Positions 1 through 64,000 of a stretch of DNA of 64,000 nt are shown here, piece after piece (the stretch's first letter is position 1; each line of letters opens with the position of its first letter). The notes beneath the pieces are model-generated. The model was not told the origin of the DNA. It saw only the letters and a program-made list of their open reading frames with translations, and ran no database searches. The stretch comes from Paludibacter sp. Lineage in GTDB: Bacteria; Bacteroidota; Bacteroidia; Bacteroidales; Paludibacteraceae. The translations under genes and the position numbers were made by a program. The stretch covers positions 62,001 through 126,000 of the forward strand of contig JAQVAV010000011.1 in assembly GCA_028690665.1 (NCBI GenBank), given 5' to 3'.

Positions 1-1913
1 TATTAAAAGACGGAACCGTATTTTTCAATACGATTATTGATCCTGTAACGAAGAATGTAATTACTCCTCGTATAGGATACAGATTAAGTATGCCCAAAGA
101 TTTTGAGCAGTTTACATGGTTCGGAAGAGGACCTTGGGATTCGTATAAAGACCGTAAAGAATCTTGTTTTTTGGGAGTTTTCAACAGTACTGTTACTGAT
201 CAATGGACCAATTATTTATTACCACAAGAAACCGGTAACAAAGAAGATGTCCGTTGGATAAGTGTACGAAATAATGTCGGTGAGGGTCTACTTTTCGTTG
301 CTCCCAATACAATGTCAGCATCAGCTGTACATTACAAAGCAGAAGATTTATACTCCAACAAGGATAATCGTGCAAAACATACTTATCAAGTTCCTTTTAA
401 TGATAACTCAATCATTTCGTTAAATGCTGGAATGCGTGGATTGGGAAATGCTAGTTGTGGAGCTGATGTAATGTCAAAATATGAATTGCGTGCCGACTAT
501 ACACTGTTTAATTTTATGATTTTACCGCTTTCGAGCCAACTTACAAACGAACAATTGTCAAAAAAAGCGCGTGTTGAAAGTCTGGTATGTGCGGCGGTAG
601 AGATTGAACGCAATAAAGGCGGAATTGTAACATTAAGCACAAGTACTAACGCTGCCGAAATTTATTACAGCATCGATGGAGGGCAATTTCAACTATATAA
701 AGAGCCTTTTGATTTACAGGATGCCGGGACTGTCAAGGCTTATTGCAAACGAAATGGATATTTCGATAGTATGGAATCTGAGAAATATTTTTATGTAGTG
801 ATTGATAAAACAAAATGGCGAATAGCTAAGGTTTCGAGTCAACAAAATGGAAACGATGCAAAATATGCTATTGATGATAATGAGAATACGATATGGCATA
901 CTCCCTGGGGAACCAACGAACCAACTTACCCACATGAAATTGTGATTGATATGTTGTACGAGTATACTGTCGAAAAATTCACATATCAGGGTCGTCTTGA
1001 TGGCTCCAACGGAAGAGTAGCCAGCTACGAAGTTTATTTCAGTAATGACCCGAATGTGTGGGGTGAACCCGCTATGAGTGGACAGTTCGCAAATAATTCA
1101 AGCATACAGTCAGTAAACATACTATCTAAACCTCAAGCCCGATTCTTAAAATTTATAGCGAAGTCAGAAGTGAATGGGAATAATTGGGCATCCGCTGCCG
1201 AAATAGGTATCGAAGCATCAAAAAAAAACTCTCATCAAGAAGATTGTCAAAGTAATATAGCTACTGATACTGAGTATTATATTAAGCATTTTTATTCCGG
1301 AATGTATTTACAATATAAAGTAAACTCATTCGAAGGCGATTTTTGCATCAATCCTTTAGTAGAAAAAAATGAAAATTTCATTTTTAATTTTATTCCTGTT
1401 TCTGGAAAAACAGATATTTATAATGTTTCAATGAAAGGCAGCTATTTGGTTAGCTATAATGATTCTTATTGGAGATTGCGTTTAGGCAATAAGACGGATA
1501 ATGATGGTCAAGTAAACATCCTTAAACAGGAAGATTGTACTTTTATTATGAAAGGGGTATGGCAAAGTAGTAAACTATTTAATTTTGATGCCACTACAGC
1601 CAACTCTTATGTATATGCAGATAAGGAAAGTGGTGCTATTTGGCAGATTCAGAAGGTGAATCCAGAAACAGCAATTCAGAATAATCAGACAGAAAAAATA
1701 GTTGTCTATCCCACAATTTCGCGTGGAACTATAGAGGTAATAACTTCAGGCAAAGCAATCGTTGATGTCATGGATATTTTTGGGAATGTTCAAGCGTCTT
1801 ATTCAACAAACGAAAGAATCAATCTAAATCTCAATTATCCTAATGGCATATATATAGTAGTAGTTAAAACAGCAAATGGAAATTCTCTTTTTAAGGTATT
1901 GTTAAGTAAGTGA
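1..1913 (+). CDS. Secreted GH2 beta-galactosidase, C-terminal part (5' truncated by window), with F5/8 and T9SS sorting domains
   Basis: The reading frame is already open at base 3, so this is the 3' part of a longer gene; the first internal ATG is at 90. The first ~150 residues match the C-terminal domain of large GH2 beta-galactosidases (Bgal_small_N type): the stretch FTWFGRGPWDSYKDRK and PQETGNKEDVRW are hallmark motifs. After it come a chitobiase-C-like beta-sandwich (about residues 165-245), an F5/8 type C (discoidin) carbohydrate-binding domain (about 245-375), a ricin-like/beta-trefoil-looking segment (about 395-540) and a T9SS type A sorting domain at the end (IVVYPTISRG... NGIYIVVVKT). 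Expected role: removal of terminal beta-galactose from a glycan at the cell surface or outside the cell. The catalytic TIM barrel lies upstream of the window. A terminator hairpin separates it from the GH97 gene. Confidence 0.88.
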   Translation, partial: LKDGTVFFNTIIDPVTKNVITPRIGYRLSMPKDFEQFTWFGRGPWDSYKDRKESCFLGVFNSTVTDQWTNYLLPQETGNKEDVRWISVRNNVGEGLLFVAPNTMSASAVHYKAEDLYSNKDNRAKHTYQVPFNDNSIISLNAGMRGLGNASCGADVMSKYELRADYTLFNFMILPLSSQLTNEQLSKKARVESLVCAAVEIERNKGGIVTLSTSTNAAEIYYSIDGGQFQLYKEPFDLQDAGTVKAYCKRNGYFDSMESEKYFYVVIDKTKWRIAKVSSQQNGNDAKYAIDDNENTIWHTPWGTNEPTYPHEIVIDMLYEYTVEKFTYQGRLDGSNGRVASYEVYFSNDPNVWGEPAMSGQFANNSSIQSVNILSKPQARFLKFIAKSEVNGNNWASAAEIGIEASKKNSHQEDCQSNIATDTEYYIKHFYSGMYLQYKVNSFEGDFCINPLVEKNENFIFNFIPVSGKTDIYNVSMKGSYLVSYNDSYWRLRLGNKTDNDGQVNILKQEDCTFIMKGVWQSSKLFNFDATTANSYVYADKESGAIWQIQKVNPETAIQNNQTEKIVVYPTISRGTIEVITSGKAIVDVMDIFGNVQASYSTNERINLNLNYPNGIYIVVVKTANGNSLFKVLLSK

Positions 1914-1931
1914 TGTTTAGTTTATCTATTT

Positions 1932-1974
1932 CAAAAGGCGGATGTTAGTCTATATAGTCCGTCTTTTGTTTTTT
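1932..1974 (+). terminator. Rho-independent terminator after the GH2 gene
   Basis: The arms CAAAAGGCGGA (1932-1942) and TCCGTCTTTTG (1958-1968) pair over 11 bp with one G-T wobble, and a T-rich tail follows. It sits 18 bases after the GH2 stop codon and 23 before the GH97 start, so it may attenuate read-through into GH97. Confidence 0.75.
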
Positions 1975-1990
1975 CTAAAAGAATAAAAGT

Positions 1991-3958
1991 ATGAAAAAGA
2001 ATAAAAGAATTAGTTTAATTATCCTGTGTTTATTTTCTTGTTTTTTTTATATCTACTCTCAAAAAAAACTTATTGTCCGATCACCTAACGAACAAATTAA
2101 GGTTAGCATAAATATATCTAACAAAATTTATTATTCGGTTTCATATCAAAATGAAAGCTTATTGGATAATTGCGATATGGCACTCTATCTCTCAGATGAG
2201 ATATTAGGGCTAAATCCAAAATTGCTTGGTAGTAAAAATAGCATCATCAATGAAGAATTGAAGCCGATAATTCCACTTAAGTTTTCAAGCGTAATAAGCA
2301 ATTGTAATGTATTGAAAATGTCTTTTAAAGGAGGCTATTCTGTTGAATTTAGAGTGTTTAACAATGCTGTAGCCTACCGCTTTATTACTAATTTGAATAA
2401 AAAGGAGATTAAAGTGTTGAATGAGGATTTTAATCTTCGTTTCGACTCTAACTATTTTTGTCATATCCAACAACCGGGAAATTTTAAAACAGCTTACGAA
2501 GAAGAATATTCGCATTTGTATGTAAGTAAATGGAAAGAAAATGACCATATGTCTACGCTCCCTGTCTTGGTAGAAGCCAAAACTCCATACAAAATTCTAA
2601 TTTCAGAGGCAGATTTGATTGATTACCCTGCTATGTTTCTTCAAGGAACCGGCGAAAGTGCTATTAGATCAAAATTCCCTAAACAGCCATTAGAATTTGG
2701 TTCTGATGGTGATCGTAGCCTCAAATTCTTGAAAGAAGCGGATTATATTGCAAAAACAAATGCAAAAAGGACATTCCCATGGCGATATTTCGTTATCTCA
2801 AAGGAAGATAAAGAACTTGTTGAAAATACAATAACAATGCAGCTTTCATCAAAATGTGAAATAGAAGATTACACATGGATAAAGCCAGGACAAGCGAGTT
2901 GGGAATGGTGGAATGGTGCAGCTCCTTATGGTGCGGATGTAAACTTTGTGTCGGGGTACAATCTTGATACTTACAAATACTTCATCGATTTTGCAGCTAA
3001 GTATGGCGTGGAATATATCATTATGGACGAAGGTTGGGCTATGACCACTGAAGATCCATATACTCCAAATCCTAAAATTGATTTACATGAACTTATACGT
3101 TATGGGAAAGAGAAAAATGTAGGGATCATACTTTGGCTTACATGGCTTACAGTCGAAAAGAATATGGATATTTTCAAAACCTTCTCAGAATGGGGAATAA
3201 AAGGTGTGAAAATTGATTTTATGGACAGAAGCGACCAATGTATGGTAAATTATTACGAAAGGGTAGCCAAAGAAGCAGCTAAATATAAAATTCTTGTTGA
3301 TTTTCATGGTTCGTTCAAACCTGCAGGTTTAGAATACAGATTCCCGAATGTAATATCATATGAAGGAGTGAGGGGAATGGAGCAGATGAACTCTTGTACT
3401 CCGAATAATTCAATCTACTTTCCATTTATGCGTAATGCAGTTGGACCAATGGATTATACTCCAGGAGCTATGATTAATATGCAGCCCGAGGTGTACTGTA
3501 GTATGCGCCCCAACTCTGCGAGTATAGGTACTCGTGCCTACCAAATGGCTCTGTTTGTTATCTTCGAAAGCGGATTACAAATGTTAGCCGACAATCCAAC
3601 TCGGTATTATCAAAATGCAGAATGTACTGAGTTTATCACTCAGGTTCCTACAACGTGGGATGAAACTCGTGTCTTGGAAGCTAAAGTAGGTGAATATATT
3701 ATAGTCGCTAAACGAAAAGCAAATAAATGGTTTATCGGTGGTATGACTAATAACCAGTCGAGAGAAGTTAAGGTTAATCTGGATTTCCTGCAAAATGGAA
3801 AAAACTATAAGGCAATTTGTTTTGAAGATGGAATTAATGCTGATAGGCAAGCAATGGACTATAGAAAAACTATCTCCGGATTTAATGATAAGACCTCATT
3901 TACCATAAAGCTGGCAAGGAATGGTGGATTTGCTGGAGTATTACAAATAGATGAATAA
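1991..3958 (+). CDS. Glycoside hydrolase family 97, retaining alpha-galactosidase type
   Basis: A 655-residue protein with an N-terminal signal peptide (hydrophobic to about residue 23, then SQKKLIVRSPN). The GH97 domain order is visible: N-terminal beta-sandwich (about 25-280), a TIM barrel opening with WEWWNGAAPYG and YGVEYIIMDEGWA, and a C-terminal beta-sandwich. GH97 splits into inverting enzymes (SusB-like alpha-glucosidases, catalytic Glu base) and retaining alpha-galactosidases with an Asp nucleophile. Here the motif VKIDFMDR places an Asp at residue 409 and SYEGVRG a Glu at 458, the pattern of the retaining group, so alpha-galactosidase is preferred over alpha-glucosidase. It is probably periplasmic or lipid-free secreted. 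It lies next to a beta-galactosidase, which fits degradation of a galactose-decorated glycan. Substrate linkage cannot be read from sequence. Confidence 0.9.
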   Translation: MKKNKRISLIILCLFSCFFYIYSQKKLIVRSPNEQIKVSINISNKIYYSVSYQNESLLDNCDMALYLSDEILGLNPKLLGSKNSIINEELKPIIPLKFSSVISNCNVLKMSFKGGYSVEFRVFNNAVAYRFITNLNKKEIKVLNEDFNLRFDSNYFCHIQQPGNFKTAYEEEYSHLYVSKWKENDHMSTLPVLVEAKTPYKILISEADLIDYPAMFLQGTGESAIRSKFPKQPLEFGSDGDRSLKFLKEADYIAKTNAKRTFPWRYFVISKEDKELVENTITMQLSSKCEIEDYTWIKPGQASWEWWNGAAPYGADVNFVSGYNLDTYKYFIDFAAKYGVEYIIMDEGWAMTTEDPYTPNPKIDLHELIRYGKEKNVGIILWLTWLTVEKNMDIFKTFSEWGIKGVKIDFMDRSDQCMVNYYERVAKEAAKYKILVDFHGSFKPAGLEYRFPNVISYEGVRGMEQMNSCTPNNSIYFPFMRNAVGPMDYTPGAMINMQPEVYCSMRPNSASIGTRAYQMALFVIFESGLQMLADNPTRYYQNAECTEFITQVPTTWDETRVLEAKVGEYIIVAKRKANKWFIGGMTNNQSREVKVNLDFLQNGKNYKAICFEDGINADRQAMDYRKTISGFNDKTSFTIKLARNGGFAGVLQIDE

Positions 3959-4037
3959 TTTTAGATGTTTATATAAAAATATGATAGCTCAATTTTAGAG
4001 CTAATACTCATATAAGTGACTAAGTATAAATTCATAA

Positions 4038-4071
4038 GAGGCAGTCTCAATTTTTATTTTGAGATAGCCTC
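4038..4071 (+). repeat. 34-nt hairpin, copy 1, upstream of the sulfatase-maturase pseudogene
   Basis: Arms GAGGCAGTCTCAA (4038-4050) and TTGAGATAGCCTC (4059-4071) pair with two imperfect positions around the loop TTTTTATT. The same structure, 29 of 34 bases identical, recurs at 5415-5448 on the other side of the pseudogene. It could work as a terminator for the GH97 gene (stop at 3958), but the duplicated sequence suggests a mobile or spreading palindromic unit. Confidence 0.7.
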
Positions 4072-4163
4072 ATTTTGGTTTTATTGCTAAATATATTGTA
4101 TTTTTTTTCCCCCCTGAAAACGATTCAATTGAATTGGTGTGCAAATAAAATTTTTTATTAAAA

Positions 4164-5395
4164 ATGAAAAAGACCATTGATTTCAATCCGCTGTCAATGC
4201 CAACTTATGTGATGGCAAAACCAATCGGATCAAGCTGTAATTTAAACTGTTCGTATTGCTATTACCTTGAAAAGGCCAAACTTTACGAAAACAGAAAAAA
4301 TATGCAAATGAGCGATGACACGCTCGAAAAATATATCGAAAGTTATATCTAGGCTCATCCTGTACCTGAAGTGTTGTTTACATGGCATGGAGGGGAGACT
4401 TTGCTAAGTGATTTGTCTTTCTATTGGAAAGTTATTTCACTGCAAAAAAAATACGGTCGAGGCAGAAAAATAGATAACTCGCTTCAGACGAATGGGACTC
4501 TTTTAAATGATGAGTGGTGTCGCTTTTTCAAGGACAACAATTTTCTGATCGGAGTCTCAATTGATGGACCGGAACATTGCCACGATGTTTATCGCAAAAA
4601 TAAGGGCGGGAATGCGACGTTCAAGCAAGTAATGAAAGGAATTGAGCTCATGCAGAAACATGGTGTTGAGTTTAATACACTTTCGGTAATTAATGATTAT
4701 AACGTAGATTATCCGCTGGAGATATACAATTTCTTCAAAGAAATTGGTAGTCATTATATGCAATTTTCACCCATCGTTGAGAAAATAACCGAAAGTCGAC
4801 CGGACGGACTGCATTTGCTTCCGCCTGATGGAATTGGCAGTGATGATGCAAAACTCGCTCCATGGACAGTGAACGCGAAGAAGTTTGGTCAGTTTTATAT
4901 CAGTATATTAGATGAATGGGTAAAGAAAGATGTGGGACAATATTTTGTTCAGCTTTTTGACTCAACTTTGGCCGGCACTATTGGTGAGCAACCCGGTGTC
5001 TGTATTTTTGGAGAAACCTGTGGTCATGCCACTGTGATGGAGTTCAATGGAGATGTGTATGCTTGCGATCATTATGTTTTTCCGGAGTATAAAATTGGTA
5101 ATATTAAAACCCATACCATTTACGAAATGGTTTTTTCTCAAAAACAATTGCGATTTGGTGCAGACAAACGTGACACATTACCAACTCAATGTCGTAAATG
5201 CGAATTCCTGAGGATGTGTAATGGTGAATGTCCGAAGAACAGAATTATAAGTACTCGGGATGGAGAACCCGGATTAAACTATCTTTGCGAAGGGTATTAG
5301 CGTTCTTCAAGCATGTACAACCATATATGGAATTTATGGCTAGCGAACTTCATTTTAAACGCTCCCCCTCCAATGTAATGAATTGGGCGAAATAA
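4164..5395 (+). pseudogene. Anaerobic sulfatase-maturating radical SAM enzyme (anSME), broken by a nonsense codon and a frameshift
   Basis: The gene would encode a radical SAM/SPASM enzyme that oxidises a Cys or Ser of sulfatases to formylglycine under anaerobic conditions. The N-terminal part (4164-4352) has the radical SAM cluster motif CNLNCSYC (Cys 25, 29, 32). A TAG stop at 4350-4352 interrupts it; the same frame continues with HPVPEVLFTWHGGET, a core anSME motif, to 5300 and includes the SPASM-type cysteines (CRKCEFLRMCNGEC). At the 3' end the frame hits TAG at 5298-5300, but one base-shifted the sequence reads FFKHVQPYMEFMASELHFKR and on to a stop at 5393-5395, the usual anSME C-terminus. 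So two independent lesions are present. No sulfatase gene is visible in the window. A sequencing error could explain one lesion but hardly both. Confidence 0.88.
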
Positions 5396-5414
5396 TGAGT
5401 GGCTAAATAAAAAA

Positions 5415-5448
5415 GAGACTGACTCAATTTTTATTTTGGGACAGCCTC
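5415..5448 (+). repeat. 34-nt hairpin, copy 2, downstream of the sulfatase-maturase pseudogene
   Basis: Arms GAGACTGACTCAA (5415-5427) and TTGGGACAGCCTC (5436-5448) flank the same 8-nt loop TTTTTATT as the copy at 4038-4071. It begins 20 bases after the inferred end of the anSME pseudogene and could act as its terminator. The right arm and the terminal repeats of the element at 22047-22207 share the core GAGGnTGTC. Confidence 0.68.
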
Positions 5449-5659
5449 GTTTAGTTGCTTAATGTAAAATATTGGGTATTTAGCAGGATCGACTAATTAA
5501 GAATAACTTTTGAGAATAGAGCATTAATAGGGAGCATATGCCATTGACAGCCCGGTTTGAGTTTGTATAATATGCAGTTTACAATCTCAGCTCTATCGCT
5601 TTTTGTAACAAAACCACGCTTGGCTTTGGGTAAATAAGGTAAAATCTCTTAAATAATTG

Positions 5660-5667
5660 TATCTTTG
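5660..5667 (+). promoter_or_regulatory. Predicted -7 box for the HTCS gene
   Basis: TATCTTTG matches the Bacteroidetes -7 consensus TAnnTTTG exactly. It lies 152 bases before the HTCS start, leaving a long 5' untranslated region that contains the hairpin at 5688-5739. No convincing -33 element was seen. Confidence 0.55.
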
Positions 5668-5687
5668 TCGAGTACTTAGTACATCAT

Positions 5688-5739
5688 AGAAGGGATTGGG
5701 ATTTATGTGTTTGCAATTACATAAATAACGTTCCCTTCT
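5688..5739 (+). promoter_or_regulatory. Two-part hairpin in the leader of the HTCS gene
   Basis: AGAAGGGA and ATTTATGT on the left pair perfectly with ACATAAAT and TCCCTTCT on the right, separated by a symmetric 5x5 internal loop (TTGGG/AACGT) and a 10-nt apical loop. It lies between the predicted promoter and the start codon, so it can form in RNA or serve as a dyad operator in DNA. The remainder of 5396-5818 holds nothing else recognisable apart from the hairpin at 5415-5448 and the palindrome GTACTTAGTAC at 5672-5682. Confidence 0.6.
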
Positions 5740-5818
5740 TCTGTTTACTATTTAAATGTTTCTAAAACTTAATAAACCTATAGGTCAAGATTACTTCTAA
5801 AACAACAAACTTACATTT

Positions 5819-8800
5819 ATGAGAAAATTTATTTTATTTTCTTTTTCTCTATTTTACATTTTCTCTTTCGGATATAATATCAGACAAATAACAAACAAAG
5901 ATGGTTTATCCAATAGTGCTGTTTTATCCATTTGTCAAGATAAGGAAGGATACATGTGGCTTGGGACGGTTGACGGATTAAATATTTTTGACGGCACTAT
6001 TATTAATGTATATAAATCAACGACAAAGCAAAACAGTCTATCAGGAAACCTTATAGAAAATATTCTTGAAACAGAAAAGGGCGTTTTCTGGATACGCACA
6101 AATTATGGATTAAACAAATTGAATAATATAAAAAAACAGGTAGAATATTTTCCCGAATTTAATGGATACTTTCTGTTGGAAAAGGATGGAAATAATAATG
6201 TATTTATTGTTAAAAACGACGGGGTTGTATACTATTATACTGAGCAACTACACAATTTTCGTAAAATAGCAGTACCAAGAGTGAAATTAAATGATATTGC
6301 TGACTGTGTTATTAAAAATAATATTCTAACATTGATTTATAAAAGTGGTAAAATAATCTCATATTCTATCATCTATCTAAAAAATGGTGAAATTAATTTA
6401 TCTCTATCAAAAGTAGATTCCGTTAATCAAAAAATTTTATTTTGTTCACATGACATCAAAGATAATACAGTTTTATTTGTTGATGATTCCCGAACACTTT
6501 TTCAATACGATTTGATTCAAAAGAAGAAAGATTATATATTTAATATTAATGCAGAAATATCAGACCGCGGTGAAATTTCTTCAATAGTAAAGCAAAAAAA
6601 CAATTATTATATAGGATTTAAGACCAATGGTTTAATATGTTTATTCAATACACCGGATAAAAAAGATAGATTTGACGTTAAAAATATAAATATTAGTTCA
6701 GGCGTTTTCAGCTTATATAAGGATAACAACCAGGATATATTGTGGGTCGGAACTGATGGTCAAGGAGTCTTTTTAATATATAATACAGATTATTCTATTC
6801 ATCCCGTATCTTTTAATGATATTCCATTCAAAATAGAGAAACCAGTAAGAGCATTATTATTAGACAAAGAAAATACCTTATGGGTTGGAACAAAGGGAGA
6901 TGGTATACTGAGGATAAATAATTTAAGTAATGGAAGTGAATTGGATTATACAAATACCTTTCATTTAACTTCAAAACATAGTGAATTAAAAAGTAATTCA
7001 GTATATTCTTTTTCAAAAAGTCTTAGGAATATTCTTTGGATAGGTCATGAAGAGGGAATTAGTTATTATTCATACAAAGACAAGAGAATTAAAAACATGT
7101 CTTTACTGTATGATGGAGAACCAATTAAATATATTCATTCCATATATGAATTGAACGATTCTACGCTTTGGCTTGCTTCTGTTGGTATGGGGATGATTGT
7201 TGTCCACGTTAGCGGTAATACGGATTCTCCTGTTGTAAAAAGCGTAAAGAAAATTGTCTATCAGAATAATCAGTTTGCCTATAATAATTTCTTCGCGATT
7301 TTTGCCGAAAGTGATTCTATTTTATGGTTTGGAAATAGAGGATACGGTATTTTTAAGATAAATGCGAAAAATAATCAATATAAAACAATAGTCTTGGGTA
7401 AAAAATCAAATGAGCAACTTTTAAATGATGTTTTTGCTCTTAATCAAGATGAAAAAGGAAATATATGGGCTGGAACAAGTTTAGGATTAGTGAAATATTC
7501 AACTAAAGGCACTATTTCTATATTTAACGAAGAGGACGGATTTCCAAATAATACAGTTCATGGAATTCTGAAAGATTCAAATAAAAATTTGTGGCTGAGT
7601 ACAAATAAAGGGATCATACGTTTTGATATTCAAAAAAATACATTTCAAACTTACAATGAAAATAATGGATTAGTTGTTACCGAGTTTAGCGATGGTGCAT
7701 TTTATAGAGATGAGCAATCAAAAAAAATGTATTTTGGAGGTGTTGACGGTTTTGTAGTAATAAATGAAACGAATGAAAAATCAAATGCATATGTCCCTGC
7801 ACTTCATTTGAATTCCCTTTCTATTTTAGGAAAAGATTATAATATTTATGATTTTTATTTAAATAGACAAGGAAAACATATATTGAATTTAAATTACAAT
7901 CAAAATTTCTTCACTATAACTTTCACCGCAAATGATTATATCGACGGAAATAATTATAATTATTTTTATAAATTGGATGGGTATAATAATGAATGGATAA
8001 ATAATAAGAATTCAAAATCAATCTCTTTTACAAATTTAACACCTGGTGAATATTTGCTTTATGTCAAATATAGGAATAATGTAACCGGAGAAGAGAGTTC
8101 GGTTTTTCCAATAAAACTAATTATTCGTCCACCATGGTATTTATCTACTATTGCTTATATTGTATATATATTTTTGATAATGTCTTGTGTTGTTTTATTA
8201 AGCTTATATTTGATATGGAAAAATGATCAAAAACGAAAGATTGCTTTGGAAAAAATAAAGCAGAAACACCAGGAAGAAGTATATGAATCCAAGTTGCGCT
8301 TTTTTACAAATATCGCTCATGAATTTTCCACCCCGTTAACTCTAATATACGGTCCTTGTAGTAGAATTTTATCTCATAAGGGAGCTGATAGTTTTGTTTT
8401 ACAATACACTAAACTTATTGAAAGAAATGCAGAGCGCTTAAATAATTTAATCCAACAACTAATTGAATTTAGACAGATAGAAACTGGAAACAGACAGCCA
8501 CAAATAGAGACAATTCCTATTTCAGATCTATTTACAGATATTGTTAAATTGTTTTCAGAGGTAATCGATTCAAAAGGAGTTAAATTAAACAGTAATATCC
8601 AGCCAAAACTTTTTTGGAATTCTGACAAGACTTTCTTTTATTCTATAGTTTCCAACCTAATATCAAATGCTTTGCGTTATACTGACAAGAACGGGACGAT
8701 TAAAGTTACGGCTAAAGCTACAGAATCCACCCTTCATATTATAATATCAAATACTGGCAAGGGAATAAAGGAAGAAAACTTTGAGCGGATTTTCGATAGA

Positions 8801-9856
8801 TATAGCGTATTGGATAGCTTTGAGAATCAGGAAAAAAATACGGATGATTTTTCTTATAGTGGGTTGGGACTGGCTATTACAAATAATCTTGTTCATTTAT
8901 TAGGTGGAAAAATAGAGGTGAAAAGTATTTTAAACGAAGACACAACATTTATTGTAGAACTTCCAAAGCAAAAGACATCCAATCTAGTCATAAATAATAA
9001 ATCTAATCTACCAGATTTATTACAAAGAAAAGAATATACGACACAAATGATTTTGCCAGAATATAAATACGTACAGGGAAAACAGACTATTTTAATATTG
9101 GAAGAGGATGTTGAGATACTATGGTTGGTGTGCGAAGTGTTTGCAGAGTCTTATAATGTTATGCCCCGAAATAATATCGCAGATACGGAAGATTTATTTG
9201 CTGATATTTATCCTGATATAATAATTTGTGATGTTTTCATTAATAAAGGCAAAGGCATACTTTTGACAAGAAAAATAAAATCAAATAAGAAAACTGCTCA
9301 TATTCCAATAATACTATTGTCTGCTAAGCATGATGTGGATGAAGAAATTGTAGGATTAAACGCTGGTGCAGAGATATACATATCTAAACCCTTTAATGTT
9401 GAGCATCTGAAAATTTCAGTTAAACGATTAATCTCCAGAAAAGAAGAACTCAAAAGTTATTTTTCTTCGCCTTTAAGTGCTTTTGATTTAATTGAAGGTA
9501 AGTTAACCCACGTTGAAGATAAGGTTTTCTTTGAAAAAGTTTTAGATGTCATCAATGAAAATATTAAAAATGAATTCCTTTCTGCAGCGTTCGTTGCAGA
9601 TGCAATGAAAATAAGCACAAGACATTTGTTTCGAAAATTACATAAAATAAGTGGTAAAAGTGTGGTTGAGATGATTAAAGAATGTAGAATATATACTGCA
9701 CAAAATCTTCTTTTGAATACAAAAATGACGATTGATGAGGTTATGTATAATTCTGGATTTTATAACAGAACTACTTTTTATAAAAACTTCACAAATAAAT
9801 TTAACTGTACTCCCAAAGAATATCGTGATTCTGGTATTCAAAACATAGAAGAATAA
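5819..9856 (+). CDS. Hybrid two-component system (HTCS) sensor-regulator
   Basis: A 1,345-residue one-protein two-component system that senses glycan fragments in the periplasm and controls polysaccharide genes in Bacteroidetes. In order: signal peptide; two seven-bladed Reg_prop beta-propellers (about 20-660, repeated WxGT motifs such as GYMWLGTVDG); Y_Y_Y domain (about 700-770); a transmembrane helix near 775-800; HisKA with phospho-acceptor His 834 in IAHEFSTP; HATPase; a receiver domain with Asp 1138 (IIICDVF), S/K partners in ILLSAKH and YISKPF; and an AraC-type helix-turn-helix at the end. The receiver has lost the usual MMPxMDG loop (it reads VFINKGKG), while the acidic pair and lysine remain. 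It most likely controls the neighbouring region A genes. It is closely related to the truncated HTCS at 11495. Confidence 0.95.
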   Translation: MRKFILFSFSLFYIFSFGYNIRQITNKDGLSNSAVLSICQDKEGYMWLGTVDGLNIFDGTIINVYKSTTKQNSLSGNLIENILETEKGVFWIRTNYGLNKLNNIKKQVEYFPEFNGYFLLEKDGNNNVFIVKNDGVVYYYTEQLHNFRKIAVPRVKLNDIADCVIKNNILTLIYKSGKIISYSIIYLKNGEINLSLSKVDSVNQKILFCSHDIKDNTVLFVDDSRTLFQYDLIQKKKDYIFNINAEISDRGEISSIVKQKNNYYIGFKTNGLICLFNTPDKKDRFDVKNINISSGVFSLYKDNNQDILWVGTDGQGVFLIYNTDYSIHPVSFNDIPFKIEKPVRALLLDKENTLWVGTKGDGILRINNLSNGSELDYTNTFHLTSKHSELKSNSVYSFSKSLRNILWIGHEEGISYYSYKDKRIKNMSLLYDGEPIKYIHSIYELNDSTLWLASVGMGMIVVHVSGNTDSPVVKSVKKIVYQNNQFAYNNFFAIFAESDSILWFGNRGYGIFKINAKNNQYKTIVLGKKSNEQLLNDVFALNQDEKGNIWAGTSLGLVKYSTKGTISIFNEEDGFPNNTVHGILKDSNKNLWLSTNKGIIRFDIQKNTFQTYNENNGLVVTEFSDGAFYRDEQSKKMYFGGVDGFVVINETNEKSNAYVPALHLNSLSILGKDYNIYDFYLNRQGKHILNLNYNQNFFTITFTANDYIDGNNYNYFYKLDGYNNEWINNKNSKSISFTNLTPGEYLLYVKYRNNVTGEESSVFPIKLIIRPPWYLSTIAYIVYIFLIMSCVVLLSLYLIWKNDQKRKIALEKIKQKHQEEVYESKLRFFTNIAHEFSTPLTLIYGPCSRILSHKGADSFVLQYTKLIERNAERLNNLIQQLIEFRQIETGNRQPQIETIPISDLFTDIVKLFSEVIDSKGVKLNSNIQPKLFWNSDKTFFYSIVSNLISNALRYTDKNGTIKVTAKATESTLHIIISNTGKGIKEENFERIFDRYSVLDSFENQEKNTDDFSYSGLGLAITNNLVHLLGGKIEVKSILNEDTTFIVELPKQKTSNLVINNKSNLPDLLQRKEYTTQMILPEYKYVQGKQTILILEEDVEILWLVCEVFAESYNVMPRNNIADTEDLFADIYPDIIICDVFINKGKGILLTRKIKSNKKTAHIPIILLSAKHDVDEEIVGLNAGAEIYISKPFNVEHLKISVKRLISRKEELKSYFSSPLSAFDLIEGKLTHVEDKVFFEKVLDVINENIKNEFLSAAFVADAMKISTRHLFRKLHKISGKSVVEMIKECRIYTAQNLLLNTKMTIDEVMYNSGFYNRTTFYKNFTNKFNCTPKEYRDSGIQNIEE

Positions 9857-9892
9857 GATATAACGTAAGGTTATTTTCCTGTTATTCCATTC

Positions 9893-9930
9893 AAAAGTAT
9901 GTCTATTTTTAATAATAAGACATACTTTTT
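9893..9930 (+). terminator. Terminator after the HTCS gene
   Basis: Perfect 12-bp stem AAAAGTATGTCT (9893-9904) with AGACATACTTTT (9918-9929), flanked by A and T runs, so it could work in both directions. The rest of 9931-10301 is very AT-rich; a 76-codon open frame at 10059-10289 has no family features and is not called as a gene. Confidence 0.75.
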
Positions 9931-10301
9931 GCATTCTATTACTTCAGTATCTTAATTTATGTTCAATAACATAGATTGAGTGCTTTTCACTCAAAGAGTT
10001 AAAATGTGTTTGTTTTAGGTTATCCCATTTTTTTGTATTATACTTATATACAGATAGTTTGTGCTATTCCTTCCTCTGGTTTGATTATAAATATAAAAGA
10101 TGTTATATAAGTCAATTGTATAATATTAAGTCTTATTTGTATAAAAACAAGACATATATTTTGTACGTCTCAAAATTAAATAAACCTGTCATTGTTTTGT
10201 ATAAAAAAAATACCCCATGTAAATATATTTGTAAAGTGAAATTATATGAGAATTTACTCTCTCTCTTCATTATTTTTTATAAACCATAAAATTTATTTAT
10301 C

Positions 10302-11498
10302 ATGAAAAAAACATTACTATTTCATGCGTTGTGTATGCTGTTTTTTCTATTACCTTTCACAATAAATGCACAAACTTTAGTCGCTTCTTGGGAAGCTGAA
10401 GATTATGTAGGTCTTGGTCTGAAACCGGATGTAGCTAATTACCCGCTAGTAGCGTCTGTCGACCATTCAGGAGGATATTATATTCAACGTATTTCAAAAA
10501 GCCAAAGTGCAATCTATTTCGTCAATCTTGCTACTGAGGGTGTTTACGAATTGAAGATATTTTACATGATTGCAGCCGATGGTGGACAAATTGGCTCGAA
10601 TATCGGTGTTCGTGTCAATAATCAGGTTATACGTGGTGTAACAGTTACTGATTATACAGATACCGATAATTCAACGGTTACAAAATCTATAACATATCCT
10701 ATTTATTTAGATGCAGGTGTTAATATGATACGTATCGGTCAAAATAAAAAATATTTTTCATCAGAAGGATATACACCCAATATTGATAAATTCGAGCTTT
10801 ATACTTCTGAAGAATCATTAGATAAACCTGATGATGATGCGGATTATGCAAATCAGGCAGAATTGAATACTTATTCTGGTCTTGATGGATACACTGCCAT
10901 ATTTGATACATATAAAAACTTATCTGCAACAGATTTATATACAGTAACTTCGGAATCAAGTAATTCAACCATTGGGAATTTAGCCGATGGAAATAATGCT
11001 ACAAAATTTATTTCCACTAATGATGAAGAAACAATAACCTTATATTTTCCACACGGAAGCGGATTTGCGCTGAGAAATTTAGTTTTTGATAATTCAGAAG
11101 TTACACTGAGTTCACATACCATTCAACGTTCAACAGATGGAATAACTTGGGAAAATATGCCTGCAGCAAATGTATTCCTTAGTTTGTATTACAGCAATGC
11201 AGGAACAGCTTGTGGAGGATGGCAAGCAACCACAGAATCAACATATGACTACAAATACTATCGTTTTACAATAAAAAAGATTCCCGGAGCATCAGGTATT
11301 GAAATAGGTGATATGAAGATTTATGGACTTTATCAAGGATTGCAAGATTTAACTGAATCTGCCAATGGTAGTATATCTACTTCATTGGCAGCAGGCGATG
11401 TTGAGGGTGGACTACCAAATGGATTGAATCAGGCTATTGACAATGATGGTAAATTGAAATTTGTTGCAAAAAATAATGCGACATTGAATATAATGTGA
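10302..11498 (+). CDS. Secreted carbohydrate-binding protein (CBM6/35-like plus F5/8-like), probably 3'-truncated
   Basis: 398 residues with a clear signal peptide ending near INAQ. Residues about 25-170 resemble a CBM6/CBM35 beta-sandwich (starts with VASWEAEDY, ends with AGVNMIRIGQ and IDKFELY). Residues about 185-345 look like an F5/8 type C domain (NLADGNNATKF, IEIGDMKIYG). The protein stops abruptly within another predicted beta domain (KLKFVAKNNATLNIM), and from 11489 the DNA is homologous to an HTCS gene in a different frame. It has no catalytic domain and no sorting domain, so the original 3' end was probably deleted. A binding role on glycans is inferred only from the domains. Confidence 0.72.
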   Translation: MKKTLLFHALCMLFFLLPFTINAQTLVASWEAEDYVGLGLKPDVANYPLVASVDHSGGYYIQRISKSQSAIYFVNLATEGVYELKIFYMIAADGGQIGSNIGVRVNNQVIRGVTVTDYTDTDNSTVTKSITYPIYLDAGVNMIRIGQNKKYFSSEGYTPNIDKFELYTSEESLDKPDDDADYANQAELNTYSGLDGYTAIFDTYKNLSATDLYTVTSESSNSTIGNLADGNNATKFISTNDEETITLYFPHGSGFALRNLVFDNSEVTLSSHTIQRSTDGITWENMPAANVFLSLYYSNAGTACGGWQATTESTYDYKYYRFTIKKIPGASGIEIGDMKIYGLYQGLQDLTESANGSISTSLAAGDVEGGLPNGLNQAIDNDGKLKFVAKNNATLNIM

Positions 11499-12193
11499 CT
11501 CCCGTTAATAAATTTTCTACCGTACAGGATCTATTTAAAGATATTTACCCGGATATAATCATTTGTGATGTTATGATGCCAGGAATAGACGGCATTAAAC
11601 TAACCAGACAAATTAAAGCAGACAAAAGAACCGCGCATATTCCGGTTATCTTGTTATCAGCGAAGCATAGTATTGAAGAACAGATTGAAGGTCTTGATGC
11701 CGGAGCTGAAATGTATATTACAAAGCCATTCAATGTGGATTATCTCAAAACATCCGTTAAAAGATTAATTTCCAGTAAAGAAGTGCTGAAAGACTATTTA
11801 TCTTCTCCATTAAGTGCTTTTGATCTAACGGATGGTAAACTGACACATAAAGAAGATAAAATTTTTATTCAAAATGTATTAGATATTATAAATAATAACC
11901 TCCTCGATGAAGATTTATCTGCACGTTTTGTCGCAGCTCAACTCAACATCAGTACGAGGCATTTATATCGTAAGATTAATGATATCTGTGACAAAAGTAT
12001 TGCTGAAATGATTAAAGAATGTAAAATTCACGTAGCTCAAAATCTTCTGCTCAATACAAAATTGACTATTGATGAAATTGCATACCGTTCAGGGTTCTCA
12101 AACAGAGCTACTTTTTATAAAGTTTTTGCTGATAAATTTAACTCCACGCCTAAGGAATACAGAGATACGTCTATTCATAAAATGGAAGAATAA
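11495..12193 (+). CDS. N-terminally truncated HTCS: receiver (partial) plus AraC-type DNA-binding domain; gene remnant
   Basis: Homology to the C-terminus of the 5819-9856 HTCS begins at TATAATGT near 11489 and runs to the end. Only the second part of the receiver is left, including its phospho-acceptor motif IIICDVMMPGIDG, ILLSAKH and ITKPF, followed by the full AraC helix-turn-helix (ISTRHLYRKI, GFSNRATFYKVF, TPKEYRD). The sensor propeller, membrane helix, kinase and first receiver strand are missing. A GTG at 11495 could start translation, overlapping the upstream gene by 4 bases, but no functional promoter or ribosome-binding site is evident. It is best seen as a deletion product; it might still give a small DNA-binding protein. 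Unlike the intact HTCS, its receiver loop is canonical. Confidence 0.82.
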   Translation: MTPVNKFSTVQDLFKDIYPDIIICDVMMPGIDGIKLTRQIKADKRTAHIPVILLSAKHSIEEQIEGLDAGAEMYITKPFNVDYLKTSVKRLISSKEVLKDYLSSPLSAFDLTDGKLTHKEDKIFIQNVLDIINNNLLDEDLSARFVAAQLNISTRHLYRKINDICDKSIAEMIKECKIHVAQNLLLNTKLTIDEIAYRSGFSNRATFYKVFADKFNSTPKEYRDTSIHKMEE

Positions 12194-12422
12194 TGAATCC
12201 ATTCAATTATTAAATATACATGGAAGCAAACAAAAATCACATTTAATAAGTTGTATATGAACAGATTGTATAATTTCTTTCGATTTGTTTTTTCTATAAT
12301 TATAATGTTCTCGCCTTTAAATTCTGGGCAGATCAGATATAGTATTACTTTGTATAGTTCAATTCCCCGTTTTCTGAATGGTTCGTTGAAATGCAACATA
12401 TTGATGTTCCGAAAACCTATTT

Positions 12423-15400
12423 TTATAAATTTATTTTGAAGTCGTATTTTTTATCTACCGTTTCTAATGTGATAATTGTCATGCCTTTGTTAGTTACTGA
12501 AAGCTCCTGTTTATCGGCGACATTAGATATCATTTGAATAAATCTACCTGTTGCATCGTAGACTTTTAAATTGGCAGTATTATTCACAAGTCCGGAAACA
12601 ACCATTTTTCCATTGGATTTATAAAGAATAACTTTTTGCTCCTTGGTATCGTATTGATTTGTTGCAACGTCTCCGGAAACAATCACTTTGAATCGTTCTT
12701 TTGCTGCTGATGAGGTAGTGGTGAATTCATAAGTGCCGTCCAATAACATATTTTGTTGTTCTCCGGTTACATTATCAATTAAAGTCACATTGGAATATGT
12801 TTTTACGTTTTCCGGATTCAATAAACTTAATTTATATTTTCCCGGTACCGTTGTTTTCACTGTGACGTCAAAAGCTGTTATTGATCGTGGAACTGCATTG
12901 ACCGCTATCGGATAATTTCCAATCTTAGTGTATATTTGGGGCACACCCGTAACCGGACTAAACATTTTTACGGCATCTTCTCCTATAACGTACTCTAGAG
13001 AATTGCTATCATCCAAGCGGAACCTGGTTTTATCACTGTAGCCATTACCCTCCAAATTAAAACTTACATCATCATAAGATGGATTGGTAACTAACGATCT
13101 GACTAATGCTTTTCCGGATACACTGAAGTCCATAGTTGTAGATGTGGCCTGCATAAAAAATGAAGTATACGGGTCTATTATCAAATTATCTCCACTTAGT
13201 ACAACATCATAATTAATGTTGTTGAAGTGATAAAATGGAGGTTGGGTGGCATAGTCAAGATTAAAGCCTGCTGCATACGGAGTTCCTACAAGATTCCAGC
13301 TATTGTGAAGAGAAAGAGTATTATTCGTGTATTCATCTACATCAACGGTAGATGAACTGGGTGTAAATAAAGATATTTCTCCGGCACCGGAAACAAAATC
13401 TATTTCAATATCACTCGGGACGGCGATAATATAACCCTTTTTGGCAATTAATGTATGGGGTGATACATCTTTCCAGTTAGGGCTGTCCTGTACATAGTTT
13501 ACATCTCCTGTGTTATCGCGTCTTTCTCCGTCATATTCGGACACGTAAAAATCATTTGTTGATGTCGCTGCGGTTGTAGGATCTCCCCAACGGGCAACAG
13601 TATTCGTTCCTGCAATAAATATGTTAGCTGCCGGAACATCAAAAGGGAACGACATAAAATACCACCCGAAAGTACGTGAAAAACTTTTCCGGATAATTAT
13701 TTTTCCATTATTGATAATACTTCCATCATTCTTAATTTTTGCTGCGTCATTGTTGCTTCCAACTTTCAGAACAATATATCCTCCCGAAGAAACAGTCAGC
13801 GTACCTCCGTTAGAATTAGTTAATGTTGCATCATCATCAACTGTCACTTCGTTAACGGTAATGGTAGTTGAAGCCGGGATAACGATATTGTTTTTTACAT
13901 GGGTTTTTACTGTTTCCGAGTTCGGGTTTGTATTCGTGTCCCATTTTGAATCGCTGGTCCAGTCACCATCGGCAGTTGTTGTATATGTAAGAAATATTTC
14001 AAAACTACCCGTGCCGATAGCGCCAGAGGAGACACCTTCTACTTGAAGATCAACAGCTCCTTCAGGCAAGCCATACGCAGGAAAATTTCCCGGTGGTATA
14101 ATCTGAGACGGAGCAACAGCTGATAAATCGAGACGATATACCCCCGATGATACGGCTACATTATCATAAACGTAACTCACATCTCCTGAAACAATTGTTA
14201 TATTAACAGCCGTGTCATCTCCCGAAACGGTTCCTGTTATTACGGGTTCCTGATTAGAAGTATAACTGTCTGTCGAAGACGAGCCTGTATCCGATGTTGT
14301 TGTATGTTCCAGGCTAACGGTTAATGTTGTAGGCAGTATTGTCAGAGAACCAGATCCGGTTGCGTAATTTCCTGCCGGATCAGTAATTTTAGCCTGCACT
14401 GAATATGTGTTTGCAGACAATTTGTTCGAAAAAGGAACGTTTAATGTCCACGCCGTTCCGTCAACTGCAAGGTAGCCATCACCGTTAGTGTAAGTAATCC
14501 CGTTAAGAGTTACCGTCAAAACGTCTTCATCGGTGAGATTTGCAGTACCAGTTAATGTAGGCGTATTATCATAAGTAGTCTGGCTGTTGACTACCGGAGT
14601 TGCCGGATTTGTCAAATCAATTAAAAAACTGTTCGTTGCAGTAGCACCTCCATTTGTCGTTATTTTTATGGTCACATATCCTTCCGGCAAACCACCAGTA
14701 GGCATTGTTCCGGATGAAGGACTCGTCCCATTTAAATCGAGAGTAAACATCAACGACGATACAGATACATTAGAATATGTTAATGCATTCAAAATAGTTC
14801 CAGAATAATATTCAACTGTAATTGTTGCAGCAAGATTGTCACTGCTTAATCCGGTTAAAACAGGCTTGCGGTTAGAAGTTATGTTATCACTTGACGAAAT
14901 ACCTGTATCGGATGAGGATGTGTTTGCCAAATCAATAGATGGAGCTGCCAATGTAAATGAATTGGTTCCTGACGAACCCAGATTGCCTGCCGGATCGGTA
15001 TAGCTATGGTCTATAACGGTAATTGTCGGAGCTAAAACAGAGCTCGTTGCTTTGACACTTGCTGTCCAAACTTTGGAGTCACTTGTTTGAATAAGGTTAT
15101 ATAATTGCCCGTTACTTACAGAAATATCTTCCGTCGAAAATGAATGTTCCGGATCTTCTGAAAATGTGAACGTAACGATTTTGGTTTCGCCGGTTGCAAT
15201 TGTCGCCGTCGAAAAGGTAACTGCTACAGTCGGAGAAATTATATCGTAATCAAGAAGCAATTCATCTCCTTTCCCGTTATTATTATTCAAATCGGTATAT
15301 GTGTTATCATTTACTGTAACAGAAGGCGCTGTACCGGAACCACTTTGTGTAAGAGTTGCCGTGAATGATGTAGGATCGTATAAATTCATGGCGAAGTTGG

Positions 15401-16628
15401 AAATGACACCTCCCGAAACAATAATATCACTCAATGTAAATCCCTGTACATATTCCGAAAATTTGAATGTAACAATACAGCTTTCCCCAGATGCAAGGAT
15501 ATCATCGTCAGCTGTTATAGTAAGAGTAGGAGGAGTCTGGTCTGTTGCAGTGACATTCACTGTTATGTCTTGTGTATCGTAATGTCCAGCTCTGTCTGTT
15601 GCTTTAACCTGAACGGTATAACTTCCAATCTGGGCTGCAGACTTAAATGAAACATTACCTGTAACAACATCAATATTAAATAATGCGGCGTTGGTTCCTC
15701 CGGATATTGAATAGGTAATAACATCTCCGGCATCTGCATCCGTTGCTTTAACGATAGTAACTGCCAGCGAACTTTGTAACACATTTACAGAAGCTGTAGC
15801 CCCGCCTCCATCCGAAATGATAACAGGTGTGTTGTCATTTATATTAGTAACAGAAACTGCGATTTCCTGTACATCTGCAGCTCCCTGTGTATCAGTTACC
15901 GTTACCTGAACATTATATACATTGTTCAATCCAATATCCGTAGGATTTTCATAATCAGGGGTGGAAACAAATGTCAATACACCGGTAAAACTGTTCATTG
16001 AAAATTTTGAAGCATCCGACCCTCCGGTAATGGAATATGAAGCTATATTGTTTTCTGCATCGGTTGCATTTACATCTGTTACAGCGGTTTGCCCTTCAGA
16101 TACAGAAACCGTTGCATTCTGACCTCCACCATCGGATGTTATTACCGGGGCCGTATTAGTCGATTGAGTTGTTCTCAAAGTTTCCAAACCTGTACCTACT
16201 CCGGAAGAATTTGTACCGACAGTAGTGTTGTCAGAAATAAACGATTCTCTTCCCGGAACTAATAAAAGCCATGCCTGGCCGGTTGCCGTAGCACCACCAA
16301 GTACTGTTGTCTCGTAAAAATAATATGCGTTATCGGTACTTCCGGAAGCTGCCTTCCTGGAAATTACGCCATTGAATGTATAGAGCTGTCCTCCTGAAGT
16401 AAAAGACAGTTGCCCTGCGATATTGTTACCCGAAAAACTCACATCTGCCGGATTGGCCGATGTAAATTTAAAAGAGCTACCTAAAATAGGAGTTGTAATT
16501 GTTATCGTATTTGTATTTGTTCCGTAAGCAGAACCACTGCCTTTGTATACAACCGAAACCGTAATTGTTGCCCCATAGATCGTAGTTATACAAAATAAAA
16601 ACAGAGGCAAAAGTAAAAATCTTTTCAT
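12423..16628 (-). CDS. Large modular T9SS-secreted surface protein with cadherin-like and Ig-like repeats
   Basis: 1,401 residues from the ATG at 16628; an alternative ATG at 16652 adds eight residues ahead of what is clearly a signal peptide (MKRFLLLPLFLFCITTIYG). Then follow two cadherin-like repeats (about 165-365, with DVNATDAENN, VTVTDTQGAAD and NINDNTPVI), a series of bacterial Ig-like modules in related copies (motifs DIIVSGG, SFTATL, DLANTSSSDTG and TSDTGSSSTD), a beta-helical-looking part (about 925-1010) and a C-terminal T9SS sorting domain (about 1330-1401, VDKKYDFKINL at the end). No enzymatic domain was recognised. Expected role: cell-surface adhesion or structure, exported by the type IX system. 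It faces the HTCS remnant tail to tail; 12194-12422 shows no terminator. Confidence 0.85.
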   Translation of the reverse strand: MKRFLLLPLFLFCITTIYGATITVSVVYKGSGSAYGTNTNTITITTPILGSSFKFTSANPADVSFSGNNIAGQLSFTSGGQLYTFNGVISRKAASGSTDNAYYFYETTVLGGATATGQAWLLLVPGRESFISDNTTVGTNSSGVGTGLETLRTTQSTNTAPVITSDGGGQNATVSVSEGQTAVTDVNATDAENNIASYSITGGSDASKFSMNSFTGVLTFVSTPDYENPTDIGLNNVYNVQVTVTDTQGAADVQEIAVSVTNINDNTPVIISDGGGATASVNVLQSSLAVTIVKATDADAGDVITYSISGGTNAALFNIDVVTGNVSFKSAAQIGSYTVQVKATDRAGHYDTQDITVNVTATDQTPPTLTITADDDILASGESCIVTFKFSEYVQGFTLSDIIVSGGVISNFAMNLYDPTSFTATLTQSGSGTAPSVTVNDNTYTDLNNNNGKGDELLLDYDIISPTVAVTFSTATIATGETKIVTFTFSEDPEHSFSTEDISVSNGQLYNLIQTSDSKVWTASVKATSSVLAPTITVIDHSYTDPAGNLGSSGTNSFTLAAPSIDLANTSSSDTGISSSDNITSNRKPVLTGLSSDNLAATITVEYYSGTILNALTYSNVSVSSLMFTLDLNGTSPSSGTMPTGGLPEGYVTIKITTNGGATATNSFLIDLTNPATPVVNSQTTYDNTPTLTGTANLTDEDVLTVTLNGITYTNGDGYLAVDGTAWTLNVPFSNKLSANTYSVQAKITDPAGNYATGSGSLTILPTTLTVSLEHTTTSDTGSSSTDSYTSNQEPVITGTVSGDDTAVNITIVSGDVSYVYDNVAVSSGVYRLDLSAVAPSQIIPPGNFPAYGLPEGAVDLQVEGVSSGAIGTGSFEIFLTYTTTADGDWTSDSKWDTNTNPNSETVKTHVKNNIVIPASTTITVNEVTVDDDATLTNSNGGTLTVSSGGYIVLKVGSNNDAAKIKNDGSIINNGKIIIRKSFSRTFGWYFMSFPFDVPAANIFIAGTNTVARWGDPTTAATSTNDFYVSEYDGERRDNTGDVNYVQDSPNWKDVSPHTLIAKKGYIIAVPSDIEIDFVSGAGEISLFTPSSSTVDVDEYTNNTLSLHNSWNLVGTPYAAGFNLDYATQPPFYHFNNINYDVVLSGDNLIIDPYTSFFMQATSTTMDFSVSGKALVRSLVTNPSYDDVSFNLEGNGYSDKTRFRLDDSNSLEYVIGEDAVKMFSPVTGVPQIYTKIGNYPIAVNAVPRSITAFDVTVKTTVPGKYKLSLLNPENVKTYSNVTLIDNVTGEQQNMLLDGTYEFTTTSSAAKERFKVIVSGDVATNQYDTKEQKVILYKSNGKMVVSGLVNNTANLKVYDATGRFIQMISNVADKQELSVTNKGMTIITLETVDKKYDFKINL

Positions 16629-16682
16629 ATCGAGTTCTGTTAGGATTAACAAAAAACTTCATCCTGAAAATAAATCAGAAAA

Positions 16683-16690
16683 CAAATATA
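16683..16690 (-). promoter_or_regulatory. Predicted -7 box for the large T9SS protein gene
   Basis: The minus strand reads TATATTTG, an exact TAnnTTTG match, 55 bases before the ATG at 16628. The rest of 16629-17124 is AT-rich without other recognisable features apart from the terminator at 17068-17101. Confidence 0.5.
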
Positions 16691-17067
16691 ATGTAAGTTT
16701 TAAATATGAAATTACGCCCTTTGAATGTATTGTTATTTATATAACTCAATATTATTTATCACGATGAAATATATTTTGCTACACGTAAATATACGGCATA
16801 GTTAATACCCCTGTTTGAATTTTTGAATAATTTGTTTACATTTATTATGAAAACGCCTGTGTATATGCATATTACATGCTATGTTTTGATTTTATATTTA
16901 TAAAAATCATGGAAAGTATATTTTGATTGTCATATAATTAACGACAAGCCAATATCGTTATTTTTTTATTTTGTATGTTTTTAATTAAAAAATCCCAGTC
17001 AATATTTAATATACATTAACTTCATTCAATATTATTTACTAGAGATATTGCTATTCTCGAGAAAATG

Positions 17068-17101
17068 AAAAAAGCACATTCAAGAATGAATATGCTTTTT
17101 A
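17068..17101 (-). terminator. Terminator after the small lipoprotein gene
   Basis: An inverted repeat with AAAAAGCA on one side and TGCTTTTT on the other plus inner ATTC/GAAT pairing, 24 bases beyond the stop of the minus-strand gene at 17125. A- and T-runs at both ends would allow action in either direction. Confidence 0.6.
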
Positions 17102-17124
17102 CTACATGAATGTAGCTATTATAA

Positions 17125-17652
17125 TTATAGCCCTAATACTTTAGCATCCAGAGTTACGTCCATATCAATATTTATTTTATGTGAAACTTTCGTAGTTTCA
17201 TCTGATCCGGCAACAATCTTCAATCCAAATTTATCGCTCAGGATATAATCTTTTAAATCAACATCTTCGACAGTAAAATCAATCTCTCTAACATCTCCAA
17301 CTGCTGTTGCAGAAGCAATTTTTACGGTACTTAGATTTTCTCCTGTTATATAAATCTTTATATTGCTAAAAAAACTAAGATCAGCAGAATCATTTTCATC
17401 TATACTAATCTTAAACGAGTTCAGTTTTACACTCTCAACAAAATCAGTACTAATATTATATTTTGTAAAAACACTGTCAATATTTGTTTCAATTTCAGGG
17501 GTCGAAAGAGGAATACTATCAATAGTCAAAGGAATTGCAGGAACTTCCACGGACTGACTGAACGGTAAATTGATTTTAGTAAGATCACTTAAAGTGCTGC
17601 AACCAGCAAGCGCTAAAACCGATAAAAAGATAAGAGATAAATACTTTTTCAT
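17125..17652 (-). CDS. Small putative lipoprotein of unknown function
   Basis: 175 residues with a lipoprotein signal peptide and lipobox LAGC (Cys 18), so it is expected to be membrane-anchored. The mature part is rich in beta-strand-forming and Asp/Ser/Thr residues with no motif I can assign; its even strand pattern (KISIDEND, IKIYITGENL, KINIDMDVTLDAKVLGL) suggests a beta-sandwich. A -7 box (CAAAGATA on the plus strand, 17703-17710) lies 51 bases upstream, indicating its own promoter. It is followed by a terminator. No function is proposed. Confidence 0.75.
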   Translation of the reverse strand: MKKYLSLIFLSVLALAGCSTLSDLTKINLPFSQSVEVPAIPLTIDSIPLSTPEIETNIDSVFTKYNISTDFVESVKLNSFKISIDENDSADLSFFSNIKIYITGENLSTVKIASATAVGDVREIDFTVEDVDLKDYILSDKFGLKIVAGSDETTKVSHKINIDMDVTLDAKVLGL

Positions 17653-17702
17653 AAAATTCGTTTTGAAAATTTTGATTATTAAGACATTAATTATAATTAT
17701 GA

Positions 17703-17710
17703 CAAAGATA
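17703..17710 (-). promoter_or_regulatory. Predicted -7 box for the small lipoprotein gene
   Basis: The minus strand reads TATCTTTG, an exact TAnnTTTG match. It lies between the lipoprotein start (17652) and the end of the LytTR gene (17720). Confidence 0.5.
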
Positions 17711-17719
17711 ACAAATTAT

Positions 17720-18559
17720 CTACAGATTTAGTTTTTGACGCAGAGCCTTATACCCCGTTTGACTTACCTTTATTTGTTGCCCATTTTTTAATGTAAGTTG
17801 CTGGCTTTGTTTCTCATAAAGTTCAATTCTTGAAATAGCTTCTACATTGACAATACAGGAGCGATGTACCCGTATGAACATAGCCGAAGGCAAATGTTCT
17901 TCAAAATATTTCATAGTTTGTTCTTTCAGATACTTTCCGGTCATAGTATATATGTGAACATAATCGCCATCAGCCTGAAGACACATAATATCCTGTACCA
18001 GAACTACGTGTATTTTCTGACCGTTTTTAAGAGCTATTCGTTCCAAAATTTCTGTATCAGAAGGTTGCTGTTCTTGTTCCGCTACTTTGATTGGTTCATC
18101 ATTCGGCTCTGTATCAATTTGTGATTCTTCCGACCGGGCATCGTCTCTGAGCATCATCAATTGGTAATATTGTGTGAATGCAACGTAAATCAACAACGAT
18201 TCAATTCCACGAATATAAATAAACCGGGAAAATTTATCCACAACAACCGGCCCCATGATACTTTCGCCGGCATAACCGGCCCCTGCTACTACAACGACAG
18301 TCAGTACAGCCAGTGCGGAATAATTAATAAAACGTTGGTAAGGCGGCAAAGTATGAAAATTACCAAAACGGACAACACTCCAGATCAGAATACCGGAAAA
18401 TCCATAAAGAACAGCATAAAGAATAGCATCGGCCAATACCCAGTAGAAAGATAAGGGAACGATATTGGCAAAAGCAACCGCCTGCAGCAATGCAAAAATG
18501 CACCACAGCATAACATATTGCCAGATACGGACTTTATTTTCAAAAAAAGATTGAAGCAT
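17720..18559 (-). CDS. Membrane-anchored LytTR-family DNA-binding regulator
   Basis: 279 residues. The N-terminal half has four hydrophobic segments (about 12-35, 40-65, 80-105, 120-140) like the membrane part of LytS/histidine-kinase proteins, but no kinase domain follows. After an acidic linker (about 145-175) comes a LytTR DNA-binding domain (about 180-279: VLVQDIMCLQADGDYVHIY, FIRVHRSCIVNV). This makes a one-component, membrane-tethered transcription factor. It starts 31 bases after the LiaF-like gene, so the two are probably one operon. By analogy it could respond to envelope stress and regulate its own operon; that is inference. Confidence 0.88.
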   Translation of the reverse strand: MLQSFFENKVRIWQYVMLWCIFALLQAVAFANIVPLSFYWVLADAILYAVLYGFSGILIWSVVRFGNFHTLPPYQRFINYSALAVLTVVVVAGAGYAGESIMGPVVVDKFSRFIYIRGIESLLIYVAFTQYYQLMMLRDDARSEESQIDTEPNDEPIKVAEQEQQPSDTEILERIALKNGQKIHVVLVQDIMCLQADGDYVHIYTMTGKYLKEQTMKYFEEHLPSAMFIRVHRSCIVNVEAISRIELYEKQSQQLTLKNGQQIKVSQTGYKALRQKLNL

Positions 18560-18590
18560 AATGTTTTTCTCTTACGCAGAATAGCGGAAT

Positions 18591-19364
18591 TTAGTCTCTC
18601 AGTTCTCCGCCTCCAAACACACAGGCACCGGTAATAATTAATTTGCGTGATGTGTCTACATTGTCCGCTTTTATGCGTTTATCTTCAAATCCGCCAAAAA
18701 CAGTATCTAAATGAGTTTCTACATTCCAGCCTTCACCCACGATTATCGTTACTCCTCCGAAAACTGCGTTAATCTCCAGAATTGTGTCGCCTTCAGCTAA
18801 AGTGGTTTTTCGTAAGTCGAGTGTAATTCCTCCGAAAACAGCATTTAATTCGCCTCCTTTGAACACCGGATCGAGTACGATATGTTCCCCGCTTCCGAAT
18901 ACACTATTTTTTGAAAACCCGTTTTTTGAATACCTTTCCCGATAATGATAATGATGATGTTCGTGATATTTTTCCGAGAAATCAACAAAGCCCCAGCTTC
19001 GCCCGAAAAGTTTACTTAAAATAAGTATTACTCCTGCAGCAATCAGCAACAATGGCCAGTAAACCTGAGTGAATCCCCCGTTCAAGCCTGGAAAATACTC
19101 CGGGTAAGCAGCTATTATTCTGGGAAAAAGGAAAAAAGCCCCTATCACGGTCAGAGTAGCTCCGGAAAATAAATGACGTTTAAAAAGATTTACAATACCG
19201 AAAAATACTAATAACATAGGCCACGAAAATATCACATGCCGAAGTTGCTGAGGCAACACACCAAAATTAAATCCAAGAAAAAGGAGTCCGACAGCCATTA
19301 AAAACAGTCCGAATCCCAAACCTTTTGAATATCCCCGTCGATACGAGTTTTTGATTTCATTATT
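18591..19364 (-). CDS. LiaF-like membrane protein with His-rich loop
   Basis: 257 residues from the ATG at 19364; the longer frame from 19397 is rejected because a -7 box overlaps it. The N-terminal half has four short hydrophobic helices in two pairs (the pattern of LiaF transmembrane/DUF5668 domains). A linker carries the histidine-rich HEHHHYHYRERY. The C-terminal half is the LiaF C-terminal beta domain with repeated VFGG motifs (NAVFGGITLDL, NAVFGGVTIIV, DTVFGGFEDK, ACVFGGGELRD). LiaF proteins modulate envelope-stress signalling in Gram-positives; in Bacteroidetes they are often next to LytTR regulators, as here. The His cluster might bind metal. Confidence 0.85.
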   Translation of the reverse strand, partial: NNEIKNSYRRGYSKGLGFGLFLMAVGLLFLGFNFGVLPQQLRHVIFSWPMLLVFFGIVNLFKRHLFSGATLTVIGAFFLFPRIIAAYPEYFPGLNGGFTQVYWPLLLIAAGVILILSKLFGRSWGFVDFSEKYHEHHHYHYRERYSKNGFSKNSVFGSGEHIVLDPVFKGGELNAVFGGITLDLRKTTLAEGDTILEINAVFGGVTIIVGEGWNVETHLDTVFGGFEDKRIKADNVDTSRKLIITGACVFGGGELRD

Positions 19365-19394
19365 CATAACAAAACTGATTAAAAAATTATGCTG

Positions 19395-19402
19395 CAAATT
19401 TA
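19395..19402 (-). promoter_or_regulatory. Predicted -7 box for the LiaF-like/LytTR operon
   Basis: The minus strand reads TAAATTTG, an exact TAnnTTTG match, giving a leader of about 25 bases to the ATG at 19364. It decides the choice of that start over the one at 19397. The stretch 19403-19784 is AT-rich and otherwise featureless. Confidence 0.5.
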
Positions 19403-19784
19403 AAATTGAAAATGAACCAAAACAATTATAAATCGACTAAAATGGATAATTTCCCCGACGAACAAACTTTTGATCCTGCTATTTTAATACTAAATTCCGG
19501 AATTTAGAAAGATAAAATGATTATAAATTTGTCAATAGCCTTTTGTCTCATAAAAAGCTCTACTTTCTTTTTTCAATGTAAATACAGTATAAAAATGTAT
19601 ATATATTGCAAAGATATTCATATATTTTATGCATACAAAAAAGATTAATGGTATCTGCTCGTGATTTATCAGGGAGTAAAACACGGATTTACAGTCCAAT
19701 ATCAGTTTGATGCACAAAATAAAACCTGAAATTTCAAACTATAAATTTGAATAAGTTTTTCTTTTCTGATTGACAAAAAAAGAG

Positions 19785-19792
19785 TACTTTTG
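19785..19792 (+). promoter_or_regulatory. Predicted -7 box for the aldolase gene
   Basis: TACTTTTG matches TAnnTTTG exactly, 35 bases before the aldolase ATG at 19828. Confidence 0.6.
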
Positions 19793-19827
19793 CGGACAAA
19801 TTATCAAACTATAAATTATCAATCACT

Positions 19828-20820
19828 ATGGTACATTATTCAGAACTCGGATTGGTGAATTCCAAAGAGTTATTCAAAAAAGCGATTGAAGGTAAATATG
19901 CTATTCCTGCATTTAACTTCAACAACATGGAACAACTTCAGGCCATCATTTCTGCCTGTGTTGAGACAAGTTCTCCGGTAATTCTTCAGGTATCAAGCGG
20001 TGCCCGCAAATATGCAAATCAGACATTGCTTCGTTACATGGCTCAGGGAGCAGTTGAGTATGCAAAAGAATTAGGTAAAAACATTCCAATCGTACTTCAC
20101 TTAGACCACGGCGACAGCTTCGAACTCTGCAAAAGCTGTATCGATATGGGATTCTCTTCTGTTATGATCGATGGTTCACATTTCTCCTACGAAGAAAATA
20201 TTGCGTTAACTAAAAAAGTCGTTGAATATGCGCACCAATTTGATGTTACCGTTGAAGGTGAGCTTGGTGTATTGGCTGGTGTTGAAGACGATGTCGTAGC
20301 AGAACACCACACATATACTCAACCGGAAGAAGTAATCGACTTCGTAACTCGTACAGGAGTTGATTCATTGGCTATTTCGATAGGAACTTCGCATGGTGCA
20401 AACAAATTTACTCCTGCACAGTGTACTCGCGATGAAAACGGAATTCTTATTCCACCTCCATTGCGTTTCGACATTCTGGAAGAAATTGAAAAGAAAATCC
20501 CCGGATTCCCTATCGTATTGCACGGATCTTCATCTGTTCCTCAGGAATATGTTGCTACTATCAATAAATACGGAGGAGCATTGAAAGACTCTATTGGTAT
20601 TCCTGAAGAACAATTGCGCCACGCAGCTTCTTCTGCAGTTTGCAAAATCAATATCGACTCAGACGGACGTTTGGCTATGACTGCTGCCGTTCGCGAAGTA
20701 TTTGCAACTAAACCTGCCGAATTCGACCCACGTAAATATCTTGGTCCTGCACGCGACGAACTGAAAAAACTTTATATGCACAAAACTGTGAACGTTTTAG
20801 GTAGTGCAGGTAAAGCTTAA
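19828..20820 (+). CDS. fba: Class II fructose-1,6-bisphosphate aldolase
   Basis: 330 residues, a normal length for the Bacteroidetes class II enzyme. It catalyses the reversible split of fructose 1,6-bisphosphate into dihydroxyacetone phosphate and glyceraldehyde 3-phosphate in the cytoplasm, for glycolysis and gluconeogenesis. Diagnostic features: VLHLDHGDSFELCK with the catalytic Asp and a zinc-binding His, the second metal-ligand motif VEGELGVLAGVED, SIGTSHGANKF, and FPIVLHGSSSVPQE. It appears to be monocistronic, with its own promoter and a terminator. The codon choice is more regular than in the neighbouring accessory genes, as expected for a highly expressed housekeeping gene (visual impression only). 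Confidence 0.97.
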   Translation: MVHYSELGLVNSKELFKKAIEGKYAIPAFNFNNMEQLQAIISACVETSSPVILQVSSGARKYANQTLLRYMAQGAVEYAKELGKNIPIVLHLDHGDSFELCKSCIDMGFSSVMIDGSHFSYEENIALTKKVVEYAHQFDVTVEGELGVLAGVEDDVVAEHHTYTQPEEVIDFVTRTGVDSLAISIGTSHGANKFTPAQCTRDENGILIPPPLRFDILEEIEKKIPGFPIVLHGSSSVPQEYVATINKYGGALKDSIGIPEEQLRHAASSAVCKINIDSDGRLAMTAAVREVFATKPAEFDPRKYLGPARDELKKLYMHKTVNVLGSAGKA

Positions 20821-20876
20821 TTGCTGATCATTTTCTCAGGTTCCATTTACAGTAGTAATTGGAAATCAAATAATAT

Positions 20877-20920
20877 AAATACCGGTTGTTCGATTAATTT
20901 CGGATAGTCGGTATTTTATT
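20877..20920 (+). terminator. Terminator after the aldolase gene
   Basis: AAATACCG (20877-20884) pairs with CGGTATTT (20909-20916), followed by a T-rich run. The rest of 20921-21123 shows nothing recognisable. Confidence 0.6.
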
Positions 20921-21123
20921 TATATTAAGATAATATCAATTAGCAGATTTATAAAAACCAAATTAGTATTTGTCATATATAAAATTTGACAGATTTTAGA
21001 TTTCTCAACCATAGGAATTTTTATCGAGGATTGTCTAAAGAATATCTTATAAGAAACGATATGTTTTTATTGTTGTAAACTCTCATACCGAATTTTGCGT
21101 TATAGCAAGAAATAAAGATTGGT

Positions 21124-21537
21124 TTGAAAAAAATTATATCCATATTATTTTCGGCGATTGTTTTGTTGACAGGCTTGCATTGGTCTGTAGCCACACATTA
21201 TTGTGGTGGTGAACTGGCTGCGGTAAAGTTGTCGGTCAGTCACGAATTGGCAGGCTGTGGAATGATGGGTGATCACGACCAATTGCCACAAGGCGTAATT
21301 ACCAATGAGCCTTGCTGTGAAGATGTGATTTTTACGCTTCACGCAGACAATATTTACGAGCCTGTTACCAAAGGACAGATTAATGTACAATCATTGCAAT
21401 TACAACCTCTGTTCGCACAAGGCATTACATTAAAAACTCCTCAGATATATGTAGTTTCACACACAAATGTCCGCCCGCCCGGAAAATTTCGTCCATCGGA
21501 CGTTAACTTGCCCGACATTTGTGTTTTTCGTATTTGA
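21124..21537 (+). CDS. HYC_CC_PP family protein of a metal-efflux locus
   Basis: 137 residues with an N-terminal signal peptide. The three signature motifs that name the family are all present: THYCGG (about residues 22-27), EPCCED (about 60-65) and RPPGKF (near the C-terminus). The role is unknown, but members typically sit beside heavy-metal RND efflux genes, as here. The conserved cysteines and histidines suggest binding of copper or a similar soft metal in the periplasm (inference). Translation appears to begin at a TTG codon: no in-frame ATG precedes the signal peptide. Confidence 0.8.
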   Translation: MKKIISILFSAIVLLTGLHWSVATHYCGGELAAVKLSVSHELAGCGMMGDHDQLPQGVITNEPCCEDVIFTLHADNIYEPVTKGQINVQSLQLQPLFAQGITLKTPQIYVVSHTNVRPPGKFRPSDVNLPDICVFRI

Positions 21538-21691
21538 AAAATAATTTTTTATTACTTTAAGCATTATATTTCCTGCGGATTAGCTCAAAACCAATATAGG
21601 TTTTGGGTACTATTTTTACATCGTTTTTTCAATAAAAAATTATTCATTTTACTGAGTTTTTTTAATCAGACTCAGATTAATTCTTAAAAAT

Positions 21692-22024
21692 ATGAAAACT
21701 ACAAAATTCTTTATAACCGTCCTCTTTACATTCGTATTTTCAGTAGCAACTTTTGCTCAATCATCTATGAAAACCGACACAATCAAAGTTTCGGGAAACT
21801 GCAGTTCATGTGAAGCCCGTATCGAAAAAGCAACCAAAATTCCGGGTGTAACGAAAGCTGACTGGAGTACGAAAACCAAACTTCTTGTGGTGACTTACGA
21901 CAGCAAAAAAACAAGTAACGATGCCATTCAGAAAAAAGTAGCTTCAGTAGGGCACGACACTCCGAAATACAAAGCAGACAAAAAAGTATACGACGCCCTT
22001 CCTGGTTGCTGTAAATACAGATAA
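21692..22024 (+). CDS. Secreted heavy-metal-associated (HMA) domain protein
   Basis: 110 residues: a signal peptide (ends near FAQS) followed by one HMA domain. The metal-binding motif is GNCSSCEARIEKA, and the fold continues with IPGVTKADWSTKTKLLVVTYD. An additional CC pair near the end (GCCKYR) could add a second soft-metal site. It probably carries Cu(I) or a similar ion in the periplasm to the efflux complex encoded downstream. It lies 154 bases after the HYC_CC_PP gene and is separated from cusA by an inverted-repeat element. Confidence 0.87.
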   Translation: MKTTKFFITVLFTFVFSVATFAQSSMKTDTIKVSGNCSSCEARIEKATKIPGVTKADWSTKTKLLVVTYDSKKTSNDAIQKKVASVGHDTPKYKADKKVYDALPGCCKYR

Positions 22025-22046
22025 TTTATCAATGTGATAATGAGAA

Positions 22047-22207
22047 GAGGTTGTCTAATAAGTAATTTTTTGAACACAAATTACGCAAATCATATAAAAT
22101 TACGCAAATGAAATTTCTATTATTATCACAATATCAGTCATTTGTAGATTATGTTGATTTGCGGATACTTGCGTAATTTGCGTTCTTTTCCCTTTTTGGA
22201 CACCCTC
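22047..22207. mobile_element. 161-bp inverted-repeat, MITE-like element ahead of cusA
   Basis: The ends form 16-bp terminal inverted repeats with 13 matches: GAGGTTGTCTAATAAG (22047-22062) and the complement of CTTTTTGGACACCCTC (22192-22207). A second, inner inverted repeat of about 19 bp (22072-22090 against 22167-22185, core CAAATTACGCAA) and a direct repeat of AAATTACGCAAAT (about 22078 and 22098) lie inside. It carries no gene. No clear target-site duplication was seen. The outer arms share the core GAGGnTGTC with the hairpins at 4038 and 5415. Confidence 0.6.
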
Positions 22208-22248
22208 ATTTTCAACACATTTTTTACAAAAAAATACATTTATAAATT

Positions 22249-25200
22249 ATGTTCAATAGAATAGTCAAATATTTCCTTGAACATCGACTTATCTCGTATC
22301 TGTTTCTGATAGCGGTTATCGTCTTAGGATTAGTGTATTCTCCTTTCGGAAGAACCGGAACAATTTTACCGCACAATCCGGTGGCTGTTGATGCTATTCC
22401 GGATATTGGCGACAATCAGCAAATTGTATCCACCGAATGGATGGGACGCTCACCGAAAGATATTCAGGATCAGATTACTTATCCGCTCACCACGGCTTTA
22501 CTCGGAATTTCGGGAGTAAAGACCATCCGCAGCACGTCGATGTTCGGGATGTCGTTTATATACATTATTTTCAAAGATAATGTTGAATTTTACTGGAGTC
22601 GGTCGCGCATTCTGGAAAAACTGAATTCGTTGCCGGCAGGAACTTTACCGTCAGAAGTTCAGCCGACTTTAGGGCCTGATGCTACTGCACTCGGACAGAT
22701 ATTTTGGTACACGCTGGAAGCCCGTAATCCAAAGACCGGGAAACCTGCCGGAAGCTGGAATCCACAGGAGTTACGCACCATTCAGGATTTCTACGTAAAA
22801 TACGGACTCTCGTCAGCCGATGGCGTTTCGGAAGTGGCTTCTGTTGGTGGTTTTGTGAAAGAGTATCAGGTCGATATTGATCCGGATGCCATGAAAGCTT
22901 ACGGCGTAACCGTAATGGATATTATGAATGCCGTTCGTAAAAGCAACTTAGATGCCGGAGCGGAAACCATCGAACTCAACAAGGTGGAATATATTATTCA
23001 CGGATTGGGCTATGTAAAAAATATCGACGATTTGGAAAATTCGGTGGTGGCCGTGCGAAAAAATGTTCCGGTTCGTATTGGTGATGTGGCTCATGTGGTT
23101 TTCGGACCGGCTACCCGCCGCGGAGGGTTGGATAAAGAAGGCAGCGAAGCCGTAGGCGGAGTTGTTGTAGCACGCTATAGTTCAAATCCGCTGGAAGTAA
23201 TCAACAATGTAAAAGCTAAAATTAAAGATATTGAAGCCGGACTGCCTCAAAAAAAATTAGCTGACGGAAGTATTTCAAAAGTAACCATTGTTCCTTTTTA
23301 TGATCGCACAGGACTTATCAAGGAAACCATTGGAACTTTAGAGTCTGCTCTGACTCATGAAATTCTGATCAGCATCATTGTAATTATTGTGCTGGTTCTC
23401 AATTTACGGGCATCGGTCATTGTTTCTGGATTATTGCCGATTGGTGTACTCATCACTTTCATTCTTATGAAATTCTTTGGAGTCGAAGCCAATATTGTCG
23501 CTTTATCGGGCATCGCCATTGCCATTGGTGTAATGGTTGATATTGGAATTGTGGATGTAGAAAATATTTTAAGACATTTGGAAATACCTGAAAATAAAGG
23601 CTTGCGGGGAAAGAAATTAGTTTCCGTTATTTATCTGGCAACTACCGAAGTGCGTGACGCCGTGGTAACTTCCATAGCCACTACCATTGTGAGTTTTATA
23701 CCTGTATTTGCCATGCAATCGGCTGAAGGTAAACTTTTTCATCCACTGGCATTCACCAAAACATTTGCATTGCTGGCCGCTTTCATCCTCGGATTAGTGG
23801 TTTTGCCGACATTGGTTTACACATTTTTCAATATTCGTATTGATACAAAAAAAATTCGTAAATATCTGAATTATATACTGATTGCTTCAGGCATCGGCGT
23901 TGTGGCTGTATGGCAGATATGGCCGGCATTAGCACTTACAGCTGTTGGGATAAACAACTTGTTAGCCAACCGGTGGAACGAATCCCGAAAGGAATTTCCG
24001 AACTATATCAATATCGCGGTCACGGTTCTGGTTGCCATCTATTACCTGACGGAAGAATGGCTCCCACTTGGGCCACATAATGGATTTCTGATAAACTTTA
24101 TGTTCGTAACCGGAATCGTAGCGTTTATTCTGGTGGCATTGATGTCGATGGTGCACTTCTACGAACCGATTTTACGTTGGGCGTTAGCCAATAAAATCAA
24201 GTTTCTGCTCTTACCTGTATTTACCGTATTGTTCGGATTACTCGTGTGGCAAGGCTTCGATAAAGTTTTTGGTCCGGTTGCCAAAGGTTTTGAAAAATCA
24301 GGTTGGAAAACCCCGGCCAAAGCATTTCCGGGAACAGGAAAAGAATTTATGCCTTCGCTCAATGAAGGTTCATTCCTGCTCATGCCCACAAGTATGCCTC
24401 AAACTGGTATTCAGCAAAACCTACAATACATAGAAACGCTTGACAGGCGGGTTTCGAACATTCCTGAGGTGGAACTGACTGTCGGGAAATGGGGACGTGT
24501 GAATTCGACGCTAGATCCGGCTCCGGTGCAAATGTTCGAAAATACCATTAATTACCGTCCGGAATATGCGCTGGATGAAAACGGGCAACGCATACGTTTT
24601 AAAGTAAATAAACAAGGTGCATTTGTATTGAAAAACGGACAAACGTATCTACCGGGGAAAGATACTTTTCGTGTCATTCCAACCGACAGTTTACTGCCAT
24701 TTTCACAAGGGGAATATTACCGCCAGTGGCGACCGGAAATCAAAAATCCGGACGACATTTGGAATGAGATTGTAAAAGTTACGCATTTACCGGGACTGAC
24801 ATCTTCGCCAAAACTGCAACCCATTGAAACCCGTTTGGTCATGCTTTCTACAGGAATGCGGGCACCTATGGGATTAAAAGTGTACGGGCCGGACTTGGAA
24901 ACCATTGAAAAAGCGGGCATGCAATTGGAAAAAGTGCTGAAAGAAATTCCTGATATTAAAAGTTCATCAGTATTTTACGATCGTTCTGTGGGAGCGCCTT
25001 ACCTGCAAATTAAGCTAAACCGTGAAGCCATGGCCCGCTATGGCATGACAGTTTCCGATGTTCAGGATGTTTTGCAAGTGACATTAGGAGGCATGTCGCT
25101 TTCTACTTCGGTGGAAGGACGCGAACGGTTCCCGATACGAGTCAGATATGCCCGCGAACTCCGCGACAATCCCGAAGATATCGGGCGCATCCTGATTCCG

Positions 25201-26073
25201 GCCATGGGCGGGACACAAATTCCTCTGAGTGAAATTGCTGACATTACTTATGCCCGGGGAGCCCAAATGATTCGCAGCGAAGATACTTTTTTAGTCGGAT
25301 ATGTGATTTTTGACAAACAGGCCGATAAAGCCGAAGTCGATGTAGTAAACGCCGCCGACAATTTTCTGAAAAAGAAAATTAATTCGGGCGAATTAAAACT
25401 TCCCAACGGAGTCAGTTACAAATTTGCAGGCAACTTTGAACAGGAACAGCGTGCCACCAAACGGTTATCCATTGTGATTCCGGTTAGTTTGATACTGATT
25501 TTACTGCTTTTGTATTTTCAGTTTAAAACGGTTACGGCATCGTTAATCCATTTTTCGGGTGTATTTGTAGCTTTCGCCGGAGGGTTTATTATGCTTTGGC
25601 TGTACGGACAGGACTGGTTTCTGAATTTTTCGATAGCCGGCATCAACCTCAGGGATTTGTTCCAAATGCATACGGTGAACCTGAGTGTAGCCGTTTGGGT
25701 CGGTTTTATCGCTTTGTTCGGTATTGCCACCAACGATGGCGTACTTATGGGAACATATATTCACCAGATATTTGAAAAACAACATCCTGCAACCGTACCG
25801 GATGTACGCAATGCCGTGTTGCTTGCCGGAAAGAAACGTGTTCGTCCGGCCATGATGACTACGGCTGTAGCGGTTATTGCACTGTTACCTGTGCTGACTT
25901 CGACCGGAAAAGGAGCTGATATTATGGTGCCTATGGCTATTCCTACATTCGGAGGAATGATTATCCAAATCATGACCATTTTTGTAGTCCCGGTGTTTCA
26001 GGCTATCTGGCGCGAAAATGCAGTACGAAAAGCGGAAAAGAAAAAACTTAAATATATGGAGGATAAAGGATGA
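22249..26073 (+). CDS. cusA: CusA/CzcA-family heavy-metal RND efflux pump
   Basis: 1,274 residues; the inner-membrane proton-driven pump of a three-part metal exporter. Classical features: N-terminal helix, periplasmic porter parts (AVDAIPDIGDNQQIVSTEW, MGRSPKDIQDQITYPL), the central helix group with the charged proton-relay segment GVMVDIGIVDVENILRH, and the second helix bundle with FIALFGIATNDGVLMGTY. Methionine-rich positions in the second porter half (LLMPTSMP, VMLSTGMRAPMGLKV, RYGMTVSDVQ) suit Cu(I)/Ag(I), which is why cusA rather than czcA is used. It is about 200 residues longer than E. coli CusA, with extra hydrophobic segments around residues 540-640 and an added segment around 760-860. 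Its stop overlaps the start of the next gene by 4 bases (ATGA). Confidence 0.93.
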   Translation: MFNRIVKYFLEHRLISYLFLIAVIVLGLVYSPFGRTGTILPHNPVAVDAIPDIGDNQQIVSTEWMGRSPKDIQDQITYPLTTALLGISGVKTIRSTSMFGMSFIYIIFKDNVEFYWSRSRILEKLNSLPAGTLPSEVQPTLGPDATALGQIFWYTLEARNPKTGKPAGSWNPQELRTIQDFYVKYGLSSADGVSEVASVGGFVKEYQVDIDPDAMKAYGVTVMDIMNAVRKSNLDAGAETIELNKVEYIIHGLGYVKNIDDLENSVVAVRKNVPVRIGDVAHVVFGPATRRGGLDKEGSEAVGGVVVARYSSNPLEVINNVKAKIKDIEAGLPQKKLADGSISKVTIVPFYDRTGLIKETIGTLESALTHEILISIIVIIVLVLNLRASVIVSGLLPIGVLITFILMKFFGVEANIVALSGIAIAIGVMVDIGIVDVENILRHLEIPENKGLRGKKLVSVIYLATTEVRDAVVTSIATTIVSFIPVFAMQSAEGKLFHPLAFTKTFALLAAFILGLVVLPTLVYTFFNIRIDTKKIRKYLNYILIASGIGVVAVWQIWPALALTAVGINNLLANRWNESRKEFPNYINIAVTVLVAIYYLTEEWLPLGPHNGFLINFMFVTGIVAFILVALMSMVHFYEPILRWALANKIKFLLLPVFTVLFGLLVWQGFDKVFGPVAKGFEKSGWKTPAKAFPGTGKEFMPSLNEGSFLLMPTSMPQTGIQQNLQYIETLDRRVSNIPEVELTVGKWGRVNSTLDPAPVQMFENTINYRPEYALDENGQRIRFKVNKQGAFVLKNGQTYLPGKDTFRVIPTDSLLPFSQGEYYRQWRPEIKNPDDIWNEIVKVTHLPGLTSSPKLQPIETRLVMLSTGMRAPMGLKVYGPDLETIEKAGMQLEKVLKEIPDIKSSSVFYDRSVGAPYLQIKLNREAMARYGMTVSDVQDVLQVTLGGMSLSTSVEGRERFPIRVRYARELRDNPEDIGRILIPAMGGTQIPLSEIADITYARGAQMIRSEDTFLVGYVIFDKQADKAEVDVVNAADNFLKKKINSGELKLPNGVSYKFAGNFEQEQRATKRLSIVIPVSLILILLLLYFQFKTVTASLIHFSGVFVAFAGGFIMLWLYGQDWFLNFSIAGINLRDLFQMHTVNLSVAVWVGFIALFGIATNDGVLMGTYIHQIFEKQHPATVPDVRNAVLLAGKKRVRPAMMTTAVAVIALLPVLTSTGKGADIMVPMAIPTFGGMIIQIMTIFVVPVFQAIWRENAVRKAEKKKLKYMEDKG

Positions 26074-27344
26074 AAAAGCGATTAATATATCTTCTGTTGA
26101 TTGTTCTTGCGGGCAGTGCGGTTTATGCTCAGGATTCGTTAAACGTTTACTTGCAAACCGCTGCCAAAAACAATCCCACGGTAATGCAGCGATACAATGA
26201 GTATCTGGCCGCTTTGGAAAAACTGCCGCAAGTCGGTTCATTGCCAGATCCTCAGTTGGAAGCCGGATTCTTTCTGAGTCCAATGGAAATTATAAGTGGT
26301 CGCCAGGTTGCCGATATTAAACTTATGCAAATGTTTCCATGGTTTGGCGTACTGAAAAATGCCAAAGATGAAATGAATCTGATGGCTAAAGCAAAATTTG
26401 AAGTTTTCAGGGATGCACAATTGCAAATGTTTTATGAAGTGCAAAAAGCCTGGTTCGAGCTTTATCGCATTAGCAAAGAAAAAGAGTTGACTGCGGAAAA
26501 CATGGACTTACTCTCAACCATTGAAAAGCTGACATTGACAAAATTCGAAGCAGGAAACACAACTGTCAACATGGGAAGTATGAAAAACAGCAACGGAAGT
26601 TTGAGTGATGTTTATCTGATAAAAATTGAAAAAGCCAATCTGGAAAACAGTCTGAAAACATTGGACGATGAAAAAGAAGTAGCTGTAGCACGTTTCAATA
26701 GTCTTCTGAACCGGCCGTTACAAACTTCGGTCTCGTTGCCCGATACGCTTTTGGATACGCCATTGGATTTAAACTATCTGTCCGTAAACGACAGTTTGTT
26801 CAGCAACAATCCAATGCTGGACATGATTACTTACGAACAACAATCGCTTTCGGCCCGCGAACGTAAACAAAAACAGCAGGGGTTGCCGATGGTCGGCATC
26901 GGATTGAGTTATTCCGTGATTGAACCGAGTAGCATGTCGACTTCGTCCATGAATGGTCAGGATATGATTATGCCCATGGTATCCATTTCGTTGCCATTAT
27001 ACCGAAAAAAGTATAATGCCATGCAACGGGAAACAAAACTGCTCAGGGAAGCATCGTCAAATAATTATACCGCAGCCGTTAACGAACTTCAAACGCGCTA
27101 CCTAGAAGCTTTACAGCAATATTACGATGCTCAGCGACGTATAAAATTATACGCAAATCAAAGTCAGATGGAAGAAAAGTCTCTGAAAATTTACTTGCAA
27201 AGTTTTGCTTCGGGTACAAAAAATCTCACGGATATTCTGGCTATACAGCGTCGGCTTTTAGATTATGAGCAAAAACAAGTCAACGCCGTAGTTGATTTCA
27301 ACAAAGCGAAAGCTTTAGTAATCCGCCTGGCGGTTTATGAATAA
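26070..27344 (+). CDS. cusC: TolC-family outer-membrane efflux protein (CusC-like)
   Basis: 424 residues with a signal peptide (ends near VYAQ) and the long amphipathic helices of outer-membrane efflux channels (two repeats, about 30-230 and 235-420). The sequence PDPQLEAGFF is typical of metal-efflux TolC homologues. It would form the outer-membrane duct of the Cus-type complex together with the pump before it (4-base overlap) and the adaptor after it (19-base gap). No lipobox is visible, unlike enterobacterial CusC. A CzcC-like role with other metals cannot be excluded. Confidence 0.9.
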   Translation: MKKRLIYLLLIVLAGSAVYAQDSLNVYLQTAAKNNPTVMQRYNEYLAALEKLPQVGSLPDPQLEAGFFLSPMEIISGRQVADIKLMQMFPWFGVLKNAKDEMNLMAKAKFEVFRDAQLQMFYEVQKAWFELYRISKEKELTAENMDLLSTIEKLTLTKFEAGNTTVNMGSMKNSNGSLSDVYLIKIEKANLENSLKTLDDEKEVAVARFNSLLNRPLQTSVSLPDTLLDTPLDLNYLSVNDSLFSNNPMLDMITYEQQSLSARERKQKQQGLPMVGIGLSYSVIEPSSMSTSSMNGQDMIMPMVSISLPLYRKKYNAMQRETKLLREASSNNYTAAVNELQTRYLEALQQYYDAQRRIKLYANQSQMEEKSLKIYLQSFASGTKNLTDILAIQRRLLDYEQKQVNAVVDFNKAKALVIRLAVYE

Positions 27345-27363
27345 TCATTAAAATACAATTGTT

Positions 27364-28599
27364 ATGAAAAATATTTTTTCAAATAAATACTTACGATCCG
27401 GTCTGTTCGTAGCGGGCGGATTGTTTCTGGGTTGGTTGCTTTTCCATACACCGAAAGTGGAAAAAACGGAAAAATCTGTAGTCGAAGAACAGCACACACA
27501 TGAAATTTGGACTTGTTCCATGGATCCGCAAATTCGTCAGGATAAACCCGGAAAATGCCCGATTTGTGGCATGGATCTGATTCCATTGAAACCGGCAGAA
27601 ATGACGATGGATTCGGATGCTATCCAACTTTCGGACGAAGCGATGCAATTGGCCAACGTAGAAACTTCTGTTGTAACCCGCGAAAATCCTGAAAAACAAA
27701 TTCGGCTTTACGGAAAAGTGCAGGCCGATGAACGACTTTTACAAAATCAGGTCACACAATTTGCCGGCAGGATTGATAAACTGCTTGTCAACTTCACCGG
27801 TGAGTCTGTAAAAAAAGGACAACTGCTGGCCGTTATTTATTCCCCGGAACTAATAACAACTCAACAGGAATTTATCGAAGCAGCCAAGGTAAAAGACTCG
27901 CAACCGGAAATTTACAAAGCAGCGCGGCAAAAACTGCGTCAATGGCTACTCACTGATCAGCAAATCGCACAGATTGAAAAAAGTGGACAAACAAAATCCG
28001 GAGTTGAAATTTATTCAAATACTTCTGGAGTTATTACAAAACAAGATGTAAAAACCGGAGATTACGTATCGCGGGGAGCTCTGTTATACGAAGTTGCCGA
28101 CTTGTCAAAAGTTTGGATTCTGTTTGATGCTTATGAAGATGATTTAGCTTTTTTGAAAATAGGAGATGTCATTCATTTCACGCTAAAAACATTCCCCGGA
28201 AAAACCTTTTCGGCAAATATAAAATTCATTGATCCGGTAGTTGATGCTGAAAAACGCATCACTCATGTGCGTGTGGAGATTCCAAATCCACAAGGGACAT
28301 TAAAGCCTGAAATGTTTGCAACCGGTGTTGTTAAAGCTAAGTTGAACAGTCTGAAAGATGCTCTGGTAATTCCCCGTTCCGCAGTTTTATGGACGGGAAA
28401 ACGATCAGTGATCTACGTAAAAGAACCCGGAGAAATGGGCACTTTTAAAATGCGACAAATTGAACTTGGTCCTGCGCTGGGGAACAGCTACGTTGTTCTT
28501 GACGGACTGGAAGAAGGAGAAGAAATTGTTACCAACGGCACATTCAATATAGATGCAGCTGCACAACTTGAAGGAAAACCAAATATGATGTCGGAATAA
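27364..28599 (+). CDS. cusB: Efflux RND periplasmic adaptor with heavy-metal-binding domain (CusB-like)
   Basis: 411 residues. A membrane-spanning or signal segment (about 12-28) is followed by the short heavy-metal-binding domain with IWTCSMDPQIRQDKPGKCPICGMDLIPL features (Cys and Met ligands; about residues 48-78). Then come the membrane-fusion-protein hairpin and lipoyl/barrel parts (RIDKLLVNFTGESVKKGQLLAVIYSPEL, TSGVITKQDVKTGDYV). It links the pump and outer-membrane channel and is thought to hand metal to the pump. It is the last gene of the operon and ends at a terminator. Confidence 0.92.
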   Translation: MKNIFSNKYLRSGLFVAGGLFLGWLLFHTPKVEKTEKSVVEEQHTHEIWTCSMDPQIRQDKPGKCPICGMDLIPLKPAEMTMDSDAIQLSDEAMQLANVETSVVTRENPEKQIRLYGKVQADERLLQNQVTQFAGRIDKLLVNFTGESVKKGQLLAVIYSPELITTQQEFIEAAKVKDSQPEIYKAARQKLRQWLLTDQQIAQIEKSGQTKSGVEIYSNTSGVITKQDVKTGDYVSRGALLYEVADLSKVWILFDAYEDDLAFLKIGDVIHFTLKTFPGKTFSANIKFIDPVVDAEKRITHVRVEIPNPQGTLKPEMFATGVVKAKLNSLKDALVIPRSAVLWTGKRSVIYVKEPGEMGTFKMRQIELGPALGNSYVVLDGLEEGEEIVTNGTFNIDAAAQLEGKPNMMSE

Positions 28600-28609
28600 A
28601 AAGAAAGAG

Positions 28610-28660
28610 GCAGACAGAAATAATTTTAATTCAAAAAAAACGCTTTCTGCCTGCATCTTC
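28610..28660. terminator. Bidirectional terminator between cusB and the second HTCS gene
   Basis: GCAGACAGAAA (28610-28620) pairs with TTTCTGCCTGC (28644-28654) with one mismatch. It lies between two convergent genes. Confidence 0.5.
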
Positions 28661-28723
28661 TCCAATACCGCCATTATCTTTTTCTAATGTCGTGAATTAA
28701 ATTTCTTGAGGCAAAAGGTTATC

Positions 28724-31700
28724 TTAATGTTGCGACAACTGATTTCTGTATTCCTTGGGTGTCGCATGATATTTTTTTAAAAACTCACGATAGAAATATG
28801 CTTTATTATTGAATCCACATAAATACATAATTTCCTGTACAGTCTTATTAGTTGTTTTCAATAGTTTTTCGGCTTGTTTTAGTCGAATTGAACGAATATA
28901 TTCGGTTGGGGTTAACCCCAAAATTTCTTTCATTTTTCTGTAAAGTTGCATTTTGCTTATTGCCGTTTCGTTGGCAATAAGATCAAGTGAAAGCTTGTCA
29001 TTGTCCAGATTAGAATATATAATTTCAGTAATATTTGTAATAAGAATTTTATCTTCTTTCTTAATGATATTGCCTTCATATAATTCTACTGCGGAATAAG
29101 GAGAATCACTATAATCAAGGATTGCTTTATTTCTGTGTAACAAGCTCTCAATAGTGGCTTCCAGATATCTAGGATGAAAGGGTTTTCCCAGATATGCATC
29201 TGCACCCGTTTCCAGACCTTCGATTTGATTTTCTATCGTACTTTTTGACGACAACAAGATGATAGGAATATGCCTTGTCAGTTCCTGTTGCTTCATGATT
29301 TTCATAAATTCAACACCATCCATAACGGGCATAATAACATCGCAGATGATTAAAACGGGCAATCTCAGTTTCATAACCTCAATCGCTTCCTGTCCGTTTG
29401 ATGCTTCTGCAATCTCGTATTTTGAATTCAAAAAATCTTTCAACAGTTTTCTTATTTCTTTTTCGTCATCAATCACCAGAATGAGTCCGTTTTTGGGGGA
29501 ATCATGAATTGTAATATCATCATTTTCTGTTATTGAATTATCTGTCTGTATTTCTTCAGATTTTCTTGGAAATACTATTGGAACTGATTCTTTCTCATCT
29601 GGATAAATTTCATTTTGAGGAATAGAAACAACGAATGATGTAAAAGAATTTCCATCACTTTCAACACTGATACTCCCATGTAAAACTTCAGTTATACTCT
29701 TACATAAAGCTAATCCAATTCCATTTCTGGTCTCGAGTCCTTTCGAAACCTGTTTTTCAAAACGGTTCAACACTTCAAATCGGTCGAAAATATTATTTTG
29801 ATATTCAGGATCTATTCCGATGCCTGTATTTGTTACTCGGAGAGTGAGATTTTCATAACCCGCAGTTACCGATATTTCTATGGTTTCATCCTGTGGAGTA
29901 TATTTTACAGCATTAGAAATTAAATTAAACACGATTTTATCCAGACTATCACGGTCGGTATTCCAAATTATTTTCTCCGGACTGAATAAGAGTTGAAGCT
30001 GAATTCTCTTCTGTTCCAAAACATCCTGAAAATTATCAGCTTCAAACCGAACGAGTTCTGGAATATCAATTTGTTCAATCTGTAACTTTAAATGTCCGGT
30101 TTCAGCTTTTCTAAAATCGATCAGTTGCTGAATTAGCGACTGCATTCGTTCCGAATTGGATTTGATTACGTTAATGTATTTTCTTGTAAAATTATCGGTG
30201 GAATGCGCTCTTAATAACTGTTCACAAGGCCCGTATATCAAAGTTAAAGAATTCGAAAATTCATGAGCGATATTGGTGAAAAACCGTAGTTTTTCCTGAT
30301 GAATTTCTTCTGTCTTTTGCTTATCCAACTCTTTTAACCTTATATTGTTTTTAATATTTATTTGATAACGAACGAATTTTTGTATACCAAATACAAGCAA
30401 TAAAAACAATAATGTATAAGTGGCATAAGCTATTTTGCTTTGATACCACGGAGGAAGCATGCGTATTCTGAGCGTATAGTATTGGTTACTCCATATTTTA
30501 TCTGCATTGCTACATCTTACTTTTAACTCATATTCTCCTTGTGGAAGATTTGAAAAAACAATGGTGTTTGATGTCCCCAGCTGAATCCATTCTTTTTGAA
30601 ACCCTTTAAGCATGTATGATATTTCACATTTTGATCCTGAAATATAATCTACCGGAATGAATCTGAAGCTAAATGATTTATTTTTATATGAAACAAGAAG
30701 ATTCCCATTTTTAATATTTTCATCGATATTTGTTTCTTCATTATCAAGATAAAAAGCATCCAACAACAAGTTAGGCATATAAGAGCTGTGTACAATTTCG
30801 AGTGGATTAAAAACATTAAAACCGTTGATCCCTCCAAAATAAAAAACTCCTGTCGCCGGACTTTTATAAAAAGCTCCATCAGAAAATTCATTATTTTGTA
30901 ACCCATCTTTTTTATAATAAGCAATAATTCTGTATCCTTTTTTCTCTTTTATCAGTTTTGCAATTCCTTTGTTTGTGCTCAACCACAGATTCTTTTCGCC
31001 ATCTTCAAGTATTCCGTGAATGGTATTGTTAGGCATGCCATCTTTTTCGGTGAAATGGGTAAAAACAGGCTTTAAATTCTTGTATCCAACAAGCTTGTTG
31101 AGTCCCATACTTGTCCCTGCCCATAGAATTCCTTTTCGATCTTTATACAAACAAAGAACATCGTCGCTACTTAGAGCATCATGGTCGTCTGCTGTAAAAC
31201 GAAAAGCCTGGGATTTTTCAGTAAGAACATTAAACCGGTTAAGTCCGCCCCCCCGGGTTGCTATCCATAAATGCGTTTTATCATCCCGAATAATGGAATA
31301 TACGATATTGTTAGATAAAGAAGCCGGATCATTTTCTCTATATATAAATTGTTTGTATGACTTCACGGAATAAGGTCTCGTGTATTTATTTATTTCAAGT
31401 TTGTACATGCCGTACCCGCTTGTACCAACCCAAAGAAAATTTTCTGCCTCTGGTAAAATGGAATAGATTGATGATAGATTGATTTTTTTTTGTAACGAAT
31501 CATTGATCTGTAAAGAATAGAATTTTGATGATTTTTTGTCAAAGTAATTAATACCTTTCCCGTCCGTTCCTATCCATAATTCGTTTTGTGAATCTTTGTT
31601 GATTGCGAACACCGAATTGCTAAGTAACCCGTTGGCGGTAGTGAAATGCTGTTTAAAGTTTAGTTTCTCATGATTTCCTTCCTTGGTAAAAACGAAGATG

Positions 31701-32776
31701 CCACTTCCTTTAGTTCCAACCCACAACATTTGGTTGTCTTCTGCAAATGTTCTGACAGCGCTTTTACCAAATCCGCCCATATTATCGGAAAGATAGGAGT
31801 GGAATTTTTCCTTGGATGGAGCTAATTGCCAGACTCCCTGCATATCAGTTCCAACCCAAAGAATATCCTGACTTCCCTGTAAAAGGGACAGCACGGATAT
31901 ATTTGGGATGATAGATTTAACATCACCGGTAGTGGTATCAAAACTAAAAAGGCCTTCGTTTGTTCCCCATATTTGATCTTTATTTTCAAAAACTATTGCA
32001 CGTATAGTGATTTTTTGCGTTGTATTAATTCTGGATTCAATCAAATCTCCTTCAGATATTTTATATACAAAAAATTTCTTATCTGAGGTTTGAATCCATA
32101 TTTCATTATTTTTTTGGTAAAAAACGGATTCTATATTATTGAGATGATTGAATCGAACAATTCTTTCAGGCATTGAATGATCATTTCCCTTTTTAAATAC
32201 GATTTTATACAAGCTATTTTCGTTTGTGAGTACCCACAAATTGTCGTCTAAATCGAAAAAAATCTTTTTAAAATGAAATCCTCTGGCAATATTAATGAGG
32301 ACAAAACTGTTCTTTCCTTCATCAAAATAGAACAGTCCTTGTTTATAAACAGATGCAAAAATTTGCCCTACACTGTTTTGAGCTACTAAAAAAGAATGCT
32401 CTACTGTAATTCCTTTATTTCTCGCATCCACGAAGAATCTATCGAAATACTTTGTTTTTTTATCATATTTATTAATTCCAAAATCGGTGGTAATCCAGAT
32501 ATATTTACTTTCTTGTTCTATTATATCTCGTATTATATTATTACTTATACCGCGGGGATTGGAAGAATCTGGCTTGTATACCTTGAACTCTTTTCCATTA
32601 TAACGATTTAAACCATCCCAGGATCCAAACCACATTAAACCTTCATTATCCTGAAGAACACAATTAATGGAACTGTTTGATAGGCCATCATTGTTCGTAA
32701 TAGCAGTAATATCATAGTTCAAAGCCGAGAGCCGAAAAGAGACAACAATCATCAGACAAAAAATAGACTTTTTCAT
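28724..32776 (-). CDS. Hybrid two-component system (HTCS) sensor-regulator of the GH130/SusCD locus
   Basis: 1,350 residues from the ATG at 32776, which gives a proper signal peptide (MKKSIFCLMIVVSF); the longer frame to 32827 adds an unlikely leader. Order: two Reg_prop beta-propellers (about 20-660), Y_Y_Y domain (about 700-770), one transmembrane helix (about 780-800), HisKA with His 838 in IAHEFSNSL, HATPase, a receiver with canonical ICDVIMPVMDG (Asp 1146), ILLSSKS and LGKPF, and an AraC-type helix-turn-helix. It is divergent from the GH130 operon with a 253-base shared control region, so it very probably activates that operon when its sugar ligand is bound. The ligand cannot be told from sequence. 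Confidence 0.95.
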   Translation of the reverse strand: MKKSIFCLMIVVSFRLSALNYDITAITNNDGLSNSSINCVLQDNEGLMWFGSWDGLNRYNGKEFKVYKPDSSNPRGISNNIIRDIIEQESKYIWITTDFGINKYDKKTKYFDRFFVDARNKGITVEHSFLVAQNSVGQIFASVYKQGLFYFDEGKNSFVLINIARGFHFKKIFFDLDDNLWVLTNENSLYKIVFKKGNDHSMPERIVRFNHLNNIESVFYQKNNEIWIQTSDKKFFVYKISEGDLIESRINTTQKITIRAIVFENKDQIWGTNEGLFSFDTTTGDVKSIIPNISVLSLLQGSQDILWVGTDMQGVWQLAPSKEKFHSYLSDNMGGFGKSAVRTFAEDNQMLWVGTKGSGIFVFTKEGNHEKLNFKQHFTTANGLLSNSVFAINKDSQNELWIGTDGKGINYFDKKSSKFYSLQINDSLQKKINLSSIYSILPEAENFLWVGTSGYGMYKLEINKYTRPYSVKSYKQFIYRENDPASLSNNIVYSIIRDDKTHLWIATRGGGLNRFNVLTEKSQAFRFTADDHDALSSDDVLCLYKDRKGILWAGTSMGLNKLVGYKNLKPVFTHFTEKDGMPNNTIHGILEDGEKNLWLSTNKGIAKLIKEKKGYRIIAYYKKDGLQNNEFSDGAFYKSPATGVFYFGGINGFNVFNPLEIVHSSYMPNLLLDAFYLDNEETNIDENIKNGNLLVSYKNKSFSFRFIPVDYISGSKCEISYMLKGFQKEWIQLGTSNTIVFSNLPQGEYELKVRCSNADKIWSNQYYTLRIRMLPPWYQSKIAYATYTLLFLLLVFGIQKFVRYQINIKNNIRLKELDKQKTEEIHQEKLRFFTNIAHEFSNSLTLIYGPCEQLLRAHSTDNFTRKYINVIKSNSERMQSLIQQLIDFRKAETGHLKLQIEQIDIPELVRFEADNFQDVLEQKRIQLQLLFSPEKIIWNTDRDSLDKIVFNLISNAVKYTPQDETIEISVTAGYENLTLRVTNTGIGIDPEYQNNIFDRFEVLNRFEKQVSKGLETRNGIGLALCKSITEVLHGSISVESDGNSFTSFVVSIPQNEIYPDEKESVPIVFPRKSEEIQTDNSITENDDITIHDSPKNGLILVIDDEKEIRKLLKDFLNSKYEIAEASNGQEAIEVMKLRLPVLIICDVIMPVMDGVEFMKIMKQQELTRHIPIILLSSKSTIENQIEGLETGADAYLGKPFHPRYLEATIESLLHRNKAILDYSDSPYSAVELYEGNIIKKEDKILITNITEIIYSNLDNDKLSLDLIANETAISKMQLYRKMKEILGLTPTEYIRSIRLKQAEKLLKTTNKTVQEIMYLCGFNNKAYFYREFLKKYHATPKEYRNQLSQH

Positions 32777-32843
32777 GATAGTGAATTTAAAAATTATCAG
32801 AATTATAGCAACAATCTTATCTGACAATTATAGAGTGTAAAAA

Positions 32844-32864
32844 CAAAAATACAATATTTTGTAT
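32844..32864 (-). promoter_or_regulatory. Predicted -7 box and overlapping dyad for the second HTCS gene
   Basis: The minus strand reads TATTTTTG at 32851-32844, an exact TAnnTTTG match. Directly upstream and overlapping it by three bases is the inverted repeat ATACAA-TATT-TTGTAT (32849-32864), which could be an operator. Confidence 0.5.
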
Positions 32865-32980
32865 CTGTCCATTCGATGACAATGTATATTATTTCATCAA
32901 AACAGTATCTTTTGGGCTATTTGAAAAAATCGTGTACCTATTTGTAAGAATAAGATACTTTACTTTCGACCTCTGAAACA

Positions 32981-32988
32981 TATTTTTG
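32981..32988 (+). promoter_or_regulatory. Predicted -7 box for the GH130 operon
   Basis: TATTTTTG matches TAnnTTTG exactly, 41 bases before the GH130 start. It is divergent from the HTCS promoter at 32844. Confidence 0.55.
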
Positions 32989-33029
32989 CCTTCGAGTTTT
33001 AAACAATCGCAAATCTTAAAAATAATATC

Positions 33030-34076
33030 ATGGATATTGCAAAACGATCAAAAAACAATCCATTGTTGCGTCCGTCAGATTTAAAGGCGGGAATTAATGG
33101 AATGGAAATAACCTGTCTCCTTAATCCCGGAATTTTTCGTCTCAATGGAAAAACCTGGTTGCTTTTAAGAGTGGCCGAACGTCCCACACAAATTGAAGGA
33201 AAAATCAGCTTCCCTATTTATAATCATAATGGACAAATTGAAGTTCTGTCTTTTGACAGTGATGATCCTCAACTGGATGCCAGTGATCCACGTGTTATCA
33301 AATTCAAAGGTCAAAATTACCTGACTACACTATCATATTTAAGACTGGTTTGTAGTGACGATGACGTTCATTTTTATGAAGATCCCGCTTTTCCACCCAT
33401 CTATGGTGAAGGCTTTTTGGAATCATTCGGAATTGAAGACTGTCGCGTGGCAACCATGAGTGATGGATTTTACCTTACTTTTACCGAAGTCTCTCCTGTA
33501 GCTGTAGGAGTCGGATTGATCGCAACACGGGATTTTAAATCATTTGACAGAAAAGGAATGATTTTCCCTCCTCACAATAAGGATTGTGCCATGTTTGAGG
33601 AAAAGATAAATGGAATGTATTACGCCTTGCATCGTCCGAGTAGTCCTGAATTAGGTGGAAATTATATCTGGATAGCAGAATCTCCAGACCGCGTACATTG
33701 GGGAAATCATAAATGCGTAGCTGTAACCCGCGAAAATAGTTGGGATTCGGCCAGAGTAGGAGCCGGAGGCGCACCTATAAAAACATCGGAAGGCTGGTTG
33801 GAAATTTATCATGGGGCTAATCAAAAACATAGATATTGTTTGGGGGCCTTATTACTGGACTTAAATGATCCCTCGAAAGTGGTTGCCCGTAGCGAGGAAC
33901 CCATTATGGAACCGATCGCCGATTATGAGCAAACAGGATTTTTCGGTAATGTAGTCTTTACAAACGGACACTATGTGGATGGAGATACTATCCGGATTTT
34001 TTATGGAGCCAGTGATGAAGTTATTTGTAGTGCAGAATTTTCTATTGCTGAAATTCTAAAGACTTTAAAGAAATAA
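33030..34076 (+). CDS. Glycoside hydrolase family 130 protein (beta-mannoside phosphorylase or mannosidase)
   Basis: 348 residues without a signal peptide, so cytoplasmic. It shows the five-bladed beta-propeller family motifs of GH130: NPLLRPSDL near the start, GIEDCR with the likely proton-donor Asp 137, DCAMFEEK, and VGAGGAPIKTSEGWLEIYHGA. GH130 enzymes either phosphorolyse beta-mannosides to mannose 1-phosphate or hydrolyse beta-1,2-mannosides; the phosphate-binding residues cannot be assigned confidently by eye, so the reaction is left open. It is the first gene of the locus, 3 bases before the MFS transporter gene, which suggests import of a small mannoside that is cleaved inside the cell. 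Confidence 0.9.
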   Translation: MDIAKRSKNNPLLRPSDLKAGINGMEITCLLNPGIFRLNGKTWLLLRVAERPTQIEGKISFPIYNHNGQIEVLSFDSDDPQLDASDPRVIKFKGQNYLTTLSYLRLVCSDDDVHFYEDPAFPPIYGEGFLESFGIEDCRVATMSDGFYLTFTEVSPVAVGVGLIATRDFKSFDRKGMIFPPHNKDCAMFEEKINGMYYALHRPSSPELGGNYIWIAESPDRVHWGNHKCVAVTRENSWDSARVGAGGAPIKTSEGWLEIYHGANQKHRYCLGALLLDLNDPSKVVARSEEPIMEPIADYEQTGFFGNVVFTNGHYVDGDTIRIFYGASDEVICSAEFSIAEILKTLKK

Positions 34077-34079
34077 TAC

Positions 34080-35339
34080 ATGAAAAAAAAATTGTTCTCT
34101 GAGTTTGATTTTTTCAAATCTCAGCCCAAGAACATCAGAACTCTTCTGATTACCAATATGCTTTACGCATTAATTCTACCGATTATTGAAATTTTTGTCG
34201 GGGCATATATCATGCGTAATACGGGAAGTCCTTCTTTTGTAGCTATTTACCAGCTATGTATGTACTGCGGTATTGTGCTAACCTCGGTTTTAAATGGGTT
34301 TTTGCTGAAAACATTCAAAGTTAATATCCTTTATAGTTTCGGGATTATGTTGTCGGCTGTAGCCTTGATGGTCATGATGTTTTTACAGTCTTTGGGAATT
34401 GTGGAACTTGGAATTGCCGGATTTGCACTAGGGGCTTCTACCGGATTTTTCTGGACTAACAGATATTTACTTACATTAAATTCCACCAATGATGATAACC
34501 GCAATTATTTTTTCGGACTTGAGTCGTTTTTCTTTTCTCTCTGGAGTATATTGGTCCCGCTTGTAGTTGGTGTTTTTCTTGCTGAAATTGATGGCAGAAC
34601 CATCTTCAATCATGTCTTCAATGTCAATATGGGGTATCAGGCTATTACGGTTGTGGCGTTTTTTATCGCTGTCGGAGCATGTGTTGTTTTGTCCGGAGGA
34701 AATTTCACGAACCCTACACAGAAAGACTTTATTTATTTCAGGTTTCATATTCTTTGGAGAAAACTTTTAGCGTTAGCCGGACTAAAAGGAATGGTACAAG
34801 GCTTCTTGGTTACAGCTCCCGCAATTTTGGTTATGAAATTGGTTGGGAATGAAGGTTCTCTCGGTCTTATACAAGGAGTAGGAGGAGCTGTAACTGCAAT
34901 TCTGGTCTATGTTCTGGGTCGGATTTCGAAGCCCGAACATAGAATGCATATTTTCGGCTTCGGATTGCTGGTGTTTTTCGTTGGGACGGTCGTCAATGGA
35001 ATCATGTTCTCTGCTTTTGGCGTGATTGTTTTTGTATTATGCAAAGTTCTGTTTCAGCCATTACATGATCTGGCTTATTTCCCAACCATGATGAAAACAA
35101 TTGATGCCGTAGCCGCTATTGAAAAGCGGAATGAATATGCATATATCATGAGCCATGAAATTGGATTGTTTATCGGACGTGCAATCGGAATGCTTTTATT
35201 TATTGGCTTAGCCTATTTTGTTTCGGAAACATTTGCGCTAAAATATGCGCTAATTATTGTTGGAGCATTGCAGTTGCTTTCTTTACCTTTAGCAAAACAT
35301 ATTATCAATGAAATTGACACAAAGTATTCAAACAAATAA
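34080..35339 (+). CDS. MFS family sugar transporter
   Basis: 419 residues with about 12 hydrophobic helices and no signal peptide, as in major facilitator permeases of the inner membrane. The segment IGLFIGRAIGMLLFIGL near the C-terminus and the glycine-rich first helices fit the family. Gene order (GH130 immediately before, SusCD after) suggests it brings the oligosaccharide released in the periplasm into the cytoplasm for GH130. The same pairing of an MFS permease with a GH130 phosphorylase is known from Bacteroides mannan loci. Confidence 0.88.
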   Translation: MKKKLFSEFDFFKSQPKNIRTLLITNMLYALILPIIEIFVGAYIMRNTGSPSFVAIYQLCMYCGIVLTSVLNGFLLKTFKVNILYSFGIMLSAVALMVMMFLQSLGIVELGIAGFALGASTGFFWTNRYLLTLNSTNDDNRNYFFGLESFFFSLWSILVPLVVGVFLAEIDGRTIFNHVFNVNMGYQAITVVAFFIAVGACVVLSGGNFTNPTQKDFIYFRFHILWRKLLALAGLKGMVQGFLVTAPAILVMKLVGNEGSLGLIQGVGGAVTAILVYVLGRISKPEHRMHIFGFGLLVFFVGTVVNGIMFSAFGVIVFVLCKVLFQPLHDLAYFPTMMKTIDAVAAIEKRNEYAYIMSHEIGLFIGRAIGMLLFIGLAYFVSETFALKYALIIVGALQLLSLPLAKHIINEIDTKYSNK

Positions 35340-35349
35340 AGTTTTGCAC

Positions 35350-37080
35350 ATGAATAAATTAGGGTATAAAATAGGGTGTTTTTTAGTTAGCTCTTTTTTT
35401 CTGACGGCTTGTACAAATGCCGGGAACTTTGGCGCTTCAGTTCAACAGGTTTCTATTCCGAGGGTAGATTTAATGCCGGAACAGCCACAGCCTTACAAGA
35501 TTCTCGACTGGAAACAAAAAGCGAAGGATTATGATCATTATGTTTTTGATTTTAATCCTACGCTTCCGGCCGGAACGATGATTTGGTTAGATAACAGTCA
35601 GAGAAACTTGCCTCAGATTACTTTCGGATTATATACGGCTATCAATGATAGCAGGCAAGGACCGAATCATAACAACGGAGAATTTCATGAAAGTCTGAAT
35701 TCATTATCGGCCATATTGGGTGCCGGACTTATCGGAATAGATAAAACAAAACAGAACGGGTATAACTACGTTAAAATGGTGCAAAATTATTTCAATTCTG
35801 ATACCGGCTGGGATATTATGATGAACAATACTTGTCCTCAGGTGGCCTTACTCGGAGGTGGATATGGACGTGACTGGTGGTATGATGTTTTGCCTAATGT
35901 ATTGTTTTATGCTGTTTGCGACATATTCCCGAATGTTGACAATGCAGACAGAATTCAAAAAAGCATTGCCGAGCAGTTTTGTAAAGCCGATTCTGTTTTG
36001 AACGGAAATTATGATTATTCATATTTCGATTACGGACAGATGAAAGGAATGATTAATCACATTCCGTTCCAACAGGATGCAGCCGGAGGTCACGGATATG
36101 TTCTGTATGCAGCTTATCAAAAATATAAAGATAAAAGGTATTTAACGCGTGCAGAATCATCTATCGCAGCTTTAAACGAACAAAAAGAGAGTCGGTTCTA
36201 CGAAATTTTACTCCCGATGGGCATTTATACAGCCGCTCGTTTAAATGCGGAACAAGGCACAAACTATGATATAACCAAAATGCTTAACTGGGTTTTTGAT
36301 GGTTGTAAGAGCACAAATGGAAGAACCGGCTGGGGTGTTATTGTTGGGAAATGGGGCGATTATGATGTGAGTGGTCTTCAGGGAAGTATTACGGATGGTG
36401 GCGGTTATGCATTTCTTATGAATAGTATGAAAATGGCTTGGCCACTGGTGCCTATGGTAAAATATGAACCTGAATATGCCAATGCGATAGGAAAATGGAT
36501 GTTGAACAATGTGAATGCTGCCCGTTTATTTTTCCCGAATGAGATTGCCAACAAAAATCAATGGTTGCCAGAAATGAAGAATTACACAAATTCTATCATT
36601 GCTTATGAAGGTTTGCGTTATGAAGATTGTTATAACAAACCGGAATTAAAGGGAGTACATCCTGTCGCTCTTGGAGATGGCCCGAACTGGACCCCGAATA
36701 ATCCTAACGAAAGTATGTTTAGCCTATACAGTACATCTCCGGTCGGAATTTTTGGAGCGATCGTAGATACCACTGATGTAGAAATGATCTTAAGGCTCAA
36801 TTGTAACGCTACGGATTTTTATGCACAGAAACCTTATCCGGTTTATTTGTATTACAATCCATATTCTACAGAAAAGTACGTAACTTACAGTTGTAGCAGA
36901 AAATCGGATGTTTTTGATATTATCTCCAAAAAATACGTTGCAAAAGAAGTTTCTGAGAATTTTAAAATAAAATTGCCTGCAAAAACTGCCCGACTATTGG
37001 TAGAACTGCCCGCAGGGTCTGTTATTGAAAAACGGAACAATAAACTTGTCGTTGATAGCAATGTAATAGCCTATAAGTAA
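35350..37080 (+). CDS. Lipoprotein with unclassified helical (alpha/alpha-toroid-like) domain, putative glycan-active enzyme
   Basis: 576 residues from the ATG at 35350, which gives a lipoprotein signal with lipobox LTAC (Cys 21); the frame is open from 35308 but that start lies inside the MFS gene. The mature protein begins with VDLMPEQPQPY and WKQKAKDYDHYVFD and has a helical middle part in which aromatic motifs recur (DWWYDVLPNVLFY, EQGTNYDITKMLNWVFDG, GWGVIVGKWGDYDVSGLQG, AIGKWMLNNVNAARLFF), followed by a small beta-sandwich starting at YPVYLYYNPYS. The same motifs occur in the T9SS protein at 42828, so this is a family present twice in one locus. I cannot match it to a named glycoside hydrolase or lyase family. 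A surface or periplasmic glycan-degrading role is inferred from context and conserved Asp/Glu/Trp. Confidence 0.78.
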   Translation: MNKLGYKIGCFLVSSFFLTACTNAGNFGASVQQVSIPRVDLMPEQPQPYKILDWKQKAKDYDHYVFDFNPTLPAGTMIWLDNSQRNLPQITFGLYTAINDSRQGPNHNNGEFHESLNSLSAILGAGLIGIDKTKQNGYNYVKMVQNYFNSDTGWDIMMNNTCPQVALLGGGYGRDWWYDVLPNVLFYAVCDIFPNVDNADRIQKSIAEQFCKADSVLNGNYDYSYFDYGQMKGMINHIPFQQDAAGGHGYVLYAAYQKYKDKRYLTRAESSIAALNEQKESRFYEILLPMGIYTAARLNAEQGTNYDITKMLNWVFDGCKSTNGRTGWGVIVGKWGDYDVSGLQGSITDGGGYAFLMNSMKMAWPLVPMVKYEPEYANAIGKWMLNNVNAARLFFPNEIANKNQWLPEMKNYTNSIIAYEGLRYEDCYNKPELKGVHPVALGDGPNWTPNNPNESMFSLYSTSPVGIFGAIVDTTDVEMILRLNCNATDFYAQKPYPVYLYYNPYSTEKYVTYSCSRKSDVFDIISKKYVAKEVSENFKIKLPAKTARLLVELPAGSVIEKRNNKLVVDSNVIAYK

Positions 37081-37095
37081 AACCATAATTCACAT

Positions 37096-40000
37096 ATGAT
37101 AAAAATGAAAAAAACACTATTCAATCTTTTATTCTTAACCTTCTCATTTGCATTATCAGCTCAAATGACAGATGTGAAAGGAATCGTAAAAGATGCAAAG
37201 ACAGATGAACCTCTTATCGGTGTAAATATTATAGTTTCCGGAAATCAAAACGGGACGATTACTGATATCGATGGCAACTTCACATTAAAAGTTCCTAAAA
37301 ATGGAATTCTAAAAATATCGTATATTGGATATACAACACAGGAAATCAGATATTCCGGAGAAAAATTTCTTAGCATTAAAATGCAACAGGAATCTGAACA
37401 GATTGACGAAGTTATTGTCGTGGGATATTCTGTTCAAAAAAAGAGAGATGTATTAGGAGCTGTTTCAAAAGTCAATAATAAAGAATTAAGCGCCATTGCT
37501 GTTCCTACTGCTCAGCAAGCATTACAAGGAAGAATCGCAGGCGTTCAGGTAAGTTCTCAAACAGGATCTCCCGGTTCTGATATTTCAGTGAGAGTGCGAG
37601 GTTCAAGTTCTATCAGCTCAGGAAATGATCCTCTTTATATTGTGGATGGAATTCCCGTTGAAGGAGCATTGAACAACATTTCAACTCAGGATATCGATAA
37701 TATTACCGTGTTGAAAGATGCCTCATCGGCCGCCATTTATGGTTCCAGAGCTTCAAATGGAGTTGTCTTGATTACTACAAAGTCCGGTAAATCCGGAGAG
37801 GCAAAAATTAGTTATAATACGCAATTCGGCTTCCAGACTCATGGACATCTGACCCCCATGGCTACAACCGATCAATATATTAGTTTGTATAACGAAGCCG
37901 CAACTAATGACAATGCAAATTCAACGATTCAACGTACACTGATCGCTGAAAATTATCTGAAAGATTTTGCGAATATCAATCATTTAGCAGAGATATTTCA
38001 GACAGCTCCTATTCAAACTCATGAATTGTCTATCTCAGGAGGAAGTGGTAAAACAGAATATTTGTTTTCGGCCTCATATTATAATCAAGAGGGTATTATT
38101 AAAAATACTAATTATGACAAAATAAATATAAGATCTAATGTTACTTCCGAGGTGAAAAAATGGTTAAAAGTCGGACTTAATATTTCAGGAGGAATTTCAA
38201 ACAATCGTTATGTTTCTAGTTCTGGCGATGGATATGTTAGTGATGGAGGAAGTGTGGTAAGGTATGCTCTGTTTAGAAATCCGGCAATTCCAGTTTATGA
38301 CAGTTCAAATAACTACGTTGATTTACCTTCAGAATATTATGGCAATTCAGTTTATAACTCATTTTTTGGAGATGGTTACAGTCCCGAAGGATTGGTTGCA
38401 AATACTGACATGACAAAAAAAACAAAAACACTTTTAGCCTCTGGCAATTCAATTGTGACATTTAAAAAGAATTTGTTTTTAAAGACAACATACGGTGTTG
38501 ATTATAAACAAAATGTAGGTCGTGTTTATAATAAAACATGGGGTACCAATGACCGAATAAATAGTACGAATAGTTTGAATATAACGTATACAACTGACGC
38601 AAACTGGACAGCCAACTCTACTTTAAATTATAATTTCTCTCTTGGGGAAAAGCACACAATAACCTCATTAATTGGAGTTGAAGCGGGAAAAAACACTACG
38701 AATGTTTTATATACCAGTGATAGTGGATTCATTAATACCAACCCTGATTTTCTGTACATTGGAAAAGGAGAAGGGGTTAATTCTTCTTCTCAGAGCGATA
38801 CCGAATCCAGTTTGCTTTCATGTTTTGCCAATATCAATTATAGTTATATGCAAAAATATTATGCTTCCGGAACCATTCGACGAGACGGTTCTTCTAAATT
38901 TAGTGAAGGTAATAGATGGGGAACTTTCTACTCTTTTTCCGCCGGGTGGAATATTGATTCAGAAGAATTTATGAGAGATTTCAAAGACATCAGCAAATTA
39001 AAACTTAGGGTTGGTTATGGCTCAATAGGAAATCAAAACATTGGATTGTATGCCTATTCTGACAGATATGCTTCTGGGTATTATTACACATTTGGAGGAG
39101 ATTCATATAATGGGTATACTCAATCAACTCTCGGAAATACAAATTTGAAATGGGAAACCAGTAATCAGTTTAATGCCGGTGTAGATCTTGAACTTTTTAA
39201 AGGAACTTTCGGAGTTTCTCTTGATTATTATTACAAAGTTACAAAAGACATGCTGGTGCAATCAGCTCTGCCTTTATCTGTTGGCGATGCAGCAACTCCA
39301 TGGATAAATAATGGCAGTATGTTAAATACAGGTATTGATGTCGAACTTTTCTTTAGAAAAACATACAAAAACGGAGGTTTTAATATTACATGGAATGGAG
39401 GATTCCTTCATAATGAAGTTCTTTCACTGGAATCTCCAATTCTTGGAGGGCGCGTAGATACAGGCGTTTATGCTACTAAAACGGCTGTCGGACATCCGAT
39501 TGGATCTTTCTATTTATACCAAATGGATGGCATTCTTCAAAATGATGCCGAGGTATTGATTTCTGCATATCAAGGTAGCAATATAAAAGCCGGAGATGTT
39601 AAGTACAAAAATCTGAACGATGATAATGTTATTGATTCTAATGACAGAACGTATTGTGGTAGTGCGATTCCGACATTTACTTCCGGATTGAATTTGTCCG
39701 GTAATTATAGAGGCTTTGATCTCTCCGTGTTTTTTCAAGGAGCTTTTGGACAAAAAATATTTAGCCAGGTAAATTACGATATAGAAGGCTTTTATCGTGG
39801 ATTTAACGTAACAGAAAGATATTATAAGGAGCATTGGACAGGAGAAGGAACTTCTAATACTCAACCAAGAGCTTCATGGTCAGCGAAAGCTAATAATGTG
39901 AAAGCTTCAACTCGTTTTCTTGAGGACGGATCATACGTCAGATTGAAAAATATTCAGCTCGGATACACATTGCCAAAATTGAGTTTTGCCAAAATAAACA

Positions 40001-40179
40001 GCTTTCGGATATATGTTGCAGTAACCAATATGCTGACTTTCACAAAATACTCAGGACTTGATCCGGAAATGACTGTTAGCTCAAATTCAGCAAGTGAAGG
40101 TGACAGAGCTAACGGTATTGACTGGGGAACTTATCCTACAGCTAAGAGTTTTACGTTAGGACTAAATATATCTCTTTAA
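37096..40179 (+). CDS. SusC/RagA-type TonB-dependent outer-membrane transporter
   Basis: 1,027 residues. Signal peptide, a carboxypeptidase-D-like/CarboxypepD_reg domain (VKGIVKDAKTDEPLIGVNI; about 25-110), a plug domain (VIVVGYSVQKKRDVLGAVSKV, the TonB-box region; DPLYIVDGIP, VLKDASSAAIYGSRASNGVV) and a 22-strand beta-barrel (about 230-1027). It imports oligosaccharides through the outer membrane with energy from TonB-ExbBD. A second ATG three codons downstream (37105) is an equally good start. It is directly followed by susD. Confidence 0.97.
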   Translation: MIKMKKTLFNLLFLTFSFALSAQMTDVKGIVKDAKTDEPLIGVNIIVSGNQNGTITDIDGNFTLKVPKNGILKISYIGYTTQEIRYSGEKFLSIKMQQESEQIDEVIVVGYSVQKKRDVLGAVSKVNNKELSAIAVPTAQQALQGRIAGVQVSSQTGSPGSDISVRVRGSSSISSGNDPLYIVDGIPVEGALNNISTQDIDNITVLKDASSAAIYGSRASNGVVLITTKSGKSGEAKISYNTQFGFQTHGHLTPMATTDQYISLYNEAATNDNANSTIQRTLIAENYLKDFANINHLAEIFQTAPIQTHELSISGGSGKTEYLFSASYYNQEGIIKNTNYDKINIRSNVTSEVKKWLKVGLNISGGISNNRYVSSSGDGYVSDGGSVVRYALFRNPAIPVYDSSNNYVDLPSEYYGNSVYNSFFGDGYSPEGLVANTDMTKKTKTLLASGNSIVTFKKNLFLKTTYGVDYKQNVGRVYNKTWGTNDRINSTNSLNITYTTDANWTANSTLNYNFSLGEKHTITSLIGVEAGKNTTNVLYTSDSGFINTNPDFLYIGKGEGVNSSSQSDTESSLLSCFANINYSYMQKYYASGTIRRDGSSKFSEGNRWGTFYSFSAGWNIDSEEFMRDFKDISKLKLRVGYGSIGNQNIGLYAYSDRYASGYYYTFGGDSYNGYTQSTLGNTNLKWETSNQFNAGVDLELFKGTFGVSLDYYYKVTKDMLVQSALPLSVGDAATPWINNGSMLNTGIDVELFFRKTYKNGGFNITWNGGFLHNEVLSLESPILGGRVDTGVYATKTAVGHPIGSFYLYQMDGILQNDAEVLISAYQGSNIKAGDVKYKNLNDDNVIDSNDRTYCGSAIPTFTSGLNLSGNYRGFDLSVFFQGAFGQKIFSQVNYDIEGFYRGFNVTERYYKEHWTGEGTSNTQPRASWSAKANNVKASTRFLEDGSYVRLKNIQLGYTLPKLSFAKINSFRIYVAVTNMLTFTKYSGLDPEMTVSSNSASEGDRANGIDWGTYPTAKSFTLGLNISL

Positions 40180-40215
40180 ATCATTGTTTTTAATCGTCTA
40201 ATATAAAAATATAAT

Positions 40216-41631
40216 ATGAAAAATATCCTTTATACCTCATTAGGGTTATTGCTCCTTACATTATCTTCTTGCAATGACTTTTTAACGGCAGATTTAAAAG
40301 GAGATTATACGTCGGAAAATTATTATACCTCTGCCGGGTCGGCAACTATGTCTGTAAATGCTATTTACAATTCATTATATGGAACAACCTTATGGATATT
40401 CGGAGATGTAGCATCGGATGATGCTGTAAAAGGAGGAAATGCAGGAGATCAGGCCGATATAAATTCTATAGATAACTTTTCAGCAACATCAGACAATGGA
40501 GTGTTAAGTACCTTTTGGCAATCAGCCTACGAAACAATAGCGCGAGCAAATAATTCTATTGCGAATATAGAGCAAATGAGCTTCGATAAAACTCTGAAAA
40601 ACAGGTTAATAGGAGAAGCTAAATTTTTAAGAGCATATTCTTACTTTAATCTGGTAAATATATTTGGAGAGGTTCCATTAAAAACATCATCTGATCAGAT
40701 CAATGTTCCGCTAAGTACAACAAGTGCAATTTATAAGCAAATAGAATCGGATTTAACAGAAGCCATTGACCCGCTTCCTGCAAGTTATTCCAGCGAAAAA
40801 GGAAGAGTAACTAAAGGTGCTGCTTATGCTCTTTTAGCAAAAGTGGATCTTTATCAAAATAAATACAGCGAATGTGTTTCAAATATTGACTTACTTCAAG
40901 CATTAAACCAATATGATCTGGTAAAGGATTATGCCAATCTTTTTAAATCGGGAGCTGAAGATAGTGTTGAGGTTATTTTTGGAATTCGTTATGTCAACAA
41001 TGATGAGGTCTCATTAGGAAATAATTTGACTGTCTGGTTTGCTCCAACAACGGAAGGAGGTTACTATTTTGATGCTCCAACCCAGAGCTTTGTTGATGCC
41101 TTCTCTGAAAAAACCGCCGATGGAAGTACAGATCCCAGATTAGATGCTTCCATTGGAAGAGATGGTGAGCCTTGGTTCAATAACACAACATTTTCATCAT
41201 CATGGTCTGAGGCAACTGGTTATCTTGTAAAAAAATACGATCAGGATGATGTCACAGGCCTTTCTAAAAGTCAATCGACAGTTCCGTATCATATAATTCG
41301 TTATGCGGACGTGTTATTGATGAAAGCAGAAGCCTTGGTTGAACTTGGAAGTGAAGATGATCTGACACTGGCAGCTGAAGCATTAAACAAAGTCCGGGTT
41401 CGCGCAGGTCTTGCTACAACAGAAGAGACCACTCAAAACGGATTACGAACCGTGATTCGAAATGAAAGAAGAAAAGAACTTGGATTTGAATTTCATCGTT
41501 TTTTCGACCTGATGAGGTGGGGAGAAGATGCGACTCTTAATGCTTTGGGTTCCGATTTTCCATGGACAGATCCTCGTTTTTATTTTCCGATACCTCAAGC
41601 TGAAATTGATGCAAACCAGGCATTACAATAA
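40216..41631 (+). CDS. SusD/RagB-type surface glycan-binding lipoprotein
   Basis: 471 residues with lipobox LSSC (Cys 19). SusD features: N-terminal NDFLTADLKGDYTSENYY, tetratricopeptide-like helices (EAKFLRAYSYFNLVNIFGEVPL, KGAAYALLAKVDLYQ), and the C-terminal RagB/SusD block with RYADVLLMKAEALVELG and NERRKELGFEFHRFFDLMRWG. It caps the SusC barrel and captures the polysaccharide. Gap of 36 bases from susC. Confidence 0.97.
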   Translation: MKNILYTSLGLLLLTLSSCNDFLTADLKGDYTSENYYTSAGSATMSVNAIYNSLYGTTLWIFGDVASDDAVKGGNAGDQADINSIDNFSATSDNGVLSTFWQSAYETIARANNSIANIEQMSFDKTLKNRLIGEAKFLRAYSYFNLVNIFGEVPLKTSSDQINVPLSTTSAIYKQIESDLTEAIDPLPASYSSEKGRVTKGAAYALLAKVDLYQNKYSECVSNIDLLQALNQYDLVKDYANLFKSGAEDSVEVIFGIRYVNNDEVSLGNNLTVWFAPTTEGGYYFDAPTQSFVDAFSEKTADGSTDPRLDASIGRDGEPWFNNTTFSSSWSEATGYLVKKYDQDDVTGLSKSQSTVPYHIIRYADVLLMKAEALVELGSEDDLTLAAEALNKVRVRAGLATTEETTQNGLRTVIRNERRKELGFEFHRFFDLMRWGEDATLNALGSDFPWTDPRFYFPIPQAEIDANQALQ

Positions 41632-41673
41632 ATTATTTAATCACTAATTATCAATAAATTAAATTTAATTATT

Positions 41674-42747
41674 ATGAAGAGAAATCTTTTTCAAAAATTG
41701 TTTTTTGTAGGAACTATTGTAGCTTTCTTTATTGCCGTTCTTCCTGCATGTAAAGAGGATAATAATTCAGCCACAGAGCAAGCTGACACCACAAAGTTGG
41801 TTGCATTATTAGATTCATGTCAAACGCTTCTTGACGAAGCAACTACAGATGATTATCCCGAGTCGGCGATTACTACTTTTCAAAGCATAGTGACAACCGC
41901 TCGAACTGCCATTTCAAGTTCTGCTGTAACTCAAACAGTAGTTGATAATCTGGTTGTTCAGGTTCGAGCCGCTAAAGAAACATTTCTGGCTGCCGCCTAT
42001 GATGCCATTCCAACTTCAGCACTTATATTAGGGATAAGTTTTGACGAAACCGTTTCAAATTCACAATTCACAACAGAAGGAAAAGGTTGGACGGCTGTAC
42101 TTAAATCAGGTCCTTCTGAAATCTTTGGAACTGCTACAAACTTACCTTCATTTGTCACGGGCAAGAGCGGAAATGCAATGTACTTCAGCAATGGTGCACA
42201 CCTTGAAATCAGTGACTATGCTGCAAACGATTTGATGGGAAATAAAATGTCTATTGCCGTTTGGGTAAATCCTGATTCTACAAGAGCAGGAAACTATATT
42301 GCTTCTTACAATTATTGGAAAACATGGAAATTCCAACTCCAAGCACAAAATAAACCGTTCTTTACCGTATCTACAACTAAGGGAGTTACTGATGCTGACA
42401 ACCAATCTGATTTTTCAGCTCCAAATAAAACTTGGACACACCTTGTTGTAACACTTGATTTAGCAGCAGAAACTATGTCTTTCTATGTAAATGGAGTAAA
42501 CACAATGACATGGACTACGAATGAAAAACCAGATCTTACAGGAGCTCTTACATCATATTCCAACACATTACCACTCATGATCGGAGCATGTACTACTTAT
42601 GCAGAAGCAAAAGCAGCATGGGATTGGTCATGGGCTGAAACTCCTGCTAACTGGGATAGTTTTATTGGTTCGATGGATGAGTTCAAAGTTTATAACATAG
42701 CTCTTACAGATGGTCAGGTTGCAAAGCTTTATAAAGAAGAAAAATAA
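41674..42747 (+). CDS. Lipoprotein with FIVAR-like and LamG (concanavalin-like) domains, in the SusE/F position
   Basis: 357 residues; lipobox LPAC with Cys 26. Residues about 35-105 are helical and resemble a FIVAR module (TTFQSIVTTARTAISSS). Residues about 110-357 form a LamG/concanavalin-like sandwich (GNAMYFSNGAHLEISD, MSIAVWVNPDS, TWTHLVVTLD, IGSMDEFKVYNIALTD). In the gene order susC-susD-X this position is normally taken by an accessory surface glycan-binding protein; that role fits a LamG domain without catalytic features. The gene ends at a perfect palindromic terminator. Confidence 0.85.
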   Translation: MKRNLFQKLFFVGTIVAFFIAVLPACKEDNNSATEQADTTKLVALLDSCQTLLDEATTDDYPESAITTFQSIVTTARTAISSSAVTQTVVDNLVVQVRAAKETFLAAAYDAIPTSALILGISFDETVSNSQFTTEGKGWTAVLKSGPSEIFGTATNLPSFVTGKSGNAMYFSNGAHLEISDYAANDLMGNKMSIAVWVNPDSTRAGNYIASYNYWKTWKFQLQAQNKPFFTVSTTKGVTDADNQSDFSAPNKTWTHLVVTLDLAAETMSFYVNGVNTMTWTTNEKPDLTGALTSYSNTLPLMIGACTTYAEAKAAWDWSWAETPANWDSFIGSMDEFKVYNIALTDGQVAKLYKEEK

Positions 42748-42776
42748 ACAAATTAATGATTTTTGATTTGAGTTTA

Positions 42777-42810
42777 CAGGTTCGGAATATTCCGAACCTG
42801 TTTTCTCTTA
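42777..42810 (+). terminator. Terminator: perfect 24-bp palindrome with T-rich tail
   Basis: CAGGTTCGGAAT and its exact complement ATTCCGAACCTG (42777-42800) followed by TTTTCTCTT. It lies 29 bases after the LamG lipoprotein stop and 28 before the start of the next gene, so the large T9SS gene is expected at reduced level or from its own promoter. Confidence 0.75.
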
Positions 42811-42827
42811 ATACATTAATTTACAAA

Positions 42828-45800
42828 ATGATTTACAAAAAGTTACACCTTTTGACAATAGGACTTTGTGTCTTGTTGTCAGGCGTATCGGCACAGCAAA
42901 TCTCTATACATCGAATTGATCTGATGCCAGATAAGCCAACTCCATACTCCATGAGAAATTGGAAACAAGTCGCTGTCGATTATGATAATTTTGTGTTTGA
43001 TACCTCTAAAACCGGAATTAATTTGCCTTTGACAAAAATAGCTGAAACTGCAGGAATTAATTATTCTGGAGTGAATGATATATTGATGGATACTTATATT
43101 GGTTGGAATAGTCATAATGTTGGGGCTGAAGCGATTAATATTATTCCGGCGGTGGTTGGGGCTAGCTTGGTTGGTATTGATAAAACAACACATTTAGGAA
43201 CCAATTGGGTTACGAAGATCAAAGATTTCTATAACCTGAAAAATGGAGAGAATGTATTTTTAAATAACTATAGTGGATCAACAGGTAATGATTGGTGGTA
43301 TGAAATTATGCCCAATGTGTTTTTTTATCAATTATATGGTTTATATCCTAATATCGATTCTGATTTTGAAACACAGTTTACAACGATCGCAGACAGAGAA
43401 TTAAATGTTTTATTTCAACTGGGCGCGAGACTTCAACCATGGACTACCCCGAAAATGAACTATCGTGCGTTTAATCTTCTGACAGGTCAACCTAATTCCA
43501 ACAGTGTTTCTGAACCCGAATCAGCTGGATCTATTGCCTGGCTCTTATATCAAGCCTATGTAAAAACGCAATCGGTAAAATACCTGCAAGGAGCAGAACT
43601 CGCATTAGAGTTCTTACTAAGCCAAAATTCAAATCCATCTTATGAAATACAGCTTCCTTATGGTATTGTTACGGCAGCAAGAATGAATGCCGTAGAAGGA
43701 ACGAATTATGATATTGAAAAATTGATGAACTGGACATTTTCATCAGGAATCGGGACATTAAGAGGTTGGGGAACTATTACAGGAAATTGGAACGGATATG
43801 ATGTTTCCGGATTAATCGGAGAAGCTAATGACCGTGGAAATGATTATGCATTCAGTATGAATGGATTTCAACATGCAGCAGCACTTGCTCCTGTTGTAAA
43901 GTATGATAAAAGATTTGCCAAAGCAATAGGAAAATGGATATTAAACCTGGCAAATGCAAGCCGCTTGTTTTATGCTAATGGATTAGCCGATAAGAACCAA
44001 CAAACAGCTTCCAATACATGGGCAAAACAATATGATACAAATAACTGTATTCCTTTTGAATCAATCAAACAAACATGGGGTGGAAAAAGTCCTTTCGCTA
44101 TGGGAGATGCTGTAAGCGGAGGCTGGGCAGACACCGATTTATCATTATACAGCGGATCTTCCGTTGGTTATTTAGCTTCCATTATATCAACAACTAACAT
44201 TGAAGGAATATTGCAAATCGATCTCAACAGAACGGATTTCAGAGGAGAAAATGCTTATCCCACATATCTCTATTACAACCCTTATTCTTCGTCTCAATCA
44301 GTACAAATTGATCTGAGAACCGCTGCCAATTACGATTTATACGATGCTATTTCCGAAATGGTTATTAAAACCGACGTCAGTGGAACCGTGAATTTTAGTT
44401 TAAATGCTGGTTCAACAAGAATAATTGTCGTTATTCCTTCCGGAAAAAGTAAACAGACGGTGGGACATATTAGAAAAATTTACGAAGGAGGGGTCATTGA
44501 TTATCATTATGGATATAATTATGACAGCCCTCTACGGATAAAGGCATTTACTTCTGATACCACAAGGGCTGTGAGTCCTAATGTTATAACATTTAAATGT
44601 TTGACTGAGAATAATCAGGGAACAACTACCTACAATTGGTATCAAAACGAAACGCTTATTTCAACAACTACTTTAGATTCGTTGAAATGGACTGCACCTT
44701 CAACCAGTGGAGTGTACACGTTCAAATGCAAGGTAACAAACAATAATAAAACTGTAACAAGTAATGAAATAAATATAACAGTAGCTCCGGAAGGAGAAAT
44801 AGTTCCAATTATCAACAGCTTTTCTGTTTCTGGAACTGATCCTTACGGCGTTAATACAAATGTAACCGCCTCAGCTACGATTGCTCCTTCAACAGCATCA
44901 TACTCATGGTCATGTAGCGGAGGTAACTTAACCGATACAGAATCATTGACACCAGTATGGACACTTCCGAATGAACCGGGAATTTATACCCTCTCCCTCA
45001 CCGTGTCCAATTTACTCGGAACAGCTTCGTCAACTAAAACTTTGTTGGTAAAAGACATGGAAACAGACTCTTACTCTAATCCTCCTGTTGTTTATTATTC
45101 TTTCAACGGAGATACTGAAAACAAGGCTGAAAACGCTTATGATGCTGTATCAGTCGGTGCGAAACCGACAACTGACAAACAAGGAAATTCTTCAAAAGCT
45201 TATCATTTCGAATTCAGTAATCAATATATTTATACTCCCAATGAAGATGCACTGAATTTTACAGACAAAATAACGATATCGCTATGGATAAAGCCCGATT
45301 ATCTGGCAGATTATGAGCAATTTGTTATCTCACATGGTAGTTATGAAGATAGATATAAAATGTCAATAACGCCTGAAAAGAAAATGCGTTGGACATTGAA
45401 AACTTCTGAAGGAATAGTCGATGTAGATGATAATACCGTTTTATCAGCAGGAACGTTTGTGTATTATACAGGAGTTTACACCGGATATTCGCTGGAATTA
45501 TATCGGGATGGAAATTTTGTTGCTTACAAAGCATTAAGCGGTAGTATTGGAACTTCTTCTAAAAATATTACTTTGGCTCGAAAAGATGAATCAGAAACAA
45601 ATTACAATTTTCGCGGAACAATAGATGAAGTCAGAATTTATGACAATGATTTACCGGTTGGCTTTATCCAAAAACTACCTGATTTATGGAGCCTCTATTC
45701 AGGGCTGAACGAAAACATAATACACTATAATATATCCATTTATCCTAATCCATTTTCATCCTCTTTTTCTATAACTACTCCCGATGTGAATAACTCTTTT

Positions 45801-45971
45801 TCTATAGAGATATTAAACCTTCAAGGACAAAAAATATGGCAGAAAAAAGGATTACAAAACAGTAGTAAAATAACTCCCGGTATTAAAATGGCTGAAGGCG
45901 TATATTTCGTTCGTTTAACATCGGACAATGGAAAAATATACCTGTCAAAACTTATCAAAAAACAATACTAA
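42828..45971 (+). CDS. Large T9SS protein: unclassified helical domain, PKD/Ig-like domains, LamG and sorting domain
   Basis: 1,047 residues from the ATG at 42828 (signal peptide ends near SAQQ); the longer open frame from 42756 is rejected because it runs through the terminator palindrome. Residues about 20-560 are homologous to the lipoprotein at 35350 (IDLMPDKPTPY, DWWYEIMPNVFFY, EGTNYDIEKLMNWTF, GWGTITGNWNGYDVSGL, AIGKWILNLANASRLF, YPTYLYYNPYSS). Then two PKD/Ig-like domains (about 575-755), a LamG domain (about 760-935, including GTIDEVRIYDND) and a T9SS type A sorting domain (SIYPNPFSSSFSI to the end). It would act outside the cell, attached to the surface, ahead of SusCD uptake. Enzyme activity is an inference. 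Confidence 0.82.
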   Translation: MIYKKLHLLTIGLCVLLSGVSAQQISIHRIDLMPDKPTPYSMRNWKQVAVDYDNFVFDTSKTGINLPLTKIAETAGINYSGVNDILMDTYIGWNSHNVGAEAINIIPAVVGASLVGIDKTTHLGTNWVTKIKDFYNLKNGENVFLNNYSGSTGNDWWYEIMPNVFFYQLYGLYPNIDSDFETQFTTIADRELNVLFQLGARLQPWTTPKMNYRAFNLLTGQPNSNSVSEPESAGSIAWLLYQAYVKTQSVKYLQGAELALEFLLSQNSNPSYEIQLPYGIVTAARMNAVEGTNYDIEKLMNWTFSSGIGTLRGWGTITGNWNGYDVSGLIGEANDRGNDYAFSMNGFQHAAALAPVVKYDKRFAKAIGKWILNLANASRLFYANGLADKNQQTASNTWAKQYDTNNCIPFESIKQTWGGKSPFAMGDAVSGGWADTDLSLYSGSSVGYLASIISTTNIEGILQIDLNRTDFRGENAYPTYLYYNPYSSSQSVQIDLRTAANYDLYDAISEMVIKTDVSGTVNFSLNAGSTRIIVVIPSGKSKQTVGHIRKIYEGGVIDYHYGYNYDSPLRIKAFTSDTTRAVSPNVITFKCLTENNQGTTTYNWYQNETLISTTTLDSLKWTAPSTSGVYTFKCKVTNNNKTVTSNEINITVAPEGEIVPIINSFSVSGTDPYGVNTNVTASATIAPSTASYSWSCSGGNLTDTESLTPVWTLPNEPGIYTLSLTVSNLLGTASSTKTLLVKDMETDSYSNPPVVYYSFNGDTENKAENAYDAVSVGAKPTTDKQGNSSKAYHFEFSNQYIYTPNEDALNFTDKITISLWIKPDYLADYEQFVISHGSYEDRYKMSITPEKKMRWTLKTSEGIVDVDDNTVLSAGTFVYYTGVYTGYSLELYRDGNFVAYKALSGSIGTSSKNITLARKDESETNYNFRGTIDEVRIYDNDLPVGFIQKLPDLWSLYSGLNENIIHYNISIYPNPFSSSFSITTPDVNNSFSIEILNLQGQKIWQKKGLQNSSKITPGIKMAEGVYFVRLTSDNGKIYLSKLIKKQY

Positions 45972-46269
45972 CAATGATTTGTAAATAAATTAGATGATAG
46001 ATATGAAAAAATCAAAAGAATAATATAGACTTTAATCTTTTGCGACATTATTATCCTTTTTTGACAAGCCCATATTCTTCCGTGAATTAAATCTTTTGTT
46101 TTGTGGCGAAAATGTATTGTTTTAGAGAAAAAGAAGAATTTACTTTTGTAATAAAGTAACTGCAATATCTAAAATATAATACCACAACAAAAAAAATAAT
46201 TGATGAGCAAAAAATGGGTTTCATATTTATTAACTGTCTGCATGCGCCTTGCATTTACAGGGCTTAGAG

Positions 46270-47237
46270 CATCGGATTGGAGCATGAAATTACTCCGGAC
46301 ATCGATAATTCTTGTGTGAAATTCAACACTTACACTATAGGAACTGCTACCTCCACAGTAAATATTGAGGTGTTCGAAGGTAAGCAAAAATTTGCCTCAA
46401 AAACGGAGAAACGACGGATGTCGTAAACAGTTATTTTGGTATGCGCAAAATAGCTTTGGATAAGTCAGATGGGTTTACAAAAATGATGTTGAATAACAAA
46501 TTTTTGTTTCAGATTGTACCTCTCGATCAAGGTTTCTGACCTGATGGCATTTATACTCCTCCTACCGATGAAGTAATTAAAAATGATCTGGAAATGACAA
46601 AAGCTTTTAGTTTTAATATGGTACGCAAACATATCAAAGTTGAACCATATCGATGGTACTATTGGGCTGACAAATTAGGCCTTTGGGTTTGGCAGAACAT
46701 GCCTTCGGCAAATTCATACTCAAATCGCCATCCTCAAATCGACAAAGCTGCATTTAAACAACAACTTGAACACATGGTAATGACCCATAGAAATATTACA
46801 TGTATAACCACCTAGGGCATATTTAACGAAGAACAAAGTCTGCATGATATTAAATCTCTGGTCGAAATGGTAGAGAAATTAGATCCATCCAGATTGGTGA
46901 ATGAAAATAGTGGCTTTCTCAGCAAAAAAACGGAGGCCTTATCGACATTCATTCCTACCCTCCGCCTGCATGTCCGGTTGGTTCCGGCAGAGCTCTTGCT
47001 TGTGGTGAATTCGGAGGCATCGGTCATGTTGTTGATAGGCATACATGGAAAAAAGCTCCAACTTATGTTATGGCTAAAAGTTCTGATGATCTGCTCAATA
47101 TGTACACTGATTTTTTTCATAAATTGACTTTATTCAAATCAAATTATGGCATTTTGATTAAAAAATCCACTGGAGCGACACAGGGCTATTTTATAGTTGA
47201 TCCTGACAAAGCAATAAAAACGGCGTTAAAACCCCCG
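46270..47237 (+). pseudogene. GH2-family glycosidase remnant with nonsense codons, deletion and frameshift
   Basis: Translation in pieces gives a GH2 enzyme: sandwich part EHEITPDIDNSCVKFNTY and TSTVNIEVFEGKQKFASK (to about 46400), then, in another frame, NGETTDVVNSYFGMRKIAL with roughly 30 residues of the usual sequence missing; TIM-barrel part FLFQIVPLDQGF, TGA stop at 46537-46539 where tryptophan is usual, PDGIYTPPTDEVIKNDLEM and FSFNMVRKHIKVEPYRWYYWADKLGLWVWQNMPSA; TAG stop at 46813-46815, again at a tryptophan (before GIFNEE, the acid/base segment); frameshift at an A7 run near 46924-46930; then DIHSYPPPACPVGSGRALACGEFGGIGH. No start or signal peptide remains. It follows the T9SS gene at 42828 and was probably an enzyme of the same locus. 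Confidence 0.85.
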
Positions 47238-47412
47238 TAAAAAAATAAATGATTATCTCCCTCTAATCACTCTGCAGCTGCCAGCCTGTAAAACAACACA
47301 GTTGCTTTTACATTATTCCTCTATACTAAACAAGATAAAATTCATTTACAAAGTCAGTTTCTATTAGCAAGCCCAGCGCTTTGTTTTTCAAGTTTTCACA
47401 TATAAAAAAACA

Positions 47413-47456
47413 TATAAAGAGGTTTATTGAAATTCATTTCAATAAACCTCTTTATA
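47413..47456. terminator. Strong bidirectional hairpin between the GH2 remnant and galM
   Basis: A perfect 21-bp stem (47413-47433 with 47436-47456) and a 2-nt loop, beginning TATAAAGAGG and ending CCTCTTTATA. It lies 120 bases past the galM stop on the minus strand and past the GH2 remnant on the plus strand. The stretch 47238-47412 holds nothing recognisable. Confidence 0.65.
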
Positions 47457-47575
47457 GCCTATAGCTCGGAGCTTTCCAAATTACTTCACTGACTCTTTTG
47501 AGCACATATCAAATAAAACTATTACTATCTGCTATTACAAGCATTTTGCCTAAGGAATAGGCATTTAATTCAAAT

Positions 47576-48610
47576 TTACTCTACCGAAAATTTATAAATA
47601 CACCATTCATCGTATTTCTGGCCCGGACGCAAAACCGGGCTTGGGAAAAAGGGAACATTCGGTGAATTCGGGAATCCTTGGGCTTCAAGACAAATTGCAT
47701 CCTGACGGTCATAAATTTTTCCTTCTTTTCCGATTTGCTTTTCTACCCAGTTGGCTGTATAAATCTGCACGCCAGGCATAGTAGTAATAACTTCCATTTT
47801 ACGTCCGCTAACAGGTTCGTAAACATAGCCGGCTAAAGCGCAATCGCCATATTGTTCTTTATTTATACACCAATTATTGTCAATGCCCCAACCCGGAACA
47901 TAAACTTCATCATCAATACGTTCTCCAACTACTACCGGCTCACGGAAATCAAAGGCTGTTCCTTCTACCGGACGAATTTCTCCCGTAGGAGCAAAAGATT
48001 CGTCAAGAATTGTTACAAAACCGGCATTTAATTGCAAAACATGATCTTTTACAGTCCCGTTACCAGCTCCTTTCAAATTGAAATATGAATGGTTCGTAAG
48101 TCCCATAACGGTTGGTTTGTCGGTGGTAGCTTCGTAATGAATACTGAGTTCGTTTTCTTTGGTCAATTCGTACGTTACAGTTACTTTCAAATTTCCGGGA
48201 TAACCCTCCTCGCCATCTGGAGATAAAAGACTGAGAACAATTTTGCTTTCTTCTACAACGACCACATCCCATACTTTTGTATTGAACGCATCAACACCAC
48301 CATGAAGAGCGTTGGTTCCGTTATTTATAGCAAGCTTATACTCCTTTCCATCGATGTAAAATTTACCATCCTTGATTCGATTAGCAAAACGTCCGCAAAC
48401 AGCTCCGTAATATTCTTCCTGCTCCATGACCTCTTTCAATGTGTCGAATCCAAGTACTACGTCATCAAATTTATTATTACGGTCAGGAGCATATAGCCGG
48501 ATCACTTTAGCTCCGAAATTAGTAATGTCGCATGACATCCCGTTGACATTTACAATGGTGTAAAACGAAACGGGTTTACCATCGACAAGTACACTGTCTT
48601 TTGTTTTCAT
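47576..48610 (-). CDS. galM: Aldose 1-epimerase (galactose mutarotase)
   Basis: 344 residues without a signal peptide. It interconverts alpha and beta anomers of galactose and other aldoses, the first step of the Leloir pathway. Family features: NFGAKVIRLYAPDRN near the start, CGRFANRIKDGKF, NNGTNALHGGVDAF with the catalytic His region, GLTNHSYFNLKG, and PGVQIYTANW plus ICLEAQGFPNSPN with the catalytic Glu near the end. It lies 95 bases downstream of galK, so the two are likely co-transcribed, with an inverted repeat between them. It lies close to beta- and alpha-galactosidase loci that would deliver galactose. Confidence 0.95.
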   Translation of the reverse strand: MKTKDSVLVDGKPVSFYTIVNVNGMSCDITNFGAKVIRLYAPDRNNKFDDVVLGFDTLKEVMEQEEYYGAVCGRFANRIKDGKFYIDGKEYKLAINNGTNALHGGVDAFNTKVWDVVVVEESKIVLSLLSPDGEEGYPGNLKVTVTYELTKENELSIHYEATTDKPTVMGLTNHSYFNLKGAGNGTVKDHVLQLNAGFVTILDESFAPTGEIRPVEGTAFDFREPVVVGERIDDEVYVPGWGIDNNWCINKEQYGDCALAGYVYEPVSGRKMEVITTMPGVQIYTANWVEKQIGKEGKIYDRQDAICLEAQGFPNSPNVPFFPSPVLRPGQKYDEWCIYKFSVE

Positions 48611-48630
48611 AATTATTTTATTAAATCAAA

Positions 48631-48683
48631 CGTTTATCCGTTAAACCGTTCTTATTTGTGCAAGACCGATTAACCGATAAACG
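48631..48683 (-). repeat. Inverted repeat between galK and galM
   Basis: CGTTTATCCGTTAA (48631-48644) and TTAACCGATAAACG (48670-48683) are complementary at 13 of 14 positions around a 25-nt loop. Without a T-run it is more likely an RNA-processing or partial-attenuation hairpin than a true terminator. Confidence 0.5.
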
Positions 48684-48705
48684 AATGAACATTATAAACT
48701 AAATA

Positions 48706-49866
48706 TTATTCTACCCGGCGGGCTCCGTCACCAATTTCGGCAATGTAAAATTCCGGTTTGATACCGATTTTTGCTTCATAAGCACTTCCAACTTCTTTAA
48801 TGAAAGTATCGATTGCATCTTCCTTTACCAACGATACCGTACATCCCCCGAAACCGCCACCGGTCATACGGGAACCGATTACACCCTCTACCTTCCATGC
48901 CTCTTCAGCCATACAATCTAATTCCGGACCGGTTACTTCATAATCATCACGTAAAGAAACATGAGAAGCATTCATCAATTTTCCAAATTTTTCGATGTTT
49001 CCAGCTTTTAGTGCCTTAATGGCATCCGAAGTCCGTTGAACTTCGCCAACAACGTGGCGGGCGCGTTTTAAAGCAACAGGATCAGTAATTGCAGAAGATA
49101 TTTCGTTAAATTGAGCTTCACTTAATTCTGCAAGATATTTGATTGGACGAACTTTATTAAGTTGTTCCACCGCTAATTTACATTCGGCAACACGCTGATT
49201 GTATGCTCCGGAGTCTAATTTATGGGGGCTATGAGTATTTGAAATGACAATTTTCACACCATCAAGCTTTACAGGAACATGTTCAAATTCAAGCGTATCG
49301 CAGTTCAGATGAATTGCATTATCTTTCGCGCCATTGGCAGATGCAAACTGATCCATGATACCACAATTTACCAATGCAAATTCATGTTCTGATTTCTGAC
49401 CTATTTGAGCTAATACTGTACGGTTAAATCCTGTACCAAGCTGATCGTTAAAAGCGTAAGCAGTGACAACTTCCAACGCAGCTGATGAAGAAAGTCCGGC
49501 TCCATTAGGAACATTCCCCCAGAACAAAAGATCGTATCCGGTTTTAAATTCTATACCTTGTTTCAAAAACTGAGCAATTACTCCAAGAGGATAGTTTACC
49601 CATAATTTACCTAAACGAGTCGTCAGGTTATCGAATCCCAAAGAGACAACTTCGGTTTGATTCAAAGATTTGAAATTCACAACACGTTTATCGTTTTTAG
49701 CCAACAACAAGTACGTGCCAAAGCTCAACGCACATGGGAATACAGAGCCTCCGTTATAGTCAACATGTTCTCCAATGAGATTAACACGTCCTGGTGAAAA
49801 ATACACTGCTTCGGCTGGTTTACCGTAAGCTTCCTGAAAAGCTGATTTTAATTCTTGAACTGTCAT
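48706..49866 (-). CDS. galK: Galactokinase
   Basis: 386 residues from the ATG at 49866 (MTVQELKSAFQ); the frame is open to 49917 but the longer version adds an unlikely leader and runs close to the promoter. It phosphorylates alpha-D-galactose at O1 with ATP in the cytoplasm. GHMP-kinase features: signature GRVNLIGEHVDYNGG, ATP-binding VPNGAGLSSSAALEV, and C-terminal RMTGGGFGGCTVSLV. The order galK-galM on the minus strand suggests an operon for galactose use. No galT is visible in the window. Confidence 0.96.
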   Translation of the reverse strand: MTVQELKSAFQEAYGKPAEAVYFSPGRVNLIGEHVDYNGGSVFPCALSFGTYLLLAKNDKRVVNFKSLNQTEVVSLGFDNLTTRLGKLWVNYPLGVIAQFLKQGIEFKTGYDLLFWGNVPNGAGLSSSAALEVVTAYAFNDQLGTGFNRTVLAQIGQKSEHEFALVNCGIMDQFASANGAKDNAIHLNCDTLEFEHVPVKLDGVKIVISNTHSPHKLDSGAYNQRVAECKLAVEQLNKVRPIKYLAELSEAQFNEISSAITDPVALKRARHVVGEVQRTSDAIKALKAGNIEKFGKLMNASHVSLRDDYEVTGPELDCMAEEAWKVEGVIGSRMTGGGFGGCTVSLVKEDAIDTFIKEVGSAYEAKIGIKPEFYIAEIGDGARRVE

Positions 49867-49925
49867 AATAGTAAATTTATTTGAATTGTATTTTGTACAT
49901 TTATTTTTTGGAGACACAAAAATAA

Positions 49926-49973
49926 CAAAAATACTCAGGTATGAAAACGCCGCTATTCATGTTGTATAGCAGC
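49926..49973 (-). promoter_or_regulatory. Predicted galK promoter with upstream operator-like dyad
   Basis: The minus strand reads TATTTTTG at 49933-49926, an exact TAnnTTTG match, 60 bases from the galK ATG. Just upstream, GCCGCTAT (49949-49956) and ATAGCAGC (49966-49973) form an inverted repeat with 7 of 8 positions matched and a 9-nt spacer. It lies in the -25 to -50 zone, where a regulator could bind. Confidence 0.45.
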
Positions 49974-50497
49974 ATTTCAATTTGTTTATTTTTAATATTT
50001 ATTGAATCTGTTTAAAACTTTATTACGATCAAATAATTTCTCTGTTTATTTTACTATAAATAAGCATATTATCACATAACATCATTCATTTAAAGAGACC
50101 ATATCTTTAGCAAAAAAATATAGATTATATTTTTCAGAGAGGGTTCGTTTTATCATTTGATACATATCTACCAAATTTTGACTTAATATTATCTTTATTT
50201 CTCATTCTACTCTCTTTAAATAAAGAAGATTTATATTAAATAACAATTCAAAATAGCCTTTTTATTAACATATTTTATCCATCTAACACTGTAATAACCC
50301 GAATTTAGAACTAAGACTAAATCCCTGAACGGTACTGAGAAGAAATAATTATAATACTTATATTTACAGAATGAATATATTTTGAAGTTACAAAAGAATG
50401 CGTTTTCTAAGTTATTCACCTGAAAACTCATGTGCAGGAATTGCATATAGAAATTAAAAATAGATTTGTTGACAAGTACATTTTATTATTATTTGTG

Positions 50498-51160
50498 CTA
50501 TAGTTCTCCCGATTTTATCAGATCATATAGCTCCTGTGTATTCTGAACAAATATTTTAGCTCCAAGAGCCTCTAATTCATTGCGCGGACGGAATCCCCAC
50601 AACACGCCAACAAACGAAACATCTGCATTGTGAGCGGTCATAACATCTACTCCCGAATCTCCCACATATAAAACGTTTGCTTTTGGAGTTTTTGTCTTTG
50701 CCAGAATTTCTTCAACAATTGAGGGATCTGGCTTTGTCGGGAAATTCTCTCGCTGACCTAAAACGGCTGCAAATTCAATGTCCGGGAAAAAATACTTTGC
50801 TAATTTAGACGTTCCTGCATGGAATTTATTCGATGCAATGGCTATTTTATAACCTTCCTGCTGTATTTTAACAAGGAGTTCTACAATACCCGGATAAGGT
50901 TTTGTATAAACCTCCGTATTTTCGCTATAATGCTTTAAAAAAGTTCTTTTTACGACTGAAATTGTTTCCTGTGTTCTGCTATTCCCGGGCAAGGCACGTT
51001 CAATCAATTTGGCAATTCCATTGCCTACAAAAAAATTATATGCTTCTACAGGATGCATTGGAAAGTCATGCTGTCTGAGAGCAAAATTTGTACTGTTTGC
51101 AAGATCCTCAATGGTGTTTAAAAGCGTTCCATCAAGATCGAATATAACCAGTTTAATCAT
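50498..51160 (-). CDS. HAD-family phosphatase, phosphoglycolate-phosphatase-like
   Basis: 220 residues, the usual length for Gph-type HAD hydrolases. Motif I is VIFDLDGTLLNT with the nucleophile Asp, motif II AIASNKF, motif III lysine in FPTKPDP and motif IV YVGDSGVDVMTA. A helical cap follows motif I. It probably dephosphorylates phosphoglycolate or a sugar phosphate; HAD substrates cannot be told by sequence, so no gene symbol is given. It is divergent from the DUF134 gene. The stretch 49974-50497 upstream of galK and beyond this gene's stop is AT-rich and shows no gene or terminator. Confidence 0.88.
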   Translation of the reverse strand: MIKLVIFDLDGTLLNTIEDLANSTNFALRQHDFPMHPVEAYNFFVGNGIAKLIERALPGNSRTQETISVVKRTFLKHYSENTEVYTKPYPGIVELLVKIQQEGYKIAIASNKFHAGTSKLAKYFFPDIEFAAVLGQRENFPTKPDPSIVEEILAKTKTPKANVLYVGDSGVDVMTAHNADVSFVGVLWGFRPRNELEALGAKIFVQNTQELYDLIKSGEL

Positions 51161-51185
51161 TCTAATACCAATATTTATTTTTTGA

Positions 51186-51193
51186 CAAAAGTA
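51186..51193 (-). promoter_or_regulatory. Predicted -7 box for the HAD phosphatase gene
   Basis: The minus strand reads TACTTTTG, an exact TAnnTTTG match, 26 bases before the ATG at 51160. It is back to back with the promoter of the DUF134 gene. Confidence 0.5.
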
Positions 51194-51292
51194 GTATTAA
51201 TTACACGCGGAGCAAGTATTGTTTTAATTATTCATAAATAAAAACTATGCAATAATATATTACAATTATGAACATAAGTTCAAAACTATTTG

Positions 51293-51300
51293 TATCTTTG
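51293..51300 (+). promoter_or_regulatory. Predicted -7 box for the DUF134-led gene cluster
   Basis: TATCTTTG matches TAnnTTTG exactly, 30 bases before the DUF134 start. It is the best candidate for the promoter of the long redox cluster that follows. Confidence 0.55.
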
Positions 51301-51329
51301 CAACCAAATAAAGTAAGATTAATGTCGTT

Positions 51330-51746
51330 ATGCCACGTCCGCAACAAAACAGAAGAATATCGTCGCCGCCTTTAATGCAGGGTTTTAAACCCTTTGGAAT
51401 TCCACGCAAAGAGCTTGATTCCGTCATGCTCCACTTTGATGAATACGAAGCTATTCGCTTGTTGGATTACGAAGGTCTTATGCAGGAGCAGGCTGCTGAA
51501 AAAATGAATGTTTCCCGGCCAACCCTTACCCGCATTTACGAAAGTGCCCGTAAAACTTTGGCAAAGGCTTTTGTGGAAGGAAAAATGATTGTGATTGAAG
51601 GAGGAAATGTAGATTTCGGAAAACAATGGTATCGTTGCCGTAAGTGTTATAAACTTGTAGCCGGGGTTGAGAATCATAAACCCTGTAAAAATTGTACAAG
51701 TTATGGTACAGATGAACTTTTTATGATTAATTCCGAAAGTAAATGA
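51330..51746 (+). CDS. DUF134-family DNA-binding protein
   Basis: 138 residues. It begins with the family's MPRPQQNRRI and PPLMQGFKPFGIP, followed by DEYEAIRLLDYEGLMQEQAAEKMNVSRPTLTRIYESAR, a sigma-70 region 4-like helix-turn-helix (about residues 45-85). The C-terminal part has two CxxC pairs (Cys 103/106 and 119/122), a likely zinc ribbon. DUF134 proteins are commonly encoded next to NifX/ORP-like and MinD-type genes in anaerobes and are thought to regulate them. It is the first gene of this cluster, and its stop overlaps the next start (ATGA), so it may regulate the operon it heads, perhaps in response to redox state or metal. Confidence 0.9.
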   Translation: MPRPQQNRRISSPPLMQGFKPFGIPRKELDSVMLHFDEYEAIRLLDYEGLMQEQAAEKMNVSRPTLTRIYESARKTLAKAFVEGKMIVIEGGNVDFGKQWYRCRKCYKLVAGVENHKPCKNCTSYGTDELFMINSESK

Positions 51747-52576
51747 GAGTTGTGGTTTTGTCCGACAATCGGACAAGAAATATAAATTTTGAGACAGAGC
51801 ATGGTCTCTCGGTATATGTAGAACATAATGGCGTAAAATGGTTGCTGGATACCGGAAAATCGGATGTTTTTATTCGAAATGCAGAAAAGCTGAACATTGA
51901 TTTATCCGAGGTTGATTTTGTTTTTTTATCGCACGGACATATTGATCACACCGGCGGTTTAATGTCATTTTTTCAAATAAATCAAAAAGCGCAGGCCTTT
52001 GTTTCGGTCAAAGTAGCTTATGATCAGTATTTTTCAAGCCGGAAAGGGATGAGGGAGATTAGTTCACATATTGATTTTGAAAAATATCAAGATCGTATTT
52101 TGCAATTAAAGAATGGGGTATTTCTTTCAGGCGGAGTGAAAATTTTTAGTGTGGAAACTGAAAAATATGACAGGCCTCTTGCTAACCGGACATTGTTGAC
52201 AGATCAGGGACTCGGACTTGAGCGTGATGATTTTAGTCATGAACTTGTAATAAGTTTTGGAACGAACAATCAATTTGTATTTACAGGTTGCGGGCATAAA
52301 GGCTTACTTAATATTCTGAGTTATTTAGAACAAATAAATCAGGCAAAACCGAAAGTGGTTTTAGGTGGATTTCATTTATTGGATTCGGTGGCCGGAGTTC
52401 AATATGAATCAGAAGAGGATATATTGCAAATTTCAAAAATTCTTAATGTTCAATATCCGGAAACGAGATTTGTTACAGGCCATTGTACCGGAGATCATGT
52501 TTATGAATTAATGAAAGAAAAAGGACACGTTCAAATAGAGCAGTTTTATGTTGGATATGATTTGTCAATTGATTGA
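51743..52576 (+). CDS. Metallo-beta-lactamase-fold hydrolase
   Basis: 277 residues. The metal-binding motif is LSHGHIDHTGG (HxHxDH), with further ligands in FTGCGHKGL and FVTGHCTGDH; this is the DHPS/7,8-dihydropterin-6-methyl-4-(beta-D-ribofuranosyl)-aminobenzene-phosphate-synthase-like subgroup found in anaerobes. No signal peptide, so cytoplasmic. It overlaps the DUF134 gene by 4 bases. Substrate unknown; the setting in a redox/metal cluster suggests it may handle a thioester, nitric oxide or oxygen-related substrate, but that is only context. Confidence 0.88.
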   Translation: MRVVVLSDNRTRNINFETEHGLSVYVEHNGVKWLLDTGKSDVFIRNAEKLNIDLSEVDFVFLSHGHIDHTGGLMSFFQINQKAQAFVSVKVAYDQYFSSRKGMREISSHIDFEKYQDRILQLKNGVFLSGGVKIFSVETEKYDRPLANRTLLTDQGLGLERDDFSHELVISFGTNNQFVFTGCGHKGLLNILSYLEQINQAKPKVVLGGFHLLDSVAGVQYESEEDILQISKILNVQYPETRFVTGHCTGDHVYELMKEKGHVQIEQFYVGYDLSID

Positions 52577-52744
52577 AAAAGAAGAGTATAGTATTGCAAT
52601 ATGTGACCCGAACGATTTTTATAATACCAACTTAATAAAAGAAAGGAGTTAATTATGGGATGTGATACAGGTATAAAACCGATAAAAACGGTTCATTTAA
52701 ATGAAAACACGAGTAATAATCAACAATTAAAGGAGGAGAAAAAA

Positions 52745-53359
52745 ATGAGTTCAACAATGGTTAGGCAGGAGATGCCGAAATTCACAATCGATGCTTATGA
52801 TGCAAAGAGTGGACATTTTAAGACTGTTTCAAGTGAAGATTATAAAGGAAAATGGACGGTAGTTTGTTTTTATCCGGCAGATTTTACATTTGTTTGTCCA
52901 ACGGAAATTGCTGCCATGAATGCAAAGTATGATGATTTTCAAAAACTGAATACTGAAATTCTTGCAGTATCTGTCGATTCTAAATTTTCTCACAAAAGAT
53001 TTGTAGAAACAGAACCTCTTCTAAAGGGATTAAAATTGACCATAGGAGCAGATGCTAATCAGGAAGTTAGCCGGGCTTTTGGAGTTCTGGAGGAAGAAGA
53101 AGGAGTTGCTCTGCGGGGTAGATTTTTATTTAATCCGGATGGAATTTGTGTTGCTCAGGAAGTTCAGGCCGATTCTGTTGGCAGAAACGTGAATGAATTT
53201 TTGAGACAGGTGGAAGCCTGGCAATATGCAACTAAGACTGGTGAGGTTTGCCCTGCCGGCTGGAGACCGGGAAAGAAAACGCTTCCTGTAAATACCGATG
53301 CAGAAAAAATGGCCGGTCATGTCGGGAATTATATTACAATTGAAGAAATTTTATCATAG
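52745..53359 (+). CDS. 2-Cys peroxiredoxin (AhpC/Prx1 type)
   Basis: 204 residues from the ATG at 52745, which follows an excellent Shine-Dalgarno AAAGGAGGAG. It reduces hydrogen peroxide and organic peroxides with a peroxidatic Cys 51 (FTFVCPTE) and a resolving Cys 169 (GEVCPAGW). The frame is also open, in phase, from an ATG at 52655 that has its own good site (AAAGGAG, 6 bases before), giving a 30-residue N-terminal extension MGCDTGIKPIKTVHLNENTS and more; the shorter start matches the normal family length. Peroxiredoxin within the cluster suggests protection of oxygen-sensitive Fe-S or metal-cluster proteins. Confidence 0.92.
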   Translation: MSSTMVRQEMPKFTIDAYDAKSGHFKTVSSEDYKGKWTVVCFYPADFTFVCPTEIAAMNAKYDDFQKLNTEILAVSVDSKFSHKRFVETEPLLKGLKLTIGADANQEVSRAFGVLEEEEGVALRGRFLFNPDGICVAQEVQADSVGRNVNEFLRQVEAWQYATKTGEVCPAGWRPGKKTLPVNTDAEKMAGHVGNYITIEEILS

Positions 53360-53377
53360 TTTTATAAATTAGTAAAT

Positions 53378-53683
53378 ATGAAAATAGCAATTGCATCAGA
53401 AGGAAATTCTATAAATGACAAAATGGATAGTCGTTTTGGCAGATGTGCTTTTTTTGCCATTTATGACACAGATACTAAAGACACCCGTTTCCTTCCAAAT
53501 CCGGGAAAAAACGCCTCGGGGGGAGCCGGACCGGCTACCGTTCGTTTTGTAGCACAACAGGGTGCACAGAAAATAGTGGCAACAGAGCTTGGAGGAAAAG
53601 CTTTAGATATGTTGAATAATCTCAATATTGAATTGATTTACGATAAAGACAAAACAATTTCAGAAATAATATCTAAATTTTAA
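53378..53683 (+). CDS. NifX/NifB-type dinitrogenase iron-molybdenum cofactor-domain protein (ORP-like)
   Basis: 101 residues, one cofactor-binding domain of the NifX/NafY/ORP superfamily: MKIAIASEGNSINDKMDSRFGRC at the start with the conserved arginine-glycine loop, and ASGGAGPATVRFVAQQGAQK followed by LGGKALDML. Members bind Fe-Mo cofactor precursors or, in the Desulfovibrio orange protein, a Mo-Cu-sulfur cluster. No nif genes are nearby, so a nitrogenase role is unlikely. It is the sixth part of a compact group: 18 bases after the peroxiredoxin and 5 bases before the first DUF5320-type gene. Confidence 0.9.
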   Translation: MKIAIASEGNSINDKMDSRFGRCAFFAIYDTDTKDTRFLPNPGKNASGGAGPATVRFVAQQGAQKIVATELGGKALDMLNNLNIELIYDKDKTISEIISKF

Positions 53684-53688
53684 TAATT

Positions 53689-53883
53689 ATGCCTCATTTA
53701 GATGGTACAGGACCTGAAGGTACAGGAGCATCTTCGGGGAGAAAATTAGGCCGTTGTAGTTCGGCCTCGAAAAAAAATCCGACAACATTAGGAGTCGGCA
53801 TGGGAAAAAGAAGAAAATCCGGAGACGGAGAAGTCAAAGGACAAGGAAAACGCCTTAAAAGTGGCGAAAATATAAATCAATAA
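53689..53883 (+). CDS. Small DUF5320-type protein 1
   Basis: 64 residues. The start MPHLDGTGPEGTGASSGRKLG matches the pattern of DUF5320 peptides (MPxxDGTGPxGxGxxTGRxxG). The rest is rich in Lys, Gly and Ser (GMGKRRKSGDGEVKG) and probably disordered, with one cysteine (RCSS). It is 14 bases before a second copy. Such peptides repeatedly occur with NifX/MinD/Mrp genes; function unknown. The preceding and following spacing marks it as a real gene in the operon. Confidence 0.8.
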   Translation: MPHLDGTGPEGTGASSGRKLGRCSSASKKNPTTLGVGMGKRRKSGDGEVKGQGKRLKSGENINQ

Positions 53884-53897
53884 AAAGGAGGTAAATT

Positions 53898-54131
53898 ATG
53901 CCAGGATTAAATCACAAAGGTCCGAATGGCGAAGGAGCCATGACCGGCCGAAAGATGGGAAAATGTACCAATTTCGGTGAAAAACTTAAAACTGATACCG
54001 AAACAGAAAACCAGAATGGCTTTGGTGGCGGTTATGGTTTCAGAAATCGCCGAGGAAATGGCGGTGGTGGTGGACGAGGTCGCCGCATGGGTATGGGAAG
54101 AAGAAACAGATTTGGCCAAAATTCCGATTAA
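53898..54131 (+). CDS. Small DUF5320-type protein 2
   Basis: 77 residues with the same opening plan (MPGLNHKGPNGEGAMTGRKMGKC) and then a glycine/arginine/asparagine-rich tail (NRRGNGGGGGRGRRMGMGRRN). A strong Shine-Dalgarno AAAAGGAGG lies 7 bases before the ATG. It ends the first part of the cluster: the terminator at 54158-54200 comes 27 bases later. The tail could bind nucleic acid or a partner protein, but nothing specific is recognisable. Confidence 0.8.
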   Translation: MPGLNHKGPNGEGAMTGRKMGKCTNFGEKLKTDTETENQNGFGGGYGFRNRRGNGGGGGRGRRMGMGRRNRFGQNSD

Positions 54132-54157
54132 ATAATACCTATGATGTATTCTGATTT

Positions 54158-54200
54158 CAATTTGTGGTTTATAATCATGTAAACCACAGATTGTTTTTTT
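54158..54200 (+). terminator. Terminator inside the redox gene cluster
   Basis: Stem CAATTTGTGGTTTA (54158-54171) with TAAACCACAGATTG (54180-54193), 13 of 14 paired, followed by a T7 run. It divides the cluster into DUF134-to-DUF5320 and DUF89-to-C_GCAxxG parts and would lower expression of the second part. Confidence 0.8.
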
Positions 54201-54218
54201 GTAACCAATTAATTAATT

Positions 54219-55100
54219 ATGGCGGTTAGAGTTGAAGAATTAAAAAAATATACGGTCGACAGGCGATGCATCGATTGCCAATTTAGATCGTTTGAACGGT
54301 TGATGAATAAATTTAGAATATCGTCTGATGACCGTCAAAAATTTTCCAGATTTTATAATGATACGATGTCCCGTTCCGCACATCTTCAAACACCTCAGAT
54401 TCATCGATTGCTGAATGATGAATTTTGTCGTTTGGCTGGTAGTTCTGATTTGTATGTCGAAGAAAAACATCAGAGCAATGCTACAGCTCTTCGAATTATA
54501 AATGAACTTCGTCCGGAGGTCGAACAATCCACCAATCTGTTTAATCTGGCTTTGAAGTTGTCAATTGCCGGGAATATTATGGATTATGGTGCATCCGGTG
54601 ATTTCGATATACATGCCACTATTCAGAAAGTGCTTACTACCAATTTTGCAATAGATCATTCAAAAGAACTTGAAAACAGGATGAAATTAGCAAAAAATAT
54701 TTTATATCTGGGAGATAACGCAGGCGAAATTGTTTTTGATAAGTTTTTTATTGAGACAATTCATCCTGAAAATCTGACTTTTGCAGTAAGAGGTTCTGCG
54801 GTTCTAAATGATGCAACTTTAGAGGACGCGAAAAATATCGGATTGAACAAAGTCGTCCATGTAATAACCAATGGTTATAATGCGCCTTCAACCATTCTAA
54901 GTGAGTCGAGTCCTGAATTTTTAAAATATTATCACGAGGCGGATTTGATTATTTCTAAAGGACAAGGAAATTTTGAAGGTCTTATGCACGAGTATGATCC
55001 ACGAATTTTTTTCTTGTTAATGGTAAAATGTGATGTGGTGTCAGAAGTTGTTGGTGTTGAAAAAGGAAGTTTTATTGTATATAATCAAGCTATTTCATAA
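54219..55100 (+). CDS. DUF89/ARMT1-family protein
   Basis: 293 residues. The N-terminal Cys pair (RRCIDCQFRSFERL), the metal-site segment ILYLGDNAGEIVFDKFFIE and the later SKGQGNFEGLM are hallmarks of the DUF89 family, which includes eukaryotic metal-dependent phosphatases proposed to clear damaged phosphometabolites. Cytoplasmic. It follows the cluster terminator by 18 bases and precedes the first MinD-like gene by 19. Why a DUF89 protein belongs to this cluster is unknown; removal of harmful phosphorylated by-products is one option (inference). Confidence 0.85.
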   Translation: MAVRVEELKKYTVDRRCIDCQFRSFERLMNKFRISSDDRQKFSRFYNDTMSRSAHLQTPQIHRLLNDEFCRLAGSSDLYVEEKHQSNATALRIINELRPEVEQSTNLFNLALKLSIAGNIMDYGASGDFDIHATIQKVLTTNFAIDHSKELENRMKLAKNILYLGDNAGEIVFDKFFIETIHPENLTFAVRGSAVLNDATLEDAKNIGLNKVVHVITNGYNAPSTILSESSPEFLKYYHEADLIISKGQGNFEGLMHEYDPRIFFLLMVKCDVVSEVVGVEKGSFIVYNQAIS

Positions 55101-55119
55101 ATTATAACGGAAGCAGAGA

Positions 55120-55995
55120 TTGAAAACAAAAATAAAAATAGCTATTGCAAGCGGTAAAGGCGGAACCGGAAAGACTTTTATTTCCACTAATCTGTTCCGG
55201 GTATTGCAGAAACAATCGATTGATGTAACCTTGGTTGATTGTGATGCGGAAGAGCCCAATGATTTACAATTTATTTCCGGTTCTTCGGTCGAAGCATTCA
55301 GCGTTACACAAAAAGTTCCTGTAATTGATAAAACGAAATGCACTTATTGTGGTAAGTGCTTCGAGTATTGTAATTACAATGCTATTTTTTATCTTCAGGA
55401 AAGAACATATATTGAAGTACTGGAAGATCAATGCCACGGTTGCGGAGCATGCTCAGTAGCTTGTAATTTTGCTGCTATCACAGAAAAAGAAAATGAACTT
55501 GGAACAGTGGAAACATTCCGGGTAAGCGAAAATGCAGAACTTATTGAGGCTCGGATGAAAATCGGCGTACATTCTCCGGTTTCAACGATAAAAGCGGCTA
55601 TAAAATCGGCAAAAAATTCTGTAGTTCTGTTTGATTCTCCTCCCGGAACATCCTGCCCGTTTATTCAAACAGTATCATTTGCCGATTATGTGGTATTGGT
55701 AACAGAACCAACTCCTTTTGGATTGAGTGATTTAAAACAATCTGTCGAAACGCTTAAAAGTATGAATAAATGTTGCGGTGTCATCGTGAACAGGTCAACT
55801 TTAGGTACAAACGAGGTTTATGAATATCTGAATCAGGAAAAAATTCCACTTTTAATGTCAGTGCCTTTTGATAAAAATATAGCGCTTCATTATTCAAAAG
55901 GAAATGTTTTGGCCGAAAAAGATATTGAATGGAGTATAAAATTTAATCAACTGTATAACACAATTCTTGAACGATATGGAGATAGCTGTAATTAG
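55120..55995 (+). CDS. MinD/ParA-type ATPase with inserted 4Fe-4S ferredoxin domain, copy 1
   Basis: 291 residues. P-loop with deviant Walker A at ASGKGGTGKT (about 10-19), an inserted ferredoxin module with eight cysteines (CTYCGKCFEYCNYN and CHGCGACSVACNFA; about 68-122), and the Walker B/switch segment SPPGTSCPFIQT. In both clusters the residue after the last cysteine is Asn rather than the usual Pro. Start is a TTG codon at 55120 (no ATG fits the N-terminus). In Desulfovibrio such proteins are partners of the orange protein. The gene overlaps its paralogue by 20 bases, so the two proteins are likely made together and may form a heterodimer. Confidence 0.92.
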   Translation: MKTKIKIAIASGKGGTGKTFISTNLFRVLQKQSIDVTLVDCDAEEPNDLQFISGSSVEAFSVTQKVPVIDKTKCTYCGKCFEYCNYNAIFYLQERTYIEVLEDQCHGCGACSVACNFAAITEKENELGTVETFRVSENAELIEARMKIGVHSPVSTIKAAIKSAKNSVVLFDSPPGTSCPFIQTVSFADYVVLVTEPTPFGLSDLKQSVETLKSMNKCCGVIVNRSTLGTNEVYEYLNQEKIPLLMSVPFDKNIALHYSKGNVLAEKDIEWSIKFNQLYNTILERYGDSCN

Positions 55996-56842
55996 TGGCA
56001 AAGGAGGAACCGGTAAAAGTAGTATTACAGCAGCTTTTGCAAGCTTGGATAAAAATATTGTTCTTGCCGATTGTGATGTTGATGCTGCTAATTTGTATCT
56101 GATTTTTCAGCCTGAGAATGAACGGGAAGATGCTTTTATATCCGGTGATAAGGCTTTAATTGATAAAGATTTGTGTACCAATTGTGGTAGTTGTGTCAAT
56201 TATTGCCGCTTTGATGCGATACATGAAATCAATGGTGAAATCAGCATTTATGAAACTGCGTGCGATGGTTGTAAATTGTGTTCAAGAATTTGTCCGGCCG
56301 GAGCGATTACCATGGTTCAGGAAGACAGAAGTCGATTATATGCAGGAAATTTCCGGAACGGAAAAATGGTTTACGGACGGCTTGCTCCGGGAGAAGAAAA
56401 TTCCGGAAGATTAGTCGATGTTGTGAGGGATACCGCTAAGGACATGTTGAAAGAAACAGGATTCCGGGATATTATTATTGATGGCCCTCCGGGAATTGGT
56501 TGTCCGGTGATCTCCACTATCACAGGAGTCGACCGGGTGGTGATTGTAACAGAGCCGACTCTTTCGGGTTTGCATGATTTAGAACGTACTGTTGAAGTTG
56601 TCAGTCGTTTTCGGATAGTTCCTTATATAATTATCAATAAAGCCGATCTGAACAATGAAATGTCCGATGAAATTGAAAACTTTTGCCAGAAACGTAATGT
56701 GAAAGTTGTTGCACGAATTCCTTTCGAACAATTATTTGTAGAAGCTATGATTGATTGTCAAAGCATTGTGGAAAAAGCACCGAAATCAGAAGTTACAAAA
56801 TTGCTGTCCAAAGCATTTTTAGAAATAAAATCAAATAATTAA
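55976..56842 (+). CDS. MinD/ParA-type ATPase with inserted 4Fe-4S ferredoxin domain, copy 2
   Basis: 288 residues from the ATG at 55976 (MEIAVISGKGGTGKSS); a TTG three codons upstream at 55967 is another possible start. Deviant Walker A as above, a ferredoxin insert with CTNCGSCVNYCRFDAIH and CDGCKLCSRICPAGAI (the second cluster with the normal CP), and GPPGIGCPVIST. The fold is the same as in copy 1 with clear but distant similarity. It lies 8 bases before the Mrp gene. Together the two could couple ATP hydrolysis to electron delivery or cluster transfer. Confidence 0.92.
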   Translation: MEIAVISGKGGTGKSSITAAFASLDKNIVLADCDVDAANLYLIFQPENEREDAFISGDKALIDKDLCTNCGSCVNYCRFDAIHEINGEISIYETACDGCKLCSRICPAGAITMVQEDRSRLYAGNFRNGKMVYGRLAPGEENSGRLVDVVRDTAKDMLKETGFRDIIIDGPPGIGCPVISTITGVDRVVIVTEPTLSGLHDLERTVEVVSRFRIVPYIIINKADLNNEMSDEIENFCQKRNVKVVARIPFEQLFVEAMIDCQSIVEKAPKSEVTKLLSKAFLEIKSNN

Positions 56843-56850
56843 TTATAATT

Positions 56851-57669
56851 ATGCCAGTCAAAAAAAATGTTTTAGAAAATATTAAAAAAATTATTCTTGT
56901 ATCTTCGGGAAAAGGAGGCGTGGGAAAATCTACGGTCGCCGCAGGTTTGGCTCTGTCCCTTGCCCGCGAAGGTTATTCTGTCGGACTTTTGGATGCTGAT
57001 ATTTTTGGCCCTTCTGTTCCTACTTTGTTTCAATTAGGAGATGCCGGAAGGCCTTCCGGAACTGATAAAAACGGAAAAAAAATGATGTTGCCGTTTGAGA
57101 AATTCGGTCTGAAAATTATGAGTATCGGTTTTTTTGTCGAACCATCTCAAGCTGTTATCTGGCGGGGTCCTATGGTCACCAATGTGCTACGCCAATTACT
57201 CACCGAAACCGATTGGGGAAAACTTGACTTTCTAATTGTTGATACACCTCCGGGAACCGGCGATGTCCACATTACTCTTATGCAGGAATTTTATGTTTCA
57301 GGGGCCATTGTGGTAACTACTCCGCAGAAAGTTGCTCTTGATGATGTTCACAGGGCTATTGGCATGTTGACAGACGATGCAATCGGAGCTCCGGTGTTGG
57401 GAATTGTCGAAAATATGGCTTGGTTTACTCCGACGAAACATCCGGATGAAAAATATTTTCTTTTCGGAAAGGGTGGCGGTGAATTGCTCTCAAAAAAATA
57501 CAATGTTCCTCTTTTGGCACAAATTCCCATGAACGAAGGTATTAGTGAAAATTGTGATAGCGGACGGGTTGCCGGCATGTTCGACGATAAAAATATAGAG
57601 CAGGCTTTTGACCAGCTTGCCTCAAAAGTTATGACTCAGAAACAATCATTCAAATACATAAAAAATTAA
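56851..57669 (+). CDS. Mrp/NBP35-family P-loop ATPase
   Basis: 272 residues. Walker A SSGKGGVGKSTVAAGLAL, the Mrp signature WRGPMVTNVLRQLLTETDWG, FLIVDTPPGTGDVHITLMQ and ENMAWFTPTKHPDEKYFLFGKGGGELL. These ATPases carry or transfer Fe-S clusters. This one lacks the N-terminal DUF59 domain seen in the longer housekeeping Mrp of Bacteroidetes, and has no CxxC pair where other Mrp proteins bind a bridging cluster (it reads TPTK). It resembles the Mrp partner of ORP clusters, supporting a dedicated rather than housekeeping role. Confidence 0.92.
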   Translation: MPVKKNVLENIKKIILVSSGKGGVGKSTVAAGLALSLAREGYSVGLLDADIFGPSVPTLFQLGDAGRPSGTDKNGKKMMLPFEKFGLKIMSIGFFVEPSQAVIWRGPMVTNVLRQLLTETDWGKLDFLIVDTPPGTGDVHITLMQEFYVSGAIVVTTPQKVALDDVHRAIGMLTDDAIGAPVLGIVENMAWFTPTKHPDEKYFLFGKGGGELLSKKYNVPLLAQIPMNEGISENCDSGRVAGMFDDKNIEQAFDQLASKVMTQKQSFKYIKN

Positions 57670-57729
57670 ATGGAGCTTTATTGAGGTCGCTTTAAATTTA
57701 TACATAGAAAATTCAACAGTTACAGATTT

Positions 57730-59421
57730 ATGAGTAAAAAAATTATCATCATTGGAGGATCTGCTGCCGGTCCTAAAGCTGCCTCCAGAGCCCGTCGTCT
57801 TGACGAAAATGCAGAGATTACAATTATCCAGAAAGCATCTGATTTATCGATGGCTTCTTGTGGTTACCCTTATTATGTAGGTGGTTTCTTTGATGACCGC
57901 AGTCAGTTACTTTGCTCTCCTGCAGGAGTGGTTCGTGATTCAAATTTTTTCTGGAATGCAAAAAAAATTCTGACTTTTGTCAATACGGAAGTTACCAAAA
58001 TAGACAAAGAGAAAAAAATTGTAGAATACCGGAATTTGCTTACCGGTGAAAACAGTTCTGCAGCTTACGATAAACTGATTATTGCTACGGGAGCTATTCC
58101 AAGGAAACCACCTGTTGCCGGGGTAACCCTCGATGGTGTTACGACCTTGCAATCTTTATCCGATGCTGATTATTTACGTAAAGTCCGGGATAATGGGAAG
58201 ATAAAAAAAGCTGTTGTAATTGGAGGAGGACTTATCGGGATTGAAACCTGCGAAGCTCTCAATCTTGCCGGGATTGAAATTACGCTTGTAGAGATGCTTC
58301 CTCAGTTGTTGACATTTCTGGATAAACACATGGCCCGTTTGGTTGAAAAATATGTACAAAGCAAGGCCAATGTAATTTTACAAAACGGAGTGTCCGAATT
58401 TATCGGTGAGAATGGGAAATTAAAAGCGGTAAAACTTCAGGATGGAACAGAAATTGCCTGCGATCTGGCTGTTATTGCTACCGGAGTTATTCCAAACAAT
58501 CAATTGGCCAAGGCAGCCGGGTTGGAAGTTGGCTCTTTAGGAGGCATTACCGTTGATGCTTATATGCAAACATCCGATAAGGATATTTATGCAGTTGGCG
58601 ATTGTATTGAAACGCCCAATTTGATTACCGGGAAAAAGGTACATGCTCCTTTTGGCGATTTAGCAAATTTACAGGGACGTATTGTCGGAGAAAACGTAAT
58701 ATCAGGCAATGTAAGTCAATTCCCCGGAACTATTCAAACCGGTATTTGTAAGGTATTTGAATACGGAGTAGGATCAACGGGACTTTCTGAACAAAATGCG
58801 GTTCGTAATGGTTTTGACAACATTGAAACTGTGGTAAATGCAAGTATGGACAAGCCCGGATTCATGCACGGAAAACTATTGATAACAAAACTGATCGTAG
58901 ATAAATCTTCGGAAAGAATTCTTGGAGCACAAGTGCTTGGCCCGGGCGATGTCAGCAAACAGGTTGCGATCTGGGCAATGGCTATTAAAGGCAAGCTTAC
59001 GGTAGAAGATATGGTAAATGCAGATTTACCTTATGCTCCTCCATATTCATTGGCAATAGATCATAGTATTGCGACAGCGCATGTTATGCAAAATAAGCTG
59101 AAAGGTCTTTTTACCGGAATTTCAGCAGAGCAATTAAAAGAAAAATTAAAGACAAAAGAACCGATGTTTTTACTCGATGTCCGTAATCCCAATGAATACG
59201 AACAAATGCGGCTCGGCATAGATGAAAAACTTATACCGCTTGGACAGTTACGCAAACGTATTGAGGAATTTCCAGAAGATAAAAATGCAGAAATTGTTAC
59301 CTGGTGTAAAATATCGTTACGGGGATACGAAGCTGCACGAATTCTTCAGGCTAATGGATATACGAATGTAAAAGTCCTTGAAGGAGGCATCATGGCTTGG
59401 CCATGGAATATAGAAAAATAA
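57730..59421 (+). CDS. CoA-disulfide reductase-type FAD/NAD(P)H oxidoreductase fused to rhodanese
   Basis: 563 residues. N-terminal FAD-binding GxGxxG-like IIIIGGSAAGPKAASRARR and the redox Cys 44 in SMASCGYPYYVGG, typical of CoA-disulfide reductase/NADH oxidase/polysulfide reductase proteins; the NAD(P)H motif VVIGGGLIGIETCEAL; and dimerisation domain to about residue 445. The C-terminal 110 residues are a rhodanese domain (FLLDVRNPNEYEQMRLG) with active-site Cys 526 in TWCKISLRGYEAA. Such fusions reduce CoA persulfides, polysulfides or CoA disulfide. In this cluster it could supply reduced sulfur or deal with sulfur stress. The 60-base gap before it may hold a separate start of transcription, but no -7 box was seen. 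Confidence 0.92.
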   Translation: MSKKIIIIGGSAAGPKAASRARRLDENAEITIIQKASDLSMASCGYPYYVGGFFDDRSQLLCSPAGVVRDSNFFWNAKKILTFVNTEVTKIDKEKKIVEYRNLLTGENSSAAYDKLIIATGAIPRKPPVAGVTLDGVTTLQSLSDADYLRKVRDNGKIKKAVVIGGGLIGIETCEALNLAGIEITLVEMLPQLLTFLDKHMARLVEKYVQSKANVILQNGVSEFIGENGKLKAVKLQDGTEIACDLAVIATGVIPNNQLAKAAGLEVGSLGGITVDAYMQTSDKDIYAVGDCIETPNLITGKKVHAPFGDLANLQGRIVGENVISGNVSQFPGTIQTGICKVFEYGVGSTGLSEQNAVRNGFDNIETVVNASMDKPGFMHGKLLITKLIVDKSSERILGAQVLGPGDVSKQVAIWAMAIKGKLTVEDMVNADLPYAPPYSLAIDHSIATAHVMQNKLKGLFTGISAEQLKEKLKTKEPMFLLDVRNPNEYEQMRLGIDEKLIPLGQLRKRIEEFPEDKNAEIVTWCKISLRGYEAARILQANGYTNVKVLEGGIMAWPWNIEK

Positions 59422-59457
59422 ATTTTTAGAATAAACATTTTATAAATAATAAGAAAA

Positions 59458-59841
59458 ATGAAAATTGCAGTACCAACAAAAGAAGGAAACCGCATCGACG
59501 ATCATTTCGGACATTGCGAATTTTACACTATTTACACCATTTCTGATGATGATAAAAAAGTAGTAGACAAACAAAAACTCGAATCTCCACAAGGCTGCGG
59601 ATGTAAAACAGATATCGCTTATGACCTTGAGAAAATGGATGTCCGTGTCATGCTTGCCGGTGGAATCGGACAAGGAGCTATCAACAAACTTGCTGCGCAA
59701 AACATTAAAGTTATACGTAACTGCCGGGGAGATGTTGATGTCCTGATCAATGAGTACCTTGCGGGTAACATCGTTGACGGAGGTCAGAGTTGTGCGGCTC
59801 ACGCAAATCATGAGGCTGAAGGGCATGTTTGTAATCATTAA
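59458..59841 (+). CDS. NifX/NifB-type cofactor-domain protein with His/Cys tail
   Basis: 127 residues: the same cofactor-binding domain as the 53378 gene (MKIAVPTKEGNRIDDHFGHCEFYTIY, QGCGCKTDIAYDLE, GGIGQGAINKLAAQNIKVIRNC) plus a C-terminal tail rich in possible metal ligands (CAAHANHEAEGHVCNH). Placing one NifX-type gene at each end of the MinD/Mrp genes suggests two different cluster-binding clients. It is 36 bases after the CoA-disulfide reductase gene. Confidence 0.9.
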   Translation: MKIAVPTKEGNRIDDHFGHCEFYTIYTISDDDKKVVDKQKLESPQGCGCKTDIAYDLEKMDVRVMLAGGIGQGAINKLAAQNIKVIRNCRGDVDVLINEYLAGNIVDGGQSCAAHANHEAEGHVCNH

Positions 59842-59872
59842 AATCAATTGCGTTTTTTGACAAGAAAAAATA

Positions 59873-60289
59873 ATGATTACATACGATTATCATTTTCGGG
59901 TAGCATATCCGGACACCGATCAAATGGGAACTATGCACCATGCTAATTACACGAAGTATTACGAACTGGCTCGCTGGGAATTACTTCGAAGCATTGGTGT
60001 TTCGTACAAATCGGTTGAAGATGCTGGGGTAATGTGTCCGGTTACAAAGATGAATTTCAAATTCATCAAGCCGACGAGATATGATGAACTTTTGACGGTA
60101 AAAACGACTTTACGGGAAATAAAAGGCGTAAGAATGGTGTTCGACTATAAACTATACAACGAACAAAATGAACTGATAAACAGGGCAGAAACAGAACTCG
60201 TTTTTGTTGGCCGTGACAACTGGAAATTATGTGAACCTCCCGCATTCCTTATGAGTAAAATTGAAAAAGCCATGAAGGATGATGAGTGA
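59873..60289 (+). CDS. Hot-dog-fold acyl-CoA thioesterase (YbgC/FadM-like)
   Basis: 138 residues. The start YRVAYPDTDQMGTMHHANYTKYYELARWELLR is characteristic of 4-hydroxybenzoyl-CoA thioesterase-like proteins, with the active-site Asp in DTDQMG. It hydrolyses acyl-CoA in the cytoplasm. The start codon lies 31 bases after the NifX-like gene and its stop overlaps the next gene by 8-11 bases, so co-transcription is likely. A link to the cluster's sulfur/CoA chemistry is possible through the CoA-disulfide reductase next door (inference). Confidence 0.9.
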   Translation: MITYDYHFRVAYPDTDQMGTMHHANYTKYYELARWELLRSIGVSYKSVEDAGVMCPVTKMNFKFIKPTRYDELLTVKTTLREIKGVRMVFDYKLYNEQNELINRAETELVFVGRDNWKLCEPPAFLMSKIEKAMKDDE

Positions 60290-60746
60290 AACAGAACTTC
60301 GTACTCAAAAGGCCGTTAGTCTGTTTGAACAGGGGTATAATTGTGCTCAGTCCGTTTTTATGGCTTACGCCGATATTTTTGGTGTGGAAGGAGAACTTGC
60401 GGCAAAACTCCCGACTTCTTTTGGAGGCGGGATGGGGCGTTTACGCGAAGTATGTGGCGCCTTGAGTGGTGCATTTATGTTATTAGGGCTGAAATATCCT
60501 TTTACAGATGTACATAATAAAGCACTGAAAAACGAAAATTATAAAAAAGTCCAAGCTGTAGCCGGAGCATTTAAACAGGAAATGGGTTCCTATATTTGTG
60601 CAGATTTACTTCATATCAGGAGGGAAGCACAGCATTATGTTTCCGCTGACAGAACTAAAGCTTATTATGCAGAAAGGCCATGCTCAAAATGTGTACGTGT
60701 AGCTGCTGAAATTGTTGGAAAAGAAATTTTTTCTGTTTCTGAGTAA
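60279..60746 (+). CDS. C_GCAxxG_C_C family redox-type protein
   Basis: 155 residues. The named cysteine pattern is complete: FEQGYNCAQSVFMAY, FGGGMGRLREVCGALSGAFMLLG, then CADLLH and PCSKCVRVAAEIV. Proteins of this family are frequent in anaerobes and are proposed to bind a metal or take part in redox reactions; no function is proven. An ATG one codon later (60282) is an alternative start. It is the last gene of the cluster and overlaps the thioesterase gene; a terminator follows after 17 bases. Confidence 0.9.
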   Translation: MMSETELRTQKAVSLFEQGYNCAQSVFMAYADIFGVEGELAAKLPTSFGGGMGRLREVCGALSGAFMLLGLKYPFTDVHNKALKNENYKKVQAVAGAFKQEMGSYICADLLHIRREAQHYVSADRTKAYYAERPCSKCVRVAAEIVGKEIFSVSE

Positions 60747-60763
60747 TAGATGATTTCTGAATG

Positions 60764-60799
60764 AAAGGATTATCCGATTTTTTGGGTAATCCTTTTTTT
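60764..60799 (+). terminator. Terminator at the end of the redox gene cluster
   Basis: AAAGGATTA (60764-60772) pairs perfectly with TAATCCTTT (60787-60795), followed by a T-run. Confidence 0.75.
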
Positions 60800-60828
60800 A
60801 TTTCAGAATAATAATGAATAAATATTTA

Positions 60829-60836
60829 TATATTTG
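60829..60836 (+). promoter_or_regulatory. Predicted -7 box for the GNAT gene
   Basis: TATATTTG matches TAnnTTTG exactly, 43 bases before the GNAT start. Confidence 0.5.
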
Positions 60837-60878
60837 TCATAACAATGTAATCTTAAATCAAAAAACGACGCCAATAAA

Positions 60879-61331
60879 ATGATTAATTTAAAAAGAACAT
60901 CTACCGAAAACTCCGGGTTCAAGGATCTTATCAGGGAGTTGACCGGGAATGAAGAGGATAAATCTTCTGAATTAAAAAAGCAGTATGCCGAATTAAATAT
61001 GGCAGAATACTTTGAGAGTGTGGTTGTCGCCTTTGAAGACAATGAAGCCGTTGGATGCGGATCCTTTAAACCTTATGAAGAAGAGTGTGCAGAAATGAAA
61101 CGGGTATATGTCAAACCCGGAAAATATGAAAAATCCGTTGAAGTTCATATTATACATGAGCTTGAAAACTGGGCAGCAGAAAAAGGGTTTGCAACGACAA
61201 TTCTTAAAGTTGCCGAAAACGAATCAGAGCTAATAAAATTATATGAACAACTGGGATATAAAGTTACTCCTAATTTTACCCCCTGTGCTAAGAAAGAAAA
61301 TTGTGTTTGTCTTTGCAAATCAATAGTATAA
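60879..61331 (+). CDS. GNAT-family N-acetyltransferase with altered acetyl-CoA motif
   Basis: 150 residues with the GNAT fold pattern: ESVVVAFEDNEAVGCGSFKPYE (beta 2-3), AEMKRVYVKPGKYEKSVEVHIIHELENWA (beta 4 and helix 3) and LKVAENESELIKLYEQLGYKVTP (motif B). The pyrophosphate-binding loop, normally Q/R-x-x-G-x-G/A, reads GKYEKSVEV, so acetyl-CoA binding is doubtful. The C-terminal CAKKENCVCLCKS is cysteine-rich, unusual for GNAT. It could be a structural or sensory derivative. It has its own promoter and terminator. Confidence 0.8.
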   Translation: MINLKRTSTENSGFKDLIRELTGNEEDKSSELKKQYAELNMAEYFESVVVAFEDNEAVGCGSFKPYEEECAEMKRVYVKPGKYEKSVEVHIIHELENWAAEKGFATTILKVAENESELIKLYEQLGYKVTPNFTPCAKKENCVCLCKSIV

Positions 61332-61356
61332 GATTATTCCGAAAAAAAACAAAAAC

Positions 61357-61389
61357 TCCCGGTAAAAAGGAACTTATCGGGAATTTTTA
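61357..61389 (+). terminator. Terminator after the GNAT gene
   Basis: TCCCGGTAA (61357-61365) pairs with TTATCGGGA (61374-61382) with one wobble, followed by a T-run. The rest of the gap to 61568 contains the attC-like half-site discussed in the findings. Confidence 0.7.
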
Positions 61390-61568
61390 TTTAAAATAGT
61401 TTTCCAATAATATCGACCGAGGCTAAAGGCATTTTTGGAATTTGCGTATTCCCCACCAATTACTCATAGGCGGGCGTTAGGCGTAGTTCGTAATCTTTGT
61501 TTTTTATAAAATATTCAGTATCGTTCATTTTAAAAATTATATATAATCGGGGAAATTTATTCTTTTAA

Positions 61569-62165
61569 TCAAATTATCCGAATAATTTCCACTGAATCAT
61601 CCTGTTTTATGCATCGTATAGCAGAACCATTATTAACCACCTGAATCAATTTGCTATTTTTTTCGATTTTTGTTGTAAACGGTTTAAAAATAATCTGATT
61701 AGATTTACTATCTGATTCTTGTTTCAATTCGTATTTTTCAGGGCATTTATATAAAGCATAGGAATCCTCGTATTTAAGAATGAAATAACCAACTTCCAAA
61801 TTATCAGACAAAAAAACCGGAGTTATTTCTTCTGCAGCGGCAAGGGAAAAACCATATTTATCAAAAAGAACATCTTCTTTCCCTTTTTGAGCGATTATGT
61901 AAGTATTACCTGGGTTTGGTCCATATAATACTATGCTATCGTAGTCTTGAGGCTCTATTATATATAACTTTTCACTAAATACGGGAATAGAACTTTTTAC
62001 ACCATATAAATTATTTTCCTTTACTATTTCCAATGAAAAACTTATTCCAATGCCAGAAACAGGTTCCTTTTTTTTATTAGTAGCAACGCAAGAACTATTA
62101 AATAAAACAGGTGAAATCATAATAACGACTAAAGCTAAAATAAAAAATAAATTTAATTTTTTCAT
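61569..62165 (-). CDS. Putative lipoprotein of unknown function
   Basis: 198 residues. The N-terminus is a long hydrophobic signal with a possible lipobox FNSSC (Cys 26; weak because position -3 is Asn). The mature part is mainly beta-strand in look (IPVFSEKLYIIEPQDYDSIVLYGPNPGN) without a recognised family. It is followed by no clear terminator on its own strand. GCCTAAC/GTTAGGC half-sites at 62337 and 61486 lie on either side of it, which might mark past insertion. It could be a recent acquisition; no function is proposed. Confidence 0.7.
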   Translation of the reverse strand: MKKLNLFFILALVVIMISPVLFNSSCVATNKKKEPVSGIGISFSLEIVKENNLYGVKSSIPVFSEKLYIIEPQDYDSIVLYGPNPGNTYIIAQKGKEDVLFDKYGFSLAAAEEITPVFLSDNLEVGYFILKYEDSYALYKCPEKYELKQESDSKSNQIIFKPFTTKIEKNSKLIQVVNNGSAIRCIKQDDSVEIIRII

Positions 62166-62342
62166 GACATCTAAATTTTGATTAATTATATTATTAAAAT
62201 TAAATACTGATCCTGATTAACAACAAAAATTCCTCTTATGATCAATTAGTTAAGAATAATATTTTTCTTCAAACTTTCATTTCGGCTTTTGTTCGTTAGC
62301 TTCATAACTTAATGTGTTTTTTATATTTGCGATTACGCCTAA

Positions 62343-63269
62343 CTAAAAATTTAGAATAATCCCGGCTGAAACAGCTCTCACATTAGGACCTTTTCCGGAT
62401 TGAAACATGCTGAACGGCGAATATTTGGCATAAACGCTCCATGCACCATAACCAATTTGTGCAGTATAATCTAATGAAAGCGGAGCTATATTCAAACCTT
62501 TCGCTTCAACCTTTTTAATTGTATTTCCATCTTCATCTTTATATTTTACTTTATATGATGCAATAGGATTTACACCACCAATAACACCCGCTGCAATATA
62601 AAATTTATGATTTTTACCGAGAGTCGGCTGCCATTCAAGTAGTAAGGGAACATTGATCTGAAATACGCGAAGACGACTATAGTCATACGTAATACCTGCT
62701 GGTGCCGAAGCAACATTCGTTATATCATTTTGCTCTACCAAATGTGTATTCATGTCTAAAAAATAGTTATGCCAACTTATACCAAGTCCGGAAGTTAATC
62801 CGAGATTATTTCTGTAAAAAGGCAGAATTTTTTCTATAAAATTAAAATAAAATTCATTCGAACTTTCAGATTTAAGAGTAAGCCCGTCGATATTATTCAG
62901 CGTATAATTTTTATCGGAAATATTGGCAAATCCCCACCCTATTCCGGCCCAGTGAGCTTCCATTTTATACTTTTTACTTTTTTTATGCTGTAATTTCTCG
63001 ATAAAAGGAATCTGAAATCCCAAGTCTTCTACCACGGTCCATTTCTCAGAGCTTTTTCCATCACTGAAGATGCCTTCGTAAATCTTCTCAAGACTGTTGG
63101 ATTCTCCATCAAAAACTTTTACTTTGATTTGATCGACACTGTCTTTAATCTGAATTGTTTTTCCGTTGTAATAAACTGTTGTATCATTTTGGTCAACTTC
63201 TACAGCTTTAGTTACAAACACAGAGCATATCATCGCGATGCTTAATACGATATATTTTTTCATTTTCAT
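62343..63269 (-). CDS. Outer-membrane beta-barrel protein (porin family)
   Basis: 308 residues with a signal peptide (an ATG two codons downstream at 63263 is equally possible) and a conserved porin-like C-terminal half with alternating strands (YDYSRLRVFQINVPLLLEWQP, FYIAAGVIGGVNP, QIGYGAWSVYAKYSPFSMFQSGKGPNVRAVSAGIILNF) ending in Phe, as outer-membrane barrels do. The N-terminal part (about 20-100) is a soluble segment. Genes of this kind commonly follow DUF4252-like genes in Bacteroidetes sigma-factor operons. Exact function unknown. Confidence 0.85.
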   Translation of the reverse strand: MKMKKYIVLSIAMICSVFVTKAVEVDQNDTTVYYNGKTIQIKDSVDQIKVKVFDGESNSLEKIYEGIFSDGKSSEKWTVVEDLGFQIPFIEKLQHKKSKKYKMEAHWAGIGWGFANISDKNYTLNNIDGLTLKSESSNEFYFNFIEKILPFYRNNLGLTSGLGISWHNYFLDMNTHLVEQNDITNVASAPAGITYDYSRLRVFQINVPLLLEWQPTLGKNHKFYIAAGVIGGVNPIASYKVKYKDEDGNTIKKVEAKGLNIAPLSLDYTAQIGYGAWSVYAKYSPFSMFQSGKGPNVRAVSAGIILNF

Positions 63270-63286
63270 TTTGTTTTTTAGTGCGT

Positions 63287-63739
63287 TTATTTTTTCTTTA
63301 ATATAAGTTTGAGAACATCTTCGGAATCCTTTTTCGATTCAATATAAATCAAAGTTGTTTTTTGTTCTGGTTTAAACGTTTCATTGAAAAGTATTAATCT
63401 GAACAATTGATGTTTGGGAGGAAGCTGCAGAAAGATGGAAGTCGGGATTCCATTGCTGACAACCTGTTTTACCTTCTTCGCTCCTGATTCATCCTGTGCA
63501 AGACACGCGCGAATAAAATCCGCAGCTTGTGAGTCATTGTTTATTGTAATGCTTTTGAAGAGCGAAAAGTCATAACCTTCAAGGGCTTCATCGGACAGCT
63601 CCACCATAGTTACTCCTTTCCGGTCGCCATATTTTTCGAAAACTTTTCTGATTTGGAGATTATCCTGTGCAGAAACACCGACGGAAACTCCTAAACAGCA
63701 AAGGATCAAAAGCACCAAGAATTGTTTTGTTCGTTTCAT
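63287..63739 (-). CDS. Secreted DUF4252/DUF6108-like protein
   Basis: 150 residues with a signal peptide ending near VSAQ. The sequence IRKVFEKYGDRKGVTMVELSDEALEGYDFSLFKSITI matches the pattern of small exported proteins (DUF4252 or DUF6108) that follow ECF sigma-factor genes in Bacteroidetes. Function unknown. It lies 17 bases before the porin gene and 12 bases after the partial gene upstream, so it belongs to the same transcript. Confidence 0.75.
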   Translation of the reverse strand: MKRTKQFLVLLILCCLGVSVGVSAQDNLQIRKVFEKYGDRKGVTMVELSDEALEGYDFSLFKSITINNDSQAADFIRACLAQDESGAKKVKQVVSNGIPTSIFLQLPPKHQLFRLILFNETFKPEQKTTLIYIESKKDSEDVLKLILKKK

Positions 63740-63751
63740 ATTTAATTCATT

Positions 63752-64000
63752 TTATTTTTCAGATGTTGCGAAAATATCAAGCTGCTGTTGTACCACATCA
63801 TTGGCTGTCATGTTCTGAAAACATTGCTCTACTTCGTTATTGGTAGCAGAGACTTCATTCAGCGACATCAGAGCTTTTGATTTAACCTCAGACAGTTTGG
63901 TTATTTTTACACCATTAACATAAGCATAATTCGATTTGGTATTGGCGGTAGTGTAGAAGTGTAAACCTGCTGCAATAACAAGCATAGCTGCAATACCGCT
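63752..64000 (-). CDS. Membrane-anchored protein of the porin/DUF4252 operon, N-terminus beyond the window
   Basis: The frame is open to the end of the window; the ATG at 63985 lies inside a hydrophobic segment (SGIAAMLVIAAGLHFYTT), so the true start is further on. The visible part is a transmembrane helix followed by a short polar domain (AYVNGVKITKLSEVKSKALMSL). In comparable Bacteroidetes operons the gene before the DUF4252-like gene is a short membrane protein following an ECF sigma factor, perhaps an anti-sigma factor; that sigma gene would be outside the window. Confidence 0.65.
   Translation of the reverse strand, partial: SGIAAMLVIAAGLHFYTTANTKSNYAYVNGVKITKLSEVKSKALMSLNEVSATNNEVEQCFQNMTANDVVQQQLDIFATSEK

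Follow-up and report, generated by a model that had tools for sequence, protein, structure and literature searches.

A co-directional gene cluster headed by DUF134

The window (the whole 64,000-nucleotide stretch of Paludibacter sp. DNA that was analysed) carries 14 plus-strand genes between positions 51330 and 60746, as the original prediction had described, and all 14 were confirmed in the ORF list of the window and assigned to Pfam families (Table 1). The matches were DUF134, Lactamase_B, AhpC-TSA, Nitro_FeMo-Co (twice, here NifXa and NifXb), DUF5320 (twice), ARMT1-like (DUF89), two P-loop ATPases with 4Fe-4S motifs (MinD1 and MinD2), NUBPL/Mrp, Pyr_redox_2 plus Rhodanese, 4HBT, and C_GCAxxG_C_C; the second DUF5320 peptide scored 27.4 bits against a cut-off of 27. 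Three gene pairs overlap and the remaining gaps are short, the one 5' of the peroxiredoxin gene varying with the start used (52655 in the ORF list, 52742 when scanned). A palindrome lies on the 5' flank of the cluster and a terminator-like stem on the 3' flank; because of this stem, the operon probably ends before the GNAT gene at 60879.

The product of the reductase-rhodanese gene matched NADH oxidase NoxA-3 (PDB 6pfz) best (E 1.2e-139), followed by entries including 3icr, 3nta, 3ntd, and 8a56 (E 8e-87 to 7e-99) over nearly its full length. It thus resembles the CoA-disulfide/persulfide reductase-rhodanese fusions represented by these four entries, but differs from them in sitting inside a NifX/DUF134 operon. 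The C_GCAxxG protein returned a single, odd PDB match.

Table 1. Genes and other features of the DUF134-headed cluster
Feature	Position	Strand	Basis
Palindrome TGAACATAAGTTCA, proposed DUF134 operator	51269..51282	.	
DUF134 protein, proposed autoregulator, C-terminal Cys residues	51330..51746	+	Pfam; weak sigma70-r4-like HTH match
MBL-fold metallo-hydrolase	51743..52576	+	Pfam; PDB 2p4z, 3h3e
AhpC-type peroxiredoxin	52742..53359 (ORF from 52655)	+	Pfam
NifXa, Nitro_FeMo-Co domain, tail-less, one Cys	53378..53683	+	Pfam
DUF5320 peptide a, pI 10.45	53689..53883	+	Pfam
DUF5320 peptide b, Gly/Arg-rich tail, pI 11.2	53898..54131	+	Pfam
DUF89/ARMT1-like damage-control phosphatase family	54219..55100	+	Pfam
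MinD1, P-loop ATPase, two 4Fe-4S motifs, TTG start	55120..55995	+	Pfam
MinD2, P-loop ATPase, two 4Fe-4S motifs, TTG start	55967..56842	+	Pfam
Mrp/NUBPL ATPase without CxxC	56851..57669	+	Pfam
CoA-disulfide reductase (CoADR)-rhodanese fusion	57730..59421	+	Pfam; PDB search
NifXb, Cys/His-rich Nitro_FeMo-Co protein, HFGHC...GCGC	59458..59841	+	Pfam
4HBT thioesterase	59873..60289	+	Pfam
C_GCAxxG_C_C putative redox protein	60279..60746	+	Pfam
Terminator-like stem-loop and T-run	60763..60796	+	

The cluster genes recur together in related genomes

We picked related loci with MinD as bait and counted recurrence for the other cluster genes. NifXa-type genes were present in 81 of the 98 related loci and DUF134 genes in 40, so related genomes do keep these neighbours, the check that the original prediction had proposed. 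Profile searches of the same loci plus the window with the genes flanking the cluster gave two matches for galK (one of them in L053) and one each for HAD and GNAT, both the window's own. Since the flanking genes are nearly absent from the relatives while the cluster genes recur, we conclude that the cluster is not a chance arrangement. Peroxide, sulfur, and acyl-CoA enzymes do join it, as had been claimed: among the 38 Bacteroidota loci, peroxiredoxin occurred in 9, CoADR in 11, and thioesterase in 10.

In a set of 60 genomes that includes Paludibacter's own, a NifX-domain gene was found no more than 10 kb from 34 of 38 DUF134 genes and no more than 2 kb from 30 of 33 DUF5320 genes. In the counting, DUF5320 profile matches were separated from NifU-like scaffolds by sequence motif, and MinD1 and Mrp were counted from sequence clusters because their iterated HMMs cross-match. 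Two families without known function, DUF134 and DUF5320, and poorly placed NifX and MinD genes are thereby brought into one unit. C_GCAxxG genes are often found outside the module (13 of 41 copies within 10 kb of NifX) and did not track MinD1 across the 60 genomes; the association of CoADR with MinD1 was weak (p 0.07). Certain genomes that lack MinD1 retain sets such as DUF134-MBL-NifXb-4HBT-GCAxxG, and the description of the cluster as a "complete" system was therefore overstated. Two labels given to neighbours in the relatives, DUF59 for a 98-aa protein and VOC for a 124-aa protein, were dropped, as neither had Pfam support at E 1e-5.

Natural fusions also link the families. NifX and DUF5320 share one ORF in L070, L119, and L104, with both domains above cut-off, and in L083, where DUF5320 falls slightly below it; DUF134 is joined to NifXb in L161, and Mrp to NifXb in a sole fused relative, L152.

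In the window's own genome, nifH scores above the curated cut-off and a gene of NifB length is present, which would suit accessory genes for the nitrogenase cofactor (NifX of FeMo-co). The genome profiles disfavor this link: MinD1 does not track nifH, since 2 of the 14 genomes with nifH carry MinD1, as against 16 of the remaining 46 (p 0.19; G014, whose nifH is partial, was scored as negative), and none of the 17 NifB-length genes in the 60 genomes was near DUF134, MinD1, or DUF5320. We regard a nitrogenase role as very improbable.

A predicted DUF134 operator

A promoter-like stretch, TATTTGTATCTTTGC, which we take to resemble the Bacteroidetes promoter form, lies downstream of the palindrome 5' of the operon. 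Palindromes like TGAACATAAGTTCA were found upstream of 28 of 71 DUF134 genes compared to 15 of 1461 other ORFs (random draws gave a mean of 0.59); the strict palindrome was missing upstream of the other 43 DUF134 genes. Across the 28 rows with a strict palindrome, the recognition helix and the half-site co-vary, a link that amounts to two changes on the tree. Variants include TGAACATAAGTTCA and TGAGAATATTCTCA for the operator and the window and SRxTFA types of DUF134 for the helix. Weak sites occur in seven additional rows; of these, L097 (TGAAC-like, His) breaks the rule, and nothing can be learned from L105 (TGCAC, Thr). Because the half-site shifts with the recognition helix, DUF134 is probably an autoregulator of the operon, acting via the palindrome at its own promoter. 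The predicted operator, derived from related genomes, offers a target for binding tests. None of the titles inspected in a literature search indicated a DUF134 regulator; near-name matches were DUF1345 (PMC7970244) and DUF1349 (PMC10434189).

The 60 genomes contain 21 exact operator sites, 18 of which adjoin module genes. One exact copy lies between a rubrerythrin gene (confirmed by Pfam) and a CydA-like gene (named by reading), and another between a CoADR-like and a peroxiredoxin-like gene (both named by reading). We rejected a wider regulon based on the relaxed pattern TGAACNWWNGTTCA, whose sites are mostly due to chance. Among the matches listed, 75 sites were taken, 23 of them within 3 kb of DUF134, NifX, or DUF5320. 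Of 20 relaxed-pattern regions inspected, one (G045:C29) was an exact site already counted and 13 were within ORFs of at least 70 aa (some of them short and perhaps not genes); the six intergenic regions revealed no clear theme.

The two exact copies beside oxidant-related gene pairs would fit an operon for sulfide/persulfide and oxidant stress, in which the NifX proteins act as cluster-state sensors for DUF134 and the operon's real output lies in its redox enzymes. Such a role agrees with the DUF134-NifXb fusion and with the modules of MinD1-less genomes, which carry DUF134, MBL, NifXb, 4HBT, GCAxxG, or CoADR, in certain cases with PF03601-like or ferritin-like genes (Pfam on relatives L056 and L050). 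However, each of the outermost operator copies is an isolated case, and NifX and DUF5320 are spread over more phyla than the redox enzymes, albeit among loci chosen by MinD. We consider a stress operon somewhat unlikely.

NifXa and the DUF5320 peptides resemble the parts of IssA

The best PDB match of NifXa was MTH1175 (1eo1, E 1.1e-12), with the orange protein (ORP) 2wfb at E 1.5e-7. PMC5524996 assigns MTH1175 to the clade of IssA, the Pyrococcus thioferrate storage protein; for NifXa itself the comparison is pairwise. NifXa has the IPR003731/Nitro_FeMo-Co domain of IssA but lacks the cationic Gly/aromatic tail that IssA carries at its own C terminus; tail-like chemistry is found in the window's separate DUF5320 peptides. 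Certain IssA-clade members are also tail-less, according to PMC5524996, which gives a pI of 10.7 for the IssA tail. NifX and DUF5320 may therefore correspond, as separate proteins, to the IssA domain and its cationic tail, given the shared domain and the cationic, Gly-rich chemistry (IssA as described in PMC5524996); relatives of the window module even have the two fused. The window differs from IssA in having its domain and tail-like peptides on separate small genes, in its few aromatics (median 0.04 in Bacteroidota DUF5320 peptides vs. 14 of 70 residues in the IssA tail), and in its added ATPases. DUF5320 peptides at other loci are less basic (median pI 9.4, lowest 5.1).

Comparison with the ORP complex and MrpORP

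The pairing of MinD ATPases known from Desulfovibrio was borne out. Two ATPases with two 4Fe-4S motifs each, as in Orp3 and Orp4 of the ORP complex, are present in the window, and the eight motif Cys residues of MinD1 were invariant in 12 sequences. The window and the Desulfovibrio ORP complex/MrpORP (PMC6345978) have in common a cluster that combines a pair of ferredoxin-MinD ATPases with an Mrp ATPase and Nitro_FeMo-Co proteins. NifXb further shares HFGHCE and a C-terminal Cys-x-His with MrpORP: its motifs DDHFGHCE and CNH compare with CXHFGHCE and CDH of the MrpORP Di-Nase domain, although the first Cys is absent and GCGCK replaces the proline motif of MrpORP-type Di-Nase relatives. Ten NifXb residues (H16, H19, C20, C47, C49, C89, C112, H115, H123, and C125) were kept in at least 80% of 28 sequences. 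Its predicted structure, from an alignment of 10, has the NifX fold (mean pLDDT 80, with residues 111-127 at low confidence) and was closest to TM1816 (1o13) and PH0822 (2yx6), with ORP (2wfb) and MTH1175 lower.

A true orange-protein complex would carry a Mo-Cu-sulfide cluster on NifXa, matured by MinD/Mrp, possibly with a part in cell division as in Desulfovibrio. Besides the MinD pair and the NifXa match to 2wfb, this agrees with the NCBIfam MrpORP profile, of which Mrp covers positions 1-254 and NifXb 265-364, although both, scored apart (271.9 and 59 bits), fall far under the equivalog cut-off of 450 bits. In contrast to MrpORP, in which P-loop and Di-Nase domains form one protein, Mrp and NifX are on separate genes in the window and Mrp lacks the CxxC of the P-loop domain, a defining feature of MrpORP. 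Among 40 Mrp rows, CxxC was absent from all 18 readable Bacteroidota rows (the window, its own housekeeping Mrp, and 16 cluster Mrps; one further row was incomplete) and present in 18 of 21 others, and the window Mrp may have no bound cluster. The Desulfovibrio complex has divergent operons under sigma54, whereas the window has one co-directional unit in which DUF134 would replace that control; no sigma54 site with up to two mismatches was found on the plus strand at 51100-51340, although sigma54-type regulator genes (named by reading) were neighbors in 4 of 38 Bacteroidota loci. The window also adds DUF5320, CoADR, peroxiredoxin, 4HBT, and GCAxxG. An Rfam search gave no match up to E 0.5, riboswitches included.

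Iron genes adjoin the module in other phyla. NifU_N, FeoB, FUR, and Fe-dependent repressor neighbor groups (Pfam on representatives) occurred at 20, 6, 4, and 4 of the 60 non-Bacteroidota loci, with all FeoB, Fur, and DtxR-type neighbors outside Bacteroidota, and the metal-linked families recognized among neighbor groups in at least four loci concerned iron, ZIP, or heavy-metal chelation. Iron is the likeliest metal of the module. With NifXa closer to MTH1175, an orange-protein complex is quite unlikely. The original interpretation thus stood for neighbor conservation, the MinD pair, and the redox enzymes, but not for an "ORP-like" Mo-Cu system.

A proposed iron-sulfur scaffold and repair module

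Our preferred explanation, to which we give about an even chance, is that the 14 genes form a single transcription unit, led and controlled by DUF134, for an anaerobe's iron-sulfur scaffold or store and its repair. DUF134, the first gene product, would bind the palindrome at the operon promoter, a proposal made on computational evidence. NifXa and the two cationic, Gly-rich DUF5320 peptides would hold anionic iron-sulfide species, as their chemistry and the natural fusions suggest, in the manner of IssA's NifX domain and tail but split into separate proteins. The two ferredoxin-MinD ATPases, Mrp, and NifXb may together approximate an MrpORP/ORP machine in split form, which would use ATP to load clusters or pass them on; the Mrp-NifXb pairing is drawn from the one fusion ORF. 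Judging from its family, the CoA-disulfide reductase-rhodanese would supply reduced sulfur from persulfide, and the peroxiredoxin, C_GCAxxG, and DUF89 families point to protection or clean-up.

A more specific version, which we think unlikely, is a relative of thioferrate storage that is split, driven by ATP, and found in anaerobes from Bacteroidota to archaea, with NifXa/DUF5320 building an iron-sulfide store, MinD/Mrp/NifXb drawing clusters from it, and DUF134 sensing the cluster via NifXb. For the study of how anaerobes store and repair iron-sulfur, a concrete gene set can now be offered in Bacteroidota.

Organization and conservation of the operon

The ORF listing of the window (G000:C13:62001-126000 of the 4.05-Mb genome) placed 14 ORFs on one strand, from DUF134 to C_GCAxxG, and domain searches matched the families originally predicted for them. 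A terminator-like stem and T-run lies 3' of the 14 ORFs; two terminator-like sites were found in about 900 bases, compared with a mean of 0.6 (sd 0.9) in shuffles. A palindrome is located 47 bases 5' of the DUF134 start codon.

MinD1 was found in 18 of 60 genomes, the operon's own genome included. We compared 18 near loci from 17 other genomes and 80 loci from named contigs, the latter being the best 80 of at least 287 relatives. The original prediction depended on the same neighbours recurring in related genomes, and this was borne out for NifXa, DUF134 and others, while the control flank genes galK, HAD and GNAT gave only 2, 1 and 1 matches across all loci and the window. Additional module genes in relatives were ZIP, radical SAM, ferritin-like, CGGC, DsrE, methyltransferase and PF03601.

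Features, positions, and loci containing each module gene. Loci were counted by sequence cluster, with four phylum-less records placed in other; counts are lower bounds since many loci stop at contig ends, and the MinD counts are no evidence because loci were picked via MinD.
Feature	Position	Bacteroidota loci	Other loci
14-gene operon (+)	51330-60746		
Palindrome	51269-51282		
MinD2	55967-56842	37/38	59/60
MinD1	55120-55995	36/38	56/60
NifXa type	53378-53683	30/38	51/60
NifXb/Di-Nase type	59458-59841	30/38	36/60
DUF5320		25/38	22/60
DUF134		22/38	18/60
Mrp		17/38	21/60
DUF89		16/38	8/60
MBL metallo-hydrolase		12/38	9/60
CoADR-rhodanese		11/38	5/60
4HBT thioesterase		10/38	0/60
Prx peroxiredoxin		9/38	1/60
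C_GCAxxG	60279-60746	4/38	0/60
Terminator-like stem	60763-60796		
RND efflux set	22249-28599		
Hybrid two-component gene	5819-9856		
Housekeeping Mrp (L031)	G000:C8:72798-73544		
nifH locus (L063)	G000:C11:329924-338942		
CydA-like/rubrerythrin site (L187, ~1501)	G045:C29:40074		
Mrp fusion ORF	L152:3553-4758		

Linkage was also counted across the 60 whole genomes rather than in MinD-centred loci. NifX genes lay within 10 kb of 34/38 DUF134, 13/41 C_GCAxxG and 6/11 CoADR genes, and within 2 kb of 30/33 DUF5320 genes; the genome fraction within 10 kb of NifX averaged at most about 0.6%. None of 17 NifB-length proteins in these genomes was near DUF134, MinD1 or DUF5320. MinD1 co-occurred with DUF5320 (13/18 vs. 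5/42, p 8e-6), was weakly associated with CoADR (p 0.07), and showed no association with nifH (2/14 vs. 16/46, p 0.19) or C_GCAxxG (p 1.0); the genomes are related, so these p values are indicative only. At L063 in the operon's own genome, nifH scored above the curated cut-off and a Nitro_FeMo-Co gene of NifB length lies about 8 kb from it, together likely a nitrogenase cluster separate from the operon.

A smaller unit is found in genomes that lack MinD1, such as CoADR-GCAxxG-ferritin-like-4HBT-NifXb-MBL-DUF134 in G019 and DUF134-MBL-DUF5320-NifXb-4HBT-GCAxxG in G023, and G004, G006, G008 and G018 have partly similar sets plus PF03601-like genes; some MinD1-less genomes are drafts (85 to 100% complete). 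In the window operon this smaller unit is merged with a NifXa-DUF5320-DUF89-MinD-Mrp unit. Single ORFs joined Nitro_FeMo-Co to DUF5320 at L070 (59.2 and 29.6 bits), L119 (170.6 and 27.4 bits, the NifX part in two stretches) and L104 (80.1 and 40.8 bits, also with ferredoxin motifs), and to a DUF5320-like part at L083 (DUF5320 25.3 bits, below the cut-off of 27). Nitro_FeMo-Co was also fused to DUF134 at L161 (78.1 and 84.1 bits, respectively) and to Mrp at L152 (60.8 and 285 bits), where a NifXa-like ORF follows; each Bacteroidota fusion is one case in a draft genome. A NifX-DUF5320 link was not seen in the literature searched.

A candidate DUF134 operator

With start codons estimated, a strict palindrome occurred within 150 bp upstream of 28/71 DUF134 genes vs. 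15/1461 other ORFs; 200 random draws averaged 0.59, the largest being 4. The pattern TGAACATAWGTTCA had 21 sites across 20 of the 60 genomes scanned, 17 of them adjoining module DUF134, NifXa, DUF5320 or Prx, and its reversed control had 3 forward sites. Single sites lay upstream of DUF5320-ZIP (DUF5320 confirmed), between CoADR-like and Prx-like genes, between divergent CydA-like and rubrerythrin genes (rubrerythrin confirmed) and within an Rhs-like ORF, the remaining assignments being by reading. TGAACN4GTTCA has five copies in the operon's own genome, with ATAA solely in the operon copy.

We compared recognition helices and half-sites in 35 DUF134 proteins. Among the 28 with strict palindromes, SRPTxT accompanied TGAAC (22/22), SRxTFA TGAGA (4/4) and SRATxG TGAGC (2/2). 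The seven with weak or other sites comprised L105 (TGCAC, Thr), L110 (AGA-like, Ala), L102, L123, L135 and L142 (Gly), and one exception, L097, which has a TGAAC-like site with His. The half-site appears to covary with the helix, and the match is suggestive rather than proof because two changes on the tree explain the 28 proteins. No description of a DUF134 operator was found in the literature searched.

Protein features and possible function

NifXb has a conserved Cys/His set (28 sequences, each at least 100 bits to the window protein), and its HFGHC...GCGC motif is present in 26 ORFs; the predicted model is a NifX fold with a low-confidence C-terminus. The Mrp CxxC was absent from all 18 readable Bacteroidota rows, including the housekeeping Mrp of the operon's own genome (L031), and present in 18/21 non-Bacteroidota rows; its absence may be general across Bacteroidota.

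Median DUF5320 pI was 11.2 in Bacteroidota loci (28 sequences) and 9.4 in other loci (26 sequences, 5.1 to 10.9), by an older phylum split than the locus counts; other recurrent small neighbours had a median of 5.8 (n=188). The tail of the Pyrococcus protein IssA has pI 10.7, with 15 Gly and 14 aromatics among its 70 residues (PMC5524996); the window DUF5320 peptides resemble it in charge and Gly but have fewer aromatics. The module would work partly like ORP/MrpORP and partly like IssA and, as tested, is a member of neither.

Iron is the likelier metal of the module, ahead of Mo-Cu, because neighbour groups represented by NifU_N (20/60), FeoB (6/60), FUR (4/60) and Fe-dependent repressors (4/60) lie near the MinD pair in non-Bacteroidota loci, each group being Pfam-checked on one representative. 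Judged by family, sulfur may be supplied via CoADR-rhodanese, since this protein matches 8a56 (CoA-persulfide reductase) and 3icr (CoADR), both scoring below its best PDB match, 6pfz (NADH oxidase NoxA-3).

One PDB match of the C_GCAxxG protein was unexpected: its residues 108-153 matched 9l08, a covalently linked trimer of cytochrome c555, at E 1.9e-6, with no single stretch passing. Elsewhere in the window, the RND set comprises an AcrB-family pump, an outer membrane efflux protein and a CusB/HlyD-type fusion protein carrying a heavy-metal-binding domain, and a low-GC stretch contains the gene for a hybrid two-component protein of 1345 aa, in which Reg_prop, Y_Y_Y, HisKA, response regulator and HTH_18 domains were recognised.
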